From positions 1 through 53,041 of the forward strand of contig JAFYYA010000132.1 in the NCBI GenBank assembly GCA_017557785.1: a DNA stretch of 53,041 nucleotides, written 5' to 3'. A program made the translations under genes and the position numbers. Positions within the stretch are counted from its first letter, which is position 1. Each line of letters begins with the position of its first letter. Of this stretch, positions 1-53,041 are shown piece after piece. The notes below the pieces were generated by a model. That model ran no database searches, was not told where the DNA came from, and saw only the letters and a program-made list of their open reading frames with translations. The DNA comes from Salinivirgaceae bacterium. GTDB lineage: Bacteria > Bacteroidota > Bacteroidia > Bacteroidales > SZUA-534.

Positions 1-678
1 TATCTCGATATCGTCGTCGATTGACGGGGTGACAAAAACCGATGAGAACGAAGTCTGCCGCTTGCCTTGCGCGTTGAATGGCGATATGCGGACCAAACGG
101 TGCACACCGTTCTCGCTCTTCAGGTAGCCGTAAGCGTAGTCGCCCTCGAACTCAAGCGTAACGGTTTTCACGCCAGCCTCATCTCCAGGCAGAAAGTTCT
201 GCTCGCGCACCTTGTAGCCGTTCTTCTCGCCCCAGCGGATATACATTCGCATCAGCATTTCGGTCCAGTCCTGACTTTCGGTGCCGCCCGCGCCCGCGTT
301 CAGTTTCACAATGGCGCTCATCTTGTCCTCCTCACGGCGCAGCATATTGCGTGATTCGGCCGACTCAACTTTCTCAAGCGCCGCCGTGTATTGCGCGTCC
401 ACTTCCTCCTCCGTGCTCTCGCCGAGTGCAAAGAAATCCATCAGCACCACAAGGTCGTCAACTGCCGATTTGGCGTCGTTGTAGCAGGCAATCCAACTCT
501 TGATGCCGTTGATTTTTTTCAGTTGCGCCTCCGCCTTTTTGGGGTCGTCCCAGAAATCGGGGGCCTGACTTTTCTGCTGCTCCTCGTCAAGTTCAACAAG
601 ACGGCTGTCGATGTCGAGATGCTTGCGCAGCGCCTCAACACGGCTCACAAGGTCTTTTTGTTGTTCGGGTAGTACCAT
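1..678 (-). CDS. prfB: Peptide chain release factor 2, N-terminal part (cut by window edge)
   Basis: RF2 recognises UGA and UAA stop codons and triggers release of the finished protein. The 226 codons present match the N-terminal helical domain and the start of the core domain; diagnostic segments are APDFWDDPKKAE, GAGGTESQDWTEMLMRMY and ENGVHRLVRISPFNAQGKR. The catalytic GGQ loop lies beyond the left edge. Reading starts at the ATG at 676-678. In many bacteria RF2 has an in-frame UGA near codon 25 that needs a +1 frameshift; here the equivalent codons read CAT CTC GAC with no UGA, so the gene reads straight through. It follows rodA on the same strand after about 130 bp that contain a palindromic repeat. 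Identity is secure. Confidence 0.95.
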   Translation of the reverse strand, partial: MVLPEQQKDLVSRVEALRKHLDIDSRLVELDEEQQKSQAPDFWDDPKKAEAQLKKINGIKSWIACYNDAKSAVDDLVVLMDFFALGESTEEEVDAQYTAALEKVESAESRNMLRREEDKMSAIVKLNAGAGGTESQDWTEMLMRMYIRWGEKNGYKVREQNFLPGDEAGVKTVTLEFEGDYAYGYLKSENGVHRLVRISPFNAQGKRQTSFSSVFVTPSIDDDIEI

Positions 679-739
679 TATATTTTTGATTTATTGATTA
701 ACTGATTAATTGAAAACGATGACGATAACTAAATACTAA

Positions 740-759
740 CGCAAGTATTGCGTCCCTAC
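740..759 (-). repeat. Type A palindromic repeat copy (prfB-rodA gap)
   Basis: On the minus strand this reads GTAGGGACGCAATACTTGCG. It is the same word that recurs at 35901, 40878, 49895 and 49941, with a GACGCAA/TTGCG(TC) stem. This copy lacks the final TCC. It sits between rodA and prfB and could fold in the transcript. Confidence 0.7.
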
Positions 760-810
760 TTATGCCATCTTTACTCATTACTCTTTACACTTTACTCAAA
801 CGCCTGAATA

Positions 811-2235
811 TCACGTAATCAACTCCATCCTATTGCAATCCAACTTCAAGAATATGAACAGCAGCATTGTGAAGCCCCACAGCGACGAGCCGCCATAACT
901 GAAGAACGGCAGCGGAATGCCGATTACGGGCGCAATGCCGATGGTCATACCAACGTTGACGGCAATGTGGAAAAAGAATATCGACGCCACACAATAGCCG
1001 TAGATTCGGCTGAACTTCGATTTTTGGCGTTCGGCCAGCACCAAGAGCCGTATCAGCAACGTCAGGAAGAGCAGCAGCACGGTGGTGGTGCCCACAAAGC
1101 CCCATTCCTCGCCAATGGTGCAGAAGATGAAGTCAGTACTCTGTTCGGGCACGAATTTGAATTTGGTCTGCGTGCCTTGCAGATAGCCTTTTCCGGCAAA
1201 TCCGCCCGAGCCGATGGCAATCATCGACTGATTGACATTATAACCGGCACCCTGCAAATCGACCTCAATACCAAGCAGATGGTTGATACGGGCGCGTTGG
1301 TGCGGTGCCAGGGCGTTGTCGAACACATATCCAACCGAAAAAGCAAACCCGATTGACGCCACAGCAATACCAATGACGGCGGCAATCTTTCCAAGTTTGT
1401 GCCAATAGGTGTAAACCAGGAAATAAGGTATCGACAGCCCGAAACCGATAACCATTGGCACATATTTCGGCCACGACGGGAAGAAATAGTGGCAGACGCC
1501 AAAGGCTGCGGCGGTGGCCACAACTACCGTCAGCACGGCCACGCCCAACTCTTTCGGCTTGTCGCGAAGCACATAGAACGCCACAAACGCCAGCACTTCC
1601 ACAACCACAATAATGACGTGCATCTCGTAGAGCAGCGACAGGATGAACAAAAGCACCATCAGCAGCCCCAAAATGAAGATGATGGGCTTCATACCCTCGC
1701 GGAAATATGCAATCATCAGCGCGGCGAAAACCAGAGCCGAGCCGGTATCGTTCTGAAGCAGAATGAACGCCGACGGCATAAAGCAGATAACGCCCACCAT
1801 CAGCATCGATTTAAAGCCGTCGGGCTTGAAGTTGTAGCGCGACATATATTTCGCCAGCGTGAGCGATGCCGCGATTTTGGCGAATTCGGCAGGCTGTACT
1901 TGAATCGGGCCCAGCACAATCCACGATTTGGCGCCGTTCACGGTCGAGCCGAAGAGCAGCACGCCAAGTAGCGTCAGCATTAGCGCACCATAGATGAGTT
2001 CAGCAAAAGTTGAATAGAACTTACTGTCGAGCAGCAGCATAGTGATGGCAATAATCGTGGCCGCGCCAATCCACATCATTTGACGACCGTAACGTGTTGC
2101 AAGGCTGAAACTTATGTTGTCGGCCGAGTACGACGCCGAGTAGATGTTTATCCACCCAAGTGTGACCAGCAGCACGTAGAGAATCACCGTGAACCAGTCC
2201 AAGTTGCGCAATATGCCGTTACCTCTTTGCTCCAT
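811..2235 (-). CDS. rodA: SEDS peptidoglycan glycosyltransferase RodA
   Basis: RodA polymerises glycan strands from lipid II during side-wall growth, working with its partner transpeptidase PBP2 in the Rod complex of the inner membrane. The 474-residue protein is almost wholly hydrophobic segments. SEDS landmarks are visible: QPAEFAK (114-120), QNDTGSA (161-167), NQSMIAIGSGG (335-345) and PEQSTDFIF (363-371), whose Asp368 corresponds to the essential Asp of the family. The central part (about 190-300) is longer than in E. coli RodA (about 370 residues) and adds extra membrane segments. The ATG at 2233-2235 overlaps the end of mrdA by 17 bp, so the two are probably translationally coupled. Confidence 0.95.
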   Translation of the reverse strand: MEQRGNGILRNLDWFTVILYVLLVTLGWINIYSASYSADNISFSLATRYGRQMMWIGAATIIAITMLLLDSKFYSTFAELIYGALMLTLLGVLLFGSTVNGAKSWIVLGPIQVQPAEFAKIAASLTLAKYMSRYNFKPDGFKSMLMVGVICFMPSAFILLQNDTGSALVFAALMIAYFREGMKPIIFILGLLMVLLFILSLLYEMHVIIVVVEVLAFVAFYVLRDKPKELGVAVLTVVVATAAAFGVCHYFFPSWPKYVPMVIGFGLSIPYFLVYTYWHKLGKIAAVIGIAVASIGFAFSVGYVFDNALAPHQRARINHLLGIEVDLQGAGYNVNQSMIAIGSGGFAGKGYLQGTQTKFKFVPEQSTDFIFCTIGEEWGFVGTTTVLLLFLTLLIRLLVLAERQKSKFSRIYGYCVASIFFFHIAVNVGMTIGIAPVIGIPLPFFSYGGSSLWGFTMLLFIFLKLDCNRMELIT

Positions 2236-4054
2236 TGATTAAGTCCATTTGTAACATTCTTTGTTCGAGCCACGGCCGCGTTATTGTGCCGGTCAGGTAT
2301 CGCTCAATCATCAGACTAGCGATTGGCGCGGCGTACGATGCACCGAACCCGGCGTTCTCAACATACACGGCGATGGCTATTTGGGGATTTTCGCGCGGGG
2401 CGAAGGCCATAAAAATCGAGTGGTCCTTGCCGTGCGGGTTTTCGGCCGTTCCGGTCTTTCCGCACACGTCAATATTTTTGATGGCGGCAATACCCGCCGT
2501 GCCGCCTGTCGGTGAGTTCACCGCGCGGTACATTCCCTCGATAATCATCGGGAAATAGGTTGTATCGATGTCAGTATAATGCGGTTCGCGGAACTTTTCA
2601 AGAACGCTGTTGTCGCCTTCGCGGATTTCCTTCACAATGTGCGGTGTAAAATAGTGGCCGCGGTTGGCTATGGTCGAAGCCAGATTGGCCATCTGCACCG
2701 GCGTGAGCAGCAACTCGCCCTGTCCGATAGAGTTCGACACAATGTAGAGCGATTTCAAACGCCCCTTGCCGTAAACACGGTTGTAGAAACTCAATGTCGG
2801 AACGTAGCCGCTCACCTCATAAGGCAAATCGACGCCCAACTTCGAGCCGAAGCCAAACGATGTGGCGTGGCTGCGCCAGACGTTGAAAGCACTGTCGATG
2901 TTCGTGTATTTGGGGTTGTCGAGCAGTGCGCGGTATTCGGCTGCAAAAAATGCGTTGCACGAGTGTTGCAGAGCCGAAACCACGTTCAGCGGCGACTCGT
3001 GGCCGTGGCATCCCATATGGAAACGCCCTACAGTGTAGCCGTAGTGGCAAGGATAGTAAGTATATAATCCGTTGATGATGCCCTCCTGAAGACCGATGAG
3101 CGCGTTCACTGTCTTGAATGTCGAGCCGGGCGGATATCGCGCCTGCAGCGGACGGCAGAAAAGCGGATTGAGCGAGTCGGCGCGCAACTGCTTGTAGTTG
3201 GCCGAGCGCTCGCGCCCTACCAAAAGCCCCGGGTCGTATGTCGGTGCAGATACAATGGACAGAATCTCGCCCGTCGACGGCTCGATGGCCACAATTGAGC
3301 CTATCTTGTTTTGCATCAGACGCTCGCCGTACTCTTGCAGATTGGCGTCGAGTGTCAGCGTCAGGTCGTTGCCGTTTTGAGCCAGAGTGTCGTAGATGCC
3401 GTTTTTGTATTGTCCCTTGATGCGGTTGTGCACGTCCACCATAAAAATCTCGACACCCTTCTTGCCGCGCAGTTGTTCCTCATACATTCTTTCCACGCCG
3501 CTGATGCCGATGTAGTCGCCCGACTTGTAGTAACTGTCGTTCTGCGCCGTCTTGTCGTCAACCTCGCCCACATAGCCGAACGTGTGCGCGGCAATGTTGT
3601 GCGGATAGATGCGCAGGCTTCGCGTTTGGGCGTAGAAGCCCTTGAATTGGTACAGATTCTCTTGGAAAGCGCCGTATTGCTCGGCCGAAATCTGCTCAAG
3701 AAAAACCGACGATTTATAGTAAGAGTAGCGTTTCGCTTTGCGCAGACGCTTGTCAACCTGCTCTTTGTCGATGCCCAGAAGTTGGCAGAACAGCGCCGTG
3801 TCGAACTCGTGAAGTTGGTTCGGCGTCACCATCAGGTCGTAGGCCGCTTGATTGTGCACCAGCAGCACGCCGTTGCGGTCATACATCAGTCCGCGGGCGG
3901 GATACTGCGTCACGTAGCGTAGCACGTTGTTCGACGCCGACATCTTATACGATTGGTCAACCACCTGAAGGAAGAACAATCGGCCTATGTAGATGAGAAT
4001 GATTAAAGCAAACAAACCACCTACCACGAAACATCGCTGACGGAACGGGTTCAT
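2219..4054 (-). CDS. mrdA: Penicillin-binding protein 2 (class B transpeptidase)
   Basis: This is the DD-transpeptidase that cross-links peptidoglycan for cell elongation, anchored in the inner membrane and paired with RodA. One N-terminal membrane helix (about 8-30) precedes a PBP dimer domain (about 45-220) and the transpeptidase domain. The three active-site motifs are present: S311-T-F-K314, S366-C-N368 and K533-T-G535. Between the first two lies a Cys/His-rich stretch (PCHYGY about 335-340, MGCHGH about 347-352); E. coli PBP2 has a structural zinc site in this area, so a metal site is possible but unproven. The start overlaps the mreD stop (ATGA arrangement), and the 611 residues are normal for the family. 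Confidence 0.95.
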   Translation of the reverse strand: MNPFRQRCFVVGGLFALIILIYIGRLFFLQVVDQSYKMSASNNVLRYVTQYPARGLMYDRNGVLLVHNQAAYDLMVTPNQLHEFDTALFCQLLGIDKEQVDKRLRKAKRYSYYKSSVFLEQISAEQYGAFQENLYQFKGFYAQTRSLRIYPHNIAAHTFGYVGEVDDKTAQNDSYYKSGDYIGISGVERMYEEQLRGKKGVEIFMVDVHNRIKGQYKNGIYDTLAQNGNDLTLTLDANLQEYGERLMQNKIGSIVAIEPSTGEILSIVSAPTYDPGLLVGRERSANYKQLRADSLNPLFCRPLQARYPPGSTFKTVNALIGLQEGIINGLYTYYPCHYGYTVGRFHMGCHGHESPLNVVSALQHSCNAFFAAEYRALLDNPKYTNIDSAFNVWRSHATSFGFGSKLGVDLPYEVSGYVPTLSFYNRVYGKGRLKSLYIVSNSIGQGELLLTPVQMANLASTIANRGHYFTPHIVKEIREGDNSVLEKFREPHYTDIDTTYFPMIIEGMYRAVNSPTGGTAGIAAIKNIDVCGKTGTAENPHGKDHSIFMAFAPRENPQIAIAVYVENAGFGASYAAPIASLMIERYLTGTITRPWLEQRMLQMDLINGAKR

Positions 4055-4563
4055 TTGTTGCTACGTGTGAACAGAAATTGACTCAAAATGATAAGCAGCA
4101 TTGTGAAGACGATGCTCAACAGAGCGCGCCAAAGAATCAGGTGCAGACTGCTGAATTTGAACGCCTCAACCACAAACAGGAAAACGTGATGGACGAGCAC
4201 CACCGTCAGGCTGTATTTCACAAACCAGCCCGCGCCAAAAATGCGGATGTTGGGGGTGTCGGTCGGCTCAACAGTCTCGCGCGGCATCAGCGAGCCGAGC
4301 AGATATGGGCGCAGGAAACCAGCGAACACCGTCGCCGACGTGTGAATGCCAGGCGAGTTGCAGAACATATCAACGCTCAAGCCTAGCGCGAACGACAGCA
4401 CGAGCGTCAGCCAGCCAGGCGTGCCGAACGGCAGCATAATCACAAACAGAATGTAGAGATAGGGGTTGATGAAGCCGCCCAGTTGAACCTGATTCAGCAC
4501 GCCCACCTGAAGCAGCACCAGCACCACAAAACGGATAATATTTCGTATCAGCACGTTATTCAT
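4051..4563 (-). CDS. mreD: Rod shape-determining membrane protein MreD
   Basis: MreD is a small integral membrane protein of the elongasome, working with MreB, MreC, RodA and PBP2. The 170 residues form about five hydrophobic segments with the family-typical LPFGTPGWLTLVLSFALG and short helices around it. Sequence conservation in MreD is weak, so the call rests equally on position, exactly between mreC and mrdA. Its ATG overlaps the mreC stop by 8 bp and its own stop overlaps the mrdA ATG by 4 bp, so the three are likely co-translated. Confidence 0.9.
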   Translation of the reverse strand: MNNVLIRNIIRFVVLVLLQVGVLNQVQLGGFINPYLYILFVIMLPFGTPGWLTLVLSFALGLSVDMFCNSPGIHTSATVFAGFLRPYLLGSLMPRETVEPTDTPNIRIFGAGWFVKYSLTVVLVHHVFLFVVEAFKFSSLHLILWRALLSIVFTMLLIILSQFLFTRSNK

Positions 4564-5386
4564 TTTCCGACATTTCCTGTAGTTCCAACTGTTCCTTTTT
4601 CAGCAGATTGCGCACCACCTGCACGTTCGACAGCCGCTTGAAATCGACCGATAGCCGCACACTTGCCGACATAAAGCCGTTCACGCCGTGCGCCGTCACC
4701 GATTCAACGTTTCCAATCATCACCCCTTTCGGGAAAATGGTTGAGTAGCCGCTTGTTATCACCACATCGCCCTTGCGCACCGTGATGTGCCCAGGCAGGT
4801 CCTCAAGGTTGGCAATGCGGTAGTCGCCGCCTTCCCAGCCCAGCGAGCCGAAGTAGCCGCTCTTCTCGAGCATTGCGCTGATTTTCAGGTTTTGGTTCAG
4901 CAGGCTGATGACCGACGAGAAATTGGGCGACACAGCCTTGACAACGCCCACCGCGCCCATTGCCGACACCACCGCCATTCCAGGCTCTACGCCGTGCTTG
5001 CTGCCAATGTCGAGCGTCAGAAAGTTGTTGGCGCTCTTCACCGAGTTGCTGATGACGCGGCACGGCAAATATTCATACTGCTGTGTATAAACCGAGTCGA
5101 AAGCCGTCTGCGCGGCCAGCGTGTCGATTTTCGAACTTTCGGGCATCATTGTGCGCAACCGCGCCAGTTCGTTGTTCAGTTCCTGATTGCGTTGGTTCAG
5201 GCTCAAGTAGTTGTTCACCGATGAGAAGACCGTGTTCACACGCCCCGCCACAGCCGCCGACGAGTTGATGAAACTCGTGTGCTGGTAACTGTTGTAACGC
5301 ACAACCATCACAAACGACACACTCTCAAGCAATATGAAGAGCAGCACGTAATGGTTTCGCAATATGAACAGAATCAGGTTTTTCAT
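4556..5386 (-). CDS. mreC: Rod shape-determining protein MreC
   Basis: MreC is a bitopic inner-membrane protein whose periplasmic part forms filaments and activates PBP2/RodA. The sequence has a short cytoplasmic start, one membrane helix (about 8-27), a coiled-coil stretch with LNQRNQELNNELARL (about 63-77), and the beta-rich MreC core containing LDIGSKHGVEPGMAVVSA and GDVVITSGYSTIFPKGVMIG. At 276 residues it is of usual length. It starts about 110 bp downstream of mreB, and a hairpin that looks like an intrinsic terminator lies in that gap, so mreC may be less expressed than mreB or have its own promoter. Confidence 0.94.
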   Translation of the reverse strand: MKNLILFILRNHYVLLFILLESVSFVMVVRYNSYQHTSFINSSAAVAGRVNTVFSSVNNYLSLNQRNQELNNELARLRTMMPESSKIDTLAAQTAFDSVYTQQYEYLPCRVISNSVKSANNFLTLDIGSKHGVEPGMAVVSAMGAVGVVKAVSPNFSSVISLLNQNLKISAMLEKSGYFGSLGWEGGDYRIANLEDLPGHITVRKGDVVITSGYSTIFPKGVMIGNVESVTAHGVNGFMSASVRLSVDFKRLSNVQVVRNLLKKEQLELQEMSENE

Positions 5387-5405
5387 TCTTTTTGTCGTTA
5401 GACGT

Positions 5406-5447
5406 CAGACAACAGACATCAGTCTTTAGTCCTTTGTCTGTGGTCTG
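5406..5447. repeat. 12-bp inverted repeat in mreB-mreC gap
   Basis: Arms CAGACAACAGAC (5406-5417) and GTCTGTGGTCTG (5436-5447) pair with one mismatch around an 18-nt loop. The repeat lies between the probable mreB terminator and the mreC start. It has no T-run, so it is not itself a convincing terminator; role unknown. Confidence 0.55.
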
Positions 5448-5453
5448 TAATCC

Positions 5454-5491
5454 AAAAAGATTGTGCCCGTCAGAGTCCGACAGGCACAATC
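5454..5491 (-). terminator. Probable intrinsic terminator after mreB
   Basis: On the minus strand, arms GATTGTGCCTGTC (5491-5479) and GACGGGCACAATC (5471-5459) pair over 13 positions with one G-T wobble around a 7-nt loop, followed by TTTTT (5458-5454). It lies 6 bp after the mreB stop codon and separates mreB from mreC-mreD-mrdA-rodA. Confidence 0.75.
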
Positions 5492-5496
5492 GCTAA

Positions 5497-6522
5497 TTAT
5501 TTAATCAAGAATTTGAATCGGTGCGAGTTTTTCAGCGCGATGCCTGTGCCGCGTGCCACGCAGTGCAGCGGGTCTTCGGCAACGTGGAACGGAATCTTCG
5601 TCTTTTCAGTCAGACGCTTGTCGAGTCCGCGCAGCAGAGCGCCGCCACCAGCAAGGAAGATGCCCTTGCGGTAGATGTCGGCGTACAACTCGGGCGGTGT
5701 GTGCTCGAGTGTTGCCAGAATGGCCGTCTCAATCTTGCTGATAGAGCGGTCAAGGCAGTGTGCGATTTCCTGATAAGAGATTGGAATCTCAATCGGCAGA
5801 GCCGTCATTTGGTGCGGTCCGCGAACCAGATAGTCTGCGGGCGGCTCGTCCAAGTCGGGCAGCGCCGAACCAACCTTGATTTTGATGTCCTCGGCCGTGC
5901 GCTCACCAATCTTAATATTGTGCTGATGGCGCATATACTCGCGGATGTCTTCCGTGAACTCATCGCCAGCAATGCGAATTGACTCGTTCGACACAATGCC
6001 GCCCAACGAGATGACGGCAATCTCTGTGGTACCACCGCCAATGTCGACAACCATATGACCTTCAGGTGCCTCAACATCCACGCCCATACCAAGCGCGGCG
6101 GCCATCGGCTCGTAAATCATCAGCACCTCGCGGCCACCAGCGTGTTCCGACGAGTCGCGCACGGCACGCAACTCAACCTCGGTTGAGCCCGACGGCACGC
6201 AGATGACGATTTTCAGAGCAGGCGAGAAAAGTTGTGTCTTCTTCTCGTTCACCATTTTGATAAGGCCGCGAATCATCTTTTCAGCAGCGTCGAAGTCGGC
6301 AATCACACCATCGCGCAGCGGGCGGATGGTCTTGATGTTCTCGTGCGTCTTGCCGTGCATCATTCGTGCCTTTTCGCCAATGGCAATCACCTTTTGTGTG
6401 TTGTTGTCAACGGCTACAATCGAAGGCTCGTCAACCACAATCTTGTCGTTATGGATGATTATGGAATTGGCTGTGCCAAGGTCGATTGCAAGTTCTTGTG
6501 TTAAAAACGAAAACAATCCCAT
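5497..6522 (-). CDS. mreB: Actin-like rod shape-determining protein MreB
   Basis: MreB polymerises on the inner face of the membrane with ATP and directs side-wall synthesis. Actin-fold nucleotide motifs are clear: phosphate-1 loop DLGTANS (14-20), phosphate-2 loop DIGGGTTEIAV (160-170) and the adenosine motif AGGGALLRGL (291-300). The N-terminus MGLFSFLTQE is hydrophobic, as expected for the membrane contact. The 341 residues are normal. It follows purH by 15 bp on the same strand, and a strong hairpin with a T-run follows its stop codon. Confidence 0.98.
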   Translation of the reverse strand: MGLFSFLTQELAIDLGTANSIIIHNDKIVVDEPSIVAVDNNTQKVIAIGEKARMMHGKTHENIKTIRPLRDGVIADFDAAEKMIRGLIKMVNEKKTQLFSPALKIVICVPSGSTEVELRAVRDSSEHAGGREVLMIYEPMAAALGMGVDVEAPEGHMVVDIGGGTTEIAVISLGGIVSNESIRIAGDEFTEDIREYMRHQHNIKIGERTAEDIKIKVGSALPDLDEPPADYLVRGPHQMTALPIEIPISYQEIAHCLDRSISKIETAILATLEHTPPELYADIYRKGIFLAGGGALLRGLDKRLTEKTKIPFHVAEDPLHCVARGTGIALKNSHRFKFLIK

Positions 6523-6537
6523 TGTTCTATCTATTTT

Positions 6538-8121
6538 CTAGTGTTTAAAATGTCTGATTCCTGTGAACACCATTGCGATGCCGTATTTGTTGCAGGCCTC
6601 GATGACCTCGGGGTCGTGGATGCTGCCGCCAGGTGTTACAATGTACTTGATGCCGAACTCGTTGCAGGCCTCAACGCTGTCGCTGAACGGGAAGAACGCG
6701 TCAGAGATGAGCACGCTTTCGCCGATTGAGCAGCCTTGTTTCAGGTTGAAGCGCGGCACGGTCAGGCGTTGCAGACTGTCGATGCGGTTTGGTTGGCCCA
6801 TTCCCGCGCCTGTCAGCCAGTACGAACCGTCGGCGGCTTGCGAAACAAGCGCCATTGAGTTGCTCTTCAAGTATTTGCAGGCCTGTGTGCCGAATTTTGC
6901 AAGGTCAATCTGCTTGTCGGTGAACTTGCAGTCGGTAACAGGGCGATACTCTTTGTCCATACCCTCGTCCTCGTCCTGAACCAGCAGGCCGCCGTTCACC
7001 GAGCGGTACATTTTCTCGCCAGTGATTGTCGGTTTCACGGGTGTAACCAGCACGCGCAGGTTCTTCTTCTTTGCCAGAACCTCTTTTGCCTCGTCGGTGT
7101 ACGCAGGTGCGATGATAATCTCGATGAACTTGCCAGTGAACCACTCGGCAATCTGCTTGTCAACCTCGCAGGTGAAGCAGACAATGCCGCCGTAGGCGCT
7201 CACAGGGTCGCCCGCCCAAGCCAGTTCAAGGGCTTTCATAGGGCTGTCGGCCACTGCCAGACCGCAGGGGTTAAGGTGCTTAACAACCGCCACGCCAACT
7301 TTGTTCTTGATGTTGTCAACAGCGTTGTAGGCGTCGCTTGCAGCCTTCCAGGCAGCATCAGCGTCGAGCATATTGTTGTATGAAATCTCTTTGCCCTGCA
7401 GACACGGCGAACCGGCCAGCGTGTGCTCGAGATTGGTGTTTTTGAACGGATAGAAAACGGCCTTTTGATGCGGGTTCTCGCCGTAGCGAAGCACCTTTCC
7501 GCCAGTCAGGCTGATTTTTTCCGACTCTTCGTTGTCTTTGTTGAAGTAGTTGAAGATGGCCGAGTCGTAGTGCGACGATGTGTCGAAAGCCTTGCGTGCG
7601 AACTCGCGGCGCTGCTCAAGCGTTGTCTCGGCGCCCTGTTTCTGCAGGATTTCGAGCAACTCGCCGTATTGCTCACGCGAACTTACGATAACCACGTCTT
7701 TGAAATTCTTTGCAGCCGCACGGATGAGCGATATGCCGCCAATGTCAATCTTCTCGATGATGTCGGCTTCAGGCGCGCCGCTTGCCACGGTCTGCTCAAA
7801 TGGGTAAAGGTCGACAATCACCAGGTCGATGTTGTCAATCTCGTACTGCTTCATCTGCTCGTTGTCCTGCGCATTGTCGCGACGGCCCAGAATGCCGCCG
7901 AAAATCTTCGGGTGCAGCGTCTTCACGCGTCCACCCAAAATCGATGGGTAAGTGGTGAGCGACTCAACGGTCTGCACATTCACGCCCAGTTTTTTGATGA
8001 AATCGTAGGTTCCGCCTGTCGAGATGAGATTAACGCCCAGTTTGTCGAGTTCCTTCACAATCGGTTCCAACTGGTCTTTGTAAAAAACCGATATGAGTGC
8101 ATTCTTAATTTTTGTTGCCAT
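6538..8121 (-). CDS. purH: Bifunctional AICAR formyltransferase / IMP cyclohydrolase
   Basis: PurH performs the last two steps of IMP synthesis: formylation of AICAR with 10-formyl-tetrahydrofolate, then ring closure. The N-terminal MGS-like cyclohydrolase domain (1 to about 190) shows STGGT (34-38), GGRVKTLHPKI (63-73) and DLYPFE (104-109). The C-terminal transformylase domain shows RYGENPHQ (212-219) and KHLNPCG (281-287), whose Lys-His are catalytic. I start at the ATG at 8119-8121; an in-frame TTG lies one codon upstream. Co-location with mreB is common in Bacteroidetes. A TAnnTTTG box on the same strand lies about 75 bp upstream. Confidence 0.97.
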   Translation of the reverse strand: MATKIKNALISVFYKDQLEPIVKELDKLGVNLISTGGTYDFIKKLGVNVQTVESLTTYPSILGGRVKTLHPKIFGGILGRRDNAQDNEQMKQYEIDNIDLVIVDLYPFEQTVASGAPEADIIEKIDIGGISLIRAAAKNFKDVVIVSSREQYGELLEILQKQGAETTLEQRREFARKAFDTSSHYDSAIFNYFNKDNEESEKISLTGGKVLRYGENPHQKAVFYPFKNTNLEHTLAGSPCLQGKEISYNNMLDADAAWKAASDAYNAVDNIKNKVGVAVVKHLNPCGLAVADSPMKALELAWAGDPVSAYGGIVCFTCEVDKQIAEWFTGKFIEIIIAPAYTDEAKEVLAKKKNLRVLVTPVKPTITGEKMYRSVNGGLLVQDEDEGMDKEYRPVTDCKFTDKQIDLAKFGTQACKYLKSNSMALVSQAADGSYWLTGAGMGQPNRIDSLQRLTVPRFNLKQGCSIGESVLISDAFFPFSDSVEACNEFGIKYIVTPGGSIHDPEVIEACNKYGIAMVFTGIRHFKH

Positions 8122-8196
8122 CAAAATTTTCTTTTACTAAATATCGTTTTGACTATCAGCGAAATGCGGTCAAATAAAATCCACCACGCCAACGCA

Positions 8197-8225
8197 CAAA
8201 TATATAATTTTTGACTGCTTACAAA
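8197..8225 (-). promoter_or_regulatory. Candidate purH promoter
   Basis: On the minus strand TATATTTG (8204-8197) matches the Bacteroidota -7 box TAnnTTTG. A TTTG (8225-8222) lies 17 bp upstream, slightly closer than the usual 19-21 bp. Confidence 0.45.
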
Positions 8226-8355
8226 AGTAGGTAATACCTTATTTGTAAACAATATTTTAAACACTTTTTCGTGGCCGAAAATCTTATTTTTTATTCATTA
8301 ATAATAGGTCAGCACCATTTATTATAAGTATCGGTTGATTTAAAAATTTTTTGAC

Positions 8356-8368
8356 CTACACGCTGTAG
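8356..8368. promoter_or_regulatory. Palindrome overlapping the -33 region of the rubrerythrin promoter
   Basis: CTACA-CGC-TGTAG is a perfect inverted repeat with 5-bp arms. It ends 15 bp before the -7 box, where a -33 element would sit, and no TTTG is present at that spacing. This suggests a regulator site, perhaps a redox regulator, but the protein cannot be identified from sequence. Confidence 0.4.
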
Positions 8369-8383
8369 ATTCAAAACCAATTA

Positions 8384-8391
8384 TATCTTTG
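8384..8391 (+). promoter_or_regulatory. -7 promoter box of rubrerythrin
   Basis: TATCTTTG matches TAnnTTTG exactly and lies 43 bp before the ATG. No good -33 TTTG is found 19-21 bp upstream. Confidence 0.55.
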
Positions 8392-8434
8392 TATGGATTT
8401 ACGAAAGTGTTAACATTTTATAAATAAATAGATT

Positions 8435-8974
8435 ATGAATCTGAAAGGAACAAAAACAGAAGCCAATCTTCTTGCTGCTTTTGCCGGCGAGTCGCAAGCA
8501 CGCAACAAATACACTTACTACGCTTCGAAGGCCAAGAAGGACGGCTACGTGCAGATTGCCAACATTTTTGAAGAGACGGCTGCTAACGAGAAAGAGCACG
8601 CCAAAATCTGGTTCAAACTGCTGCACGACGGCGCTATTCCGAGCACCATCGAGAACCTGAAAGACGCTGCCGACGGCGAGAACTACGAATGGACCGATAT
8701 GTACGCCAAGTTTGCCGAAGACGCCCGCGCTGAAGGATTCGACAAAATTGCAACTCTGTTTGAGGAAGTGGGCAAGATTGAACGCGAGCACGAAGAGCGC
8801 TACCGCAAACTGCTGGCCAACATTGAAGGCGGTCTAGTCTTCTCGAAAGACAACGACACCATCTGGCAGTGCTCGAACTGCGGCCACATTGTGGTTGGCA
8901 AAAAAGCACCCGAGGTTTGCCCCGTTTGCGACCATCCACAATCGTTCTTCCAAGTAAAGGCGGAAAATTATTAA
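8435..8974 (+). CDS. rbr: Rubrerythrin (classical domain order)
   Basis: Rubrerythrin is a cytosolic NADH-linked peroxidase that removes hydrogen peroxide in anaerobes. A four-helix diiron domain (1 to about 135) carries Glu19, the E52xxH55 pair, acidic residues near 95-100 and E116xxH119. A C-terminal rubredoxin domain carries C146xxC149 and C162xxC165 for one iron. At 179 residues it is of normal length. The reversed-order rubrerythrin starts 47 bp downstream with no terminator between them, so the two are probably co-transcribed. Confidence 0.96.
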
Positions 8975-9021
8975 ACAAGAACTTGACTTAAAATCAATAA
9001 ACATTTAAAATTCTTACAGTT

Positions 9022-9576
9022 ATGAAGAAGAAGTTTGTTTGTCCGATATGCGGATTCGTGTATGAAGGCGAAGAGGCACCTGAGCGTTGCCCACAGTGTA
9101 AACAAGTTGTTGCCGGCAAATGGAAAGAACTTGCCGCCGACGCTGATTTGAACTTTGTTACTGAGCACGTTCTTGGCATTGCCAAAGACACCGACGACCA
9201 GATGAAAAAAGACTTGAACGCCCACTTTATGGCTGAGGCCACCGAAGTTGGCATGTATCTGGCCATGAGCCGCCAAGCCGACCGCGAGGGTTATCCTGAG
9301 GTTGCTGAAGCTTTCAAACGTTTCGCTTTTGAAGAGGCCGAGCACTGCGCTAAATTTGCCGAACTGCTTGGTGAAGTTGTTTGGGACACCAAAACAAATC
9401 TTGAAAAGAGAATGCACGCCGAGGCTGGTGCTTGCGAAGACAAGATGCGCATTGCCAAACGTGCTAAAGAACTTAACCTCGACGCCATCCATGACACTGT
9501 TCACGAAATGGCCAAAGACGAGGCTCGTCACGGACAGGGCTTTGCCGGTTTGTTCAAACGCTATTTTGGAAAATAA
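9022..9576 (+). CDS. Reverse-type rubrerythrin (rubredoxin domain first)
   Basis: This protein has the two rubrerythrin modules in the opposite order. The rubredoxin centre comes first, with C7xxC10 and C23xxC26, followed by a diiron four-helix domain with [23 protein letters not shown] and [10 protein letters not shown], which supply the Glu/His ligands. Reverse rubrerythrins of clostridia are very active NADH-dependent peroxidases that protect anaerobes from peroxide and oxygen; that function is inferred here. The ATG at 9022 is the natural start, since the first Cys pair follows at once. A terminator with a long T-run follows at 9601. The pair with rbr suggests a small oxidative-defence operon. 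Confidence 0.93.
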
Positions 9577-9600
9577 TCTGCTTTATCGCTGATTTTATTA

Positions 9601-9630
9601 AACCGTTCCGGGGCTCGGGACGGTTTTTTT
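9601..9630 (+). terminator. Intrinsic terminator after the rubrerythrin pair
   Basis: Arms AACCGTTCC and GGGACGGTT pair with one T-G wobble around a 7-nt loop, followed by a T-run. It starts 25 bp after the stop codon. Confidence 0.85.
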
Positions 9631-9655
9631 GTGCCATTTGTTGAAGGGGGTTGAT

Positions 9656-9961
9656 CTATTCTTCAACAATCACAAAAACGTCTTCGTTGGCTTTCTTCAT
9701 CAGGTATTGCTCGCGGGCAAATTTCTCGAGATTGTCGTCGTCGGTTTCGAGTTCCTTGGTGCGCTGAATGTCCGTCTCGATTTTTTTTTCGTAATACTCT
9801 TTCTGAGCCTTCATCTCGCGCAAATTCCGCAAGTCAGATATTCTGTTAAGCAGGTTGTTCTGGTCGAAAAACAGAATCCACAACAAAAATATCAGGCTGG
9901 CTATCACGAATTTATTGTTGAGCCGGTCGATAATTTTTTTCAGTTTCGGATTCAGATTCAT
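9656..9961 (-). CDS. Septum formation initiator family protein (DivIC/FtsB-like)
   Basis: This is a small bitopic division protein of the DivIC/FtsB family, which bridges the early and late divisome by coiled-coil pairing with FtsL and FtsQ/DivIB. The 101 residues have a basic N-terminus, one membrane helix (about 17-34), a charged coiled coil (about 36-75, LLNRISDLRNLREMKAQKEY) and the family-typical end EKFAREQYLMKKANEDVFVIVEE. The ATG at 9959-9961 gives the standard length. On its strand a TACATTTG box lies about 25 bp upstream (9991-9984). It is divergent from dnaN. Confidence 0.88.
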   Translation of the reverse strand: MNLNPKLKKIIDRLNNKFVIASLIFLLWILFFDQNNLLNRISDLRNLREMKAQKEYYEKKIETDIQRTKELETDDDNLEKFAREQYLMKKANEDVFVIVEE

Positions 9962-9983
9962 ACTGCTCTCGATTTTTCAACGG

Positions 9984-9991
9984 CAAATGTA
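9984..9991 (-). promoter_or_regulatory. -7 promoter box of the divIC-like gene
   Basis: Minus-strand TACATTTG matches TAnnTTTG, 22 bp before the ATG. No clear -33 box was found. Confidence 0.5.
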
Positions 9992-10074
9992 ACGCATTCC
10001 GTTTAATTTTCATGCCTTCGCACAGATGTTGAAATAATAATTGAAAAATGGACGGGGCTCAAAAACAATTTTTA

Positions 10075-10082
10075 TACATTTG
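10075..10082 (+). promoter_or_regulatory. -7 promoter box of dnaN
   Basis: TACATTTG matches TAnnTTTG exactly and would give a leader of about 60 nt before the dnaN ATG. No -33 TTTG was found at the usual spacing. Confidence 0.5.
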
Positions 10083-10146
10083 GGCGTTTCGGCTATCGCC
10101 GGAAAAGTCATCAAAAATGGCATATTAACATTTAAAATACAGACAA

Positions 10147-11268
10147 ATGAATTTTATCGTATCAAGCAGGCAGATTCTGAATCATCTGCAAACAGTGAGC
10201 CGTGTCATCAGTTCGAAAAACACGATGGCCATTCTCGACAACTTTTTGTTCGACTTGAATGACAACAAATTGACCATCACCGCATCGGATGTTGAAACAA
10301 CCATGGTAACAACTTTTGATGTTGACAGTGCATCGGGTTCGGGTGTTGTGGCACTTGGTGCGAAACGCCTGATTGACACATTGAAGGGTTTTCCAGAGCA
10401 GCCGCTTACCTTCAACATCGATGACAAAGCCAACAAAACCGTCATTGTTTCGGAAAATGGTAAATATGAAATGCCATGCGTGAGCGGTGAGGATTTCCCG
10501 CAAGTTCAGAGCCTGCAAGATGGTGTTTGCAATGTCGAAATCACAGCCGACGCCCTGCTGCAAGGTGTAACCAAGACTCTATTTGCCGCTTCGGTCGATG
10601 AGTTCCGTCCGGTGATGACCGGTATTTTCATTGAGTTGGTTGAAGGCAAGGCAAAATTTGTGGCCACCGACGCCCACAAACTGGTTTGCTACAGCCGCGC
10701 CGACGCTAAATTTGAAAGTGACGGCTCGTTCATTCTGCCGCCAAAACCAGCCGGTTTATTGAAAAACATCCTTCCGAAAGACGACAGCATGGTTACAATG
10801 TCGTTCGACAAGAAAAACGCAGTCATCAAATTCAACGAGTATACTCTCGTTTGCCGTCTGATTGAAGGCAACTATCCTAACTATCAGGCCGTTATACCGA
10901 CCGACGCCCCGCGCAAACTCACCGTTGACCGCGCCAACTTGTGCGACTGTCTGCGCCGCGTAGAGGTGTTCTCTAACCAAGCCAACAACTTGATTAAACT
11001 GTCGATTATGGCTAATCAGATGGTTGTTTCGGCTCAAGACATCGACTTCTCGGTTTCAGCAAGCGAGCGCGTAAGATGCCAATACGAAGGCGAGGATATG
11101 GAAATAGGCTTCAAATCATCTTATCTGATTGAAATCCTGTCGAATCTGAATTGCTCTGAGGTTGTCATCAACCTTTCAAACTCTGACAAGGCCGGCACAT
11201 TTATTCCGCTCGACAAAAGCACTGCCGACGAAGATGTGCTGATGCTTCTCTGCCCAATGCAACTTTAG
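10147..11268 (+). CDS. dnaN: DNA polymerase III beta subunit (sliding clamp)
   Basis: The beta clamp is a ring dimer that holds the replicative polymerase on DNA. The 373 residues match the three-domain clamp fold: MNFIVSSRQILNHLQTVSRVISSKNTMAILDN at the N-terminus (domain 1; given here in part), VMTGIFIELVEGKAKFVATDAHKL typical of domain 2, and the C-terminal end VLMLLCPMQL, where canonical clamps end in MPM-RL-like residues. dnaA and recF are not adjacent; dnaN stands as a single gene between a -7 box and a terminator, as is common in Bacteroidetes. Confidence 0.97.
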   Translation: MNFIVSSRQILNHLQTVSRVISSKNTMAILDNFLFDLNDNKLTITASDVETTMVTTFDVDSASGSGVVALGAKRLIDTLKGFPEQPLTFNIDDKANKTVIVSENGKYEMPCVSGEDFPQVQSLQDGVCNVEITADALLQGVTKTLFAASVDEFRPVMTGIFIELVEGKAKFVATDAHKLVCYSRADAKFESDGSFILPPKPAGLLKNILPKDDSMVTMSFDKKNAVIKFNEYTLVCRLIEGNYPNYQAVIPTDAPRKLTVDRANLCDCLRRVEVFSNQANNLIKLSIMANQMVVSAQDIDFSVSASERVRCQYEGEDMEIGFKSSYLIEILSNLNCSEVVINLSNSDKAGTFIPLDKSTADEDVLMLLCPMQL

Positions 11269-11290
11269 TCCAACGCGGCTTACATAAACT

Positions 11291-11332
11291 GTCCCGAAAG
11301 AGCAAGATGATTGTTTTTTCGGGACTTTTTTT
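11291..11332 (+). terminator. Intrinsic terminator after dnaN
   Basis: Arms GTCCCGAAA (11291-11299) and TTTCGGGAC (11317-11325) pair perfectly and are followed by a T-run. Confidence 0.85.
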
Positions 11333-11380
11333 GCAGTTAAGGCACGCTGTCAGCATTCAACGTAAAATTTATGCCGCTTT

Positions 11381-11412
11381 TTTACGAAACTGACGCAAAT
11401 CCATTAATTTTG
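11381..11412 (+). promoter_or_regulatory. Promoter of the DUF4271-hemD pair
   Basis: The -33-like TTTA (11381-11384), a 20-bp spacer and the -7 box TAATTTTG (11405-11412) fit the Bacteroidota pattern. The leader would be only about 15-20 nt. Confidence 0.6.
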
Positions 11413-11434
11413 CGACCGTTATTGATTTTCATCA

Positions 11435-12694
11435 ATGAGTTTTTCGCAAGTCAACGGCTTACAGTCCGATACAACGGCTATTCAGGTTGTACCCGCTAGT
11501 TCTAGTTCGGTAATGATGTCGCGCCAAACGCTTGATTTCGGTGGCGCTGACGCTTTCCGTGTCGATTCGAGCCGACTTGAACCGAAAAAGACTTACACCC
11601 CCGTTGTAAAAACCGTTCCTTTTGTTCCGGTCGACGACACCGTCGAGCATCCGGCTTACGATGTGTTGACGGGCGATTTCATAATTAATCATGACGGGTC
11701 GATAGCATCGCAACTGAAAATCAACCCTATTCTGCCGGTCAGCGACAGTGCGCCACAAAGCAGAATTGTGGCTGTTGAGCCGCCTAAAACACAGCAAAAA
11801 CATACTGCACAACAGATTTCTGTTTCGGAAACACCTGCAAGCATTGTTCTTGTGCAGGCTGATGCGGAACCCTCAACAGAAACTGTTGCCGTTACCGATT
11901 CGGCAACGGCCACTGCTGACACTGCTATGGTTTTTGCTGCCGACACAACTGAAGTCGACTCACTCGCACTTCGCGCGCAAAAAGTCTTCACCGAAAAAGA
12001 AGGTAAGCCCATTCAGCGAAAAACCGACAATATTCTTCTGAACAAATCAGTGACCGACACCGATTGGATGATTGGTGTGGTGATTCTGGCCGGTTTGATT
12101 TTTGCCTGGACACGAATGATTTACGGCAAGTACATTGGCATGCTGATGCAATCGGCCGTCAACTTCTTTACAGCTCGACGTGTTTATGAGGAATCGAACG
12201 TGGTGCGTGGCCGTGTCTATCTGCTGCTCAACATCCTGTTCTTCATCAACATAGGAATGTTCACCAATCAGTGCGCGCATCTCTATGGCTTCAGTTTGGA
12301 AGACACTTCGGGATTTGTGCAATTCTGCATTTTCTCGCTGGCATTTTTGGCCTTCTATCTGGCAAAAACCATTGTTCTGAAAATTCTCGATTTCATTTTC
12401 GACACACATGCGTTTGGCGCTTACAGTTTCACCATACATCTATACAATAAAGTGTACGGACTATTTCTGCTGCCGCTGATTGCTGTGATTCCGTTTGTTC
12501 CCGAAAATCTGGCCGAGAAACTTGTGTGGGCGGGACTTGCACTGTTTGTGCTGTTCTATATTTTCACTCTTTTCAGAGGATTACGAATTTGTATAAAAAA
12601 TAGAGTTTCGATTTTTTATTTGTTTTTCTACCTTTGTGCCCTTGAAATTTTACCCCTTCTGACTATTTACAAGTTCCTTACGGAATATGTGTAG
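11435..12694 (+). CDS. DUF4271 domain membrane protein
   Basis: The function of this family is unknown; it is widespread in Bacteroidetes and usually precedes hemD, as here. The first half (1 to about 200) is polar, Ser/Thr/Ala/Val-rich and low in complexity, with no clear signal peptide. The second half holds a membrane domain with about six to eight hydrophobic segments starting near WMIGVVILAGLIFAWTRMIY (about residue 211), followed by NILFFINIGMFTNQCAHLYGF and ending LFFYLCALEILPLLTIYKFL. Protein length is 419 residues. The hemD start follows 40 bp after the stop, so the two probably share the promoter at 11381-11412. Confidence is high for the family and nil for a specific role. Confidence 0.85.
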   Translation: MSFSQVNGLQSDTTAIQVVPASSSSVMMSRQTLDFGGADAFRVDSSRLEPKKTYTPVVKTVPFVPVDDTVEHPAYDVLTGDFIINHDGSIASQLKINPILPVSDSAPQSRIVAVEPPKTQQKHTAQQISVSETPASIVLVQADAEPSTETVAVTDSATATADTAMVFAADTTEVDSLALRAQKVFTEKEGKPIQRKTDNILLNKSVTDTDWMIGVVILAGLIFAWTRMIYGKYIGMLMQSAVNFFTARRVYEESNVVRGRVYLLLNILFFINIGMFTNQCAHLYGFSLEDTSGFVQFCIFSLAFLAFYLAKTIVLKILDFIFDTHAFGAYSFTIHLYNKVYGLFLLPLIAVIPFVPENLAEKLVWAGLALFVLFYIFTLFRGLRICIKNRVSIFYLFFYLCALEILPLLTIYKFLTEYV

Positions 12695-12734
12695 CAGCGG
12701 GTTTGTGTGAAGTTTAACTAAAAACTATCCAACC

Positions 12735-13496
12735 TTGAAAATAAAGAAGATTCTGGTTTCGCAACCAAAACCAACGACCGAAAAGTCGCCGTATTTTGAT
12801 TTGGCTGAAAAGTACAATCTGAAAATCGATTTTAGGCCTTTCATTACCGTAAAGCCCGTTGAAGCCAAAGAGTTCCGTAAGGAAAGAATCAATATTCTCG
12901 ACCATACGGCTGTGATTTTCACTAGCAAGAACGCCATTGACCACTTGTTCCGCATTTGCGAGGAAGTGCGTGTCACATTGCCCGACACAATGAAGTATTT
13001 CTGCATCACTGAGGCAGTTGCTCTCTATCTTCAGAAATACATCACCTATCGGAAACGCAAGATTTTCTTTGCACAAAATGGAAAGTTCGATGAGTTGCTT
13101 GCCGTGATTGACAAACACCGCGAGGATAAATTCCTGTTGCCGTCATCGGACAAATACAAACCTGAGGTGCTCGAGAAACTGACCGCACACAACATCGACC
13201 ACACACTTGCCATTCTGTATCAGACAGTGGCTACTGATATGTCGGACATTGCCGACCAAAACTACGATGTGATGTGCTTCTTCAGCCCCGAGGGTATTAA
13301 ATCACTGAAATCGAACTTCCCGAATTTCGAGCAGAACGACATAAAGATTGCCGCATTTGGCCCCACCACTGCAAAAGCAGTTGAAGAAGCTAATCTAAGG
13401 CTCGACATTAAAGCTCCGATTCCTGAAGCTCAATCGATGCCTGCTGCGCTCGATTTGTTTATCAAGGAATTGAACAAAGCCTGCAAGAAGAATTAA
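12735..13496 (+). CDS. hemD: Uroporphyrinogen-III synthase
   Basis: HemD cyclises hydroxymethylbilane with inversion of ring D to give uroporphyrinogen III, the precursor of haem, sirohaem and corrinoids. The 253 residues show the weakly conserved two-domain HemD fold: KKILVSQPKPT at the start, TAVIFTSKNAIDHLF (domain 1/2 junction), FLLPSSDKYKPEVLEKL and VMCFFSPEGIKSLKSNFP, then IAAFGPTTAKAVEEANLRLDI. I start at TTG (12735) because it places KIKKILVSQPKPT, conserved in homologues, at the N-terminus and no ATG is suitably placed. A strong terminator follows. No other haem gene is in the window. Confidence 0.88.
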   Translation: MKIKKILVSQPKPTTEKSPYFDLAEKYNLKIDFRPFITVKPVEAKEFRKERINILDHTAVIFTSKNAIDHLFRICEEVRVTLPDTMKYFCITEAVALYLQKYITYRKRKIFFAQNGKFDELLAVIDKHREDKFLLPSSDKYKPEVLEKLTAHNIDHTLAILYQTVATDMSDIADQNYDVMCFFSPEGIKSLKSNFPNFEQNDIKIAAFGPTTAKAVEEANLRLDIKAPIPEAQSMPAALDLFIKELNKACKKN

Positions 13497-13520
13497 CAGT
13501 TTGCAGATTTACAATATTTT

Positions 13521-13548
13521 AAAGCGGCCTAATAGGGCCGCTTTTTTT
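13521..13548 (+). terminator. Intrinsic terminator after hemD
   Basis: AAAGCGGCC (13521-13529) pairs with GGCCGCTTT (13536-13544) around a short loop and is followed by a T-run. Confidence 0.9.
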
Positions 13549-13625
13549 GTGAACATCACTACCCTATACTTAATAAATAGTATGCAGTCTGTCCAAAATA
13601 AAAAAATCTACACTCCTAATTTTAA

Positions 13626-14684
13626 TTATCTCATCCCATGGCTGTTGTGTATAGGATTCTTTTGCCAGTAATTGATAAGTCTTTGTGCATCTTCCTTTGA
13701 TATTGGCGTCACGGCTCCGTGTTTTGGACTTGAGAAGTTGGTAGCCTTCATTTTCGAACCTTCTTCGTTAAAGTGGCCAATGTCGGTATAGGTCTTGAAG
13801 TCAGTAGTCTCAAGGAACCCGAAATTCGATGGGCGGCGACCAAAGCAGTCGTACATGAGCACGTAAGTGTCGGTGCCGTAGCGTTTCCAACAGTTGGGAG
13901 CCTCGGCGGCTTTCTCCTCCTTGTCCACAATCTCCGGCTGGAAGGTATACGGGCCTGCAATGTTGTCGCTTACTGCCACCATAATGCCCGAGAATCCCTC
14001 GTCGTATTCAGCATAGTGCAGATAGTAGCGTCCGTCGTTACCCTTCACAATGTCGCCATCAAGAGCAGTGTGGTCGCCCTGTGTCTTTTCAAATAGCAGT
14101 TTGGGCTCTGTAGCAAAATCGTTAAAATCCTTGTTGGCATATGCATAATAGAGTTTGCAGGCTCCGTTGCCTCGTCGGATGGTCCAATATATCATTATGG
14201 CATTCTTTTGGTCGTCCCAGATAAGCTCCGGTGCCCAAGTGGCGCCAATGTCATTGAAACCATCCATCTGCTGTACGCGCACAAGTGAGTGTTCCCAATG
14301 GATAAGGTCCTTCGATTTGAGCAATGCAAGATTCTTGTTGTTGCCCCATCCGAACTCCTCTTGGTCGCGCTCAAACTGCGTTTCGCGGTAGCCATAATGT
14401 TTGGCAAATATGTGGAGGTCAGTGGCAGCCACATAGTATGTGCCATCAGGGCCTCTCATAATGTACGGATCGCGCAAGCCCTTTTGCTCGGCAATGGTGT
14501 CGCCGGCAATGACGGGATAATTGTCGTTTACTGCGGTGAATTCGTAACCGTCCATGCTTACTGCCATATGAAGGCAATGGTCGTTGTCAGAGAAATAAAT
14601 CATCAGGTAAGCATCGGGTTCAGCTTTTGCCATGGTAGTGAGTGAGGCAAAAACAACGGTTAGCGAAATTATTAACTTTTTCAT
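13626..14684 (-). CDS. Secreted glycoside hydrolase, family 43-like
   Basis: This is a probable five-bladed beta-propeller glycosidase of GH43, a family of arabinofuranosidases, xylosidases and arabinanases. From the ATG at 14684, MKKLIISLTVVFASLTTMAKA is a signal peptide; an in-frame ATG 14 codons upstream would hide it, so I prefer the shorter form (352 residues). Candidate catalytic acids in GH43 order are Asp72 (LRDPYIMRGPDGTYY), Asp209 (TALDGDIVKGNDGRYYL) and Glu261 (EAPNCWKRYG); WAPELIWDD (about 150-157) is also typical of the fold. It lies 56 bp downstream of the esterase/GH51 fusion on the same strand and probably acts with it on arabinose-substituted plant polysaccharide. Exact substrate is not deducible. 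Confidence 0.85.
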   Translation of the reverse strand: MKKLIISLTVVFASLTTMAKAEPDAYLMIYFSDNDHCLHMAVSMDGYEFTAVNDNYPVIAGDTIAEQKGLRDPYIMRGPDGTYYVAATDLHIFAKHYGYRETQFERDQEEFGWGNNKNLALLKSKDLIHWEHSLVRVQQMDGFNDIGATWAPELIWDDQKNAIMIYWTIRRGNGACKLYYAYANKDFNDFATEPKLLFEKTQGDHTALDGDIVKGNDGRYYLHYAEYDEGFSGIMVAVSDNIAGPYTFQPEIVDKEEKAAEAPNCWKRYGTDTYVLMYDCFGRRPSNFGFLETTDFKTYTDIGHFNEEGSKMKATNFSSPKHGAVTPISKEDAQRLINYWQKNPIHNSHGMR

Positions 14685-14740
14685 TTTCAGTGGATTTTGA
14701 TATTTTTCTATGAATCTGTTACTCAATTTGCTTGTACAAA

Positions 14741-17700
14741 TTATTTCTGCTTCACAAGTTTTACTATTCCTACCGAATTTTCGGGCAGAGTGAATGTGAA
14801 CGAGCCGGAAACGTTGCCAATGTTCTTTGTGTGAGGAACAACAGCCTCTGTGTATTTGAATTGAGGAACGAAGCCAGGGAACCTGCCAAATCGCGGACCT
14901 TCAGGTTTTGGACGCTCTGCACTTGAGTATAGGTTTTGGTCGCCTTGGTTCTTCACGCTTGTGTCGTGCGACGATATGAACTCGAAGGTCGCTGTGTACG
15001 ACGATGAGTTGTCAAGCGCCATTGTAAGCATCTTGTCTGTTGCTTCGGCATTTACAATCTTAATGTATATGTCGCCCGTTGTGGTGTTGATGGTTGGCGA
15101 AGTGAAGATAAGGCTGTCGATTGTCGAGCCATTCATCACTTCAGACATTTCAAAGGCACGGTTGCCGCCTTCAGAGAAAAGCTGCTGGTAGTAGTAGTTG
15201 CTGGTGCGCCACAATCCGCGATTGTCGAACCAAATAAGGTTTGAGTTCCACTTGTTAAAGCCTTTCTTGCAGAAAAGAGGAGCGTAGGCAGCCATGGCCA
15301 CCATGTCGGAGTTGCGTTCCAATCCAGTCCAATATGCAGCCTCTGCCAGAGTTGAGCGGTAGGCGTTGTTTGTGTTATTATTGGCAAACTCGCCCACAAA
15401 TACGCGTGTTGGTTGCGTGCGGTCGTAGGTTTTGCCCTCATTGCCTCGTGGAGCGTTTGCCTCATATCTGTTGCGGTTTTTAAAGAACCAGTCATCGTTC
15501 TTGTAGTAGTGCTCATCAACATACGTATCTTGGTAGTATGCGTCAATTTGGGCGTAATTGTTGTTGAATTCTCTTCCAGCTTCGCGTGCGCCGGCAGTCG
15601 AAATGATTATTATGTCAGGATATTTTGCCTTTACAGCCTTGTACATAATGTCGAATCGTTCCCAAAACTCCTTGCCTTGGTTTTCGTTACCTATGCCAAG
15701 ATACTTGAGGTTAAATGGTGCTTCGTGGCCCATTTTTGCACGAACTGCGCCCCATTTGGTATTGGCATCGCCATTGCAGAATTCGATAAGGTCGAGAGCA
15801 TCGTTCACATAAATGTCGTTAAAACGCTGACGGTCGGCTTCTGTTTCGAGCGGTGCAATGTATTGGTGTCCGGCAAACTGGCAGGTTACGCCATTGTTGA
15901 GGACAGGCAGTGGTGTTGCGCCCAAAGCCTCGGCCATAAGGAAATACTCATAGAAACCCATATACTGCGATGTCCAGTAGCCCCAGTGATTGCGGAAACC
16001 TATGCGTTCCTCGGCGTCACCAATGCTGTTCTTCCAGAACACCTGTCCGAAATATGTCGGACCCTCTGATGCGCATCCTCCAGGGAATCGCATAAATTTC
16101 GGGTTTAGGGCCTCAAGCGCCTGAAGCAGGTCCTTGCGGAACGGTCCATATTTGCCATCTTTCCACAATTGTGAAGCTTCAGGAATGAGTGTGACGAAAT
16201 CGAGATAGAACACTCCCTTGGCATCAGCCTTAATGACAAGTCGCGAATCGGATGAACGTTCGGCCTTCAGTTGACCTTCATATTTCTTCCATTCATTGCC
16301 TATATTGCTGATTGTTACGGTGTCAGAGTTTGCCTTTCCATCCTTGTCCTCAAGATAGACGGTTATGTTGCCTTGATATTTCTCGCCTTGCAGATATAGT
16401 CCCAAGTCGTAGCTCACATTTGCATCGACAGGAAGCGATGGTGTCTGCGTGTTGTTTGAATAGATGGCTCCGCGTTCTCTGGTGTATGGAGCGATGCCGT
16501 ATCCATTGGCCGCAATGCCAAAGCCGGTGCCGGGATTGCTGATTTCGAATCGCACGCAATATTGCTGATAGCGCTGTTCGTCATCATACTTGTCGTCAGG
16601 ATCGTAAGGGTAATATCTGTTTAGTGTGCGCAGTGGATGGTCGCTGACAGCTTTTGCCTCGCCGATGCTTCCTTCACCTTTTACTACTGTCCATCCGAAG
16701 AAGATGGTGTCGCTTTTCGAAAACTCGTTGTCAGGTCCTTGGGGTACATTGTAGGCCTGGAACGAGTTGTTCTGAATCAGCTGTGCGCAGATGCCGCCAT
16801 CGAGCGACTGGTTGATGTCCTCAAAGAATATGCCCGACAGTGTTGGACTTATTTCGATGCCCATATTTGCTGTTTTGAGGCTCGCATTGCGTGTTTGAGG
16901 CTTTGTGAATCCTTGCAGTTCAAGCATCTTGTCGGCATAACGCTCGCCAATGAGCCGCATTCCCTCTGTGTTGAAGTGAAACTGGTCGCCAGTTGATTGG
17001 CAACCCAGCGATGAGATGATGTATGAGTTGGGCAACACCACAGGAAGGTTTGGCAGAATACTGTCGTTGAAGGCGGCACACACGCCACCTTGTTCGGCGC
17101 TCTTCAGTTCGCCTGCAAGCAATGGAACATCGGCAGGCTTGAGTTTTAGGTCTTTGCAAAGGTCGTTGTAAATCTTCTTCAGTTTGTTTGGCCACTCTGG
17201 ATCATCGGAGTTCGACTCACCTTGATGCACCAGGATACCCTTGATGACACCGTCTTTTTGTGCTATGCGAGCCATGTCAACCAGACGTTGGTATGGGTTG
17301 CCGTCGTAGCTTTTCACTATTTCCTTCATCCAGTCGCGCTCATTGTCGATATACTCTTTGTAGGCATCCTTGTCCCAAAGTTCAATTTTTGCTCCGGCCA
17401 CTGACACATTTATCACACCCACCCGGTAGTCGGCTGGCATGTTTGCAATCATTTTTCGACCAAAAAAGTCCACTGGCCCCATGTTGTTATTCTCGCGGCA
17501 GATGGGCGGAACGGCAGTGTACCAGTTGCCCATTTTTCGGTCGAATTTTGGCATATCGGTTGCCGCCATAAATTGGAAACGTGGATCGTTGAAGTCCTTG
17601 TCTTGTTCGGCAGGAATGGCTCCGGCCTCCATGTTCGATTGTCCAAGGCAGAGATAGATGTAGAATTTCGAGTCTCTCTTGGCTGACACGGTCATCGGCA

Positions 17701-17743
17701 CTAAAATAAGTGCAAGCAGAACGATTTTGATGAACTTATTCAT
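14741..17743 (-). CDS. Secreted two-enzyme protein: SGNH/CE6-like esterase fused to GH51-like alpha-L-arabinofuranosidase
   Basis: A signal peptide (1-21, MTVSA end) is followed by an SGNH esterase domain (about 24-280) of the sialate O-acetylesterase/CE6 type: LCLGQSNMEAG with Ser36, VHQGESNSD (172-180) and GDQFHFN with Asp253/His256. The second part (about 290-1000) matches GH51 arabinofuranosidases: GIFFEDINQSLDGG (304-317), a jelly-roll, CBM4-like stretch (about 345-520), MRFPGGCASEG (551-561), the acid/base Glu687 in GIGNENQG and the candidate nucleophile Glu785 in VFVGEFANN. The C-terminal beta-domain ends SFTLPENSVGIVKLVKQK. One polypeptide could thus remove both ester and arabinose side groups, probably from arabinoxylan (inference). 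It heads a two-gene unit with the GH43 gene; no SusC/SusD genes are nearby. Confidence 0.88.
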   Translation of the reverse strand: MNKFIKIVLLALILVPMTVSAKRDSKFYIYLCLGQSNMEAGAIPAEQDKDFNDPRFQFMAATDMPKFDRKMGNWYTAVPPICRENNNMGPVDFFGRKMIANMPADYRVGVINVSVAGAKIELWDKDAYKEYIDNERDWMKEIVKSYDGNPYQRLVDMARIAQKDGVIKGILVHQGESNSDDPEWPNKLKKIYNDLCKDLKLKPADVPLLAGELKSAEQGGVCAAFNDSILPNLPVVLPNSYIISSLGCQSTGDQFHFNTEGMRLIGERYADKMLELQGFTKPQTRNASLKTANMGIEISPTLSGIFFEDINQSLDGGICAQLIQNNSFQAYNVPQGPDNEFSKSDTIFFGWTVVKGEGSIGEAKAVSDHPLRTLNRYYPYDPDDKYDDEQRYQQYCVRFEISNPGTGFGIAANGYGIAPYTRERGAIYSNNTQTPSLPVDANVSYDLGLYLQGEKYQGNITVYLEDKDGKANSDTVTISNIGNEWKKYEGQLKAERSSDSRLVIKADAKGVFYLDFVTLIPEASQLWKDGKYGPFRKDLLQALEALNPKFMRFPGGCASEGPTYFGQVFWKNSIGDAEERIGFRNHWGYWTSQYMGFYEYFLMAEALGATPLPVLNNGVTCQFAGHQYIAPLETEADRQRFNDIYVNDALDLIEFCNGDANTKWGAVRAKMGHEAPFNLKYLGIGNENQGKEFWERFDIMYKAVKAKYPDIIIISTAGAREAGREFNNNYAQIDAYYQDTYVDEHYYKNDDWFFKNRNRYEANAPRGNEGKTYDRTQPTRVFVGEFANNNTNNAYRSTLAEAAYWTGLERNSDMVAMAAYAPLFCKKGFNKWNSNLIWFDNRGLWRTSNYYYQQLFSEGGNRAFEMSEVMNGSTIDSLIFTSPTINTTTGDIYIKIVNAEATDKMLTMALDNSSSYTATFEFISSHDTSVKNQGDQNLYSSAERPKPEGPRFGRFPGFVPQFKYTEAVVPHTKNIGNVSGSFTFTLPENSVGIVKLVKQK

Positions 17744-18013
17744 AGTTGTGTTTGTTGTAGTTATGTGATTGTAAATATATGTAAATCAAACTATTATTAA
17801 TGTGTTCGCACAAGCGGAACACCCTCAATAAGCAATTAAAAGCACAAACATCTTTGTACCAAAGAAAAAGAAAATTCTCGAAACCTATAATAATCCTGCA
17901 TTTCGAACACGAAAATTTAAACAAACCCCTTCCTATCGAACGTTTTTTTTGTTTTGAACACCCCCCTATTGATAACCTACGCTGTTTGCCGCAAAAACCG
18001 CCACCTAAACCGC

Positions 18014-18021
18014 TAATTTTG
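18014..18021 (+). promoter_or_regulatory. -7 promoter box of the PafA-like gene
   Basis: TAATTTTG matches TAnnTTTG and lies 18 bp before the chosen ATG, which supports that start. A TTTG at 17985 is 25 bp upstream, a little far. Confidence 0.5.
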
Positions 18022-18039
18022 CCTAAAACAACGTTGTTT

Positions 18040-19686
18040 ATGAAAGCAAAAATATTGGCTGTCAGTGCGCTTGCCGCCTTGCTTTTGTCGGGGCCGGCAC
18101 TGATGGCGCAGAAACGCAAAAACATACCATCGGAAAAGCCGCAACTGATTATTGGAATTGTGGTTGAATCGATGCGCTACGACTATATCCACCGCTATTG
18201 GGATAACTTCGGCGAAGGCGGTTTCCGGCGGCTCATTGGCGAAGGCGCGCTCTGCCGGAACGCCAACTACAACTATATGCTTACGCAGACATCGCCTGGC
18301 TACGCAACCATTGCAACAGGCTGTGAACCAATCGTTCACGGTATTGTGAGCGATGCCTGGTATGTTCAACTTCAAGAGAAAAACATTGGGGCGGCATTCG
18401 ACGAGAAAGAGAATCCTGTGGGCGCCGAGATAGAAAAAGCAAACTATTCGCCACGCAACATCCTGACAACCACCTTCACCGACGAACTTAAACTCTTCAG
18501 CAACAACCGCTCGAAGGTTTTCTCGGTGTCGATGAACCCCACAACGGCCGTTCTGCCGGCCGGTCACATTGCCGATGCCGCCTATTGGTTCGACGATGCG
18601 TCAGGACTTTGGGTGACAAGCAGTTACTATGCCGACTCGCTGCCAACGTGGGTTAACGAGTTCAACGGCAAGAAGTTCCCCGATATGTATATCGAAAAAG
18701 ACTGGCTGCCGCTGCTGCCGCCCGAAAAATACCGTGCCGGCTCGGAACGCGGGCAGTCGAAAAGCGCAGGGTTCTCGGGCGACAACGTGCTTGGTAAGAA
18801 AATCAACAGTCTGCTCAAGCGCACAAAGCACTATAGCAAACTGAAATCAAATCCGGCAGGCAACAGCCTTGTTAAGGATTTTTGCGTGAATGCCATTGTG
18901 AATGAAGAACTTGGCCAAGACGATGACACCGACTATCTGAGCATCGCCTTCTCGGCTTCGGCCGATGTGAGCAGCGCCTGCGGACCAAACTCTGTCGAAC
19001 TTGAAGACCTTTACATCCGACTCGACCGCGACTTGGAACATTTTCTGCAGTTTATCGACGAAAATGTGGGCCGCAACAACGTGCTCATCTACCTGACTTC
19101 AGACCATGGCACGTCGTACAATCCGGCTATGCTGCAGGCAAACAACATTCCGGCAGGCACCTTCAACGCCGACCGCGCCGTGATGCTCTTGGGCACCTAT
19201 CTGAACGCCAAATACGACAAAGGCAAATGGGTTTCGGCCTATCATAATAATCAGATTTACCTGAATCACAATCTGATAGAGACTGCTGGGATGAAGGTTG
19301 AAGATTTTGAGCAGGTGGTTTGCAATTTCATGCTGCAGTTTTCGGGTGTGGCTAATGCCATCTCGGCTTCGACCTTAAAATCAACCACTTTCACCGACGG
19401 CATAATGCGGCAAATGCAGAATTCTTTCAATCCGAAACGCTCGGGCGACGTGATTATCTGCCTTGAGCCGGGCTGGATCGCACAAGGCACGGGCGTGAGC
19501 AGTTCAAACTCGGGTTACAACTACGACACCCATGTGCCGCTCTTCTGGTACGGTTGGAAGATTAAGCGCACCCGTCTGAACCAAAACATCGACATCCGCG
19601 ACATTGCCCCTACAATCGCCAATTTCCTTGACATTCCATTCCCGAACGGAACCACTGGAACAGTGATTGAAGGACTGGTGCAGTGA
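18040..19686 (+). CDS. PafA-like alkaline phosphatase superfamily protein with altered metal ligands
   Basis: From the ATG at 18040 the product (548 residues) starts with a signal peptide, MKAKILAVSALAALLLSG ending near LMAQ; the longer frame upstream is basic, not secretory, and overlaps the promoter. The fold is the alkaline phosphatase/nucleotide pyrophosphatase family: VVESMRYDYIHRYWDNFGEGG (given here in part), TQTSPGYATIATG with probable nucleophile Thr84, LTSDHGTSYNP (Asp-His metal ligands) and YDTHVPLFWYG (last His). Compared with the PafA pattern, the first metal-ligand Asp is Glu43, the PGH is PGY, and the DxxxH pair is ADVSSACGPNS, lacking the His. It may be a divergent phosphodiesterase or an inactive relative. 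It ends 2 bp from the convergent Sua5/YciO gene. Confidence 0.82.
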   Translation: MKAKILAVSALAALLLSGPALMAQKRKNIPSEKPQLIIGIVVESMRYDYIHRYWDNFGEGGFRRLIGEGALCRNANYNYMLTQTSPGYATIATGCEPIVHGIVSDAWYVQLQEKNIGAAFDEKENPVGAEIEKANYSPRNILTTTFTDELKLFSNNRSKVFSVSMNPTTAVLPAGHIADAAYWFDDASGLWVTSSYYADSLPTWVNEFNGKKFPDMYIEKDWLPLLPPEKYRAGSERGQSKSAGFSGDNVLGKKINSLLKRTKHYSKLKSNPAGNSLVKDFCVNAIVNEELGQDDDTDYLSIAFSASADVSSACGPNSVELEDLYIRLDRDLEHFLQFIDENVGRNNVLIYLTSDHGTSYNPAMLQANNIPAGTFNADRAVMLLGTYLNAKYDKGKWVSAYHNNQIYLNHNLIETAGMKVEDFEQVVCNFMLQFSGVANAISASTLKSTTFTDGIMRQMQNSFNPKRSGDVIICLEPGWIAQGTGVSSSNSGYNYDTHVPLFWYGWKIKRTRLNQNIDIRDIAPTIANFLDIPFPNGTTGTVIEGLVQ

Positions 19687-19688
19687 TT

Positions 19689-20303
19689 TTAATTGATTTC
19701 GCCCTTTCCTTCACGAATAATCTCAAAATCGTCGGTGGTGCAGTCAACAACCGTAGAAGGCTGATTATCACCATATCCGCCATCGATAACGGCATCAACT
19801 AGACTTCCGTAGCGCTCGTGAATGAGTTCTGGATCGGTGATGTATTCGGTTACTTCGTCTTCATCATCGTGCACCGATGACGACAGCAGCGGCCGGCCTA
19901 GTTCGGCCACAATGCTGCGGATGATATTGTTGTCTGGCACGCGGATGCCCACGGTTTTGCGGCGCGATTTAAATAGTTTCGGGATATTATTATTGGCTTC
20001 GAAAATGAAGGTGAACGGCCCCGGCACATTGTGTTTCAATAGTCGGAAAGCCGAGTTCGACATTGGTTTTGTGTATTCCGAAATCTGACTCAAATCGTTG
20101 AAGATGAACGAAAAATAAGCTTTATCCATATCCAACCCCTGAAGTTTGGCAAGCCGAGCCACCGCTTTAGGCTGCATCATATCGCAACCCACACCGTAGA
20201 TGGTATCGGTTGGATAGATAACAAGCCCGCCATTGTCGATGATTTCGACAATTTTTTTCACTTCGCGCGGGTTCGGATTCTCGGGGTAGATTTTGACAAA
20301 CAT
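19689..20303 (-). CDS. Sua5/YciO/YrdC/YwlC family protein (L-threonylcarbamoyladenylate synthase-like)
   Basis: Family members bind ATP and make threonylcarbamoyl-AMP for the t6A modification of ANN-decoding tRNAs. The sequence shows the family start IVEIIDNGGLVIYPTDTIYGVGCD, the KRxKxxP-like region altered to GLDMDKAYFSFIFNDLSQI, NVPGPFTFIFEANN and TVGIRVPDNNIIRSIV, then RPLLSSSVH. These features and the 204-residue length fit the YciO-like branch, which lacks the C-terminal Sua5 domain; YciO itself has uncertain function, so a t6A role is likely but not certain. It is separated from upp by 3 bp and is probably co-transcribed with it. Confidence 0.85.
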   Translation of the reverse strand: MFVKIYPENPNPREVKKIVEIIDNGGLVIYPTDTIYGVGCDMMQPKAVARLAKLQGLDMDKAYFSFIFNDLSQISEYTKPMSNSAFRLLKHNVPGPFTFIFEANNNIPKLFKSRRKTVGIRVPDNNIIRSIVAELGRPLLSSSVHDDEDEVTEYITDPELIHERYGSLVDAVIDGGYGDNQPSTVVDCTTDDFEIIREGKGEIN

Positions 20304-20306
20304 TTT

Positions 20307-20960
20307 TTATTCCTTTTCGCCAAAGCAAAGGTCGCCCGCATCACCCAAGCCTGGAACAATGTACGATTTTGCAGTCAACTCATCGTCAATGGCGCCGGTC
20401 CAAATGGTGACAGGCTGCCCGGCTACGTTACGTTGCAGATAATCAAGACCTTCTCGGCTCGAAATTACCGACACAATGTGTGTGTGCACGGGCGTTCCTT
20501 TCTTAAGCAGAGCCTGGTAAGCCAACACCATCGATGCGCCGCTGGCCTGCATCGGGTCGACAAGAATCAGGGTTTTGCCGTCGGTTGACGGGCCGGCAAT
20601 ATGGTCGAAACTGATATGGAACGTGCAGCCGTCCTTCTCATACTTGCGGCAAGCCGAAATAAAGGCATTCTCGGCCTTGTCAAATACGTTCAAAAAGCCT
20701 TGGTGGAAGGGCAGCCCGGCACGCAGCACGCTGGCAATCACTGGTTGTGCGGCCAACTGCGGCACTTGCGCCACACCAAGCGGTGTCTGCACTTCGGTTT
20801 GCTTGTATCCTAGTTGCTTGCTTATCTCGTAAGCAAAAATCTGACCTATGCGTTCCATGTTTTTGCGGAAGCGCATGCTGTCTTTCTGAATGTTGCTGTC
20901 GCGCAATTCTGCCATATATTGGTTCAGAATGCTGCTCTGTGCGCCAAGATTTATTACCAT
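20307..20960 (-). CDS. upp: Uracil phosphoribosyltransferase
   Basis: Upp salvages uracil with PRPP to give UMP. The PRPP-binding motif is LILVDPMQASGASM (canonical DPMLATGGS), and VASVLRAGLPFHQGFLNVFDKA supplies the uracil-site/flexible loop region; the end PGLGDAGDLCFGEKE is typical. I start at the ATG at 20958-20960 (MVINLG), which aligns with homologues and gives 217 residues; an in-frame ATG nine codons upstream adds only MYKTEKQTI. It is upstream of the Sua5/YciO gene and divergent from recA. Confidence 0.94.
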   Translation of the reverse strand: MVINLGAQSSILNQYMAELRDSNIQKDSMRFRKNMERIGQIFAYEISKQLGYKQTEVQTPLGVAQVPQLAAQPVIASVLRAGLPFHQGFLNVFDKAENAFISACRKYEKDGCTFHISFDHIAGPSTDGKTLILVDPMQASGASMVLAYQALLKKGTPVHTHIVSVISSREGLDYLQRNVAGQPVTIWTGAIDDELTAKSYIVPGLGDAGDLCFGEKE

Positions 20961-21123
20961 AATCGTCTGTTTTTCAGTTTTATACAAAATGTGCCTTTTC
21001 TTTTTATTTAGGCGATGATAATATTAGCGAAAATTTGGATTGATTGACCGAAAAATTTGAATTTGGCTGTCTAATGACCCGCACAGCCGAAAAGAAATAT
21101 TCCGACATTTTTTCAACTGACTG

Positions 21124-21152
21124 TTTCTTTTACACCTTTTTTTCTACCTTTA
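21124..21152 (+). promoter_or_regulatory. Candidate recA promoter
   Basis: TTTC (21124-21127) and TACCTTTA (21145-21152) resemble the -33/-7 elements with one mismatch each and a 17-bp spacer. I see no convincing LexA-type palindrome. Confidence 0.35.
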
Positions 21153-21187
21153 TCAAATCCGAAAACGAAACTTAAAGCATATATAAA

Positions 21188-22252
21188 ATGGCTAAAGAAC
21201 AAGCAAATACAAGTGCCAACAGCGAAAAGTTGAAAGCCTTGCAACTCACAATCGACAAAATTGAAAAGAACTTTGGCAAAGGTGCCATTATGCGCATGGG
21301 CGACCACGCAATTGAAAATGTTCCGGTTATCTCATCGGGTTCAATAAGTCTCGACTTGGCACTAGGAATTGGCGGATATCCGCGCGGCCGCGTGATTGAA
21401 ATTTTCGGCCCCGAGTCGTCTGGTAAAACAACTTTGGCCATTCATGCTATTGCCGAAGCACAGAAGAATGGCGGAATTGCTGCCTTTATTGATGCCGAGC
21501 ATGCGTTCGACCGTTTTTATGCTGAAAAACTGGGTGTTAACATCAACGAACTGCTGATTTCGCAGCCGGACAACGGCGAGCAGGCTCTTGAAATAGCCGA
21601 CCATCTCATCCGTTCTGGCGCCATTGATATTATTGTCATCGACTCTGTTGCCGCTCTTACACCAAAAGCCGAAATCGAAGGTGAAATGGGCGACTCGAAA
21701 ATGGGCCTTCAGGCGCGTTTGATGTCGCAAGCACTGCGGAAACTGACAGCCAACATCAACAAAACAAATACCTGCTGCATATTTATCAATCAGTTGCGTG
21801 AAAAGATTGGCGTGATGTTTGGTAACCCTGAAACAACAACAGGTGGTAACGCATTGAAATTCTATGCTTCAATCCGCATCGACATTCGCCGCACTTCAAC
21901 GCTGAAAGATGGCGAAGACTCTATCGGTAACCATGTCAAGATTAAAATCGTCAAAAACAAACTTGCCGCACCGTTCCGCAAGGCTGAATTCGACATTATG
22001 TATGGCGAAGGCATCTGCAAGTCGGGCGAACTTGTCGATATGGCTGTTGAACTCAACATTATCAAGAAATCAGGGTCGTGGTTCAGTTATGGTGATACAA
22101 AACTCGGTCAGGGCCGCGATTATGTGCGCCAACTGATGGTCGATAATCAGGAACTTGCTAAGGAAATCGAAACCAAGATTCTTGAAATAATGACAAAGAA
22201 CGATGCACCGTCACTCGAATCAGCCGATGATGACGATATTGTTAAAGACTGA
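21188..22252 (+). CDS. recA: Recombinase RecA
   Basis: RecA forms ATP-dependent filaments on single-stranded DNA for strand exchange, repair and SOS co-protease activity. The Walker A motif is GPESSGKTT (74-82), Walker B is [12 protein letters not shown], and the signature [30 protein letters not shown] is present (given here in separate parts by family knowledge, L2 loop included). The end is acidic ([13 protein letters not shown]), as in other RecAs. At 354 residues it is of normal length. A strong hairpin terminator follows. Confidence 0.98.
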
Positions 22253-22276
22253 TTTTTCTTTCTTGAATGATTTTGA

Positions 22277-22309
22277 ATTGTGGCGAGATTATTTTCGCCA
22301 CAATTTTTT
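22277..22309 (+). terminator. Intrinsic terminator after recA
   Basis: ATTGTGGCGA (22277-22286) pairs with TCGCCACAAT (22295-22304) around an 8-nt loop and is followed by a T-run. Confidence 0.9.
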
Positions 22310-22357
22310 ATTTTAAGTTTATGTTCAAGTTATTCCTTTTAAATTATTGATGTTTTT

Positions 22358-22660
22358 ATGAATAAAGTTCGCATTACAGCCATTCGACAGACTGTTTACA
22401 GTGATTTGATGGAACAGTATGAGAACCCCATTGAACATAAATGTGATGTAAAAGAAGGACAACAATGGATTTCGGTAGATGGTAGTTGTCCAACAGGTTT
22501 GTGCCCGTCTGCATGGTCTTCAATGCAGCCATTTGTTGAATCCCTTGCAAAGGGAAAAGGTGATTTTTATGACGGGTGGATGAAGAATCCAATGAGTGCA
22601 ATGATAAGCTGTAACGATGGTTTTCGACCTTTCAGTTTCTACATTGAAACCATTGATTAA
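22358..22660 (+). CDS. TIGR04076 family protein
   Basis: This is a 100-residue protein that matches the uncharacterised TIGR04076 family: an N-terminal strand VRITAIRQTVYSDLMEQYE, a central CDVKEGQQW and CPTGLCPSAWSSMQPFVESL, and the terminal SCNDGFRPFSFYIE (canonical C.DG.RPV.F). Four Cys (residues about 29, 44, 49 and 87) are in places where the family keeps Cys, suggesting a metal or redox role, which is unproven. It stands alone between the recA terminator and an AT-rich gap. Confidence 0.75.
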   Translation: MNKVRITAIRQTVYSDLMEQYENPIEHKCDVKEGQQWISVDGSCPTGLCPSAWSSMQPFVESLAKGKGDFYDGWMKNPMSAMISCNDGFRPFSFYIETID

Positions 22661-23329
22661 GACAAAATAGTTCAAGAATTGATTTGATGGCTGTTAATAA
22701 CGGTTTAATATCGAAATATTATATATAATACTCTAACTTGTAGATAAATTAAATTTATTACTTGAATAAATAGTTTAAACACTGGGGTTGATTTTCAATA
22801 CTTTAATATTATGTTAAACTGTTAATAAGATTTTTTGTTCAGTGTTTATAAAATCGAACGTTTTTTTCTTGCAAATAAATTTCAAGCGCTGCATATAAAA
22901 TTTTCTATTTATTCAAATGTTCATTTCGATTTTTTTATTGACTAAAATCAACACCACTCTTGCCTTTTCAACTGTTAACTTTGGTCATGATTTTAGTAAC
23001 TGATGAGTTTTAAACAATTTGTTTATAATGATGCGTACTTGACTGATTATTAAACCGTGCTCATTAATATCAATTGTTAAATAGCAACTCACTTTTTACT
23101 CTTTTTAAAAAATCAAAATTTTTCTGCGTTTTGTTTTGAACGATTTCACAGCCAAATCAACATCATCATCCTTTTTTTTAATCAATAAAAAATATATTTT
23201 ATATGATGTGTGGGGGGATGAGATTTTAAGATTTGGCGCAAAATTTTCAATTTGTTATGACTTTAAAAGTAATTGTTGTTTCTGTTTAATTAGTGCTTGC
23301 CTTTTCTTAATTTCGCAAAAAAATTTTTT
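22661..23329. other. AT-rich intergenic region upstream of nadA
   Basis: About 670 bp, strongly AT-rich, with many stops in all frames. I find no gene, tRNA or terminator. One short purine patch (GTGTGGGGGGATGAG, near 23208) stands out. The small open frame overlapping the nadA start has no coding character. The only functional signal I recognise is the nadA promoter at its right end. Confidence 0.55.
23285..23315 (+). promoter_or_regulatory. Candidate promoter of the nadA-mnmG operon
   Basis: TTTA (23285-23288), a 19-bp spacer and TAATTTCG (23308-23315, one mismatch to TAnnTTTG) lie just 14 bp before the nadA ATG. This would make a nearly leaderless transcript. Confidence 0.45.
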
Positions 23330-24304
23330 ATGGAAACTTCTTTGCTTAATCAAGGTTCAGAAAACCACAGCGTCTTGACCGAAAAAATCAATGCTTTGAA
23401 GAAAAAGAAAAATGCAATCGTTTTAGGTCACTTTTACCAACGGCCTGAAGTGCAGGAAGTTTCTGACTTCATCGGCGACAGTCTGGCACTTGCGCAAAAG
23501 GCGGTCAACACTTCGGCCGACATTATTCTGATGGCTGGTGTGCATTTCATGGCAGAGACTGTCAAACTTCTCAATCCTGACAAGAAGGTTTTGATTCCGT
23601 GCACCGATGCCGGCTGTTCTCTGGCCGATAGTTGCAAAGCAACCGACTTGAAAAAGTTTATTGATGAGAATCCTGGCCACACGGTCATTTCTTATGTGAA
23701 CACAACAAATGAGATAAAGGCTTTGAGCGATATAATTTGTACGTCGTCAAATGCTGTGCAGATTGTCAATAGCCTTCCTACTGACGAAAAGTTAATTTTC
23801 GGTCCCGATAGGAATTTGGGAACATTCGTCAGCAAGCAGACAGGCCGGCAGATGCTGCTGTGGAATGGTGCCTGCCATGTTCATCGCCGTTTTTCGGCAG
23901 CGAGAATTGCTGAACTCAAAAGTAAATATCCTACTGCTTTGGTGCTTGCACATCCTGAATGTCAAGCCGATGTGCTCGATATTTCTGATTTTGTTGGAAG
24001 CACCGCAGCAATCTTGAATTATGTGAAAAACTCTGATTGCAAGCAGTTTATAATTTCAACTGAGCCTGGCATTCTTCATCAGATGCAAAAGTCGAATCCC
24101 GAAAATCAGTTCATCCCTGCCCCACCCGACGATGCGCAGATGTCGTGCAACGAGTGCGAGTATATGAAGATGATAACGCTGGAAAATATTTATCAGGTAC
24201 TTTTGAATGAAAAACCTGAAGTGAAAGTTGATGCTAAGATTCGCGATGCTGCTTTGCGTCCAGTTCAGCGAATGCTCGAAATATCAAGTAAATTAGGAAT
24301 TTAA
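23330..24304 (+). CDS. nadA: Quinolinate synthase
   Basis: NadA condenses iminoaspartate with dihydroxyacetone phosphate to quinolinate in NAD synthesis, using a 4Fe-4S cluster. Visible motifs are LGHFYQRPEVQ (32-42), PCTDAGCSLADSC (90-102), NGACHVHRRF and MSCNECEYMKM; the Cys in the last three are the cluster-ligand regions. I start at the ATG at 23330; an upstream in-frame TTG adds 11 residues and overlaps the promoter box. Length 324 residues is normal. It is the first gene of a ten-gene packed run, with the flippase start 1 bp after its stop; nadB and nadC are not in the window. Confidence 0.95.
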   Translation: METSLLNQGSENHSVLTEKINALKKKKNAIVLGHFYQRPEVQEVSDFIGDSLALAQKAVNTSADIILMAGVHFMAETVKLLNPDKKVLIPCTDAGCSLADSCKATDLKKFIDENPGHTVISYVNTTNEIKALSDIICTSSNAVQIVNSLPTDEKLIFGPDRNLGTFVSKQTGRQMLLWNGACHVHRRFSAARIAELKSKYPTALVLAHPECQADVLDISDFVGSTAAILNYVKNSDCKQFIISTEPGILHQMQKSNPENQFIPAPPDDAQMSCNECEYMKMITLENIYQVLLNEKPEVKVDAKIRDAALRPVQRMLEISSKLGI

Positions 24305-24305
24305 G

Positions 24306-25781
24306 ATGAGTTTCTTCAATAACTTGTTTAAGGGTCTTGCTGGCCAAACGATGATTTACGGTTTGGGCACCATCGTGCCGCGGCTGCTGAATTATCTTTT
24401 GCTGACGCCTTTTTACACTCGAATTTTCACAAAAGCACAGTACGGAACTGTTTCTGAACTTTATGCTTACTCATCGCTTTTGCTTGTGCTGCTCATTCAC
24501 GGAATGGAAACAACCTATTTCCGCTACAGTGTCGACAAAAAAGATGAGCAAAGCACCTTCAATCACGCTATTTTCAGTACTTCTGTTTTTGCTACTGTTT
24601 TTTTGCTTATTGCGCTCATTTTCAAACAAAATATAGCCGAACTTATTAAATATGAGCAAAATGTGAATTACATAGTTTGCTTTGCATTCATTATTTTCTT
24701 CGATGTCATAACGTCGATTCCTTTTGCAAGAATGCGTAATCAGAATCGCGCTCTGAAGTTTTCGATTATTAAACTGATAAATGTTTCAGTTAACATTCTG
24801 CTCAACATATTCTTCTTTGTTGTTTGCCGCGACTCTGAAAATGAGTTGCTTGCATCGTTCTACAATCCTGACATCAATATAGGTTACGCTTTCATAAGCA
24901 ATATGGTGGCTTCAACGGTGACGTTCTTGCTTGTTTTGCCTGAATATCGTAGTTTCCGATTACAGATTTCGTTCCGCAAGTATCTTACAATGCTTAATTA
25001 TACCTGGCCGCTCATCGTAATTGGAATTGCTGGCGTAATCAACGAAGTGTCTGATAAAATTTTTCTTAAGTACCTTTCCGATGGCAGCCTTGTTGCTGAA
25101 GAGCAGGTCGGAATTTATGCAGCCAACTACAAGATTGCCGTCTTGATGACCATTTTCATACAGATGTTCAACTATGCGGCCGAACCTTTCTTTTTCAAAA
25201 AGTCGGTTGCGTCTGATGCCAAAGAGTCGTACCGCATTGTGATGGATTATTTTTCGATTTTCTGTCTTCTCATTTTCCTGATGGTAACAATGTATATCGA
25301 TGTGTTTAAATACTTCATTGGTAGTGAGTTCCACGAAGGTCTTGACATTGTACCTGTTGTTCTTTTGGCTAATATGTTCCTTGGCATTTATTATAACCTT
25401 TCGGTTTGGTACAAAATAAACAACAAGACTTACTGCGGCGCCGTGATTTCCGTTATCGGTATGATTATAACATTAGTAATGAATGTTTTACTGATTCCGC
25501 GAATTGGTTATTGGGGTGCTGCTTTGGCAACCATTGCTTGCTATTTTGTTATGGTTGTTGTGTCTTATTTTTGGGGCCGAAAAGTTTATCCCGTCAACTA
25601 CAATGCAGGAAAAATTATGGCTTACACTGTGGTAGCCATCGCCGTACTTTGTGCACGAAATTATTTCACATTAAGCAATACTTTTGCTTCACTTTCAGTT
25701 AGTACATTGTTTATGCTGTTTTATATTGGCATTTTGTATTATTTTGAGCGGAAAAACATAAAGAAACTATTATGCGTGTAA
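24306..25781 (+). CDS. Oligosaccharide flippase family membrane protein
   Basis: This is a MATE/MOP-superfamily exporter (Wzx/RfbX type) that should flip a lipid-linked saccharide across the inner membrane. It has about 12-14 hydrophobic helices over 491 residues, beginning [20 protein letters not shown], followed by [21 protein letters not shown], which is typical of the polysaccharide synthesis subfamily, and a C-terminal hydrophobic pair ending [20 protein letters not shown]. In Bacteroidetes a homologue usually lies just before dut, as here, which suggests a conserved cell-envelope substrate rather than a variable capsule. Its end overlaps dut by 10 bp. The substrate is unknown. Confidence 0.88.
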
Positions 25782-26203
25782 AAATTATAAACAAATCGAA
25801 TAACGCACTGCCTGCTTATGAGACTGCAAGTTCGGCAGGAATGGATTTGCGTGCTTTTATTGATGCAGATGTTGTGCTTAAACCTTTCGAGCGTAAACTC
25901 ATTCCTACCGGTCTTTATATTGAGTTACCCGATGGCTACGAAGCACAGATTCGTCCCCGCAGCGGCCTGGCTATCAAAAGTGGAATTACAGTTCTTAATT
26001 CACCAGGAACCATCGATGCTGATTATCGTGGCGAGATCAAGGTTATTCTAATCAATCTTAGTAATCAAGATTTTACAATAAAGTCAGGCGAGCGCATTTG
26101 TCAAATGGTGATTGCCAAGCACGAAAAGGCAGAGTTTATTGAAGTTGAAGAGATTAGCGAAACAGAACGCGGTGCAGGCGGTTTCGGTCATACAGGAAAG
26201 TAG
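25772..26203 (+). CDS. dut: dUTP diphosphatase
   Basis: Dut hydrolyses dUTP to dUMP, keeping uracil out of DNA and supplying thymidylate synthesis. All five trimeric dUTPase motifs can be seen: AGMDLRA (motif 1), [12 protein letters not shown] (motif 2), [15 protein letters not shown] (motif 3), GERICQMVI (motif 4) and [11 protein letters not shown] (motif 5, where Ser is often found in place of His). Length 143 residues is standard. Its ATG lies within the flippase end, and its stop codon is directly followed by the ATG of the TPR gene. Confidence 0.96.
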
Positions 26204-27925
26204 ATGAAGATTTTATTAAGAGTCGGATTATTTTTTTGGGCTTTTTTCATTTGTATAAGTTCATATTGTCAGGAAGAAGAAAACGAATTGGAATCTATCT
26301 TCGGTGACGATATGACTTATACTTATAATCTGTTTGAAGCGGATAAGTATTTTAGCGAAGAGAACTATGAGTTGGCCGAAAGTTATTATCTGCTTTGCCT
26401 TAATCTGCAACCTGAAAATCCATTCCTATTCTATCGTTTAGCATCAATTTGTCTTCAAAGGAAAGACCTGACTGCTGCAGAGATTTATATTGATAAATGT
26501 TTGTCTTATAACAATACCAATGAATGGTACTTATATCTGGCAGGAAACATTTATGGGTATAGTGGTCAATTAGATAAGGCAGAGAATATTTTCCAAAAAC
26601 TTATTTCACTCAAACCGAACGAGTTCGATTTTTATGTATGCCTTGCCGACGTTTATATCAAAGGCAACAAATTAAAAAAGGCACTATCAACTTATGAGTT
26701 GATTGAAAAAAAGTTTGGTATCGATGAAGCAATAGTAATTCAGAAGAAGAACATTTATCTGCAACTCAAAAACAAAAAGAAGGCTGAAAACGAGTTAGTA
26801 AAACTCATCAATTACTATCCGGAAGAAGTACAGTTCCAGCGAATTCTTGCTGATTTCTATTATCAACTAGGAGATTTAGATAAAGCAATTTCGGCTTATA
26901 AGAAGATTTTGGCTGATAATCCGTCAGATGGTATTTCGCATATTGGACTTGCAGGTTGTTACCATTCCAAGTACGACATTGAAAATTTCTTCAATGAAAT
27001 TACAGCCGGCTTTTCATCAACGATGGTGAATCTTGAAATTAAAATTTCGATTTTGATTGATATCACTCACGATCAGAAACTGATAAACGAGAACTTCGAC
27101 AAAGTTTTCAATCTTTCAGAGTTACTTGTTAAGATTTATCCTGACGATCCTGATGCAAATACCATTTACGCCGATTTTCAAATGAATAAAGGCGATCTCT
27201 ACATTGCGCGCCTTGCTCTTCAGAAAGTTATTGAAACACGAAAAGACAAATATGCTATTTGGGAACATCTTTTGTTTATTGATAATCAGATGGCTGATTG
27301 GAATTCGTTGGTGAAACACAGTGCCGAAGCAATTGAGAATTTTCCAAATATTCCTTTGTTTTACTTTTTCAACGGAATCAGCAATTTTCAATTATCAAGA
27401 TACCCAGAAGCCAAAAAATCATTAGAATTTGGTTATAGTATTCTTCCGAAAAACGATCCGTTATTATCTGATTTTCTAACTTTTATAGGTGAAGTTTATT
27501 ATAAGTTGGATGATAAGGAAAAAGCATATTCCTATTTTGACAAACTTCTTGATACTGATCCAGGCAATTTGATGGTGATGAATAATTACAGTTATTATTT
27601 GTCGCTCGATAAAGCCAATCTTCAAAAGGCCCAGGAAATGTCTTTACAAACTATCCAGAAAGAGCCCGAGAACTCTACTTATCTTGACACCTATGCGTGG
27701 ATTTTATTTGAGATGAAACAATATTCCGAAGCATTGAAATACATAAAGAAGGCTGTTGATTTTGATTCAACGCGCAGTGGCGTCATTCTTGAACATTACG
27801 GCGATATTCTTTATTTCAACGACGATGCTGAAGGTGCCCTTGAACAATGGAAAAGAGTCAAAACAATAGGTAACGGAAGTGACAAACTCGATGAAAAAAT
27901 TGTGTCAGGGAAGTATATTGAGTAG
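26204..27925 (+). CDS. Exported tetratricopeptide-repeat protein
   Basis: A signal peptide (about 1-22, ending near SSYCQ) precedes about ten or more TPR helix pairs over 573 residues, e.g. ADKYFSEENYELAESYYLLCL, LDKAENIFQKLISLKPNEF, LDKAISAYKKILADNPSD and KEKAYSYFDKLLDTDPGNL (each in the 34-residue pattern). TPRs act as protein-binding scaffolds; this one should work in the periplasm or at the outer membrane. It overlaps the following lipoprotein gene by 35 bp, a sign of tight coupling, and homologues are found at this place in other Bacteroidetes. No enzyme domain is seen. Confidence 0.88.
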   Translation: MKILLRVGLFFWAFFICISSYCQEEENELESIFGDDMTYTYNLFEADKYFSEENYELAESYYLLCLNLQPENPFLFYRLASICLQRKDLTAAEIYIDKCLSYNNTNEWYLYLAGNIYGYSGQLDKAENIFQKLISLKPNEFDFYVCLADVYIKGNKLKKALSTYELIEKKFGIDEAIVIQKKNIYLQLKNKKKAENELVKLINYYPEEVQFQRILADFYYQLGDLDKAISAYKKILADNPSDGISHIGLAGCYHSKYDIENFFNEITAGFSSTMVNLEIKISILIDITHDQKLINENFDKVFNLSELLVKIYPDDPDANTIYADFQMNKGDLYIARLALQKVIETRKDKYAIWEHLLFIDNQMADWNSLVKHSAEAIENFPNIPLFYFFNGISNFQLSRYPEAKKSLEFGYSILPKNDPLLSDFLTFIGEVYYKLDDKEKAYSYFDKLLDTDPGNLMVMNNYSYYLSLDKANLQKAQEMSLQTIQKEPENSTYLDTYAWILFEMKQYSEALKYIKKAVDFDSTRSGVILEHYGDILYFNDDAEGALEQWKRVKTIGNGSDKLDEKIVSGKYIE

Positions 27926-28676
27926 TATTCTGTTGCTTTTCCTTTTTTGTTCGTGTTCAAAAACTCACATAGGCTCACGGCAAATAACTGATTTTTCGAG
28001 TCTTGAAGCAAAAGTTAAAAAACAACATGACATCAAGTTTTCCAATGTGCTGAAAATCAAATTTAAAACTATTGTTGAAACCGAAGACCGCGAAAACAAA
28101 CTGACGGGTAGGATTTTTTCTTTTTCTGATACTTGTCTATATGTGAGTGTTATGTCTTCGTCTTTAGGAATCGAAGTTGCTCAGGCGCTCATGAAAACAG
28201 ATTCAATTACTGTGATTAACAAGTATGAAAAAAACTATTTTTCAGGAACATATGCCGATTTTCGGAATGTTTTCGGTGCTGATTTCAAGGCCATTTATTC
28301 TTTTTTAACATCAACTTACCTTTCCGACACTATTTCTTTCAACAGTTCAAATACCAATTACCAGCCTAACTTCAATCGATTTATAGTGAACACCACTTTA
28401 TCTGAAAACTCAAATAAATCGTTTGTGACAACGATTTTTGACGGATATGGTAATCTTGCCAGCACTGAATATAAATCGTATAATGGCGATATTTTTAGGG
28501 CTATTTATTCTAATTTTGCGTTGAGTTATGGATTTCCTGCAGAATTGGTTTTAACATCAGTTGTGAAAGGAAAAAAGAACGAGATTAAAATTTTGTTTGA
28601 AAACGTAAGTGTGGTTAATGGAAGTCTTCCGGACTTGAATTTAAAGGTAGATAAATATAAACGCGTAAGTTTTTGA
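27891..28676 (+). CDS. DUF4292 family lipoprotein
   Basis: A lipoprotein signal MKKLCQGSILSSILLLFLFC leads to a lipobox ending SC (FCSC-SK, near residue 22). The remaining 240 residues match DUF4292 of Bacteroidetes: KFKTIVETEDRENKLTGRIFSFSDTC and SLGIEVAQALMKTDSITVINKYEKNYFSG style segments (shown here in part), with many beta-strands. The family may be related to LolA/LolB lipoprotein carriers, but this is my recollection and cannot be tested here. I start at ATG 27891; a GTG four codons upstream is possible. It is wedged between the TPR and the EnvC-like gene, both exported proteins. Confidence 0.82.
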   Translation: MKKLCQGSILSSILLLFLFCSCSKTHIGSRQITDFSSLEAKVKKQHDIKFSNVLKIKFKTIVETEDRENKLTGRIFSFSDTCLYVSVMSSSLGIEVAQALMKTDSITVINKYEKNYFSGTYADFRNVFGADFKAIYSFLTSTYLSDTISFNSSNTNYQPNFNRFIVNTTLSENSNKSFVTTIFDGYGNLASTEYKSYNGDIFRAIYSNFALSYGFPAELVLTSVVKGKKNEIKILFENVSVVNGSLPDLNLKVDKYKRVSF

Positions 28677-28678
28677 TA

Positions 28679-29887
28679 ATGTTTAGGTTGTTTCTTTCAT
28701 CGATTTTACTGATGGCATTTCTGCCGACGTTTTCTCAGTCGCGTTCCGACCTTGAAAAGCGAAAGAAGGAAAACGAGAAGGAAATAACTTATACCAATGA
28801 ACTTATTGCTAAGACAGAAAAAAACAAGACTGCATCCTATAACAAACTTTTGCTGATAAACAGCAAGATAAAAAGTCGTGAAAAAGTTATTGGTGATATT
28901 AATTCTGAAATATCATTAATCGATGGAAACATTAAAGTTCAGCAGGAATTAATTGATGAACTTAACAATGATTATGAGAAACTTAAAAGCGAGTATGCAC
29001 GTGTGATTTCGTTTTATTACAAAAATCGAAGCAATTATGACCGCATAATGTTCATCTTGGCTTCTGAAAGCGTAAATACTGCATTCAACCGCATTAAACA
29101 TCTTCAGCAGTACAGCGAATATCGTACTTCCCAGGCTCGTCAGATTGTTGAGACGAAAATTGAAATAGAAAAGCAACTTGCGCAACTTGATAGTATGAAG
29201 TCAGAGAAGAAACTGCTGCTTAGGGAACAAATGACCGAAACCAACGAGTTGAAAAAGGAAAAATCAGACCAAAACCAGATAATCCAAAAACTTGAAAAAG
29301 AAAAAGTTGAGTTAAAGAAAAAACTTGATAAGCAAATTAAACTCGCAAGTGAACTGCAGCATGCCATCGAAAAAGTGATTGCCGAAGAGTTGGCAAAAGC
29401 AAATTCGAAGAAAAAGGCACCTAATGTTTTTCAACTAACACCCGAAGAACAAAAACTTGCCAATACATTCGCAAGTAACAAGAAAAAGTTGCCATGGCCT
29501 ACAGAGCGTGGTGTAATTACAGGTTTTTTTGGCGAGAACCCGCACCCTGTATTGAAAGGTGTTTTTGTTAGAAATGACGGTATTGATATTTCAACTACCG
29601 AAGGTTCTTACATTCGTTCGATTTTTGATGGTACAGTAACCCGAGTTTTTGTAATTCCAGGCGCGCACACAACCGTCATTATACGTCACGGAAATTATCT
29701 TTCTGTATATTCAAATCTTTCAGAAGTGTTTGTTAAACAAGGCGATAAAGTTTCAACAAAACAGATGATTGGCAAAATTTATACTGACAAGGAAGAAGAA
29801 GGTAAATCTGTGCTTCAGTTCCAGATTTGGAAGGAAAATCAAAAACTCAATCCCCAAGAGTGGTTAGCAAGTTCAAAGAATGGATGA
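28679..29887 (+). CDS. EnvC-like coiled-coil protein with degenerate M23 (LytM) domain
   Basis: A signal peptide (1 to about 20, FLPTFSQ) is followed by a long coiled coil (about 22-255) and a C-terminal LytM/M23 domain (about 275-400). In active M23 peptidases zinc is bound by H, D and the second H of an HxH; here NPHPVLKG and NDGIDIS retain a His and Asp, but the HxH position reads VLQFQIWKE, so the enzyme is probably inactive. EnvC and NlpD show how such inactive LytM proteins activate amidases at the septum; a similar role is inferred. The ATG at 28679 follows the DUF4292 stop by 2 bp, and the end overlaps the next gene by 8 bp. Confidence 0.87.
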   Translation: MFRLFLSSILLMAFLPTFSQSRSDLEKRKKENEKEITYTNELIAKTEKNKTASYNKLLLINSKIKSREKVIGDINSEISLIDGNIKVQQELIDELNNDYEKLKSEYARVISFYYKNRSNYDRIMFILASESVNTAFNRIKHLQQYSEYRTSQARQIVETKIEIEKQLAQLDSMKSEKKLLLREQMTETNELKKEKSDQNQIIQKLEKEKVELKKKLDKQIKLASELQHAIEKVIAEELAKANSKKKAPNVFQLTPEEQKLANTFASNKKKLPWPTERGVITGFFGENPHPVLKGVFVRNDGIDISTTEGSYIRSIFDGTVTRVFVIPGAHTTVIIRHGNYLSVYSNLSEVFVKQGDKVSTKQMIGKIYTDKEEEGKSVLQFQIWKENQKLNPQEWLASSKNG

Positions 29888-32800
29888 TACTGTTGGATTG
29901 TTCAAACAGCGGCTCGACAAATTCATCGATAAACACTATAAAAGTTTGTTGATTAAAGGTTTATGTTCCTTTTTATCAATTACAGTAGCAACTCTTATTC
30001 TATTTTCATCTTTAGAACTTTTATTTGAACTCTCTTCATTTGCCAGGCTTTTTCTATTAGTTCTTTTCGTTCTATTAACGCTTTCAGCCTTCTTTTATTT
30101 TTTGTTGGTTCCTTCATTCCGTCTTTTTGGCATTTTGCCACGAATGTCTAATGCAGAAGCCTGCAAAATCATTCAAAGTAAAGATGTTGCATTAAAAGAC
30201 ATTCTTACAAACATAATCGAGTTGTCAAGTTTACCCAAGTCCGATTTGGTCGACGCCAGCATTGAACAAAAAATCAAATTGACCAACGAAATCAACTTTA
30301 CAACCTATGTTAGTTACCAGTCAAAGAAACATTTTGTCGTTTGTGCTCTGTCTTTGATTTCATTAATTATTTGTGTTTTATTTGCCCCAAATTTATTCAA
30401 AACGGGGTTTTTAAATATAGTCCATTTTCAAAGACAAACCACTGAAAATCAACAATTTTCTATATACATTGATGAGTCAAAACTTTCTGTTGAGCAAGGA
30501 AGTGACTTATTGATTGAAGCAACAGTAAAAGGAAAACTCGGCGCCGATGAGATGTTTGTAAAGTTTCACGGTAATCTGAATGTTATGCAAAAAGTCAACG
30601 ATTCGTTGTTCGCCTTTACATTCAAAAACGTCAACAATAGTTTTTCTTTCAGTTTGACGTATAGCAACAAAGAATCTAAAAACTACAATGTCAAAGTATT
30701 AAAAGTTCCGACAGTAAATGATTATTATACAGAAATTTACTATCCAAAATATACCAACATCAAAGACACAATTGTCAAAAACCAAAATATTTTAATTGTT
30801 CCACAAGGAACATTCTTAAAGCAAATATTTTCGGGTTTGAACATCGATACCTTAACCGTTCTTTCTTTAAAGGATTCTTCTTTCTTTACACTTCCGGGCG
30901 TGAACAATTACACTTTCGAAACCAAAGTTTTCTATAACGATAATTACAGGGTTGTTCTATCAAATACTGACATTAAACGAAACTTCATCGATTTTAAATT
31001 AGTTTCAATACCTGATGAGTATCCACAAATATCAGTTTCAAAAATCGAAGAACAAACAGGCGTCTCTTTCAATGGTTCAATTAAAGATGACTATGGCTTT
31101 ACAAAACTGCTGCTTTATGTTTCGTCTGAAGGTTCGAATGATACTCTTCAAATACCGATTTATAACAATATTACTTCGCAACAGATTTTTTACAACTATC
31201 AAACCAACATCAGTTCTGACATTTATGACAAGCCGGTTTCGTTTTGTTTTGAATTGTATGATAACGATGGTGTGAATGGCCCCAAGAAAGTCAGGTCTGA
31301 AATTCTCGACTATGTTGTCAAATCAATTTCAAACCAGACGGCAGACAAGGAAGAAAAGTATTCCGATTTGTTTACCAGACTTGAATTGACCAAGCAGTTA
31401 TCGGAAGAAATTGAATTTGAAATTGCAGAGTTGCGCCGAAAGTTGTTAAATGACAATCTCACTGAGTGGGAAAAGAAAAGTATGCTGCAACAAATCAATA
31501 ATAAGACAAATCAGTTGCAGGATTTGTTGAACAATATTTCTAAAGACCACAAATCACTTGAAAATTCTTTTAATAACAGCCAGCAAATTATTGAAAAACA
31601 AAATATTATTTCTGAATTGCTTAATAGTTTGATTGACGATGAACTTAAACAGATCTTGAAAGAAATAAGTGAATTGGCAGCCGAAAAACAACAGAACTAC
31701 AATGCTTTATCTGAAGACTTAAAAAAGGATTTCGGCAATTTTGAGAAAGAAGTTGATAAGAATATTGAGTTATTGAAGAAGATTAAAATCGAAGAAAACA
31801 TCTCACAACTTGCTGATAATTTGAATGTTTTGTCCGAAAAACAGAATCAAATATCAAATCAATCCGGCGCCGATTCTGTCAAAAGCGAGTTGAACAAGCA
31901 AAAAGAGTTTTTCAATGATTTGAAAGACATGTATCAGAAACTGACAGAAGACAATAAATCGCTTGAGCGCCCTTATAAAATCAATAACTTTGATAATGAA
32001 TTTAACCAAATTGACAGCAATTTCGATATTGAAAACCAACAACTTGATGACAACAACACACAAGATTTTGAAAAATCAGCAAAGGATAACTCTAACCAGA
32101 TTAAGCAACTTTCCGAGAATTTGAAGCAGATGTTTGAATCGAGCAAAGCCGAGTCCGACGCCGAAGATGCCGATGATTTACGTCAGATTTTGGACAATTT
32201 GTTCGAAGTATCTTTTGCTCAAGAACATATAATTACAGAATACGAGAGAGTAACTTTCAACAATCCGCTTTATCAAGAGAGAATTTTGGCTCAATCGCAG
32301 CTTGTCGAAAATTTCAAAGTGGTGCGCGACAGTTTGTATAATTTGTCTCGGCGCACGGTTTATCTCGGCAATCATATTTCGAAAGCGGCGTATCTAATCG
32401 AAGATGGCATGATGGAATCGTGTGTTCAACTTCAGGAACGCAACACTTCCAAAGCAAACCGAAGCCAGCACGAAGCTTTGAAAAATGCTAACGATCTGAT
32501 ACTTATCCTTTCCGAATCGTTGAAGAATATTGAGAACAGTTCGTCAGGTGCCGGTGGAAAAACATCGAAGAAACGCAAACAGAAACCAAAGCAACAGCTA
32601 GATAGTCAGCAACTTTCAGAGATGCGCAGCGCACAAGAATCAATGAAAAACCAGCTGCGCGATTTGCTCAACCAGATGAAGTCGGGTGAGTCGGCCGAAA
32701 CCAACAAAGAATTGGCAAAAATGCTGATGCAAAACGAAATATATCAACAAATGCTCGAACAGATGATGCGTAATGCTGATATTGACGGCCAAACGGCCAA

Positions 32801-33131
32801 ACTTTTGCAGGAAGCAAAAAAACTTATGGAAAAAACACACTCAGAATTTGCCAATAAAAAGCTGTCAATTCAGACCGTTATGCGTCAGCAAAACATTGTA
32901 ACTAAGCTACTTGAAGCAGAGAATGCCGAAGCTGAACGTGACACTGACAACAACCGCGAATCGACAACTGCAAAAAATATTGATGGAAAAACACCTAAAA
33001 ATTGGCAAGAAGACATTACATTTGAAAAAAATATGGATGTTTTAAAACAGACAAACTTGAAACTGAATTCGTTTTATAAAGCGAAATATGAAGAGTACCT
33101 TAACAGCGTAAACAATGGAAACAATGAATAA
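29880..33131 (+). CDS. Large DUF4175-like coiled-coil membrane protein
   Basis: A 1083-residue protein with three N-terminal membrane helices (about 23-46, 55-80 and 149-172), an extracytoplasmic beta-rich part (about 180-480), and a very long Gln/Asn/Glu/Lys-rich coiled coil (about 495-1000; e.g. QQINNKTNQLQDLLNNISKD). The N-terminus and layout fit the DUF4175 family; homologues in Bacteroidetes lie in the same place before the small ATPase, ybeY and mnmG. No enzymatic motif is visible. The length, membrane anchor and coiled coil suggest a structural or tethering role in the envelope, perhaps with the EnvC-like protein encoded just upstream. It is markedly AT-rich. Confidence 0.8.
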   Translation: MDDTVGLFKQRLDKFIDKHYKSLLIKGLCSFLSITVATLILFSSLELLFELSSFARLFLLVLFVLLTLSAFFYFLLVPSFRLFGILPRMSNAEACKIIQSKDVALKDILTNIIELSSLPKSDLVDASIEQKIKLTNEINFTTYVSYQSKKHFVVCALSLISLIICVLFAPNLFKTGFLNIVHFQRQTTENQQFSIYIDESKLSVEQGSDLLIEATVKGKLGADEMFVKFHGNLNVMQKVNDSLFAFTFKNVNNSFSFSLTYSNKESKNYNVKVLKVPTVNDYYTEIYYPKYTNIKDTIVKNQNILIVPQGTFLKQIFSGLNIDTLTVLSLKDSSFFTLPGVNNYTFETKVFYNDNYRVVLSNTDIKRNFIDFKLVSIPDEYPQISVSKIEEQTGVSFNGSIKDDYGFTKLLLYVSSEGSNDTLQIPIYNNITSQQIFYNYQTNISSDIYDKPVSFCFELYDNDGVNGPKKVRSEILDYVVKSISNQTADKEEKYSDLFTRLELTKQLSEEIEFEIAELRRKLLNDNLTEWEKKSMLQQINNKTNQLQDLLNNISKDHKSLENSFNNSQQIIEKQNIISELLNSLIDDELKQILKEISELAAEKQQNYNALSEDLKKDFGNFEKEVDKNIELLKKIKIEENISQLADNLNVLSEKQNQISNQSGADSVKSELNKQKEFFNDLKDMYQKLTEDNKSLERPYKINNFDNEFNQIDSNFDIENQQLDDNNTQDFEKSAKDNSNQIKQLSENLKQMFESSKAESDAEDADDLRQILDNLFEVSFAQEHIITEYERVTFNNPLYQERILAQSQLVENFKVVRDSLYNLSRRTVYLGNHISKAAYLIEDGMMESCVQLQERNTSKANRSQHEALKNANDLILILSESLKNIENSSSGAGGKTSKKRKQKPKQQLDSQQLSEMRSAQESMKNQLRDLLNQMKSGESAETNKELAKMLMQNEIYQQMLEQMMRNADIDGQTAKLLQEAKKLMEKTHSEFANKKLSIQTVMRQQNIVTKLLEAENAEAERDTDNNRESTTAKNIDGKTPKNWQEDITFEKNMDVLKQTNLKLNSFYKAKYEEYLNSVNNGNNE

Positions 33132-33519
33132 GGAATTGGTTATTAAGTCGAAACTTGAGAATATGTCGCTCGTAGAGAACTTCATCGATGAAGTTTCTGT
33201 TTGTTTGTCCATTGTTTCCGATTTGTATGGCAACTTGCTGATATCCACAATCGAAGCTGTTACAAACGCCATTGTTCACGGAAACGAGAGCAACCCCGAC
33301 AAACTTGTACGCATCAATGTTGAAGGCAAGGAACACTCAATAAATGTAACAGTTGCTGACGAAGGAAAGGGATTCAATGTGAATGTTATTCCCGATCCTA
33401 CCAAGCCCGATTATATTGAAAAACCTAACGGACGCGGTATTTTCCTGATGAAAAACCTTGCCGACAAAGTCAAATTTGATAAAAACGGTTCAGTTGTAAC
33501 TCTAACATTCAATATCTAA
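33115..33519 (+). CDS. RsbW/SpoIIAB-like ATP-binding protein
   Basis: A 134-residue GHKL ATPase domain alone, as in anti-sigma factor kinases. The N box is EAVTNAIVHGN (47-57) with Glu47 and Asn51, the G1 box DEGKGF (82-87) and the G2 box GRGIFLM (106-112). Anti-sigma kinases of this form bind a sigma factor or phosphorylate an antagonist; no partner gene with a STAS domain is in the window, so its target is unknown. The first ATG is used here; a second ATG three codons on is equally good. It overlaps the DUF4175 gene by 17 bp. Confidence 0.87.
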   Translation: METMNKELVIKSKLENMSLVENFIDEVSVCLSIVSDLYGNLLISTIEAVTNAIVHGNESNPDKLVRINVEGKEHSINVTVADEGKGFNVNVIPDPTKPDYIEKPNGRGIFLMKNLADKVKFDKNGSVVTLTFNI

Positions 33520-33520
33520 A

Positions 33521-33934
33521 GTGATTAATTTCTTTTTTGAAGACATCGACGAGTTCGATATCAAAAAAACTGACATTGAAAAGAATATTGAGAAACTCGT
33601 AATCAACGAGAATCGGATTTTAGGCGATGTGAACTACATCTTGTGTTCCGATAACTATCTGCTCAATATTAACCGTGAATATCTCAACCACGATTATTTC
33701 ACCGATGTGATTTCGTTCGATTATTGCGAGGATAATGTCATTTCGGGCGATATTTTTATAAGCGTCGACACTGTTTCAGATAATGCCAAAGAATACGGCG
33801 CAACTTTCGAGAACGAGCTTGAACGTGTAATGATACACGGAGTTTTGCATTTTGTTGGTTATAACGACAAAACCGAAAGCGACCAGAAAACAATGCGCGC
33901 CAAAGAAAACCAGTATCTTTCTTTATTCAAATAA
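33521..33934 (+). CDS. ybeY: Endoribonuclease YbeY (16S rRNA maturation)
   Basis: YbeY is a zinc RNase needed for 16S rRNA 3' maturation and ribosome quality control. The zinc motif is HGVLHFVGYND: His106, His110 and, at the third ligand position, Asp116 in place of the usual His. From memory Asp here recurs in Bacteroidetes, so it is probably functional. Further support is DVISFDY, SGDIFISVD and the 137-residue length. The start is GTG (33521), 1 bp after the stop of the ATPase gene; it gives the expected INFFFED N-terminus. mnmG follows after 3 bp. Confidence 0.93.
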   Translation: MINFFFEDIDEFDIKKTDIEKNIEKLVINENRILGDVNYILCSDNYLLNINREYLNHDYFTDVISFDYCEDNVISGDIFISVDTVSDNAKEYGATFENELERVMIHGVLHFVGYNDKTESDQKTMRAKENQYLSLFK

Positions 33935-33937
33935 GCA

Positions 33938-35800
33938 ATGCTTCCTGAATACGATGTTATTGTGGTCGGAGGCGGTCACGCCGGATGTGAGGCCGCAGCT
34001 GCTGCAGCTAATATGGGTTCGCAAACCCTTTTGATAACCATGGACATGACCAAATTTGGTTGCATGTCGTGCAATCCTGCCATTGGTGGAATAGCAAAAG
34101 GGCAGATTGTAAAAGAAATTGACGCTCTCGGCGGATATACCGGAATTGTTACCGATAAGTCGGCCATTCAATATAGAATGTTGAATCGTTCAAAAGGCCC
34201 TGCCATGTGGAGCCCGCGTGCTCAGTGCGACCGTGCTCTTTTCACTTTGGCTTGGCGCGAAATGCTCGAAAACACCCCGAATCTCGATTTGTTTCAGGAC
34301 TCTGTTGTTGCCTTGGAGACAAGTGCGGGCAGAGTAAACGGTGTTGTAACACAGATAGGATTTCATTTCAAATCGAAGACCGTTGTTCTAACCAATGGCA
34401 CATTCTTGAATGGTTTGATGCATGTCGGATTAACACAATTTGTGGGTGGACGCTATTCGGAGTTGCCGTCAGTGGGGTTGACAGAGAATCTTGCGAAGTT
34501 GGGATTCGAGACCGGCCGCATGAAAACCGGCACCCCGGCACGTATCGACGGCCGCACAATAGATTTCAGCAAATGTGAGATTCAAAACGGCGACGCTGAC
34601 CCGTATTTCTTCAGTTATTCGACCGAAAAACCGTATCACGACCATCAAATTCCTTGCTATATAACGCGCACAAATACAGCTGTACACGATGAGTTACGTA
34701 AAGGATTTGACGAATCGCCAATTTTCAATCATACCATAGTTGGTGTTGGGCCGCGTTATTGTCCGAGCATCGAGAGCAAACTAGTTACTTTCAGCGATAA
34801 GGATTCACACCAGCTTTTCCTTGAGCCGGAGGGGTTCAATACTCACGAATATTACATCAACGGATTCTCATCATCGCTGCCGTGGAAGGTGCAGTATAAT
34901 GCCATTCACCTGATACCGGGACTTGAAAATGCAAAGATATATCGACCGGGATATGCTATTGAATATGACTATTTCCAGCCGACGCAGCTTAAAGAAACTC
35001 TTGAAACAAAAATCGTGGGTGGATTGTTCTTTGCCGGACAGATAAACGGAACAACAGGCTATGAAGAAGCAGCCGCCCAAGGATTGATGGCCGGCATCAA
35101 TGCACATCTGCAAAGTGCAGGCGCCGCGCCGTTCGTGCTCAAGCGCAATGAGGCTTACATTGGTGTCTTAATCGACGACCTTATCTGCAAAGGTGTTGAC
35201 GAGCCATACCGCATGTTCACCAGCCGTGCCGAATATCGCATGTTGCTTCGCCAGGATAATGCCGACGAGCGTCTGACCGAAAAATCGTACAATATAGGCT
35301 TGGCACGCCGCGAACAACTCGATCGTTACAGGGCCAAACGCGCCGCCATCGACTCTTTGGTTGAGTTCCTTTCAACAACCAACATTCGCGCGGAGCAAGC
35401 CAACAAGTTCCTTGCGGAACATGGCAGCTCTGAAATAACCGAAAGTGTCAAATATTCACAAATACTTTCCCGCCCCAGCATTCAGCTCAACGACATGATA
35501 GAAGAGATTGAAAAACTGTCGCAATATAAAGAGACCAGCCGCGAGGTTGTTGAAGGAGCGGAGTTCAAAATCAAATATTCGGGTTACATTGAGCGCGAGA
35601 AGAACAACGCCGACAAACTCAAAAAACTTGAGAACCTGCGCATACCCGACGGTTTTGACTATTCAAAGCTACAGTCCATCACCACAGAGGCCCGCAGCAA
35701 ACTTGCCAAGCACCAGCCGGCAACCATCGGACAGGCGGCACGCATTCCGGGCGTCAGCCCCAACGACATCAACGTCCTTTTGGTCTATTTCGGACGGTAA
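33938..35800 (+). CDS. mnmG: tRNA uridine-5-carboxymethylaminomethyl modification enzyme, FAD subunit
   Basis: MnmG (GidA) with MnmE adds the cmnm5 group to the wobble uridine of several tRNAs. The FAD-binding motif is [10 protein letters not shown] (11-20); [28 protein letters not shown] and [18 protein letters not shown] near the C-terminus are diagnostic. At 620 residues it is full length. It closes the packed nadA-mnmG run. The stop codon TAA is followed without a gap by a perfect parS site. mnmG (gidA) is often close to the replication origin in bacteria. Confidence 0.98.
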
Positions 35801-35816
35801 TGTTCCACGTGAAACA
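35801..35816. other. parS: parS site (ParB-binding centromere sequence)
   Basis: TGTTCCACGTGAAACA fits the known bacterial parS consensus TGTTNCACGTGAAACA at every position. It extends to a 20-bp near-palindrome (35799-35818). ParB loads on such sites near oriC to organise and segregate the chromosome. It abuts the mnmG stop codon. I found no second exact copy in this window. Confidence 0.9.
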
Positions 35817-35900
35817 TTTATTTTAGATAATTGTGCATATTTTATTGATATACAAACACATATACCCGCAATTCAATAAACAAATCTGTGTTGTGGAACC

Positions 35901-35924
35901 GTAGGGACGCGATTCATCGCGTCC
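35901..35924 (+). repeat. Type A palindromic repeat copy
   Basis: Begins GTAGGGACGC; GGACGCGAT (35905-35913) pairs perfectly with ATCGCGTCC (35916-35924) around a 2-nt loop. Confidence 0.8.
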
Positions 35925-35975
35925 GCAAAACATTTTAGGAACACAACACCATACATCCGAAAAAAATGAATTATT

Positions 35976-36004
35976 GTAGAGACGTCATATTATGGCGTCT
36001 CTAC
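35976..36004 (+). repeat. Type B palindromic repeat copy
   Basis: GTAGAGACG (35976-35984) and CGTCTCTAC (35996-36004) pair perfectly around a CATATTATG-like loop. Confidence 0.8.
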
Positions 36005-36204
36005 AGAAAAACACCCATAAACCATTGAAAATCACATTGTAGAGACGATGTACACATCGTCTCTACGTTTCATCTGCACCGCATAAATTATTACCCAACG
36101 CCATCCATACAATTATTTTTCTATTTTTACCCCAACTAACCATTATCCAATTCTAACAAAACGAGTATAAAACTTTAAAAATTAAATAAATGAAACGCAT
36201 TTTG
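35996..36204 (+). repeat. Duplicated upstream block, copy 1
   Basis: From CGTCTCTAC through the type B palindrome and the leader to ATGAAACGCATTTT, this block aligns almost base for base with 49989-50198, with small differences. The two are direct repeats about 14.0 kb apart, each in front of a BspA-like gene. Confidence 0.85.
36039..36066 (+). repeat. Type B palindromic repeat copy, perfect
   Basis: GTAGAGACGATG (36039-36050) and CATCGTCTCTAC (36055-36066) are perfect 12-bp arms with a 4-nt loop. Confidence 0.85.
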
Positions 36205-38130
36205 TCTTTTATTGTAGCCGTAACGTTTGCCGGGCAGGCGTGGGCAGTAGATAATTATGATTTTTCTGCTGTATGTAGTAGCGGACAAACGCTTTATTAC
36301 AAAATAAAAAGTGAGACGGAAGTTGAAGTAACATATCCCAAAAAATCAGGTGCCGATTATTATTCGGGCTACACAAAGCCTTCAGGCAACATGGTTATTC
36401 CAGATGCAGTTACAAATCCAGAATCAAAAGGCACAACTTATACGGTTACAAGCATCGGCGGCTCTGCGTTCGAGTCTTGCATCGGCCTGACAGAAGTAGT
36501 CATTCCCTATTCAGTAACAAGCATTGGTCCCCAAGCAATCCGTGATTGCAGCGGTCTGACATCAGTAATCATCGGCAATTCGGTTAAAAGCATTGGTAGC
36601 CAAGCGTTCTTTAGGTGCAGCAATCTGATATCCGCCACCATTCCAAATTCTGTAACAAGCATTGACAACTCGGCGTTCGCCGAATGCAGCGGCCTGACAT
36701 CCGTCACCATCGGCAATTCAGTTACAAGCATCGGCGACTATGCATTCCAGAATTGTAGCGGTTTAACGTCAGTTACCATCTCCAACTCCGTCACATACAT
36801 TGGCAACTATGCGTTCAGCGGTTGCATCGACCTGACATCCGTCACCATTCCAAATTCGGTTACAATGGTTCGCCCTGGTGCGTTCTATGAGTGTAGCGGC
36901 TTAACATCCGTCACCATTCCAAATTCGGTTACAAGCATTAGTTTGTATGCGTTCTATGGTTGCATCGGCCTGACATCCGTCACCATTCCCAATTCGGTAA
37001 CAAGCATCGACTACTCTGCGTTCTTTGGTTGCAGTGGCCTTACATCCATTTGTTACGAAGGTAGTAATGAGCCAACATATCAATCCACATCATTTAAAAA
37101 TGTTGATAAAACAATTCCAGTGTGTGTGCCGATTGATTATAGTTTAGATACTTGGTGCGGTTTTACAAATTTGTACAAAGGTCATGATATTGTAACTGAT
37201 CCTGCAACTGTTACTTGCACAGAGGCGGGGTTGTCAGAAGGCAAGCATTGCTCGAAGTGCGGAAAAGTAATAACGGCACAAGCTGTTGTTTCGGCTTTAG
37301 GCCACAGTTACGGCGTGCCAACATATGAATGGACTGAAGATGGCAGCGCTTGCACTGCAACATCAATTTGCCAGCGTGACGAAACCCACGTTGCAACTGA
37401 AGACGCCACAATTACAAGCGAAGAAACTATTGCTGCCACTTGTGGGGAAATGGGAACCACTACATACACGGCAACGTTTGAAAACGAGCCGTTCACAACG
37501 CAGACAAAAGATGTTGTGGATATTCCTGCCACCGGCCATAGCTACAGCACTACCGTTACCGCCCCAACCTGCACGGCAGTTGGTTACACAACGCACACCT
37601 GCTCGGTATGCGAGAACACGTATTATTCAGATACCGTTGCAGCCAAAGGCCATACAGCGGTTGTTGATGCCGCCGTGCCTGCCACCTGCACAGCCGCCGG
37701 CAAAACCGAAGGCAAGCACTGCTCGGTTTGCAACGAGACAATTGTAGCACAAACAGAAATAGCCGCTTTAGGTCACGAGTTTAAAGACTACGTCTATAAC
37801 AACGATGCCACCACCGCCGCCGATGGCACTGAAACTGCCATCTGCACCCGCGGCTGCGGCGCAACGGACACAAAAGTGGCCGAAGGCACAAAACTGCCTG
37901 AAAAAGTCACTGCAGTTTCGGACGAAGCCGCCAACGCAGTGAGCATCTACGCCCACAACAACATCATTGTAGTTGAAAACGCCACAGACGAAATCAGTGT
38001 TTACAATGCCATGGGCAAATTGGTGTGCAAGGACGTAACACCTTGCGTCCGTATTGAAATCCCCGTCACCGCCCCAGGCGTTTATATTGTAAAAACCGGC
38101 AGCGTGGTTAAACGGGTGATGGTGAATTAA
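36190..38130 (+). CDS. BspA-like leucine-rich-repeat surface protein 1 with T9SS-type sorting domain
   Basis: A signal peptide (1-19, AWA) leads to an N-terminal domain (about 20-80), about nine LRR_5/BspA repeats of 23 residues (about 82-290; pattern AFxxCSGLTSVTIPNSVTSIG), and a Cys-rich region (about 335-560). That region contains three modules C-x9-11-C-x2-C-x13-14-H, e.g. C343/C354/C357/H372. The C-terminal 65 residues (ISVYNAMGKLVCKD, APGVYIVKTGSVVKRVMVN) resemble the type A T9SS sorting signal. BspA proteins bind host proteins or other cells; here that is inference. The second BspA-like gene starts 40 bp downstream. Residues about 614-621 are encoded by a copy of the palindromic repeat. 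Confidence 0.88.
   Translation: MKRILSFIVAVTFAGQAWAVDNYDFSAVCSSGQTLYYKIKSETEVEVTYPKKSGADYYSGYTKPSGNMVIPDAVTNPESKGTTYTVTSIGGSAFESCIGLTEVVIPYSVTSIGPQAIRDCSGLTSVIIGNSVKSIGSQAFFRCSNLISATIPNSVTSIDNSAFAECSGLTSVTIGNSVTSIGDYAFQNCSGLTSVTISNSVTYIGNYAFSGCIDLTSVTIPNSVTMVRPGAFYECSGLTSVTIPNSVTSISLYAFYGCIGLTSVTIPNSVTSIDYSAFFGCSGLTSICYEGSNEPTYQSTSFKNVDKTIPVCVPIDYSLDTWCGFTNLYKGHDIVTDPATVTCTEAGLSEGKHCSKCGKVITAQAVVSALGHSYGVPTYEWTEDGSACTATSICQRDETHVATEDATITSEETIAATCGEMGTTTYTATFENEPFTTQTKDVVDIPATGHSYSTTVTAPTCTAVGYTTHTCSVCENTYYSDTVAAKGHTAVVDAAVPATCTAAGKTEGKHCSVCNETIVAQTEIAALGHEFKDYVYNNDATTAADGTETAICTRGCGATDTKVAEGTKLPEKVTAVSDEAANAVSIYAHNNIIVVENATDEISVYNAMGKLVCKDVTPCVRIEIPVTAPGVYIVKTGSVVKRVMVN
38031..38050 (+). repeat. 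Type A palindrome inside BspA-like gene 1
   Basis: GGACGTAA-CACC-TTGCGTCC forms an 8-bp stem with one G-T type mismatch. It lies in frame in the sorting-domain coding sequence and gives the residues KDVTPCV. Confidence 0.7.
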
Positions 38131-38170
38131 TAACAAATAAAAAATTAATAATCAGAAAAATACATTTAAG

Positions 38171-40984
38171 ATGAAACGCATTTTCACATTTTTATTTGCC
38201 GTGATGGCTGTTGGGCAGGTGTTTGGGCAGACAACATTTGAAATTGGTAATTTAAAGTACACCGTAACCGATGAAACAAACCATTATGTTTCGGTTGGCA
38301 AAGGTTCAACTGAACCTAGGGGAGTTCTCAGTATTCAAGAAAAAGTAACCAACCCTAACGATGGTGTAGAATACACGGTTACGAGCATCGCTAGCAAGGC
38401 CTTCTTCGTTTGTTTCGGACTTACATCAGTCACCATTCCCAATTCAGTAACAAGCATCGGCAGTAATGCCTTCAACGCTTGCGGCTTAACATCAGTTACC
38501 ATTCCCGAATCAGTAACAAGTATCGGCATATATGCGTTCGCTGAAAGTAGCCTTACATCAGTTACCATTCCCAATTCAGTTACAAGCATTGGTGAATGCG
38601 CATTCGCTTATACCTGTAGCTTGGAATCTGTTACCATTCCTAAATCAGTTGAAAGCATCGGCAGTGAAGTGTTTCGTAGTAGCACCCTTGCAACTATTTA
38701 TTGTGAATATGAGGAAACATCAAAACCATCAGGGTGGAAAGAAAATTGGAACAACGACGGAACAGTAAAATGGGGTTGCAAGGTGATAAGAGCAATAGCT
38801 AATAATACCGAGTATGGAAACATCACCACGGATGGTGAAAACTATGCCGTTAAAGGTGATGATGGGTCACTATGGTATTTGGCGGAAACAACAAATGGCA
38901 AGGCAACATTAACCGCTACCGCCAAAAAAGGAAATAATTTTATAAAATGGGAAGATAATGCAGGAGTTGGAAGCATACGCACCATAGATGTTACGAAAAG
39001 TGAAACTTTCATAGCTGAGTTCAGACCAAAGCCAGCATCATTTGTTATTGATGGTCTTAAATACTACACCAACACATACAACAATAATGTGACAGTCAAA
39101 GCGAACTCTACTGATTTAAGTGGAAATATTGAAATACACGATGAGGTTACTTATGATAATGTTGAATATACTGTTACAAGCATCGGCAACTCTGCGTTCA
39201 GAGAGTGCAGTGGTCTTACATCCATCACCATTCCAAGTTCAGTTACAAGCATTGACAGCCATGCGTTCACTGGATGTAGTGGTCTGACAACAGTCACCAT
39301 CCCCGAATCGGTTACAAGCATTGGCAGCTATGCGTTCAGTAGATGTAGAAGCCTGACAACAGTCATCATCCCCGAATCGGTTACAAGCATCGACGACTGT
39401 GCGTTTTCGGGTTGCAGCAGCTTGACAACAGTAACCATTCCAAATTCGGTTGAAACCATCGGCTGCCGTGCGTTCAGAGAATGCAGTGGTCTGACAACAG
39501 TCACCATTGGCAATTCGGTTAAAACCATCGGCAGCGAAGCGTTCTATGGTTGCAGCAAACTGTCATCAGTCACCATCGGTAATTCGGTTGAAACCATCGG
39601 CAGCGAATCGTTCTATGGTTGCAGCAAACTGTCATCAGTTGCCATGGGGAATTCAGTTACAAGCATCGGCAGCCATGCGTTCAGATATTGCAGTGGTCTG
39701 ACAACAGTCACCATTGGTAATTCGGTTGAAACCATCGGTTACGGTGCGTTCATTGGATGCAGCGGTCTGACAACAGTCACCATCCCCAATTCTGTTACAA
39801 GCATCGGCGGCTCTGCGTTCTCTGGATGCAATGGTCTGACAACAGTCACCATCCCCGAATCGGTTACAAGCATTGGCAGCTATGCGTTCGATAGATGCAG
39901 CGGCCTTACAACCGTCACCATCGGCAATTCTGTAACAAGCATAGACATGTTTGCGTTCTATAATTGCAGTAGCCTGACATCTATTTGTTACGAAGGCAGT
40001 AGCGAACCGACATATCAATCCAATTCATTTAACAATGTTGACAATACAATACCAGTGTGCGTGTCGGCGGATTATTCTTCTGAAACTTGGTGCGGCTTTA
40101 CAAACTTAATTAAAGGACACAATAAAGTAACAGACAATGCAATTGCGGCAACTTGCACAGAGACAGGCTTAACCGAAGGCTCGCATTGCTCATACTGCGG
40201 AAAAGTTTTTGTTGCACAAGAGGTTATACCTACATTAGACCACACCTACGGCATCGCCATCACCGCCCCAACCTGCACCGCAGTTGGTTACAAAACCCAC
40301 ACTTGCTCAGTTTGCGAGTACACATATAATTCAGACACTGTTGATGCTAAAGGCCACAAAGCCGATAGTGTTGAATTTGAGAATATAGTACATGCCACCT
40401 GCACTGTTGCCGGTTCAAAAGATTCAGTGGTATTCTGCTCGGTTTGCCAAGTAGAGTTGAGCCGCGAAGAGCGTGCCATTCTTGTCCTTGGCCATACAGA
40501 AGTCACAGATGCCGCCGTGCCTGCCACCTGCACAGCCGCAGGCAAAACCGAAGGCAAGCACTGCTCAGTATGCAACGAGACAATAGTGAAACAAACAGAA
40601 ATACCCGCTTTAGGCCACGAGTTTAAAGATTACGTCTATAACAACGATGCCACCACCACCGCCGATGGCACCGAAACAGCCACTTGCACCCGCGGCTGCG
40701 GCGCAACCGACACCCGCCCAGCAGCAGGCACCAAAATTGCCGAGACACCCGAAAAGGGCACGGCTGTTGCCGAATCAGCGGCAAACGCCGTAACCATCTA
40801 CGCCCACCACAACATCATTGTGGTTGAAAACGCCACATACGAAATCAGCGTTTATGACGCAATGGGCAAATTAATCTGTAGGGACGCAACACCTTGCGTC
40901 CGCACGGAAATAAATGTAAATGCCCCCGGCATCTACATTGTCAAGGTTGGCGGCACGGCAAAACGCGTGATGGTGAACGATTGA
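38171..40984 (+). CDS. BspA-like leucine-rich-repeat surface protein 2 with T9SS-type sorting domain
   Basis: A 937-residue relative of the upstream gene. A signal peptide (1-19, GQVFGQ) is followed by a first LRR_5 block (about 68-165), a domain like the divergent InlB B-repeat (about 215-290; TATAKKGNNFIKWEDN), a second, longer LRR_5 block of about 13 repeats (about 325-620), Cys-rich CCCH modules (about 655-850) and a C-terminal T9SS-type domain (ISVYDAMGKLICRD, APGIYIVKVGGTAKRVMVND). The LRRs are 69-bp units that are very alike in DNA. The last 300 bp are nearly identical to the matching part of gene 1, which suggests recent duplication or gene conversion. It is probably co-transcribed with gene 1. 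Confidence 0.88.
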   Translation: MKRIFTFLFAVMAVGQVFGQTTFEIGNLKYTVTDETNHYVSVGKGSTEPRGVLSIQEKVTNPNDGVEYTVTSIASKAFFVCFGLTSVTIPNSVTSIGSNAFNACGLTSVTIPESVTSIGIYAFAESSLTSVTIPNSVTSIGECAFAYTCSLESVTIPKSVESIGSEVFRSSTLATIYCEYEETSKPSGWKENWNNDGTVKWGCKVIRAIANNTEYGNITTDGENYAVKGDDGSLWYLAETTNGKATLTATAKKGNNFIKWEDNAGVGSIRTIDVTKSETFIAEFRPKPASFVIDGLKYYTNTYNNNVTVKANSTDLSGNIEIHDEVTYDNVEYTVTSIGNSAFRECSGLTSITIPSSVTSIDSHAFTGCSGLTTVTIPESVTSIGSYAFSRCRSLTTVIIPESVTSIDDCAFSGCSSLTTVTIPNSVETIGCRAFRECSGLTTVTIGNSVKTIGSEAFYGCSKLSSVTIGNSVETIGSESFYGCSKLSSVAMGNSVTSIGSHAFRYCSGLTTVTIGNSVETIGYGAFIGCSGLTTVTIPNSVTSIGGSAFSGCNGLTTVTIPESVTSIGSYAFDRCSGLTTVTIGNSVTSIDMFAFYNCSSLTSICYEGSSEPTYQSNSFNNVDNTIPVCVSADYSSETWCGFTNLIKGHNKVTDNAIAATCTETGLTEGSHCSYCGKVFVAQEVIPTLDHTYGIAITAPTCTAVGYKTHTCSVCEYTYNSDTVDAKGHKADSVEFENIVHATCTVAGSKDSVVFCSVCQVELSREERAILVLGHTEVTDAAVPATCTAAGKTEGKHCSVCNETIVKQTEIPALGHEFKDYVYNNDATTTADGTETATCTRGCGATDTRPAAGTKIAETPEKGTAVAESAANAVTIYAHHNIIVVENATYEISVYDAMGKLICRDATPCVRTEINVNAPGIYIVKVGGTAKRVMVND
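39169..39997 (+). repeat. Tandem 69-bp LRR-coding repeats in BspA-like gene 2
   Basis: About a dozen units recur at 69-bp spacing, each with the words GCGTTC, TGCAGTGGTCTG, ACAACAGTCACCAT and TTCGGTTA with few changes. This is a strong substrate for slippage or recombination. Confidence 0.85.
40878..40901 (+). repeat. Type A palindrome inside BspA-like gene 2
   Basis: It begins GTAGGGACGC; GGACGCAA-CACC-TTGCGTCC is a perfect 8-bp stem. It is in frame and yields residues CRDATPCVR of the sorting domain. It differs from the intergenic copy at 49895 by only two positions in the loop. Confidence 0.8.
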
Positions 40985-41009
40985 TTTAAATGGATTGATA
41001 ATGTGTTTT

Positions 41010-41037
41010 GTAGAGACGGTGCACGCACCGTCTCTAC
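41010..41037 (+). repeat. Type B palindromic repeat copy, perfect
   Basis: GTAGAGACGGTGC (41010-41022) and GCACCGTCTCTAC (41025-41037) are perfect 13-bp arms with a 2-nt loop, 26 bp after the stop of BspA-like gene 2. It could act as a Rho-independent-like stop, although no T-run follows. Confidence 0.85.
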
Positions 41038-41409
41038 GTGTTTTGTGGCGTAAAAAATTGGCAATCAAATGCGGTTGTCATATTATGGCAGCCCTACCGT
41101 GTTTAAATAGGATTCGATTTGGATTCGTTTGGTTAGAAACAAAAATCCGCTTGCGGATTAATTCTGTTCGAATCGGCCAGAATCGGTTAGTTTCCCGGCA
41201 ACCGTCAGGTTGGCCCTTTCCGTGTTTTTCGTGTGTTCTGTGGTTAGAAGAACAAACAACCGTCAGATTGTGTCAAATTTTGCATTTTTTGTGGTCATTT
41301 CCGCTGTGAAAATCAGTATCCCGTGCCTATCGGTGCTGTGTCGTCTGTGCGAATAAATTCCGTTACCAGCGTTCGAATAATAACCATCATTTTCGTTCAC
41401 AAATTCACC

Positions 41410-41417
41410 TATATTTG
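41410..41417 (+). promoter_or_regulatory. -7 promoter box of rnpA
   Basis: TATATTTG matches TAnnTTTG exactly, 17 bp before the ATG. An imperfect TTTCG lies at 41391. Confidence 0.55.
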
Positions 41418-41434
41418 CCAATTATTACGGCACA

Positions 41435-41845
41435 ATGGAGCAGAGCAGTCATCCATATTCATACAAACGCATCGAACATTTAAAACTACGCAAGTCAATC
41501 GAGATGGTATTTGCGCAGAACAATGTGCTGCGTTCGGGCCCGATAAAAATGATATTCGCCGTCGAACCATCCGACTCATTCAGCTATCAGGTGGGGTTTG
41601 TGGCACCAAAAAAAGTCCACCATTTTGCTGTCGATCGCAATCGCAACAAGCGTCTTTTGCGCGAGGCCTTCCGGCTCAACAGGCATATTCTGACCAGCCG
41701 CATGGACAACAAAACCGTGAAAGTGTCGTTTTTGCTTGTGGCACAAAACAGTAGGCCGATGTCGTTTGCCGATGTTGAAACGGCTGTCAGACAGCTACTT
41801 GCCCGTTTGTCGGAAAAAGTGGGAGCCGAAGGTGCAGATTTGTGA
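41435..41845 (+). CDS. rnpA: Ribonuclease P protein component
   Basis: RnpA is the small basic subunit of RNase P, which trims tRNA 5' leaders. The signature is FAVDRNRNKRLLREAFRLNR (64-83), preceded by VGFVAPKKVHHF; KRIEHLKLRKSIEMVF is the usual N-terminal helix/strand. At 136 residues it is normal. In many Bacteroidetes rnpA follows hemD and precedes yidD; here hemD is about 28 kb away and an S41 protease follows, so the order has been rearranged. Confidence 0.93.
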   Translation: MEQSSHPYSYKRIEHLKLRKSIEMVFAQNNVLRSGPIKMIFAVEPSDSFSYQVGFVAPKKVHHFAVDRNRNKRLLREAFRLNRHILTSRMDNKTVKVSFLLVAQNSRPMSFADVETAVRQLLARLSEKVGAEGADL

Positions 41846-41890
41846 GTATGTTTTACATTTGTTAAACACAAAAGAAGTGTTTTGTTAGTT

Positions 41891-43576
41891 ATGAGAAAAT
41901 CAGGAAATAAGTGGAAAATAGCGGTGCTTGCGGTTGTCGCGGCGCTGACCATCGGATTTGTCGGAGCAGGAGACAAAGATTTCGAGATGTCGAAAAATCT
42001 CGACATTTACCATACTTTGTTCAGGGAGTTGTCCATCTATTATGTCGATGAAATTGATCCGGGCGATTTGGTGAAGAAGAGCATCGATGAGATGCTTAAA
42101 ACGCTTGACCCATATACAGAATTTATCCCCGAATCGGCTATTGAAGATTTTCGAATCCAGACCACCGGGCAGTATGGTGGCATTGGGGCCATGATCCACA
42201 ATAAGGGGAAATATGTTGAGATAGTCGAGCCTATTGCCGATGCGCCTGCTCACTTGGCAGGTATCAAAGCCGGCGACATCATTAAGGAAATCGATGGCCG
42301 CGATATTGCCGATATAAACCAAGACGATGTGAGCGAATTGCTCAAAGGCGAACCCAAATCGAAAGTAACACTCACTGTCGAAACACCTTATACGGGCCAG
42401 ACACGCAAGGTCGATATCGTTCGTCAGAAAATCAAAATGAAAAGCGTGCCTTACTATGGCATGGTTGCTGACGGCATCGGATATATCCTGCTTACCAGTT
42501 TCACCGATAAATGCACCCAGGAAGTGAAAGACGCCTTGCTCAGCCTGAAAAAGGACAACCAGATAAAAGGCATAATTCTCGATTTGCGTAAAAACCCTGG
42601 CGGTCTGCTCAACGAGGCCGTTTCAATATCGAACATCTTTGTCGATAAGGGCAGCGAGATTGTGAGCACCAAGGGAAAGGTGAAAATATGGAACAAGACA
42701 TATTATGCCACCAGCGACCCTATCGATACAGGCACGCCGTTGGCTGTTTTGATCAACAGCAGGTCAGCGTCGGCATCAGAGATTGTGTCGGGCGTTATCC
42801 AGGACCTTGACCGCGGTGTGATTGTAGGAACACGAAGTTTTGGGAAAGGCCTTGTGCAGACCACTCGCGACTTGAGCTACAACACCAAACTTAAGCTCAC
42901 AACCGCAAAATATTACATCCCGAGCGGCCGCTGCATTCAGGCTCTCGACTATTCGCACCGCAACAAGGACGGCAGCGTGGGCAAGGTGCCCGATTCGCTT
43001 ATCACCAAATTCCAGACTCGCGTCGGGCGCGATGTGTACGATGGTGGAGGAGTGCTACCCGACGTGAAGGTTGAGCCTGAAATGATGAGCGATATCGCCG
43101 TCAGCTTGTATGGAAAGAATTTGATTTTCGATTACGCCACACTCTATGCGCAGAAACACTCTTCTATCAGCGAGCCGGGCAAGTTCCGCATCTCTGATGA
43201 AGATTATGCTGACTTCACTAATTTCTTGTCCGACAAAGATTATGACTATACTCTCGAAAGTGAAAAAATAATCGGGGATCTTGAAAAAGCCATCAAGTTG
43301 GAGAAGCACAGCAATTCTGTTGAAAGTGAGCTTGAGCAGGTGCGTGCGAAACTCTCTCACAACAAGGAAGCCGATTTGCAATTGTGCAAGTCGGAGATAA
43401 GTTATCTGCTGCAGGAAGAGATCGTCAGCCGTTACTATTTCCAGGAAGGGCGTGCAATAGCTTTGTTGCAGAACGATTCAACACTTGTAAAGGCAATAGA
43501 GGTGCTCAACAACCCGACGGAATATAAACGGCTGCTGTCGCCGCAAAACAATGAAAAACAACAGGAAAATAACTAA
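41891..43576 (+). CDS. S41 family C-terminal processing peptidase with PDZ domain
   Basis: This is a membrane-anchored or periplasmic serine protease of the CtpA/Prc type. An N-terminal hydrophobic segment (about 9-26) is followed by a PDZ domain (about 90-175, GGIGAMIHNKGKYVEIVEPI) and the protease core. Catalytic Ser294 (RSASASE) and Lys319 (SFGKG) have the family spacing of 25 residues. An extra C-terminal helical part (about 420-561) is typical of Bacteroidetes members. I start at ATG 41891; an in-frame TTG three codons upstream adds nothing recognisable. The gene begins 45 bp after rnpA. Confidence 0.94.
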   Translation: MRKSGNKWKIAVLAVVAALTIGFVGAGDKDFEMSKNLDIYHTLFRELSIYYVDEIDPGDLVKKSIDEMLKTLDPYTEFIPESAIEDFRIQTTGQYGGIGAMIHNKGKYVEIVEPIADAPAHLAGIKAGDIIKEIDGRDIADINQDDVSELLKGEPKSKVTLTVETPYTGQTRKVDIVRQKIKMKSVPYYGMVADGIGYILLTSFTDKCTQEVKDALLSLKKDNQIKGIILDLRKNPGGLLNEAVSISNIFVDKGSEIVSTKGKVKIWNKTYYATSDPIDTGTPLAVLINSRSASASEIVSGVIQDLDRGVIVGTRSFGKGLVQTTRDLSYNTKLKLTTAKYYIPSGRCIQALDYSHRNKDGSVGKVPDSLITKFQTRVGRDVYDGGGVLPDVKVEPEMMSDIAVSLYGKNLIFDYATLYAQKHSSISEPGKFRISDEDYADFTNFLSDKDYDYTLESEKIIGDLEKAIKLEKHSNSVESELEQVRAKLSHNKEADLQLCKSEISYLLQEEIVSRYYFQEGRAIALLQNDSTLVKAIEVLNNPTEYKRLLSPQNNEKQQENN

Positions 43577-43587
43577 TCAATAGCGAG

Positions 43588-44712
43588 ATGAGTAAACTGA
43601 AAATATTATCGATAGCGCCCGAGCCGCTCTGTCCGCCCATTTCGGGTGATCAGAAAGGTGTGTTCGGATACCTGAACGCATTGGGACGCATAGCCGAGCT
43701 CACGGTCATAACGGGTGTTGGGTCAACAACGCCGGAGTGCTCTTTTGAGTTGCGGCCCATTGTTCCACGTTCGGCATTCCGACGCATATCTCGTGTCAAC
43801 TACAAGATCATCTACGACCAGGTGATTGAGCTCAAGCCCGATGTGATTATTCTTGAGCAGCCCGTTCTTGGTTGGATGGGAACATTGTCGAAAAAAACAG
43901 GCGTTCCGGTTTTCATTCATTCCATCAACATTGAGTATTTGCGGTCGATGGCCACAGGCAAATGGTGGTGGCCGGCCATGTTCGAGTGGGAGAGATTTGC
44001 GATGAAGATGGCCAAAGGAGCATTCTTCACAACCGACCAGGACCGTCAGATTGCCATCAACAAGTTCAATCTCAGCCCCGACAAGTGCCATCTGAAACCA
44101 TACGGCATTGAGCAGACACAACTGCAGACGCCAGAGGCAGGGGAGCGCGAGAAAGTGCTGCAGCGTCACGGGATCGACCCAAAGGACAAGATTTTCATGT
44201 TTTTCGGTGTGCTGAAATACCTGCCCAGCATCGAATCGCTTTCAATCATTATCGACGAAATAACCCCGCGGCTGAACAAAGCGCTCGGCGGCGGCTTCAA
44301 GGTTCTCATTTGCGGCGGCGGCTTGTCGAAAGAATACCAAAGCCGTTTCAACGATCTGAAAAAGAATAACATAGTATATGCGGGATTTGTTGAGGACATC
44401 AACGAGTATATCCGCAGTTCCGATGTGATTATGAACCCTGCTTTGCAGAGCGGCGGCATCAAATCGAAGGTTATTGAAGCCATTGGGCAGAACCGGCCGG
44501 TGGTTTCAACATCGCTCGGCGCCATCGGAATCGACACCACTGTGTGCGGCAACAAACTGCAGGTGGTTGTCGACAACAATTGGGATATGTTCGCCAACAG
44601 CCTAGTCAATGCATTGTCGCTCAAAGGCGATACCCCGCAGGCTTTCTTTGAGAAATACAGTTGGGAAGGCATCGCGCAAAACATGTACGACATTCTGAAA
44701 ACATCAATCTGA
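43588..44712 (+). CDS. Glycosyltransferase, GT4-like (GT-B fold)
   Basis: A 374-residue GT-B enzyme. The N-terminal Rossmann domain begins LKILSIAPEPLCPPISGDQKG, and the C-terminal domain shows FFGVLKYLPSIESL, VLICGGGLSKEYQ, VYAGFVEDINEYI and the donor-site stretch MNPALQSGGIKSKVIEAIGQNRPVVS (given here as a family trait). Glu in the EAIGQNRPVV part is in the place of the GT4 EX7E second Glu. The acceptor is unknown; no capsule or O-antigen cluster surrounds it. It follows the protease by 11 bp and precedes the MscS gene by 13 bp, so they are likely one operon. Confidence 0.88.
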   Translation: MSKLKILSIAPEPLCPPISGDQKGVFGYLNALGRIAELTVITGVGSTTPECSFELRPIVPRSAFRRISRVNYKIIYDQVIELKPDVIILEQPVLGWMGTLSKKTGVPVFIHSINIEYLRSMATGKWWWPAMFEWERFAMKMAKGAFFTTDQDRQIAINKFNLSPDKCHLKPYGIEQTQLQTPEAGEREKVLQRHGIDPKDKIFMFFGVLKYLPSIESLSIIIDEITPRLNKALGGGFKVLICGGGLSKEYQSRFNDLKKNNIVYAGFVEDINEYIRSSDVIMNPALQSGGIKSKVIEAIGQNRPVVSTSLGAIGIDTTVCGNKLQVVVDNNWDMFANSLVNALSLKGDTPQAFFEKYSWEGIAQNMYDILKTSI

Positions 44713-44725
44713 AACATCGAGCCGC

Positions 44726-45820
44726 ATGCAGAACTTTTTTGACATTATGTTTTTGAGAAACAGCATTGGCCAGTGGCTGACGGCCATTGCCTTTGTGGTT
44801 GGCGCTTTTGTGGCGAGTCATATTTTGCTATGGATTATTCGGCACATTATCAAAAAGATAGTTAAACGCACACCGCCAAAAATCGACGACATTATTGTTG
44901 AGGCCATCGAGAAACCGGTGGCAGCCATACTGATGCTCATCGGTCTTAAATTGGCCATGCAGGAACTCACATTGCCGGCACGCGTCAGCTCATTTATGGA
45001 ACGCGCCTACATAATGCTGATCATTCTTGGCCTGACGTGGTTTTTGTCGCGGTTTGTGTCGCAAATCATCAGTGAGTATGTGAAGCCGTCGGTTTCTAAG
45101 AAACTGCCGGGTAAACGTGCCGACAAACAGATGATTCCGGCTGTCAAGCGTTCGGTGCAGACCATCATTTGGGGCATCGGCATTGTTATTGCGCTCGACA
45201 ACACGGGCTACGATGTCAAGGCGCTTGTGGCAGGCTTGGGATTGGGCGGTTTGGCTTTGGCCTTGGCTGCAAAAGACACCGTGACCAACATTTTCGGCGG
45301 CATCACCATTTTCTTCGACAAGCCGTTCCGCATTGGCGACCGTGTCCGTGTGAGTGGCTACGATGGCTACATTATAGCAGTTGGGTTGCGCAGCTTCCGT
45401 CTTTCGACGCTCGAGGGAACCGAGGTGGTGATTCCGAGCGCAGTCATCATCGACAATGTGGTTGAGAACGTGTCGCGCGAGCCTTCGAGGCGTGTGATGA
45501 TCGAGTTGGGGCTTACCTACGACACCACCCCCGACCAGATGCGCCGCGCCATGGAAATCCTTCAGGAGATTGCCAATCAAAATCCGAACGTTGAGAAAAA
45601 CGCCACCACATATTTCCAAACCTTTGCCGATTTTTCTATGAACATCTGCTTTATCTATTTCATTCTTAAAGGGAAAGATGTTTTTGAAACGCAAAACGAG
45701 GTGAATCTCGAAATACTGACGCGGTTCAATGCCGAAGGTCTCAACTTTGCCTATCCCACGCAGAGTCTGTTTGTTGAGGGTGTTCGCGGAAATATCAATG
45801 TCAAATCAGTAAAAAGTTGA
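44726..45820 (+). CDS. MscS family mechanosensitive ion channel
   Basis: A small-conductance channel that opens under membrane tension to release solutes in hypo-osmotic shock. Three to four N-terminal helices (about 15-190) lead to the pore-lining TM3 region GLGLGGLALALAAKDTVTNIFGG, then the beta-domain with PFRIGDRVRVSGYDGYI and VVIPSAVIIDNVVENVSR, followed by the mixed C-terminal domain. At 364 residues it is slightly longer than E. coli MscS. Its TGA overlaps the region just before the cmk ATG (2-bp gap). Confidence 0.94.
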   Translation: MQNFFDIMFLRNSIGQWLTAIAFVVGAFVASHILLWIIRHIIKKIVKRTPPKIDDIIVEAIEKPVAAILMLIGLKLAMQELTLPARVSSFMERAYIMLIILGLTWFLSRFVSQIISEYVKPSVSKKLPGKRADKQMIPAVKRSVQTIIWGIGIVIALDNTGYDVKALVAGLGLGGLALALAAKDTVTNIFGGITIFFDKPFRIGDRVRVSGYDGYIIAVGLRSFRLSTLEGTEVVIPSAVIIDNVVENVSREPSRRVMIELGLTYDTTPDQMRRAMEILQEIANQNPNVEKNATTYFQTFADFSMNICFIYFILKGKDVFETQNEVNLEILTRFNAEGLNFAYPTQSLFVEGVRGNINVKSVKS

Positions 45821-45822
45821 AA

Positions 45823-46527
45823 ATGAGCGATAAAAAGTTAACCATTGCAATCGATGGTTTCTCTTCGTGCGGTAAAAGCACTGTGGCAAAGGAACTTGCG
45901 CGCAAATTAGGATATGTTTATGTCGATACGGGCGCAATGTATCGTGCTGTAACTCTTTATTGTATGCGCCACAATCTGATTGCCGACGACGGCACCGTTG
46001 ACGAGGCAGCTTTGAAAAACAACATTGAGAACATCGGCATCAGCTTCATCTACGACCCGCAGACCAGCAAGAACACCACACTGCTCAATGGCGAGGTGGT
46101 TGAGGATGAAATCCGCCGCATCGAGGTTTCGAACAAAGTCAGCTATGTGAGCCGCATCGAATTTGTGCGTGCGCAGATGGTTCGTCTTCAGCAGGACATG
46201 GGGCGTCAGGGCGGAATTGTTATGGACGGCCGCGACATTGGCACGGTGGTTTTCCCCAATGCCGATCTTAAGATTTTTATGACGGCATCGCCCGAGGTTC
46301 GAGCTCAGCGCCGCTTTGACGAGCTGACGGCAAAAGGCGAGAAGGTAACTTTCAGCGAGATACTCGAAAACGTGAACCAGCGCGACTACATCGACCAGCA
46401 CCGTGAGGTGTCGCCGCTCAAACAGGCCGCCGACGCTCATGTGGTCGATAACAGCCAGATGACACGCGACGAGCAGTTTGCCGTCATTCTGAAATTGGTT
46501 GAAGAGGCAAAAGCAGCCAAAAAGTAA
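45823..46527 (+). CDS. cmk: Cytidylate kinase
   Basis: Cmk phosphorylates CMP and dCMP. The P-loop is GFSSCGKST (12-20); VDTGAMYRAVTLY, MDGRDIGTVVFPNADLKIFMTASPE (shown in part) and RDYIDQHREVSPL are diagnostic. I start at ATG 45823 (234 residues); the TTG two codons upstream is less likely. Pairing with ispH downstream is conserved in Bacteroidetes. Confidence 0.96.
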   Translation: MSDKKLTIAIDGFSSCGKSTVAKELARKLGYVYVDTGAMYRAVTLYCMRHNLIADDGTVDEAALKNNIENIGISFIYDPQTSKNTTLLNGEVVEDEIRRIEVSNKVSYVSRIEFVRAQMVRLQQDMGRQGGIVMDGRDIGTVVFPNADLKIFMTASPEVRAQRRFDELTAKGEKVTFSEILENVNQRDYIDQHREVSPLKQAADAHVVDNSQMTRDEQFAVILKLVEEAKAAKK

Positions 46528-46586
46528 GAACCCGTACAGCATTAAACCATCAGTTCCGATAACTGCCAATATATTGTTGACAATAA

Positions 46587-47468
46587 ATGAACAATAGCAC
46601 CACAACACCGCTTCAGATTTCCATCGACCCCGAATCGGGCTTCTGCTTCGGCGTGAAAAACGCTGTAACCAAAGCCACAGCCGAATTGGCCGACGGAAAG
46701 CCGCTATACAGCCTTGGCGCAATGGTTCACAATCCCGTTGAGGTGAACCGTTTGGCCGACATGGGTCTTGTGGTGATTGATCATGAGCAGTTTGCCAATC
46801 TTCACGATGCAAAAGTCATTTTCCGTGCCCACGGTGAGCCGCCATCGAGCTATTCGAATATCAAAAGCCGCAATATCAAACTCATCGATGCCACCTGCCC
46901 GGTGGTTTTGAGACTTCAGGAGCGCATCAAATCGGCTTACCAGGAAATGTCGGCATGTGGCGGACAGGTGGTGATTTTCGGAAAAAAAGGACATGCTGAA
47001 GTGGTGGGACTTATTGGCCAGACCAACGGCGATGCGGTTTTGGTTGAGTCGGAGGCCGATCTCGAAAAAATCGATACCACACGTCCGATTGAGTTTTTCT
47101 CGCAGACAACCAAAGACATTGGGTTGTTCATGAAAATGGTTAAAATACTTGAGAAGCGCGCCAGCCATTTCAATTGGCACGACACCATCTGCCGTCAGGT
47201 GGCTAATCGCGGCCCGCATCTCAAAACGTTTGCCGCACAGCACGAACTTATGGTTTTTGTCGGCGGTCACGACAGCTCGAACGCAAAGGCGCTTTTCGAA
47301 ATGTGCCGTCAGGTGAATGCTAAATCCTATTTCATCGAAAGCATCGACGAGCTGAAGCCGGAGTGGTTCAACGGTGTGAAAAGTGTCGGGATAAGCGGCG
47401 CAACGTCAACGCCATCGTGGTTGATTATGGACGTTAAAGCAACCATTGAAAAGATTTGCGGACAATAG
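46587..47468 (+). CDS. ispH: 4-hydroxy-3-methylbut-2-enyl diphosphate reductase
   Basis: IspH, a 4Fe-4S enzyme, makes IPP and DMAPP in the last step of the MEP isoprenoid pathway. The three cluster Cys are visible: Cys20 (SGFCFGVKNA), Cys104 (DATCPVV) and Cys202 (DTICRQVANR). FRAHGEPPS (79-87) and GATSTPSWLI near the C-terminus are typical. At 293 residues it is normal. It lies 59 bp downstream of cmk. Confidence 0.96.
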   Translation: MNNSTTTPLQISIDPESGFCFGVKNAVTKATAELADGKPLYSLGAMVHNPVEVNRLADMGLVVIDHEQFANLHDAKVIFRAHGEPPSSYSNIKSRNIKLIDATCPVVLRLQERIKSAYQEMSACGGQVVIFGKKGHAEVVGLIGQTNGDAVLVESEADLEKIDTTRPIEFFSQTTKDIGLFMKMVKILEKRASHFNWHDTICRQVANRGPHLKTFAAQHELMVFVGGHDSSNAKALFEMCRQVNAKSYFIESIDELKPEWFNGVKSVGISGATSTPSWLIMDVKATIEKICGQ

Positions 47469-47508
47469 TAGCCTATTGGCAAAAAATTTGTTTGAAAATT
47501 ATTGAGGG

Positions 47509-47541
47509 TTTAATTCTTTACCCCCAAAATGCAGATATTTG
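47509..47541 (+). promoter_or_regulatory. Candidate promoter of the patatin-barrel gene
   Basis: TTTA (47509-47512), a 21-bp spacer and GATATTTG (47534-47541, one mismatch to TAnnTTTG) precede the ATG by 14 bp. Confidence 0.45.
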
Positions 47542-47555
47542 CGTAAGCGATTAGT

Positions 47556-49865
47556 ATGAAACGGCTGATAATCATCGTTACGGTTTTGTTTTTTTGTGCA
47601 AGCAGCATGCGTGCGCAAACCGTTGGTGTTGTGCTCAGCGGCGGTGGTGCTAAGGGTTTGGCGCATGTGGGTTTGCTGAAGGCGCTCGAGGAGAACAACA
47701 TTCCCATCGATTACATCTGCGGAACATCAATTGGTGCCATCATCGGATCGCTGTACGCCATCGGCTACTCGCCCGACCAGATGGCCGAGCTGCTGCAGTC
47801 CGACGATTTTCTGCGTTGGTCAAAAGGCGATATGAGCCCGGAGGAGCAGTATTACTACAAGACCAAAATCGACGGTGCCGAATGGATAAGCATGCGCCTG
47901 AAACGCGACGGCTCGTCGGTGAGTCTTATTCTGCCCACCAACATCATCGACCCTGAGCAGATGGATTTCCGCTCGATGCAGATTTACGCACAGGGCTCGG
48001 CTCGTGCCGATTACGACTTCAACAAACTGTTCGTGCCGTTCTTCTGCGTGGCTTCCGACGTGCACAACAACAAGCCGGTGATATTCACCAAGGGCAATCT
48101 GTCGCAGGCCGTGCGCGCTTCGATGACGTTCCCCGGATATTTCAAGCCGATGACCATCGATGGCGAACTGATTTTCGACGGCGGAATGCAGAACAACTTC
48201 CCGTCCGATATCATGAAGGAAAAGTTCAACCCCGATGTCATTATCGGCTGCACGGTGACCGAGAACCCCGAAAAACCCACCGACGACGACGTGTATCTTC
48301 TGCTGATGAATTTTTTCATGAAGAAATCGAACTTCACAATTCCGGGCGAAGGGGTGCTCATATCGCCTAAACTGAGCCAGTACAACCTTATGGATTTCGA
48401 GAAATTCGATGAGATTTCGGAAATCGGATACGTCGCCGCAAACGAGAAGATGGACTCGATTCGTGCTTTGATAACCCGCCGAGCAAACGCCGATTCGCTT
48501 GCCCGTCGCCGTGCCGAGTTTGTCGAAGGCAGCCCCAACTTGGTTTTTGGGGATGTGGTGGTTAAAGGTGTCGACGATTTGGCATCGGGCTACATTGAGC
48601 AGAGCATCAAGCGCGGCAAGGATACGTTCAATTTCAAATCGCTCGAGAGCGGATATTTCCGGCTCACATCCGACAAGATTATCCAGTCCATCTATCCGCA
48701 GCCATTCTACAACAAAGAGACCGGCCATTTCGACCTTAATCTCGATGTAGCCGCAAAAAGATCTTTCAGCGTGAATTTTGGTGGAAACCTGTCGTCGGGA
48801 AACCGCAGTTTTGCACAGATTGGCGCCGAATACGTGTTCATGCACCGCAACATCTACACCGCCAACGCCAGCATCACGGCAGGGCAGTTCTACAATTCGG
48901 CCAACGCCGTGTTCCGTATCGATTTGTCGCCGCGCAGCATCATCAAAAAAATGCCGCCATACTTTGCCGATTTCCGTGCAGCCTACAATCGTTGGGACTA
49001 TTTCAAAACCAGCAACGAACTCTTTTTCGACAGCGAAGCGCTCTCACAGGTCATTCACACCGACAAGTATGTGGGGCTCGACATTGGCGTGCCGGTTTAC
49101 AACCGTGCCATTGCCACCATCGGTGCGTCGTTCGGAAGCATGTACTACAACTATTTCCAATCCACCAACATAACCAAGAACGATTATGCCGACGAAACCC
49201 TGATGAACTATTGGGACATCAAACTGAAATACGAATATAATCTGCTCAACTACCGGCAGTACGCCAACAGCGGACGGTTCATCCAGTTCCAGGCCAGTTA
49301 CATCTTCGGCGAAGAGCAGTACAAACCCGGAAGCACGGCCATTCCGTACGATGCGGCCAAGCGCGAGAACAATCACCGCGAATGGGCCAATGTGCGGTTG
49401 CACCATATCAGATACTTCAACATGGGCAAATACTTCAGCCTTGGAATGCAAACAATCGTGAACATCAGCAACAAACCGCAGTTTGCCAACAGCATAGCAT
49501 CGCTGCTGACGTCGTACGCCTTCGACCCATTCCCGCAATGCCAGTCGCAGATACTTGAAAAGTACCGTGCCAACCAGTGGGTGGGTTTCGGACTGATGCC
49601 GATTATCAACTTCACCGAAAAAGTGCAGCTGCGAACAGAAGGGCATGTATTCCAGCCTTACAAATACATTAGCATACAGAACTATCAGACCACTTTCAGC
49701 GAAGAGTTCCCCACACCGCGATTCATGGCCCACGCGGCTTTGGTATGGCACACACCCATCGGCCCACTCGTCGCAACCGGCAGTTACTACTACAAAGAAG
49801 AAAAGCCGTTCCATTTCCAAATCAATCTCGGATACCTGTTGTTCAACCGCAAGGGGACAGATTGA
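47556..49865 (+). CDS. Patatin-like phospholipase with outer-membrane beta-barrel
   Basis: A signal peptide (1-20, SSMRA) precedes a patatin domain (about 22-330): oxyanion loop GGGAKG (29-34), nucleophile Ser58 in GTSIG, and Asp208 in FDGGMQNN, so the Ser-Asp dyad is intact. A POTRA-like linker (about 335-400, FGDVVVKGVDDLASGYIEQSI) leads to a C-terminal barrel with many aromatic strands, ending LGYLLFNRKGTD. This layout equals PlpD-type proteins (type Vd secretion), in which the barrel may export or anchor the lipase. 769 residues is usual for Bacteroidetes members. Substrate unknown. It is followed by a repeat-rich gap. Confidence 0.92.
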   Translation: MKRLIIIVTVLFFCASSMRAQTVGVVLSGGGAKGLAHVGLLKALEENNIPIDYICGTSIGAIIGSLYAIGYSPDQMAELLQSDDFLRWSKGDMSPEEQYYYKTKIDGAEWISMRLKRDGSSVSLILPTNIIDPEQMDFRSMQIYAQGSARADYDFNKLFVPFFCVASDVHNNKPVIFTKGNLSQAVRASMTFPGYFKPMTIDGELIFDGGMQNNFPSDIMKEKFNPDVIIGCTVTENPEKPTDDDVYLLLMNFFMKKSNFTIPGEGVLISPKLSQYNLMDFEKFDEISEIGYVAANEKMDSIRALITRRANADSLARRRAEFVEGSPNLVFGDVVVKGVDDLASGYIEQSIKRGKDTFNFKSLESGYFRLTSDKIIQSIYPQPFYNKETGHFDLNLDVAAKRSFSVNFGGNLSSGNRSFAQIGAEYVFMHRNIYTANASITAGQFYNSANAVFRIDLSPRSIIKKMPPYFADFRAAYNRWDYFKTSNELFFDSEALSQVIHTDKYVGLDIGVPVYNRAIATIGASFGSMYYNYFQSTNITKNDYADETLMNYWDIKLKYEYNLLNYRQYANSGRFIQFQASYIFGEEQYKPGSTAIPYDAAKRENNHREWANVRLHHIRYFNMGKYFSLGMQTIVNISNKPQFANSIASLLTSYAFDPFPQCQSQILEKYRANQWVGFGLMPIINFTEKVQLRTEGHVFQPYKYISIQNYQTTFSEEFPTPRFMAHAALVWHTPIGPLVATGSYYYKEEKPFHFQINLGYLLFNRKGTD

Positions 49866-49894
49866 TTTTCCGCAGCGCACAAACCAATGAACCT

Positions 49895-49917
49895 GTAGGG
49901 ACGCAACGCTTGCGTCC
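49895..49917 (+). repeat. Type A palindromic repeat copy
   Basis: It begins GTAGGGACGC; GGACGCAA-CGC-TTGCGTCC is a perfect 8-bp stem with a 3-nt loop. Confidence 0.85.
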
Positions 49918-49940
49918 GAATCAAAAACCAGCAAACCATC

Positions 49941-49960
49941 GTAGGGACGCAACGCTTGCG
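49941..49960 (+). repeat. Type A palindromic repeat copy, partial
   Basis: GTAGGGACGCAACGCTTGCG is identical to the first 20 bases of the copy at 49895, after which the match ends (ACC instead of TCC). Confidence 0.8.
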
Positions 49961-49988
49961 ACCAAAAAAAATTATTGTAAAAACGCCC

Positions 49989-50198
49989 CCGTCTCTACAA
50001 AAACACCCATAAATCATTGATAATCACATTGTACAGACGGTGCATGCACCGTCTCTACGTCATTTTAACCACACCGCACATTTTTTATCCAACACCAATC
50101 ATAAAGATATTTTTCTATTTTTACCCCAACTAACCATTATCCTATTCTAGCAAAACATATATAAATCACAAAAAATCAAATAAATGAAACGCATTTTC
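49989..50198 (+). repeat. Duplicated upstream block, copy 2
   Basis: Direct repeat of 35996-36204. It shares the words ACACCCATAAA, the type B palindrome, TTTTCTATTTTTACCCCAAC and TAACCATTATCC, and ends in ATGAAACGCATTTT. Confidence 0.85.
50030..50057 (+). repeat. Type B palindromic repeat copy
   Basis: GTACAGACGGTGC and GCACCGTCTCTAC pair with one mismatch around a 2-nt loop. This matches the copy at 41010 except at two positions. Confidence 0.8.
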
Positions 50199-53041
50199 TT
50201 ATTCTTATGCGCCACAATGCTCACCGCACAGGCATGGGCACAGAATTTTGATTTTTCCGCCGTAAGCAGCAGCGGACAGACACTTTATTACAAGAAAACA
50301 AGCGCCACAGAAGTTTCAGTAGTGTATCCAAACCTATCAGGGTCTAACTATTATAGTGGCTATACAAAGCCATCGGGCGATTTGGTTATTCCGCAAGCTG
50401 TTGCTGACAACGGTGTAACATATTCAGTTACAAGCATTGGCAGCGATGCGTTCTATTATTGCAGTGGCCTGACAACAGTTACCATTCCTAATTCTGTAAC
50501 AACCATTGGAACCTATGCGTTCTATGGATGCAGCGGCATTACATCAATAACCATTCCAAATTCTGTTACAAGCATCGGCGCCGAAGCGTTCTATAGATGC
50601 AGCGGCATTACATCAATAACCATACCAAATTCTGTTACAAGCATTGGAATGGGGGCATTTAGTTTATGCCGAGGTTTAACTTCAATTACACTGCCTTTTG
50701 TGGGTGATAAACCCCATGAACCAACAGATGCCTATCAATATCCTTTTGGTTATATTTTTTCAAGAAGTGATCAAAATTCCTACATTGAAATAACAGAACA
50801 ATATTATTATGGCAGTGATGTAAGTTCACCAACAAAAACCACTTATTATATTCCAACTTCGCTAAAAGAAGTGACAATTACCGGTGGCAGTTATATTCCA
50901 TATGGAGCGTTCTATAATTGCAAAAATATAACATCAGTCACCATCCCGAATACAGTTACAACCATCGACAGCCATGCGTTCTATAATTGCAGTAATTTGA
51001 CGACGACTATTCCTTATTCTGTTACAAGCATCGGCAGACATGCATTTACAGGTGTGAAAAATTTGAATTATGGAGACTATACGGGAGTAACTGTTGATGG
51101 TAATTTCATTTTCTCAGATGCCCAAAAAACTCAACTTATCAGATATATTGGCTCCGCAACAAATGTAACAGTGCCAAGCACCGTTACAAGCATAGCCGAA
51201 GGCACGTTTGCGGGGTGCTCGCAGATAGAAGAGATAACTCTGCCGTTTGTTGGCGACAAACAGCACCAACCAACTGACACATATCAATACCCATTTGGCT
51301 ATATTTTCGGGAAAAGCAGCTATACGGGCAGCACCGAAACAACACAATATTATTACGGAAGCACTACTGAATATGAATCGAGCGATACTTATTATATTCC
51401 GGCTAATTTGAAAAAAGTGACAATCAATGGCAGTAGCTATATTCCATACAATGCGTTCTATTATTGCGAAGGTTTGACATCGGTCACTATTGGCAATACG
51501 GTTACAACTATCGGTGATAATGCGTTCTATAATTGCAATGGTCTAACGTCAATGTCTATTGGCAATTCTGTTACGTCTATCGGCAAAAGTGCATTCATTT
51601 ATTGTGAAAAACTGACATCGATATCTATTCCCAATTCTGTTACAAGTATAGGTGACGGGGCATTCCGTTACTGCAAGGGTTTGACAACCATAAGTGTGGG
51701 AAGTGGTAACACTGTGTATGCATCAGAAAATGGCGTGTTGTTCAATAAAAACAAGACAACACTTTTATTTTATCCTGAAGGCAAAGCAGCAGCGTCATAT
51801 ACTATTCCCAATACGGTTACAACTATTGTCAACAATGCTTTTCATAGATGTTTATATTTGACATCAGTTACCATTCCAAGTTCGGTTACAAACATCGGCA
51901 TGCCGCAGTTTCAAAGTTGCAGCAAACTCTCAAATATAAATGTAGTGAGTGGTAACACTGTGTATGCATCAGAAAATGGCGTGTTGTTCAATAAAAACAA
52001 GACAACGCTTGTATGTTATCCTATTGGTAAAACAGCAACATCATATACCATTCCAAATACGGTCACAACCATTGGTGATTATGCGTTCTATGGTTGTGGC
52101 AATCTGTCTTCGGTTGTAATAAACAATGGTGTCACAAGCATTGGCAGATACGCATTTTCATTTTGCTACAATCTGCCTTCCGTAACTATTCCCAATTCTG
52201 TCACAAGTATGGCGGATAATGCGTTCTCAAGTTGCAACAAATTGACATCTGTTGTCATTGAAGAAGGTGCAACAATCATAGGCAAATACGCATTTTTAGC
52301 TTGTCGTGAACTGTCTTCTATAACCATTCCCAATTCCGTGACAAGAATTGAAAATAATGCTTTCTTCGGTTGCAGTGGTCTTACATCCGTAAATATTGGA
52401 AGCGGTGTTAAATACATCGGTGATGGTGCGTTTTATGGTTGTAGCGGACTAACATCAGTCATCATCGGCAATTCGGCTACGAACATTGGTAAAAATGCGT
52501 TCCAAAATTGCAGCAAATTGGCTGCTATAGCCTATGATGGAACAAGCGCACCCACTATAGGAACGAGTGCTTTTTCGGGTGTTAGCAGTTCAGTTAAAGT
52601 ATGTGTTCCGGGAAATTATACATCAGAAACTTTTGGTGTATTTAGTGTATGCAAGGGGCTTGTACACGATAATGTTACAGAGCCAACTTGTACCGAATCA
52701 GGTAAAACCGAAGGGTTACATTGTTCGAAATGTGGTAAAGTGTTTGTGGCGCAAACGACAACCGCCGCTCTTGGTCATAGTTACGGCGCCCCCACATACT
52801 CTTGGAGCGCCGACGGCAAGTCGTGCACGGCAAAAACAGTGTGCTCTCGCAACTCAAGCCATGTGGTTACGCAAACCGGCACTATCACAAGCGCAGTAAC
52901 CACAGCTGCCACATGTGAGGGCAAGGGCACAACCACATACACTGCAAAATTCACAAACAGCAATTTCACAACACAGACAAAGGCGGTTGTGGATATACCC
53001 GCTCTTGGCCATAGTTACGGTACACCCACATACTCTTGGAA
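50184..53041 (+). CDS. BspA-like leucine-rich-repeat surface protein 3 (cut by window edge)
   Basis: The frame is open from the ATG at 50184 to the window end (952 codons) without a stop. The N-terminus (MKRIFLFLCATMLTAQAWAQ, signal peptide; FDFSAVSSSGQTLYYK, YYSGYTKPSGDLVIPQAV) is close to that of BspA-like gene 1. LRR_5 repeats fill about 90-810. They are interrupted by two copies of a module with LPFVGDK, YPFGYIF, YYYGS and YIPYxAFY, and two copies of NTVYASENGVLFNKNKTTL, both typical BspA insertions. The Cys/His modules begin near residue 830 (TCTESGKTEGLHCSKCGK). The C-terminus, presumably with a sorting domain, lies beyond the edge. Confidence 0.88.
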   Translation, partial: MKRIFLFLCATMLTAQAWAQNFDFSAVSSSGQTLYYKKTSATEVSVVYPNLSGSNYYSGYTKPSGDLVIPQAVADNGVTYSVTSIGSDAFYYCSGLTTVTIPNSVTTIGTYAFYGCSGITSITIPNSVTSIGAEAFYRCSGITSITIPNSVTSIGMGAFSLCRGLTSITLPFVGDKPHEPTDAYQYPFGYIFSRSDQNSYIEITEQYYYGSDVSSPTKTTYYIPTSLKEVTITGGSYIPYGAFYNCKNITSVTIPNTVTTIDSHAFYNCSNLTTTIPYSVTSIGRHAFTGVKNLNYGDYTGVTVDGNFIFSDAQKTQLIRYIGSATNVTVPSTVTSIAEGTFAGCSQIEEITLPFVGDKQHQPTDTYQYPFGYIFGKSSYTGSTETTQYYYGSTTEYESSDTYYIPANLKKVTINGSSYIPYNAFYYCEGLTSVTIGNTVTTIGDNAFYNCNGLTSMSIGNSVTSIGKSAFIYCEKLTSISIPNSVTSIGDGAFRYCKGLTTISVGSGNTVYASENGVLFNKNKTTLLFYPEGKAAASYTIPNTVTTIVNNAFHRCLYLTSVTIPSSVTNIGMPQFQSCSKLSNINVVSGNTVYASENGVLFNKNKTTLVCYPIGKTATSYTIPNTVTTIGDYAFYGCGNLSSVVINNGVTSIGRYAFSFCYNLPSVTIPNSVTSMADNAFSSCNKLTSVVIEEGATIIGKYAFLACRELSSITIPNSVTRIENNAFFGCSGLTSVNIGSGVKYIGDGAFYGCSGLTSVIIGNSATNIGKNAFQNCSKLAAIAYDGTSAPTIGTSAFSGVSSSVKVCVPGNYTSETFGVFSVCKGLVHDNVTEPTCTESGKTEGLHCSKCGKVFVAQTTTAALGHSYGAPTYSWSADGKSCTAKTVCSRNSSHVVTQTGTITSAVTTAATCEGKGTTTYTAKFTNSNFTTQTKAVVDIPALGHSYGTPTYSW

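What the first reader, a model, noticed from the sequence alone, without database searches (positions are those of the whole stretch)
35801..35816. Exact parS centromere site abutting the mnmG stop codon
TGTTCCACGTGAAACA fits the bacterial ParB-binding consensus at all positions. It lies immediately after the mnmG stop, and mnmG is often near oriC. It suggests that this window is in the origin-proximal part of the chromosome and that this organism uses ParABS. Having the site in an untranslated spot between a long housekeeping operon and repeat-rich surface-protein genes is notable.
Basis: partly seen in the sequence, partly recalled or inferred. Interest (0 to 1): 0.75.

Follow-up and report, generated by a model that had tools for sequence, protein, structure and literature searches.

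The report
Chromosome centromere site beside mnmG
The 16-base palindrome is very probably a ParB-binding centromere (parS) site, and in most relatives examined across the phylum Bacteroidota the same site sits beside, or inside, the tRNA-modification gene mnmG, not far from where replication starts.

Summary
Confirmed. TGTTCCACGTGAAACA lies at 35801-35816, immediately after the mnmG stop codon, and is the only match at up to 1 mismatch in its 3.0-Mb, 153-contig genome. ParA and a parS-type ParB are encoded on another contig.

The placement is conserved. In 39 of 60 order-level genomes (own included) there is an exact site, and all 39 have one within 300 bp of mnmG. Of 80 mnmG loci across Bacteroidota, 68 have a site with at most 1 mismatch within 300 bp or inside the gene. 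In a phylum draw, 28 of 29 fetched loci hold mnmG beside the site. The side varies between orders.

In six relatives the origin-type GC-skew switch falls about 7-137 kb away. parB is unlinked: 18-47% of the chromosome away in six, roughly 11-17% in three more. Canonical Smc was found in 0 of 60 genomes.

The site is an ordinary ParABS element; its phylum-wide pinning to mnmG is the notable part, not found described in ten searches. ParB binding is untested.

The parts
35801..35816 (+). parS site TGTTCCACGTGAAACA
   Evidence: the only site at up to 1 mismatch in the genome; conserved beside mnmG
35799..35818 (.). 20-bp near-palindrome AATGTTCCAC/GTGAAACATT that extends the parS core by 2 bp on each side (overlaps the last 2 bases of the mnmG stop codon)
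   Evidence: arms 35799-35808 and 35809-35818, 90% complementary; weak A-rich left and T-rich right flanks in 59 3'-side sites of relatives
33938..35800 (+). mnmG (gidA), tRNA uridine-5-carboxymethylaminomethyl(34) synthesis enzyme, the gene to which the site is pinned
   Evidence: TIGR00136 838.7 bits, cut-off 524.85
33521..33934 (+). ybeY, 3 bp upstream of mnmG; its tight packing leaves no room for a 5' site here
   Evidence: TIGR00043 108.5 bits; matched on the same strand upstream of mnmG in 58 of 80 loci, close to it in most of them but 0.5-3.7 kb away in seven

Best explanation
35801-35816 is the chromosomal centromere (parS) of a ParABS system in an unnamed Bacteroidota (Bacteroidales-like) genome. 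A trans-acting ParB, encoded with ParA elsewhere on the chromosome, recognises the 16-mer, loads there as a CTP-dependent sliding clamp and spreads over mnmG and its neighbours. ParA then pulls this origin-proximal nucleoprotein complex apart after replication. In this phylum the centromere is usually a zone of one to a few parS copies centred on mnmG. Copies are gained and lost on the 3' side, the 5' side or inside the gene, but the zone stays with mnmG. Shown here: the site, its uniqueness, its conservation at mnmG, the presence of ParA and ParB, the recognition residues, the origin-proximal position in six relatives, and the unlinked parB. Inferred from the known family: ParB binding, clamp loading and segregation. 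Inferred from comparison: gain and loss of copies.
For: Exact site, single in the genome. ParA-ParB gene pair. ParB aligns to solved ParB/Spo0J chains (E down to 3.4e-49) and keeps the G-K-x-R and M-G-H positions that correspond to R173 and G201 of Caulobacter ParB, said to be absolutely conserved in ParB and changed in Noc (PMC7383237, passages; the residue mapping is mine by eye). 51 of 54 exact sites in 39 genomes lie within 300 bp of mnmG. 5 of 5 assemblies in which mnmG was not found also lack any site at up to 1 mismatch, against 2 of 55 with mnmG (Fisher p 3.8e-6). 101 exact sites in 733 kb around 80 mnmG loci against 0 for the reversed pattern. 28 of 29 fetched phylum-draw loci hold mnmG beside the site. 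The origin-type skew switch lies 7-57 kb from the site in five of six chromosomes or large contigs and 57-137 kb in the sixth. Hi-C work on 12 gut strains, including two Bacteroidetes, found ParABS homologues and parS clusters at the inferred origin (PMC10197239, section 19 read).
Against: No binding data. The own genome is too fragmented to place its origin, and the window's own skew is uninformative. In three of the four contigs with a bootstrap, the 5-95% interval of the skew switch excludes the site itself (by about 5, 10 and 6 kb), and the fourth, Chryseobacterium, is weak (R2 0.15, 11 of 500 permutations as good): near the origin, probably not at it. parB was not found in 5 of 60 genomes, three of which (G030, G051, G052) carry an exact site at mnmG. 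G020 has parB and mnmG but no site at up to 2 mismatches in the 3 kb read around mnmG and none at up to 1 mismatch genome-wide. 7 of 80 mnmG loci have no site with up to 2 mismatches near the gene, including both Saprospirales-type loci. 16 of 60 phylum-draw genomes have no exact site (not followed at 1 mismatch). PMC10197239 chose as origin the skew shift nearer the parS cluster (methods passage), so it is not independent support for origin proximity.
Confidence: 0.93

Rival explanations
1. The site is a real parS but its place is passive inheritance: in the ancestor mnmG lay in an origin cluster with rsmG, parA, parB and parS. parAB and rsmG moved out, and parS stayed because it is too close to a housekeeping gene to be separated easily. 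mnmG itself plays no part. (This differs from the best explanation only in why the site stays at mnmG.)
For: The mnmG-rsmG-parA-parB neighbourhood at origins of other phyla is recalled, not tested here. Very short gaps (median 10 bp among 3' sites within 300 bp) would make loss of linkage rare.
Against: Sites change sides and number between orders and turn up inside the mnmG reading frame (codons near 126, 491, 521-531). This suggests repeated gain and loss within a zone rather than one frozen inherited site.
Confidence: 0.5
2. The palindrome is mainly an intrinsic transcription terminator or RNA hairpin of mnmG.
For: It follows the stop codon, is palindromic, and 3'-side sites are followed by more T (0.39) than precedes them (0.24).
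Against: The window RNA folds no better than shuffles (z +1.2), and no terminator-like site is called there. Base identity, not just pairing, is conserved. The same 16-mer occurs upstream of mnmG and inside its reading frame.
Confidence: 0.03
3. It is a regulatory site by which ParB (or another factor) controls mnmG or neighbouring genes, not a centromere.
For: It abuts a housekeeping gene; a review discusses transcriptional roles of ParB in some species (PMC7022226, passages).
Against: Position relative to the mnmG promoter is not conserved (3', 5', both, internal). Sites lie near the skew switch, and in the own genome it is the only site at up to 1 mismatch.
Confidence: 0.04

Closest known systems
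Chromosomal ParABS / parS (Bacillus Spo0J-Soj, Caulobacter, Pseudomonas)
   Same: Same 16-bp palindrome, origin-proximal in the relatives tested, ParA and ParB present, ParB recognition residues of the parS type.
   Different: parB is 18-47% of the chromosome away from parS in six complete or nearly complete chromosomes and roughly 11-17% in three more, whereas a review calls co-location of par operon and parS in the origin domain the conserved feature (PMC7022226, passages). Sites are pinned to mnmG. Canonical Smc was found in 0 of 60 genomes.
parS of Bacteroides caecimuris and Muribaculum intestinale (PMC10197239; passages, section 19)
   Same: Same phylum; ParABS homologues and parS near the inferred origin; no known condensin found.
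   Different: The passages and section I saw do not name mnmG or the distance to parAB.
Noc / NBS nucleoid occlusion
   Same: Related protein fold and a related 16-bp palindrome.
   Different: The own ParB scores below the NCBIfam Noc cut-off (229 against 315 bits) and keeps the R and G positions that Noc changes.

Membership tests
chromosomal ParABS centromere (parS) | 16-bp TGTTNCACGTGRAACA palindrome | tested here: met
   0 mismatches
chromosomal ParABS centromere (parS) | parB in the same genome | tested here: met
   TIGR00180 over cut-off; found in 55 of 60 order-level genomes, own included
chromosomal ParABS centromere (parS) | parA next to parB | tested here: met
   own genome only: an ORF of 267 aa with a KGGVGKT motif ends 2 bp before parB in L037; ParA-superfamily models match below their equivalog cut-offs
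chromosomal ParABS centromere (parS) | ParB has parS-type recognition residues (R173 and G201 in Caulobacter numbering) | tested here: met
   alignment with the residue roles from PMC7383237 passages; mapping by eye; positions 172 and 204, also called conserved there, are Q and K here
chromosomal ParABS centromere (parS) | origin-proximal position | tested here: met
   6 of 6 relatives sampled; own genome not placeable
chromosomal ParABS centromere (parS) | par operon in the origin domain near parS | tested here: not met
   parB 18.1-47.1% of the chromosome away in 6 relatives, roughly 11-17% in 3 more; never on the mnmG contig in 50 order-level relatives with both. In Dokdonia a second, weaker ParB-family hit (E 2.8e-37) lies on the parS contig about 680 kb away. 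A usual companion feature rather than a strict definition of parS
chromosomal ParABS centromere (parS) | ParB binds the site, spreads, and the complex segregates first | not testable with these tools
   needs ChIP-seq, CTP-clamp assay and imaging
ParB-Smc loading system | canonical Smc present | tested here: not met
   TIGR02168: 0 of 60 at E 1e-10, found in 11 of 14 control genomes (10 over the cut-off); only 9 candidates per genome were scored; ScpAB and MksB not searched

The most novel reading that the evidence does not exclude
The mnmG locus is the ancestral, still-selected centromere of the whole phylum Bacteroidota: a zone of roughly 2-3 kb in which parS copies are continually lost and regained (3', 5', or in frame inside mnmG as a V-P/S-R-G/E-T peptide). 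It is served by a par operon that is unlinked to it and works without canonical Smc-ScpAB, so ParB-parS in this phylum either loads an unidentified condensin or needs none. mnmG plus parS would then be a better origin landmark than dnaA in these bacteria.
Probability: 0.45. Interest if true: 0.7.

Novelty: new variant of a known kind. Interest (0 to 1): 0.5.

Why it matters
Origins are hard to place in Bacteroidota: dnaA was on a different contig from mnmG in 14 of 14 genomes where the mnmG contig is known, and others warn against dnaA as an origin marker (PMC10197239). mnmG plus parS gives a sequence-level landmark that can be read even in fragmented metagenome assemblies. It also raises two directly testable questions: why a centromere stays with one tRNA-modification gene across a phylum, and what ParB-parS does where canonical Smc is not found.

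Tried and rejected
Transcription terminator: the RNA fold is no better than shuffles (z +1.2) and no terminator is called at the site. Chance match: reversed-pattern controls (see the observation check for where the controls are not silent). oriC inside the window: no exact TTATCCACA box (expected 0.37), and window skew is uninformative; neither excludes a divergent origin. A link to the BspA-type surface-protein genes: rejected, because the DNA after the site differs among congeners while the site stays with mnmG (sequences, read by eye). Noc-type protein: rejected on the cut-off and residues. Papers: ten searches gave no listing that by title or abstract start describes parS pinned to mnmG in Bacteroidota; I opened only PMC10197239, PMC7022226, PMC7383237 and PMC7333895, in passages (and one section of the first). 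The library is open-licence only, and the key survey (Livny et al. 2007) is not held, so prior description cannot be excluded. Not tested: whether other phyla also pin parS to mnmG, ScpA/ScpB or MksB in these genomes, rsmG position. Corrections to my notebook: entry 2 says dnaA is off the mnmG contig in all 15 genomes, but G064's mnmG contig number was never established; and it says parB is never on the mnmG contig, but G060 has a second, weaker ParB-family hit there.

Full report
Observation. The 16-mer TGTTCCACGTGAAACA is at 35801-35816, directly after the TAA stop of a 620-aa mnmG ORF, 33938-35800 (family assignment). It has 0 mismatches to TGTTNCACGTGAAACA on the + strand and 1 on the - strand. 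In the whole genome (3,015,898 bases, 153 contigs, 94% complete, 7% contamination) it is the only site at up to 1 mismatch. A 20-bp near-palindrome, 35799-35818, surrounds it.

Machinery. The own genome has one ParB-family gene (TIGR00180, E 5.1e-53) on contig C146. A ParA-type ATPase gene ends 2 bp before it, and an unassigned 193-aa ORF and a murein-transglycosylase-D-like protein (below that model's cut-off) follow. The ParB matches solved ParB/Spo0J chains (best E 3.4e-49) and keeps the arginine after G-K-x and the glycine of M-G-H in its helix-turn-helix region. These correspond, by my eye alignment, to R173 and G201 of Caulobacter ParB, which PMC7383237 reports as contacting parS and conserved in all extant ParB orthologues (passages seen). 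Positions 172 and 204, also named there as conserved, are Q and K here.

Conservation in the order. Of 60 genomes (own plus 59 relatives), 39 have an exact site and 53 a site at up to 1 mismatch. The reversed-pattern control gives 0 exact hits in all 60 but does hit in 21 of 60 at 1 mismatch. The 39 genomes hold 54 exact sites; 51 lie within 300 bp of an end of mnmG, and all 39 genomes have at least one such site. The three others are 448 bp 3' of mnmG (G052), 11.2 kb 5' (G047) and on another contig (G032). The median gap to the stop codon, among 3' sites within 300 bp, is 10 bp, and in 12 cases it is 0. Sixteen genomes have mnmG but no exact site. In one of them, G036, the contig ends in mnmG, and its only 1-mismatch site is on another contig. 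Of the other 15, 14 carry a 1- or 2-mismatch site at mnmG: 12 on the 3' side, one only on the 5' side (G057), and one (G027) at the end of a partial mnmG match, probably inside the gene. G020 has none in the 3 kb read around mnmG. In G001, G006, G010, G026, G048 and G053 the site overlaps a TAG stop codon. The five genomes in which mnmG was not found at E 1e-50 (G005, G016, G018, G028, G033) also lack any site at up to 1 mismatch (Fisher p 3.8e-6). Against this, parB was not found in G006, G028, G030, G051 and G052, and G030, G051 and G052 have an exact site.

Conservation in the phylum. In 733 kb they hold 101 exact, 43 one-mismatch and 27 two-mismatch sites, against 0, 0 and 1 for the reversed pattern. 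68 of 80 loci have a site with at most 1 mismatch within 300 bp of mnmG or inside it; 5 more have a 2-mismatch site; 7 have none near. One of those seven has an exact site 3.6 kb away and one has only 131 bp of downstream sequence. Bacteroidales sites are mainly 3', Flavobacteriales loci mostly have both sides, and 9 of 12 loci labelled Cytophagales, Chitinophagales or Saprospirales have 5' sites, one of them with 2 mismatches. In an even draw of 60 genomes from the phylum (own included), 44 have an exact site and the reversed control has none. Loci were returned for 29 of the 43 others; 28 hold mnmG within 0.8 kb of the site, and the last, a 2-kb piece at a contig end, does not. Six sites lie inside mnmG, all read in the same frame as V-P/S-R-G/E-T, four of them near codons 521-531. 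Three of those five loci (L119, L144, L151) have no site within 300 bp outside the gene.

Origin. GC skew was sampled in 20-kb stretches. The negative-to-positive switch, the origin type, lies 56 kb (G034), 55 kb (Dokdonia), 23 kb (Christiangramia) and 7 kb (Chryseobacterium, weak: R2 0.15) from the site on large contigs. The bootstrap intervals exclude the site itself in the first three. In two complete or nearly complete chromosomes the switch lies 17-57 kb away (G122) and 57-137 kb away by fit (G073, where the raw sign changes at the site). So the site is near the origin, probably not at it. dnaA was on a different contig from mnmG in 14 of 14 genomes where the mnmG contig is known; G064 could not be placed. 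For the own genome origin proximity cannot be shown, and the window's own skew is uninformative.

Unlinked par operon and missing Smc. parB was never on the mnmG contig in the 50 order-level relatives with both, nor in the own genome. Among six further named relatives (G060-G063, G065, G066) the best parB is always on another contig; Dokdonia (G060) has a second, weaker ParB-family hit about 680 kb from its sites on the same contig. In six chromosomes of known length (five single-contig, one of two contigs) parB lies 18.1, 25.5, 25.7, 32.3, 34.3 and 47.1% of the chromosome away from parS. Three more genomes, whose exact length I do not have, are closer: about 0.5 Mb, or roughly 11% (G095) and 15-17% (G069, G074), by hand; I did not check mnmG there. 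[quoted passage not shown] Canonical Smc (TIGR02168) was found in 0 of 60 genomes and in 11 of 14 controls. Only 9 candidates per genome were scored, so a divergent condensin is not excluded. PMC10197239 also reports no known condensin in two Bacteroidetes (passages).

Mechanism. The best reading is a ParABS centromere: ParB, made elsewhere, loads at this 16-mer, spreads, and is moved by ParA soon after the origin region replicates. The anatomy is shown; binding, clamp loading and movement are inferred from the family. One site can suffice for segregation in Pseudomonas, by the title of PMC4368675 (search listing only). Why the centromere stays at mnmG is open. Passive inheritance from an ancestral origin cluster (recalled, untested) and active retention of an mnmG-centred zone remain; the changes of side and the in-gene sites favour the second.

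Verdict. The site itself is an ordinary member of a known system. Its phylum-wide pinning to mnmG, with an unlinked par operon and no detected Smc, is a variant I did not find described in ten searches of an open-licence library; the main 2007 survey was not available to me.

Noticed in passing
window 35905-35924, 35975-36005, 36039-36066; copies at 41008-41044 and 50029-50065: Short perfect or near-perfect palindromes (GTAGAGACG...CGTCTCTAC and GGACGCGAT..ATCGCGTCC) follow the parS and recur near the surface-protein genes. The one at 36038-36067 is also called terminator-like.
   Followed up: partly
window 36190-38130, 38171-40984 and about 50400-52800: BspA-type leucine-rich-repeat proteins (Pfam LRR_5 for the first two) with a 69-bp DNA repeat period that recurs at about 50.4-52.2 kb.
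   Followed up: partly
window 29880-33131: 1083-aa ORF upstream of ybeY-mnmG with no Pfam or NCBIfam match at E 0.001.
   Followed up: no
window 22001-34000: A+T-rich block (GC 0.33-0.39) in a window otherwise mostly 0.44-0.54 GC (one other bin, 50001-52000, is 0.39).
   Followed up: no
L144, L149, L119, L151, L112: parS sites inside the mnmG reading frame, all read as V-P/S-R-G/E-T, four of six near codons 521-531.
   Followed up: partly
L101 and L125, upstream of mnmG: Arrays of 12 (Flavobacterium sp. MC2016-06) and 9 (Terrimonas ferruginea) parS-like sites (up to 2 mismatches) within about 1.2 kb upstream of mnmG.
   Followed up: no
G011:C246 and G011:C159: Two mnmG copies in one assembly, each followed by its own pair of exact parS sites; may be contamination (4%) or a duplication.
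   Followed up: no
G066:C19:344903-355423: In Aquirufa parB lies about 9 kb from dnaA, while parS is on another contig with mnmG.
   Followed up: no
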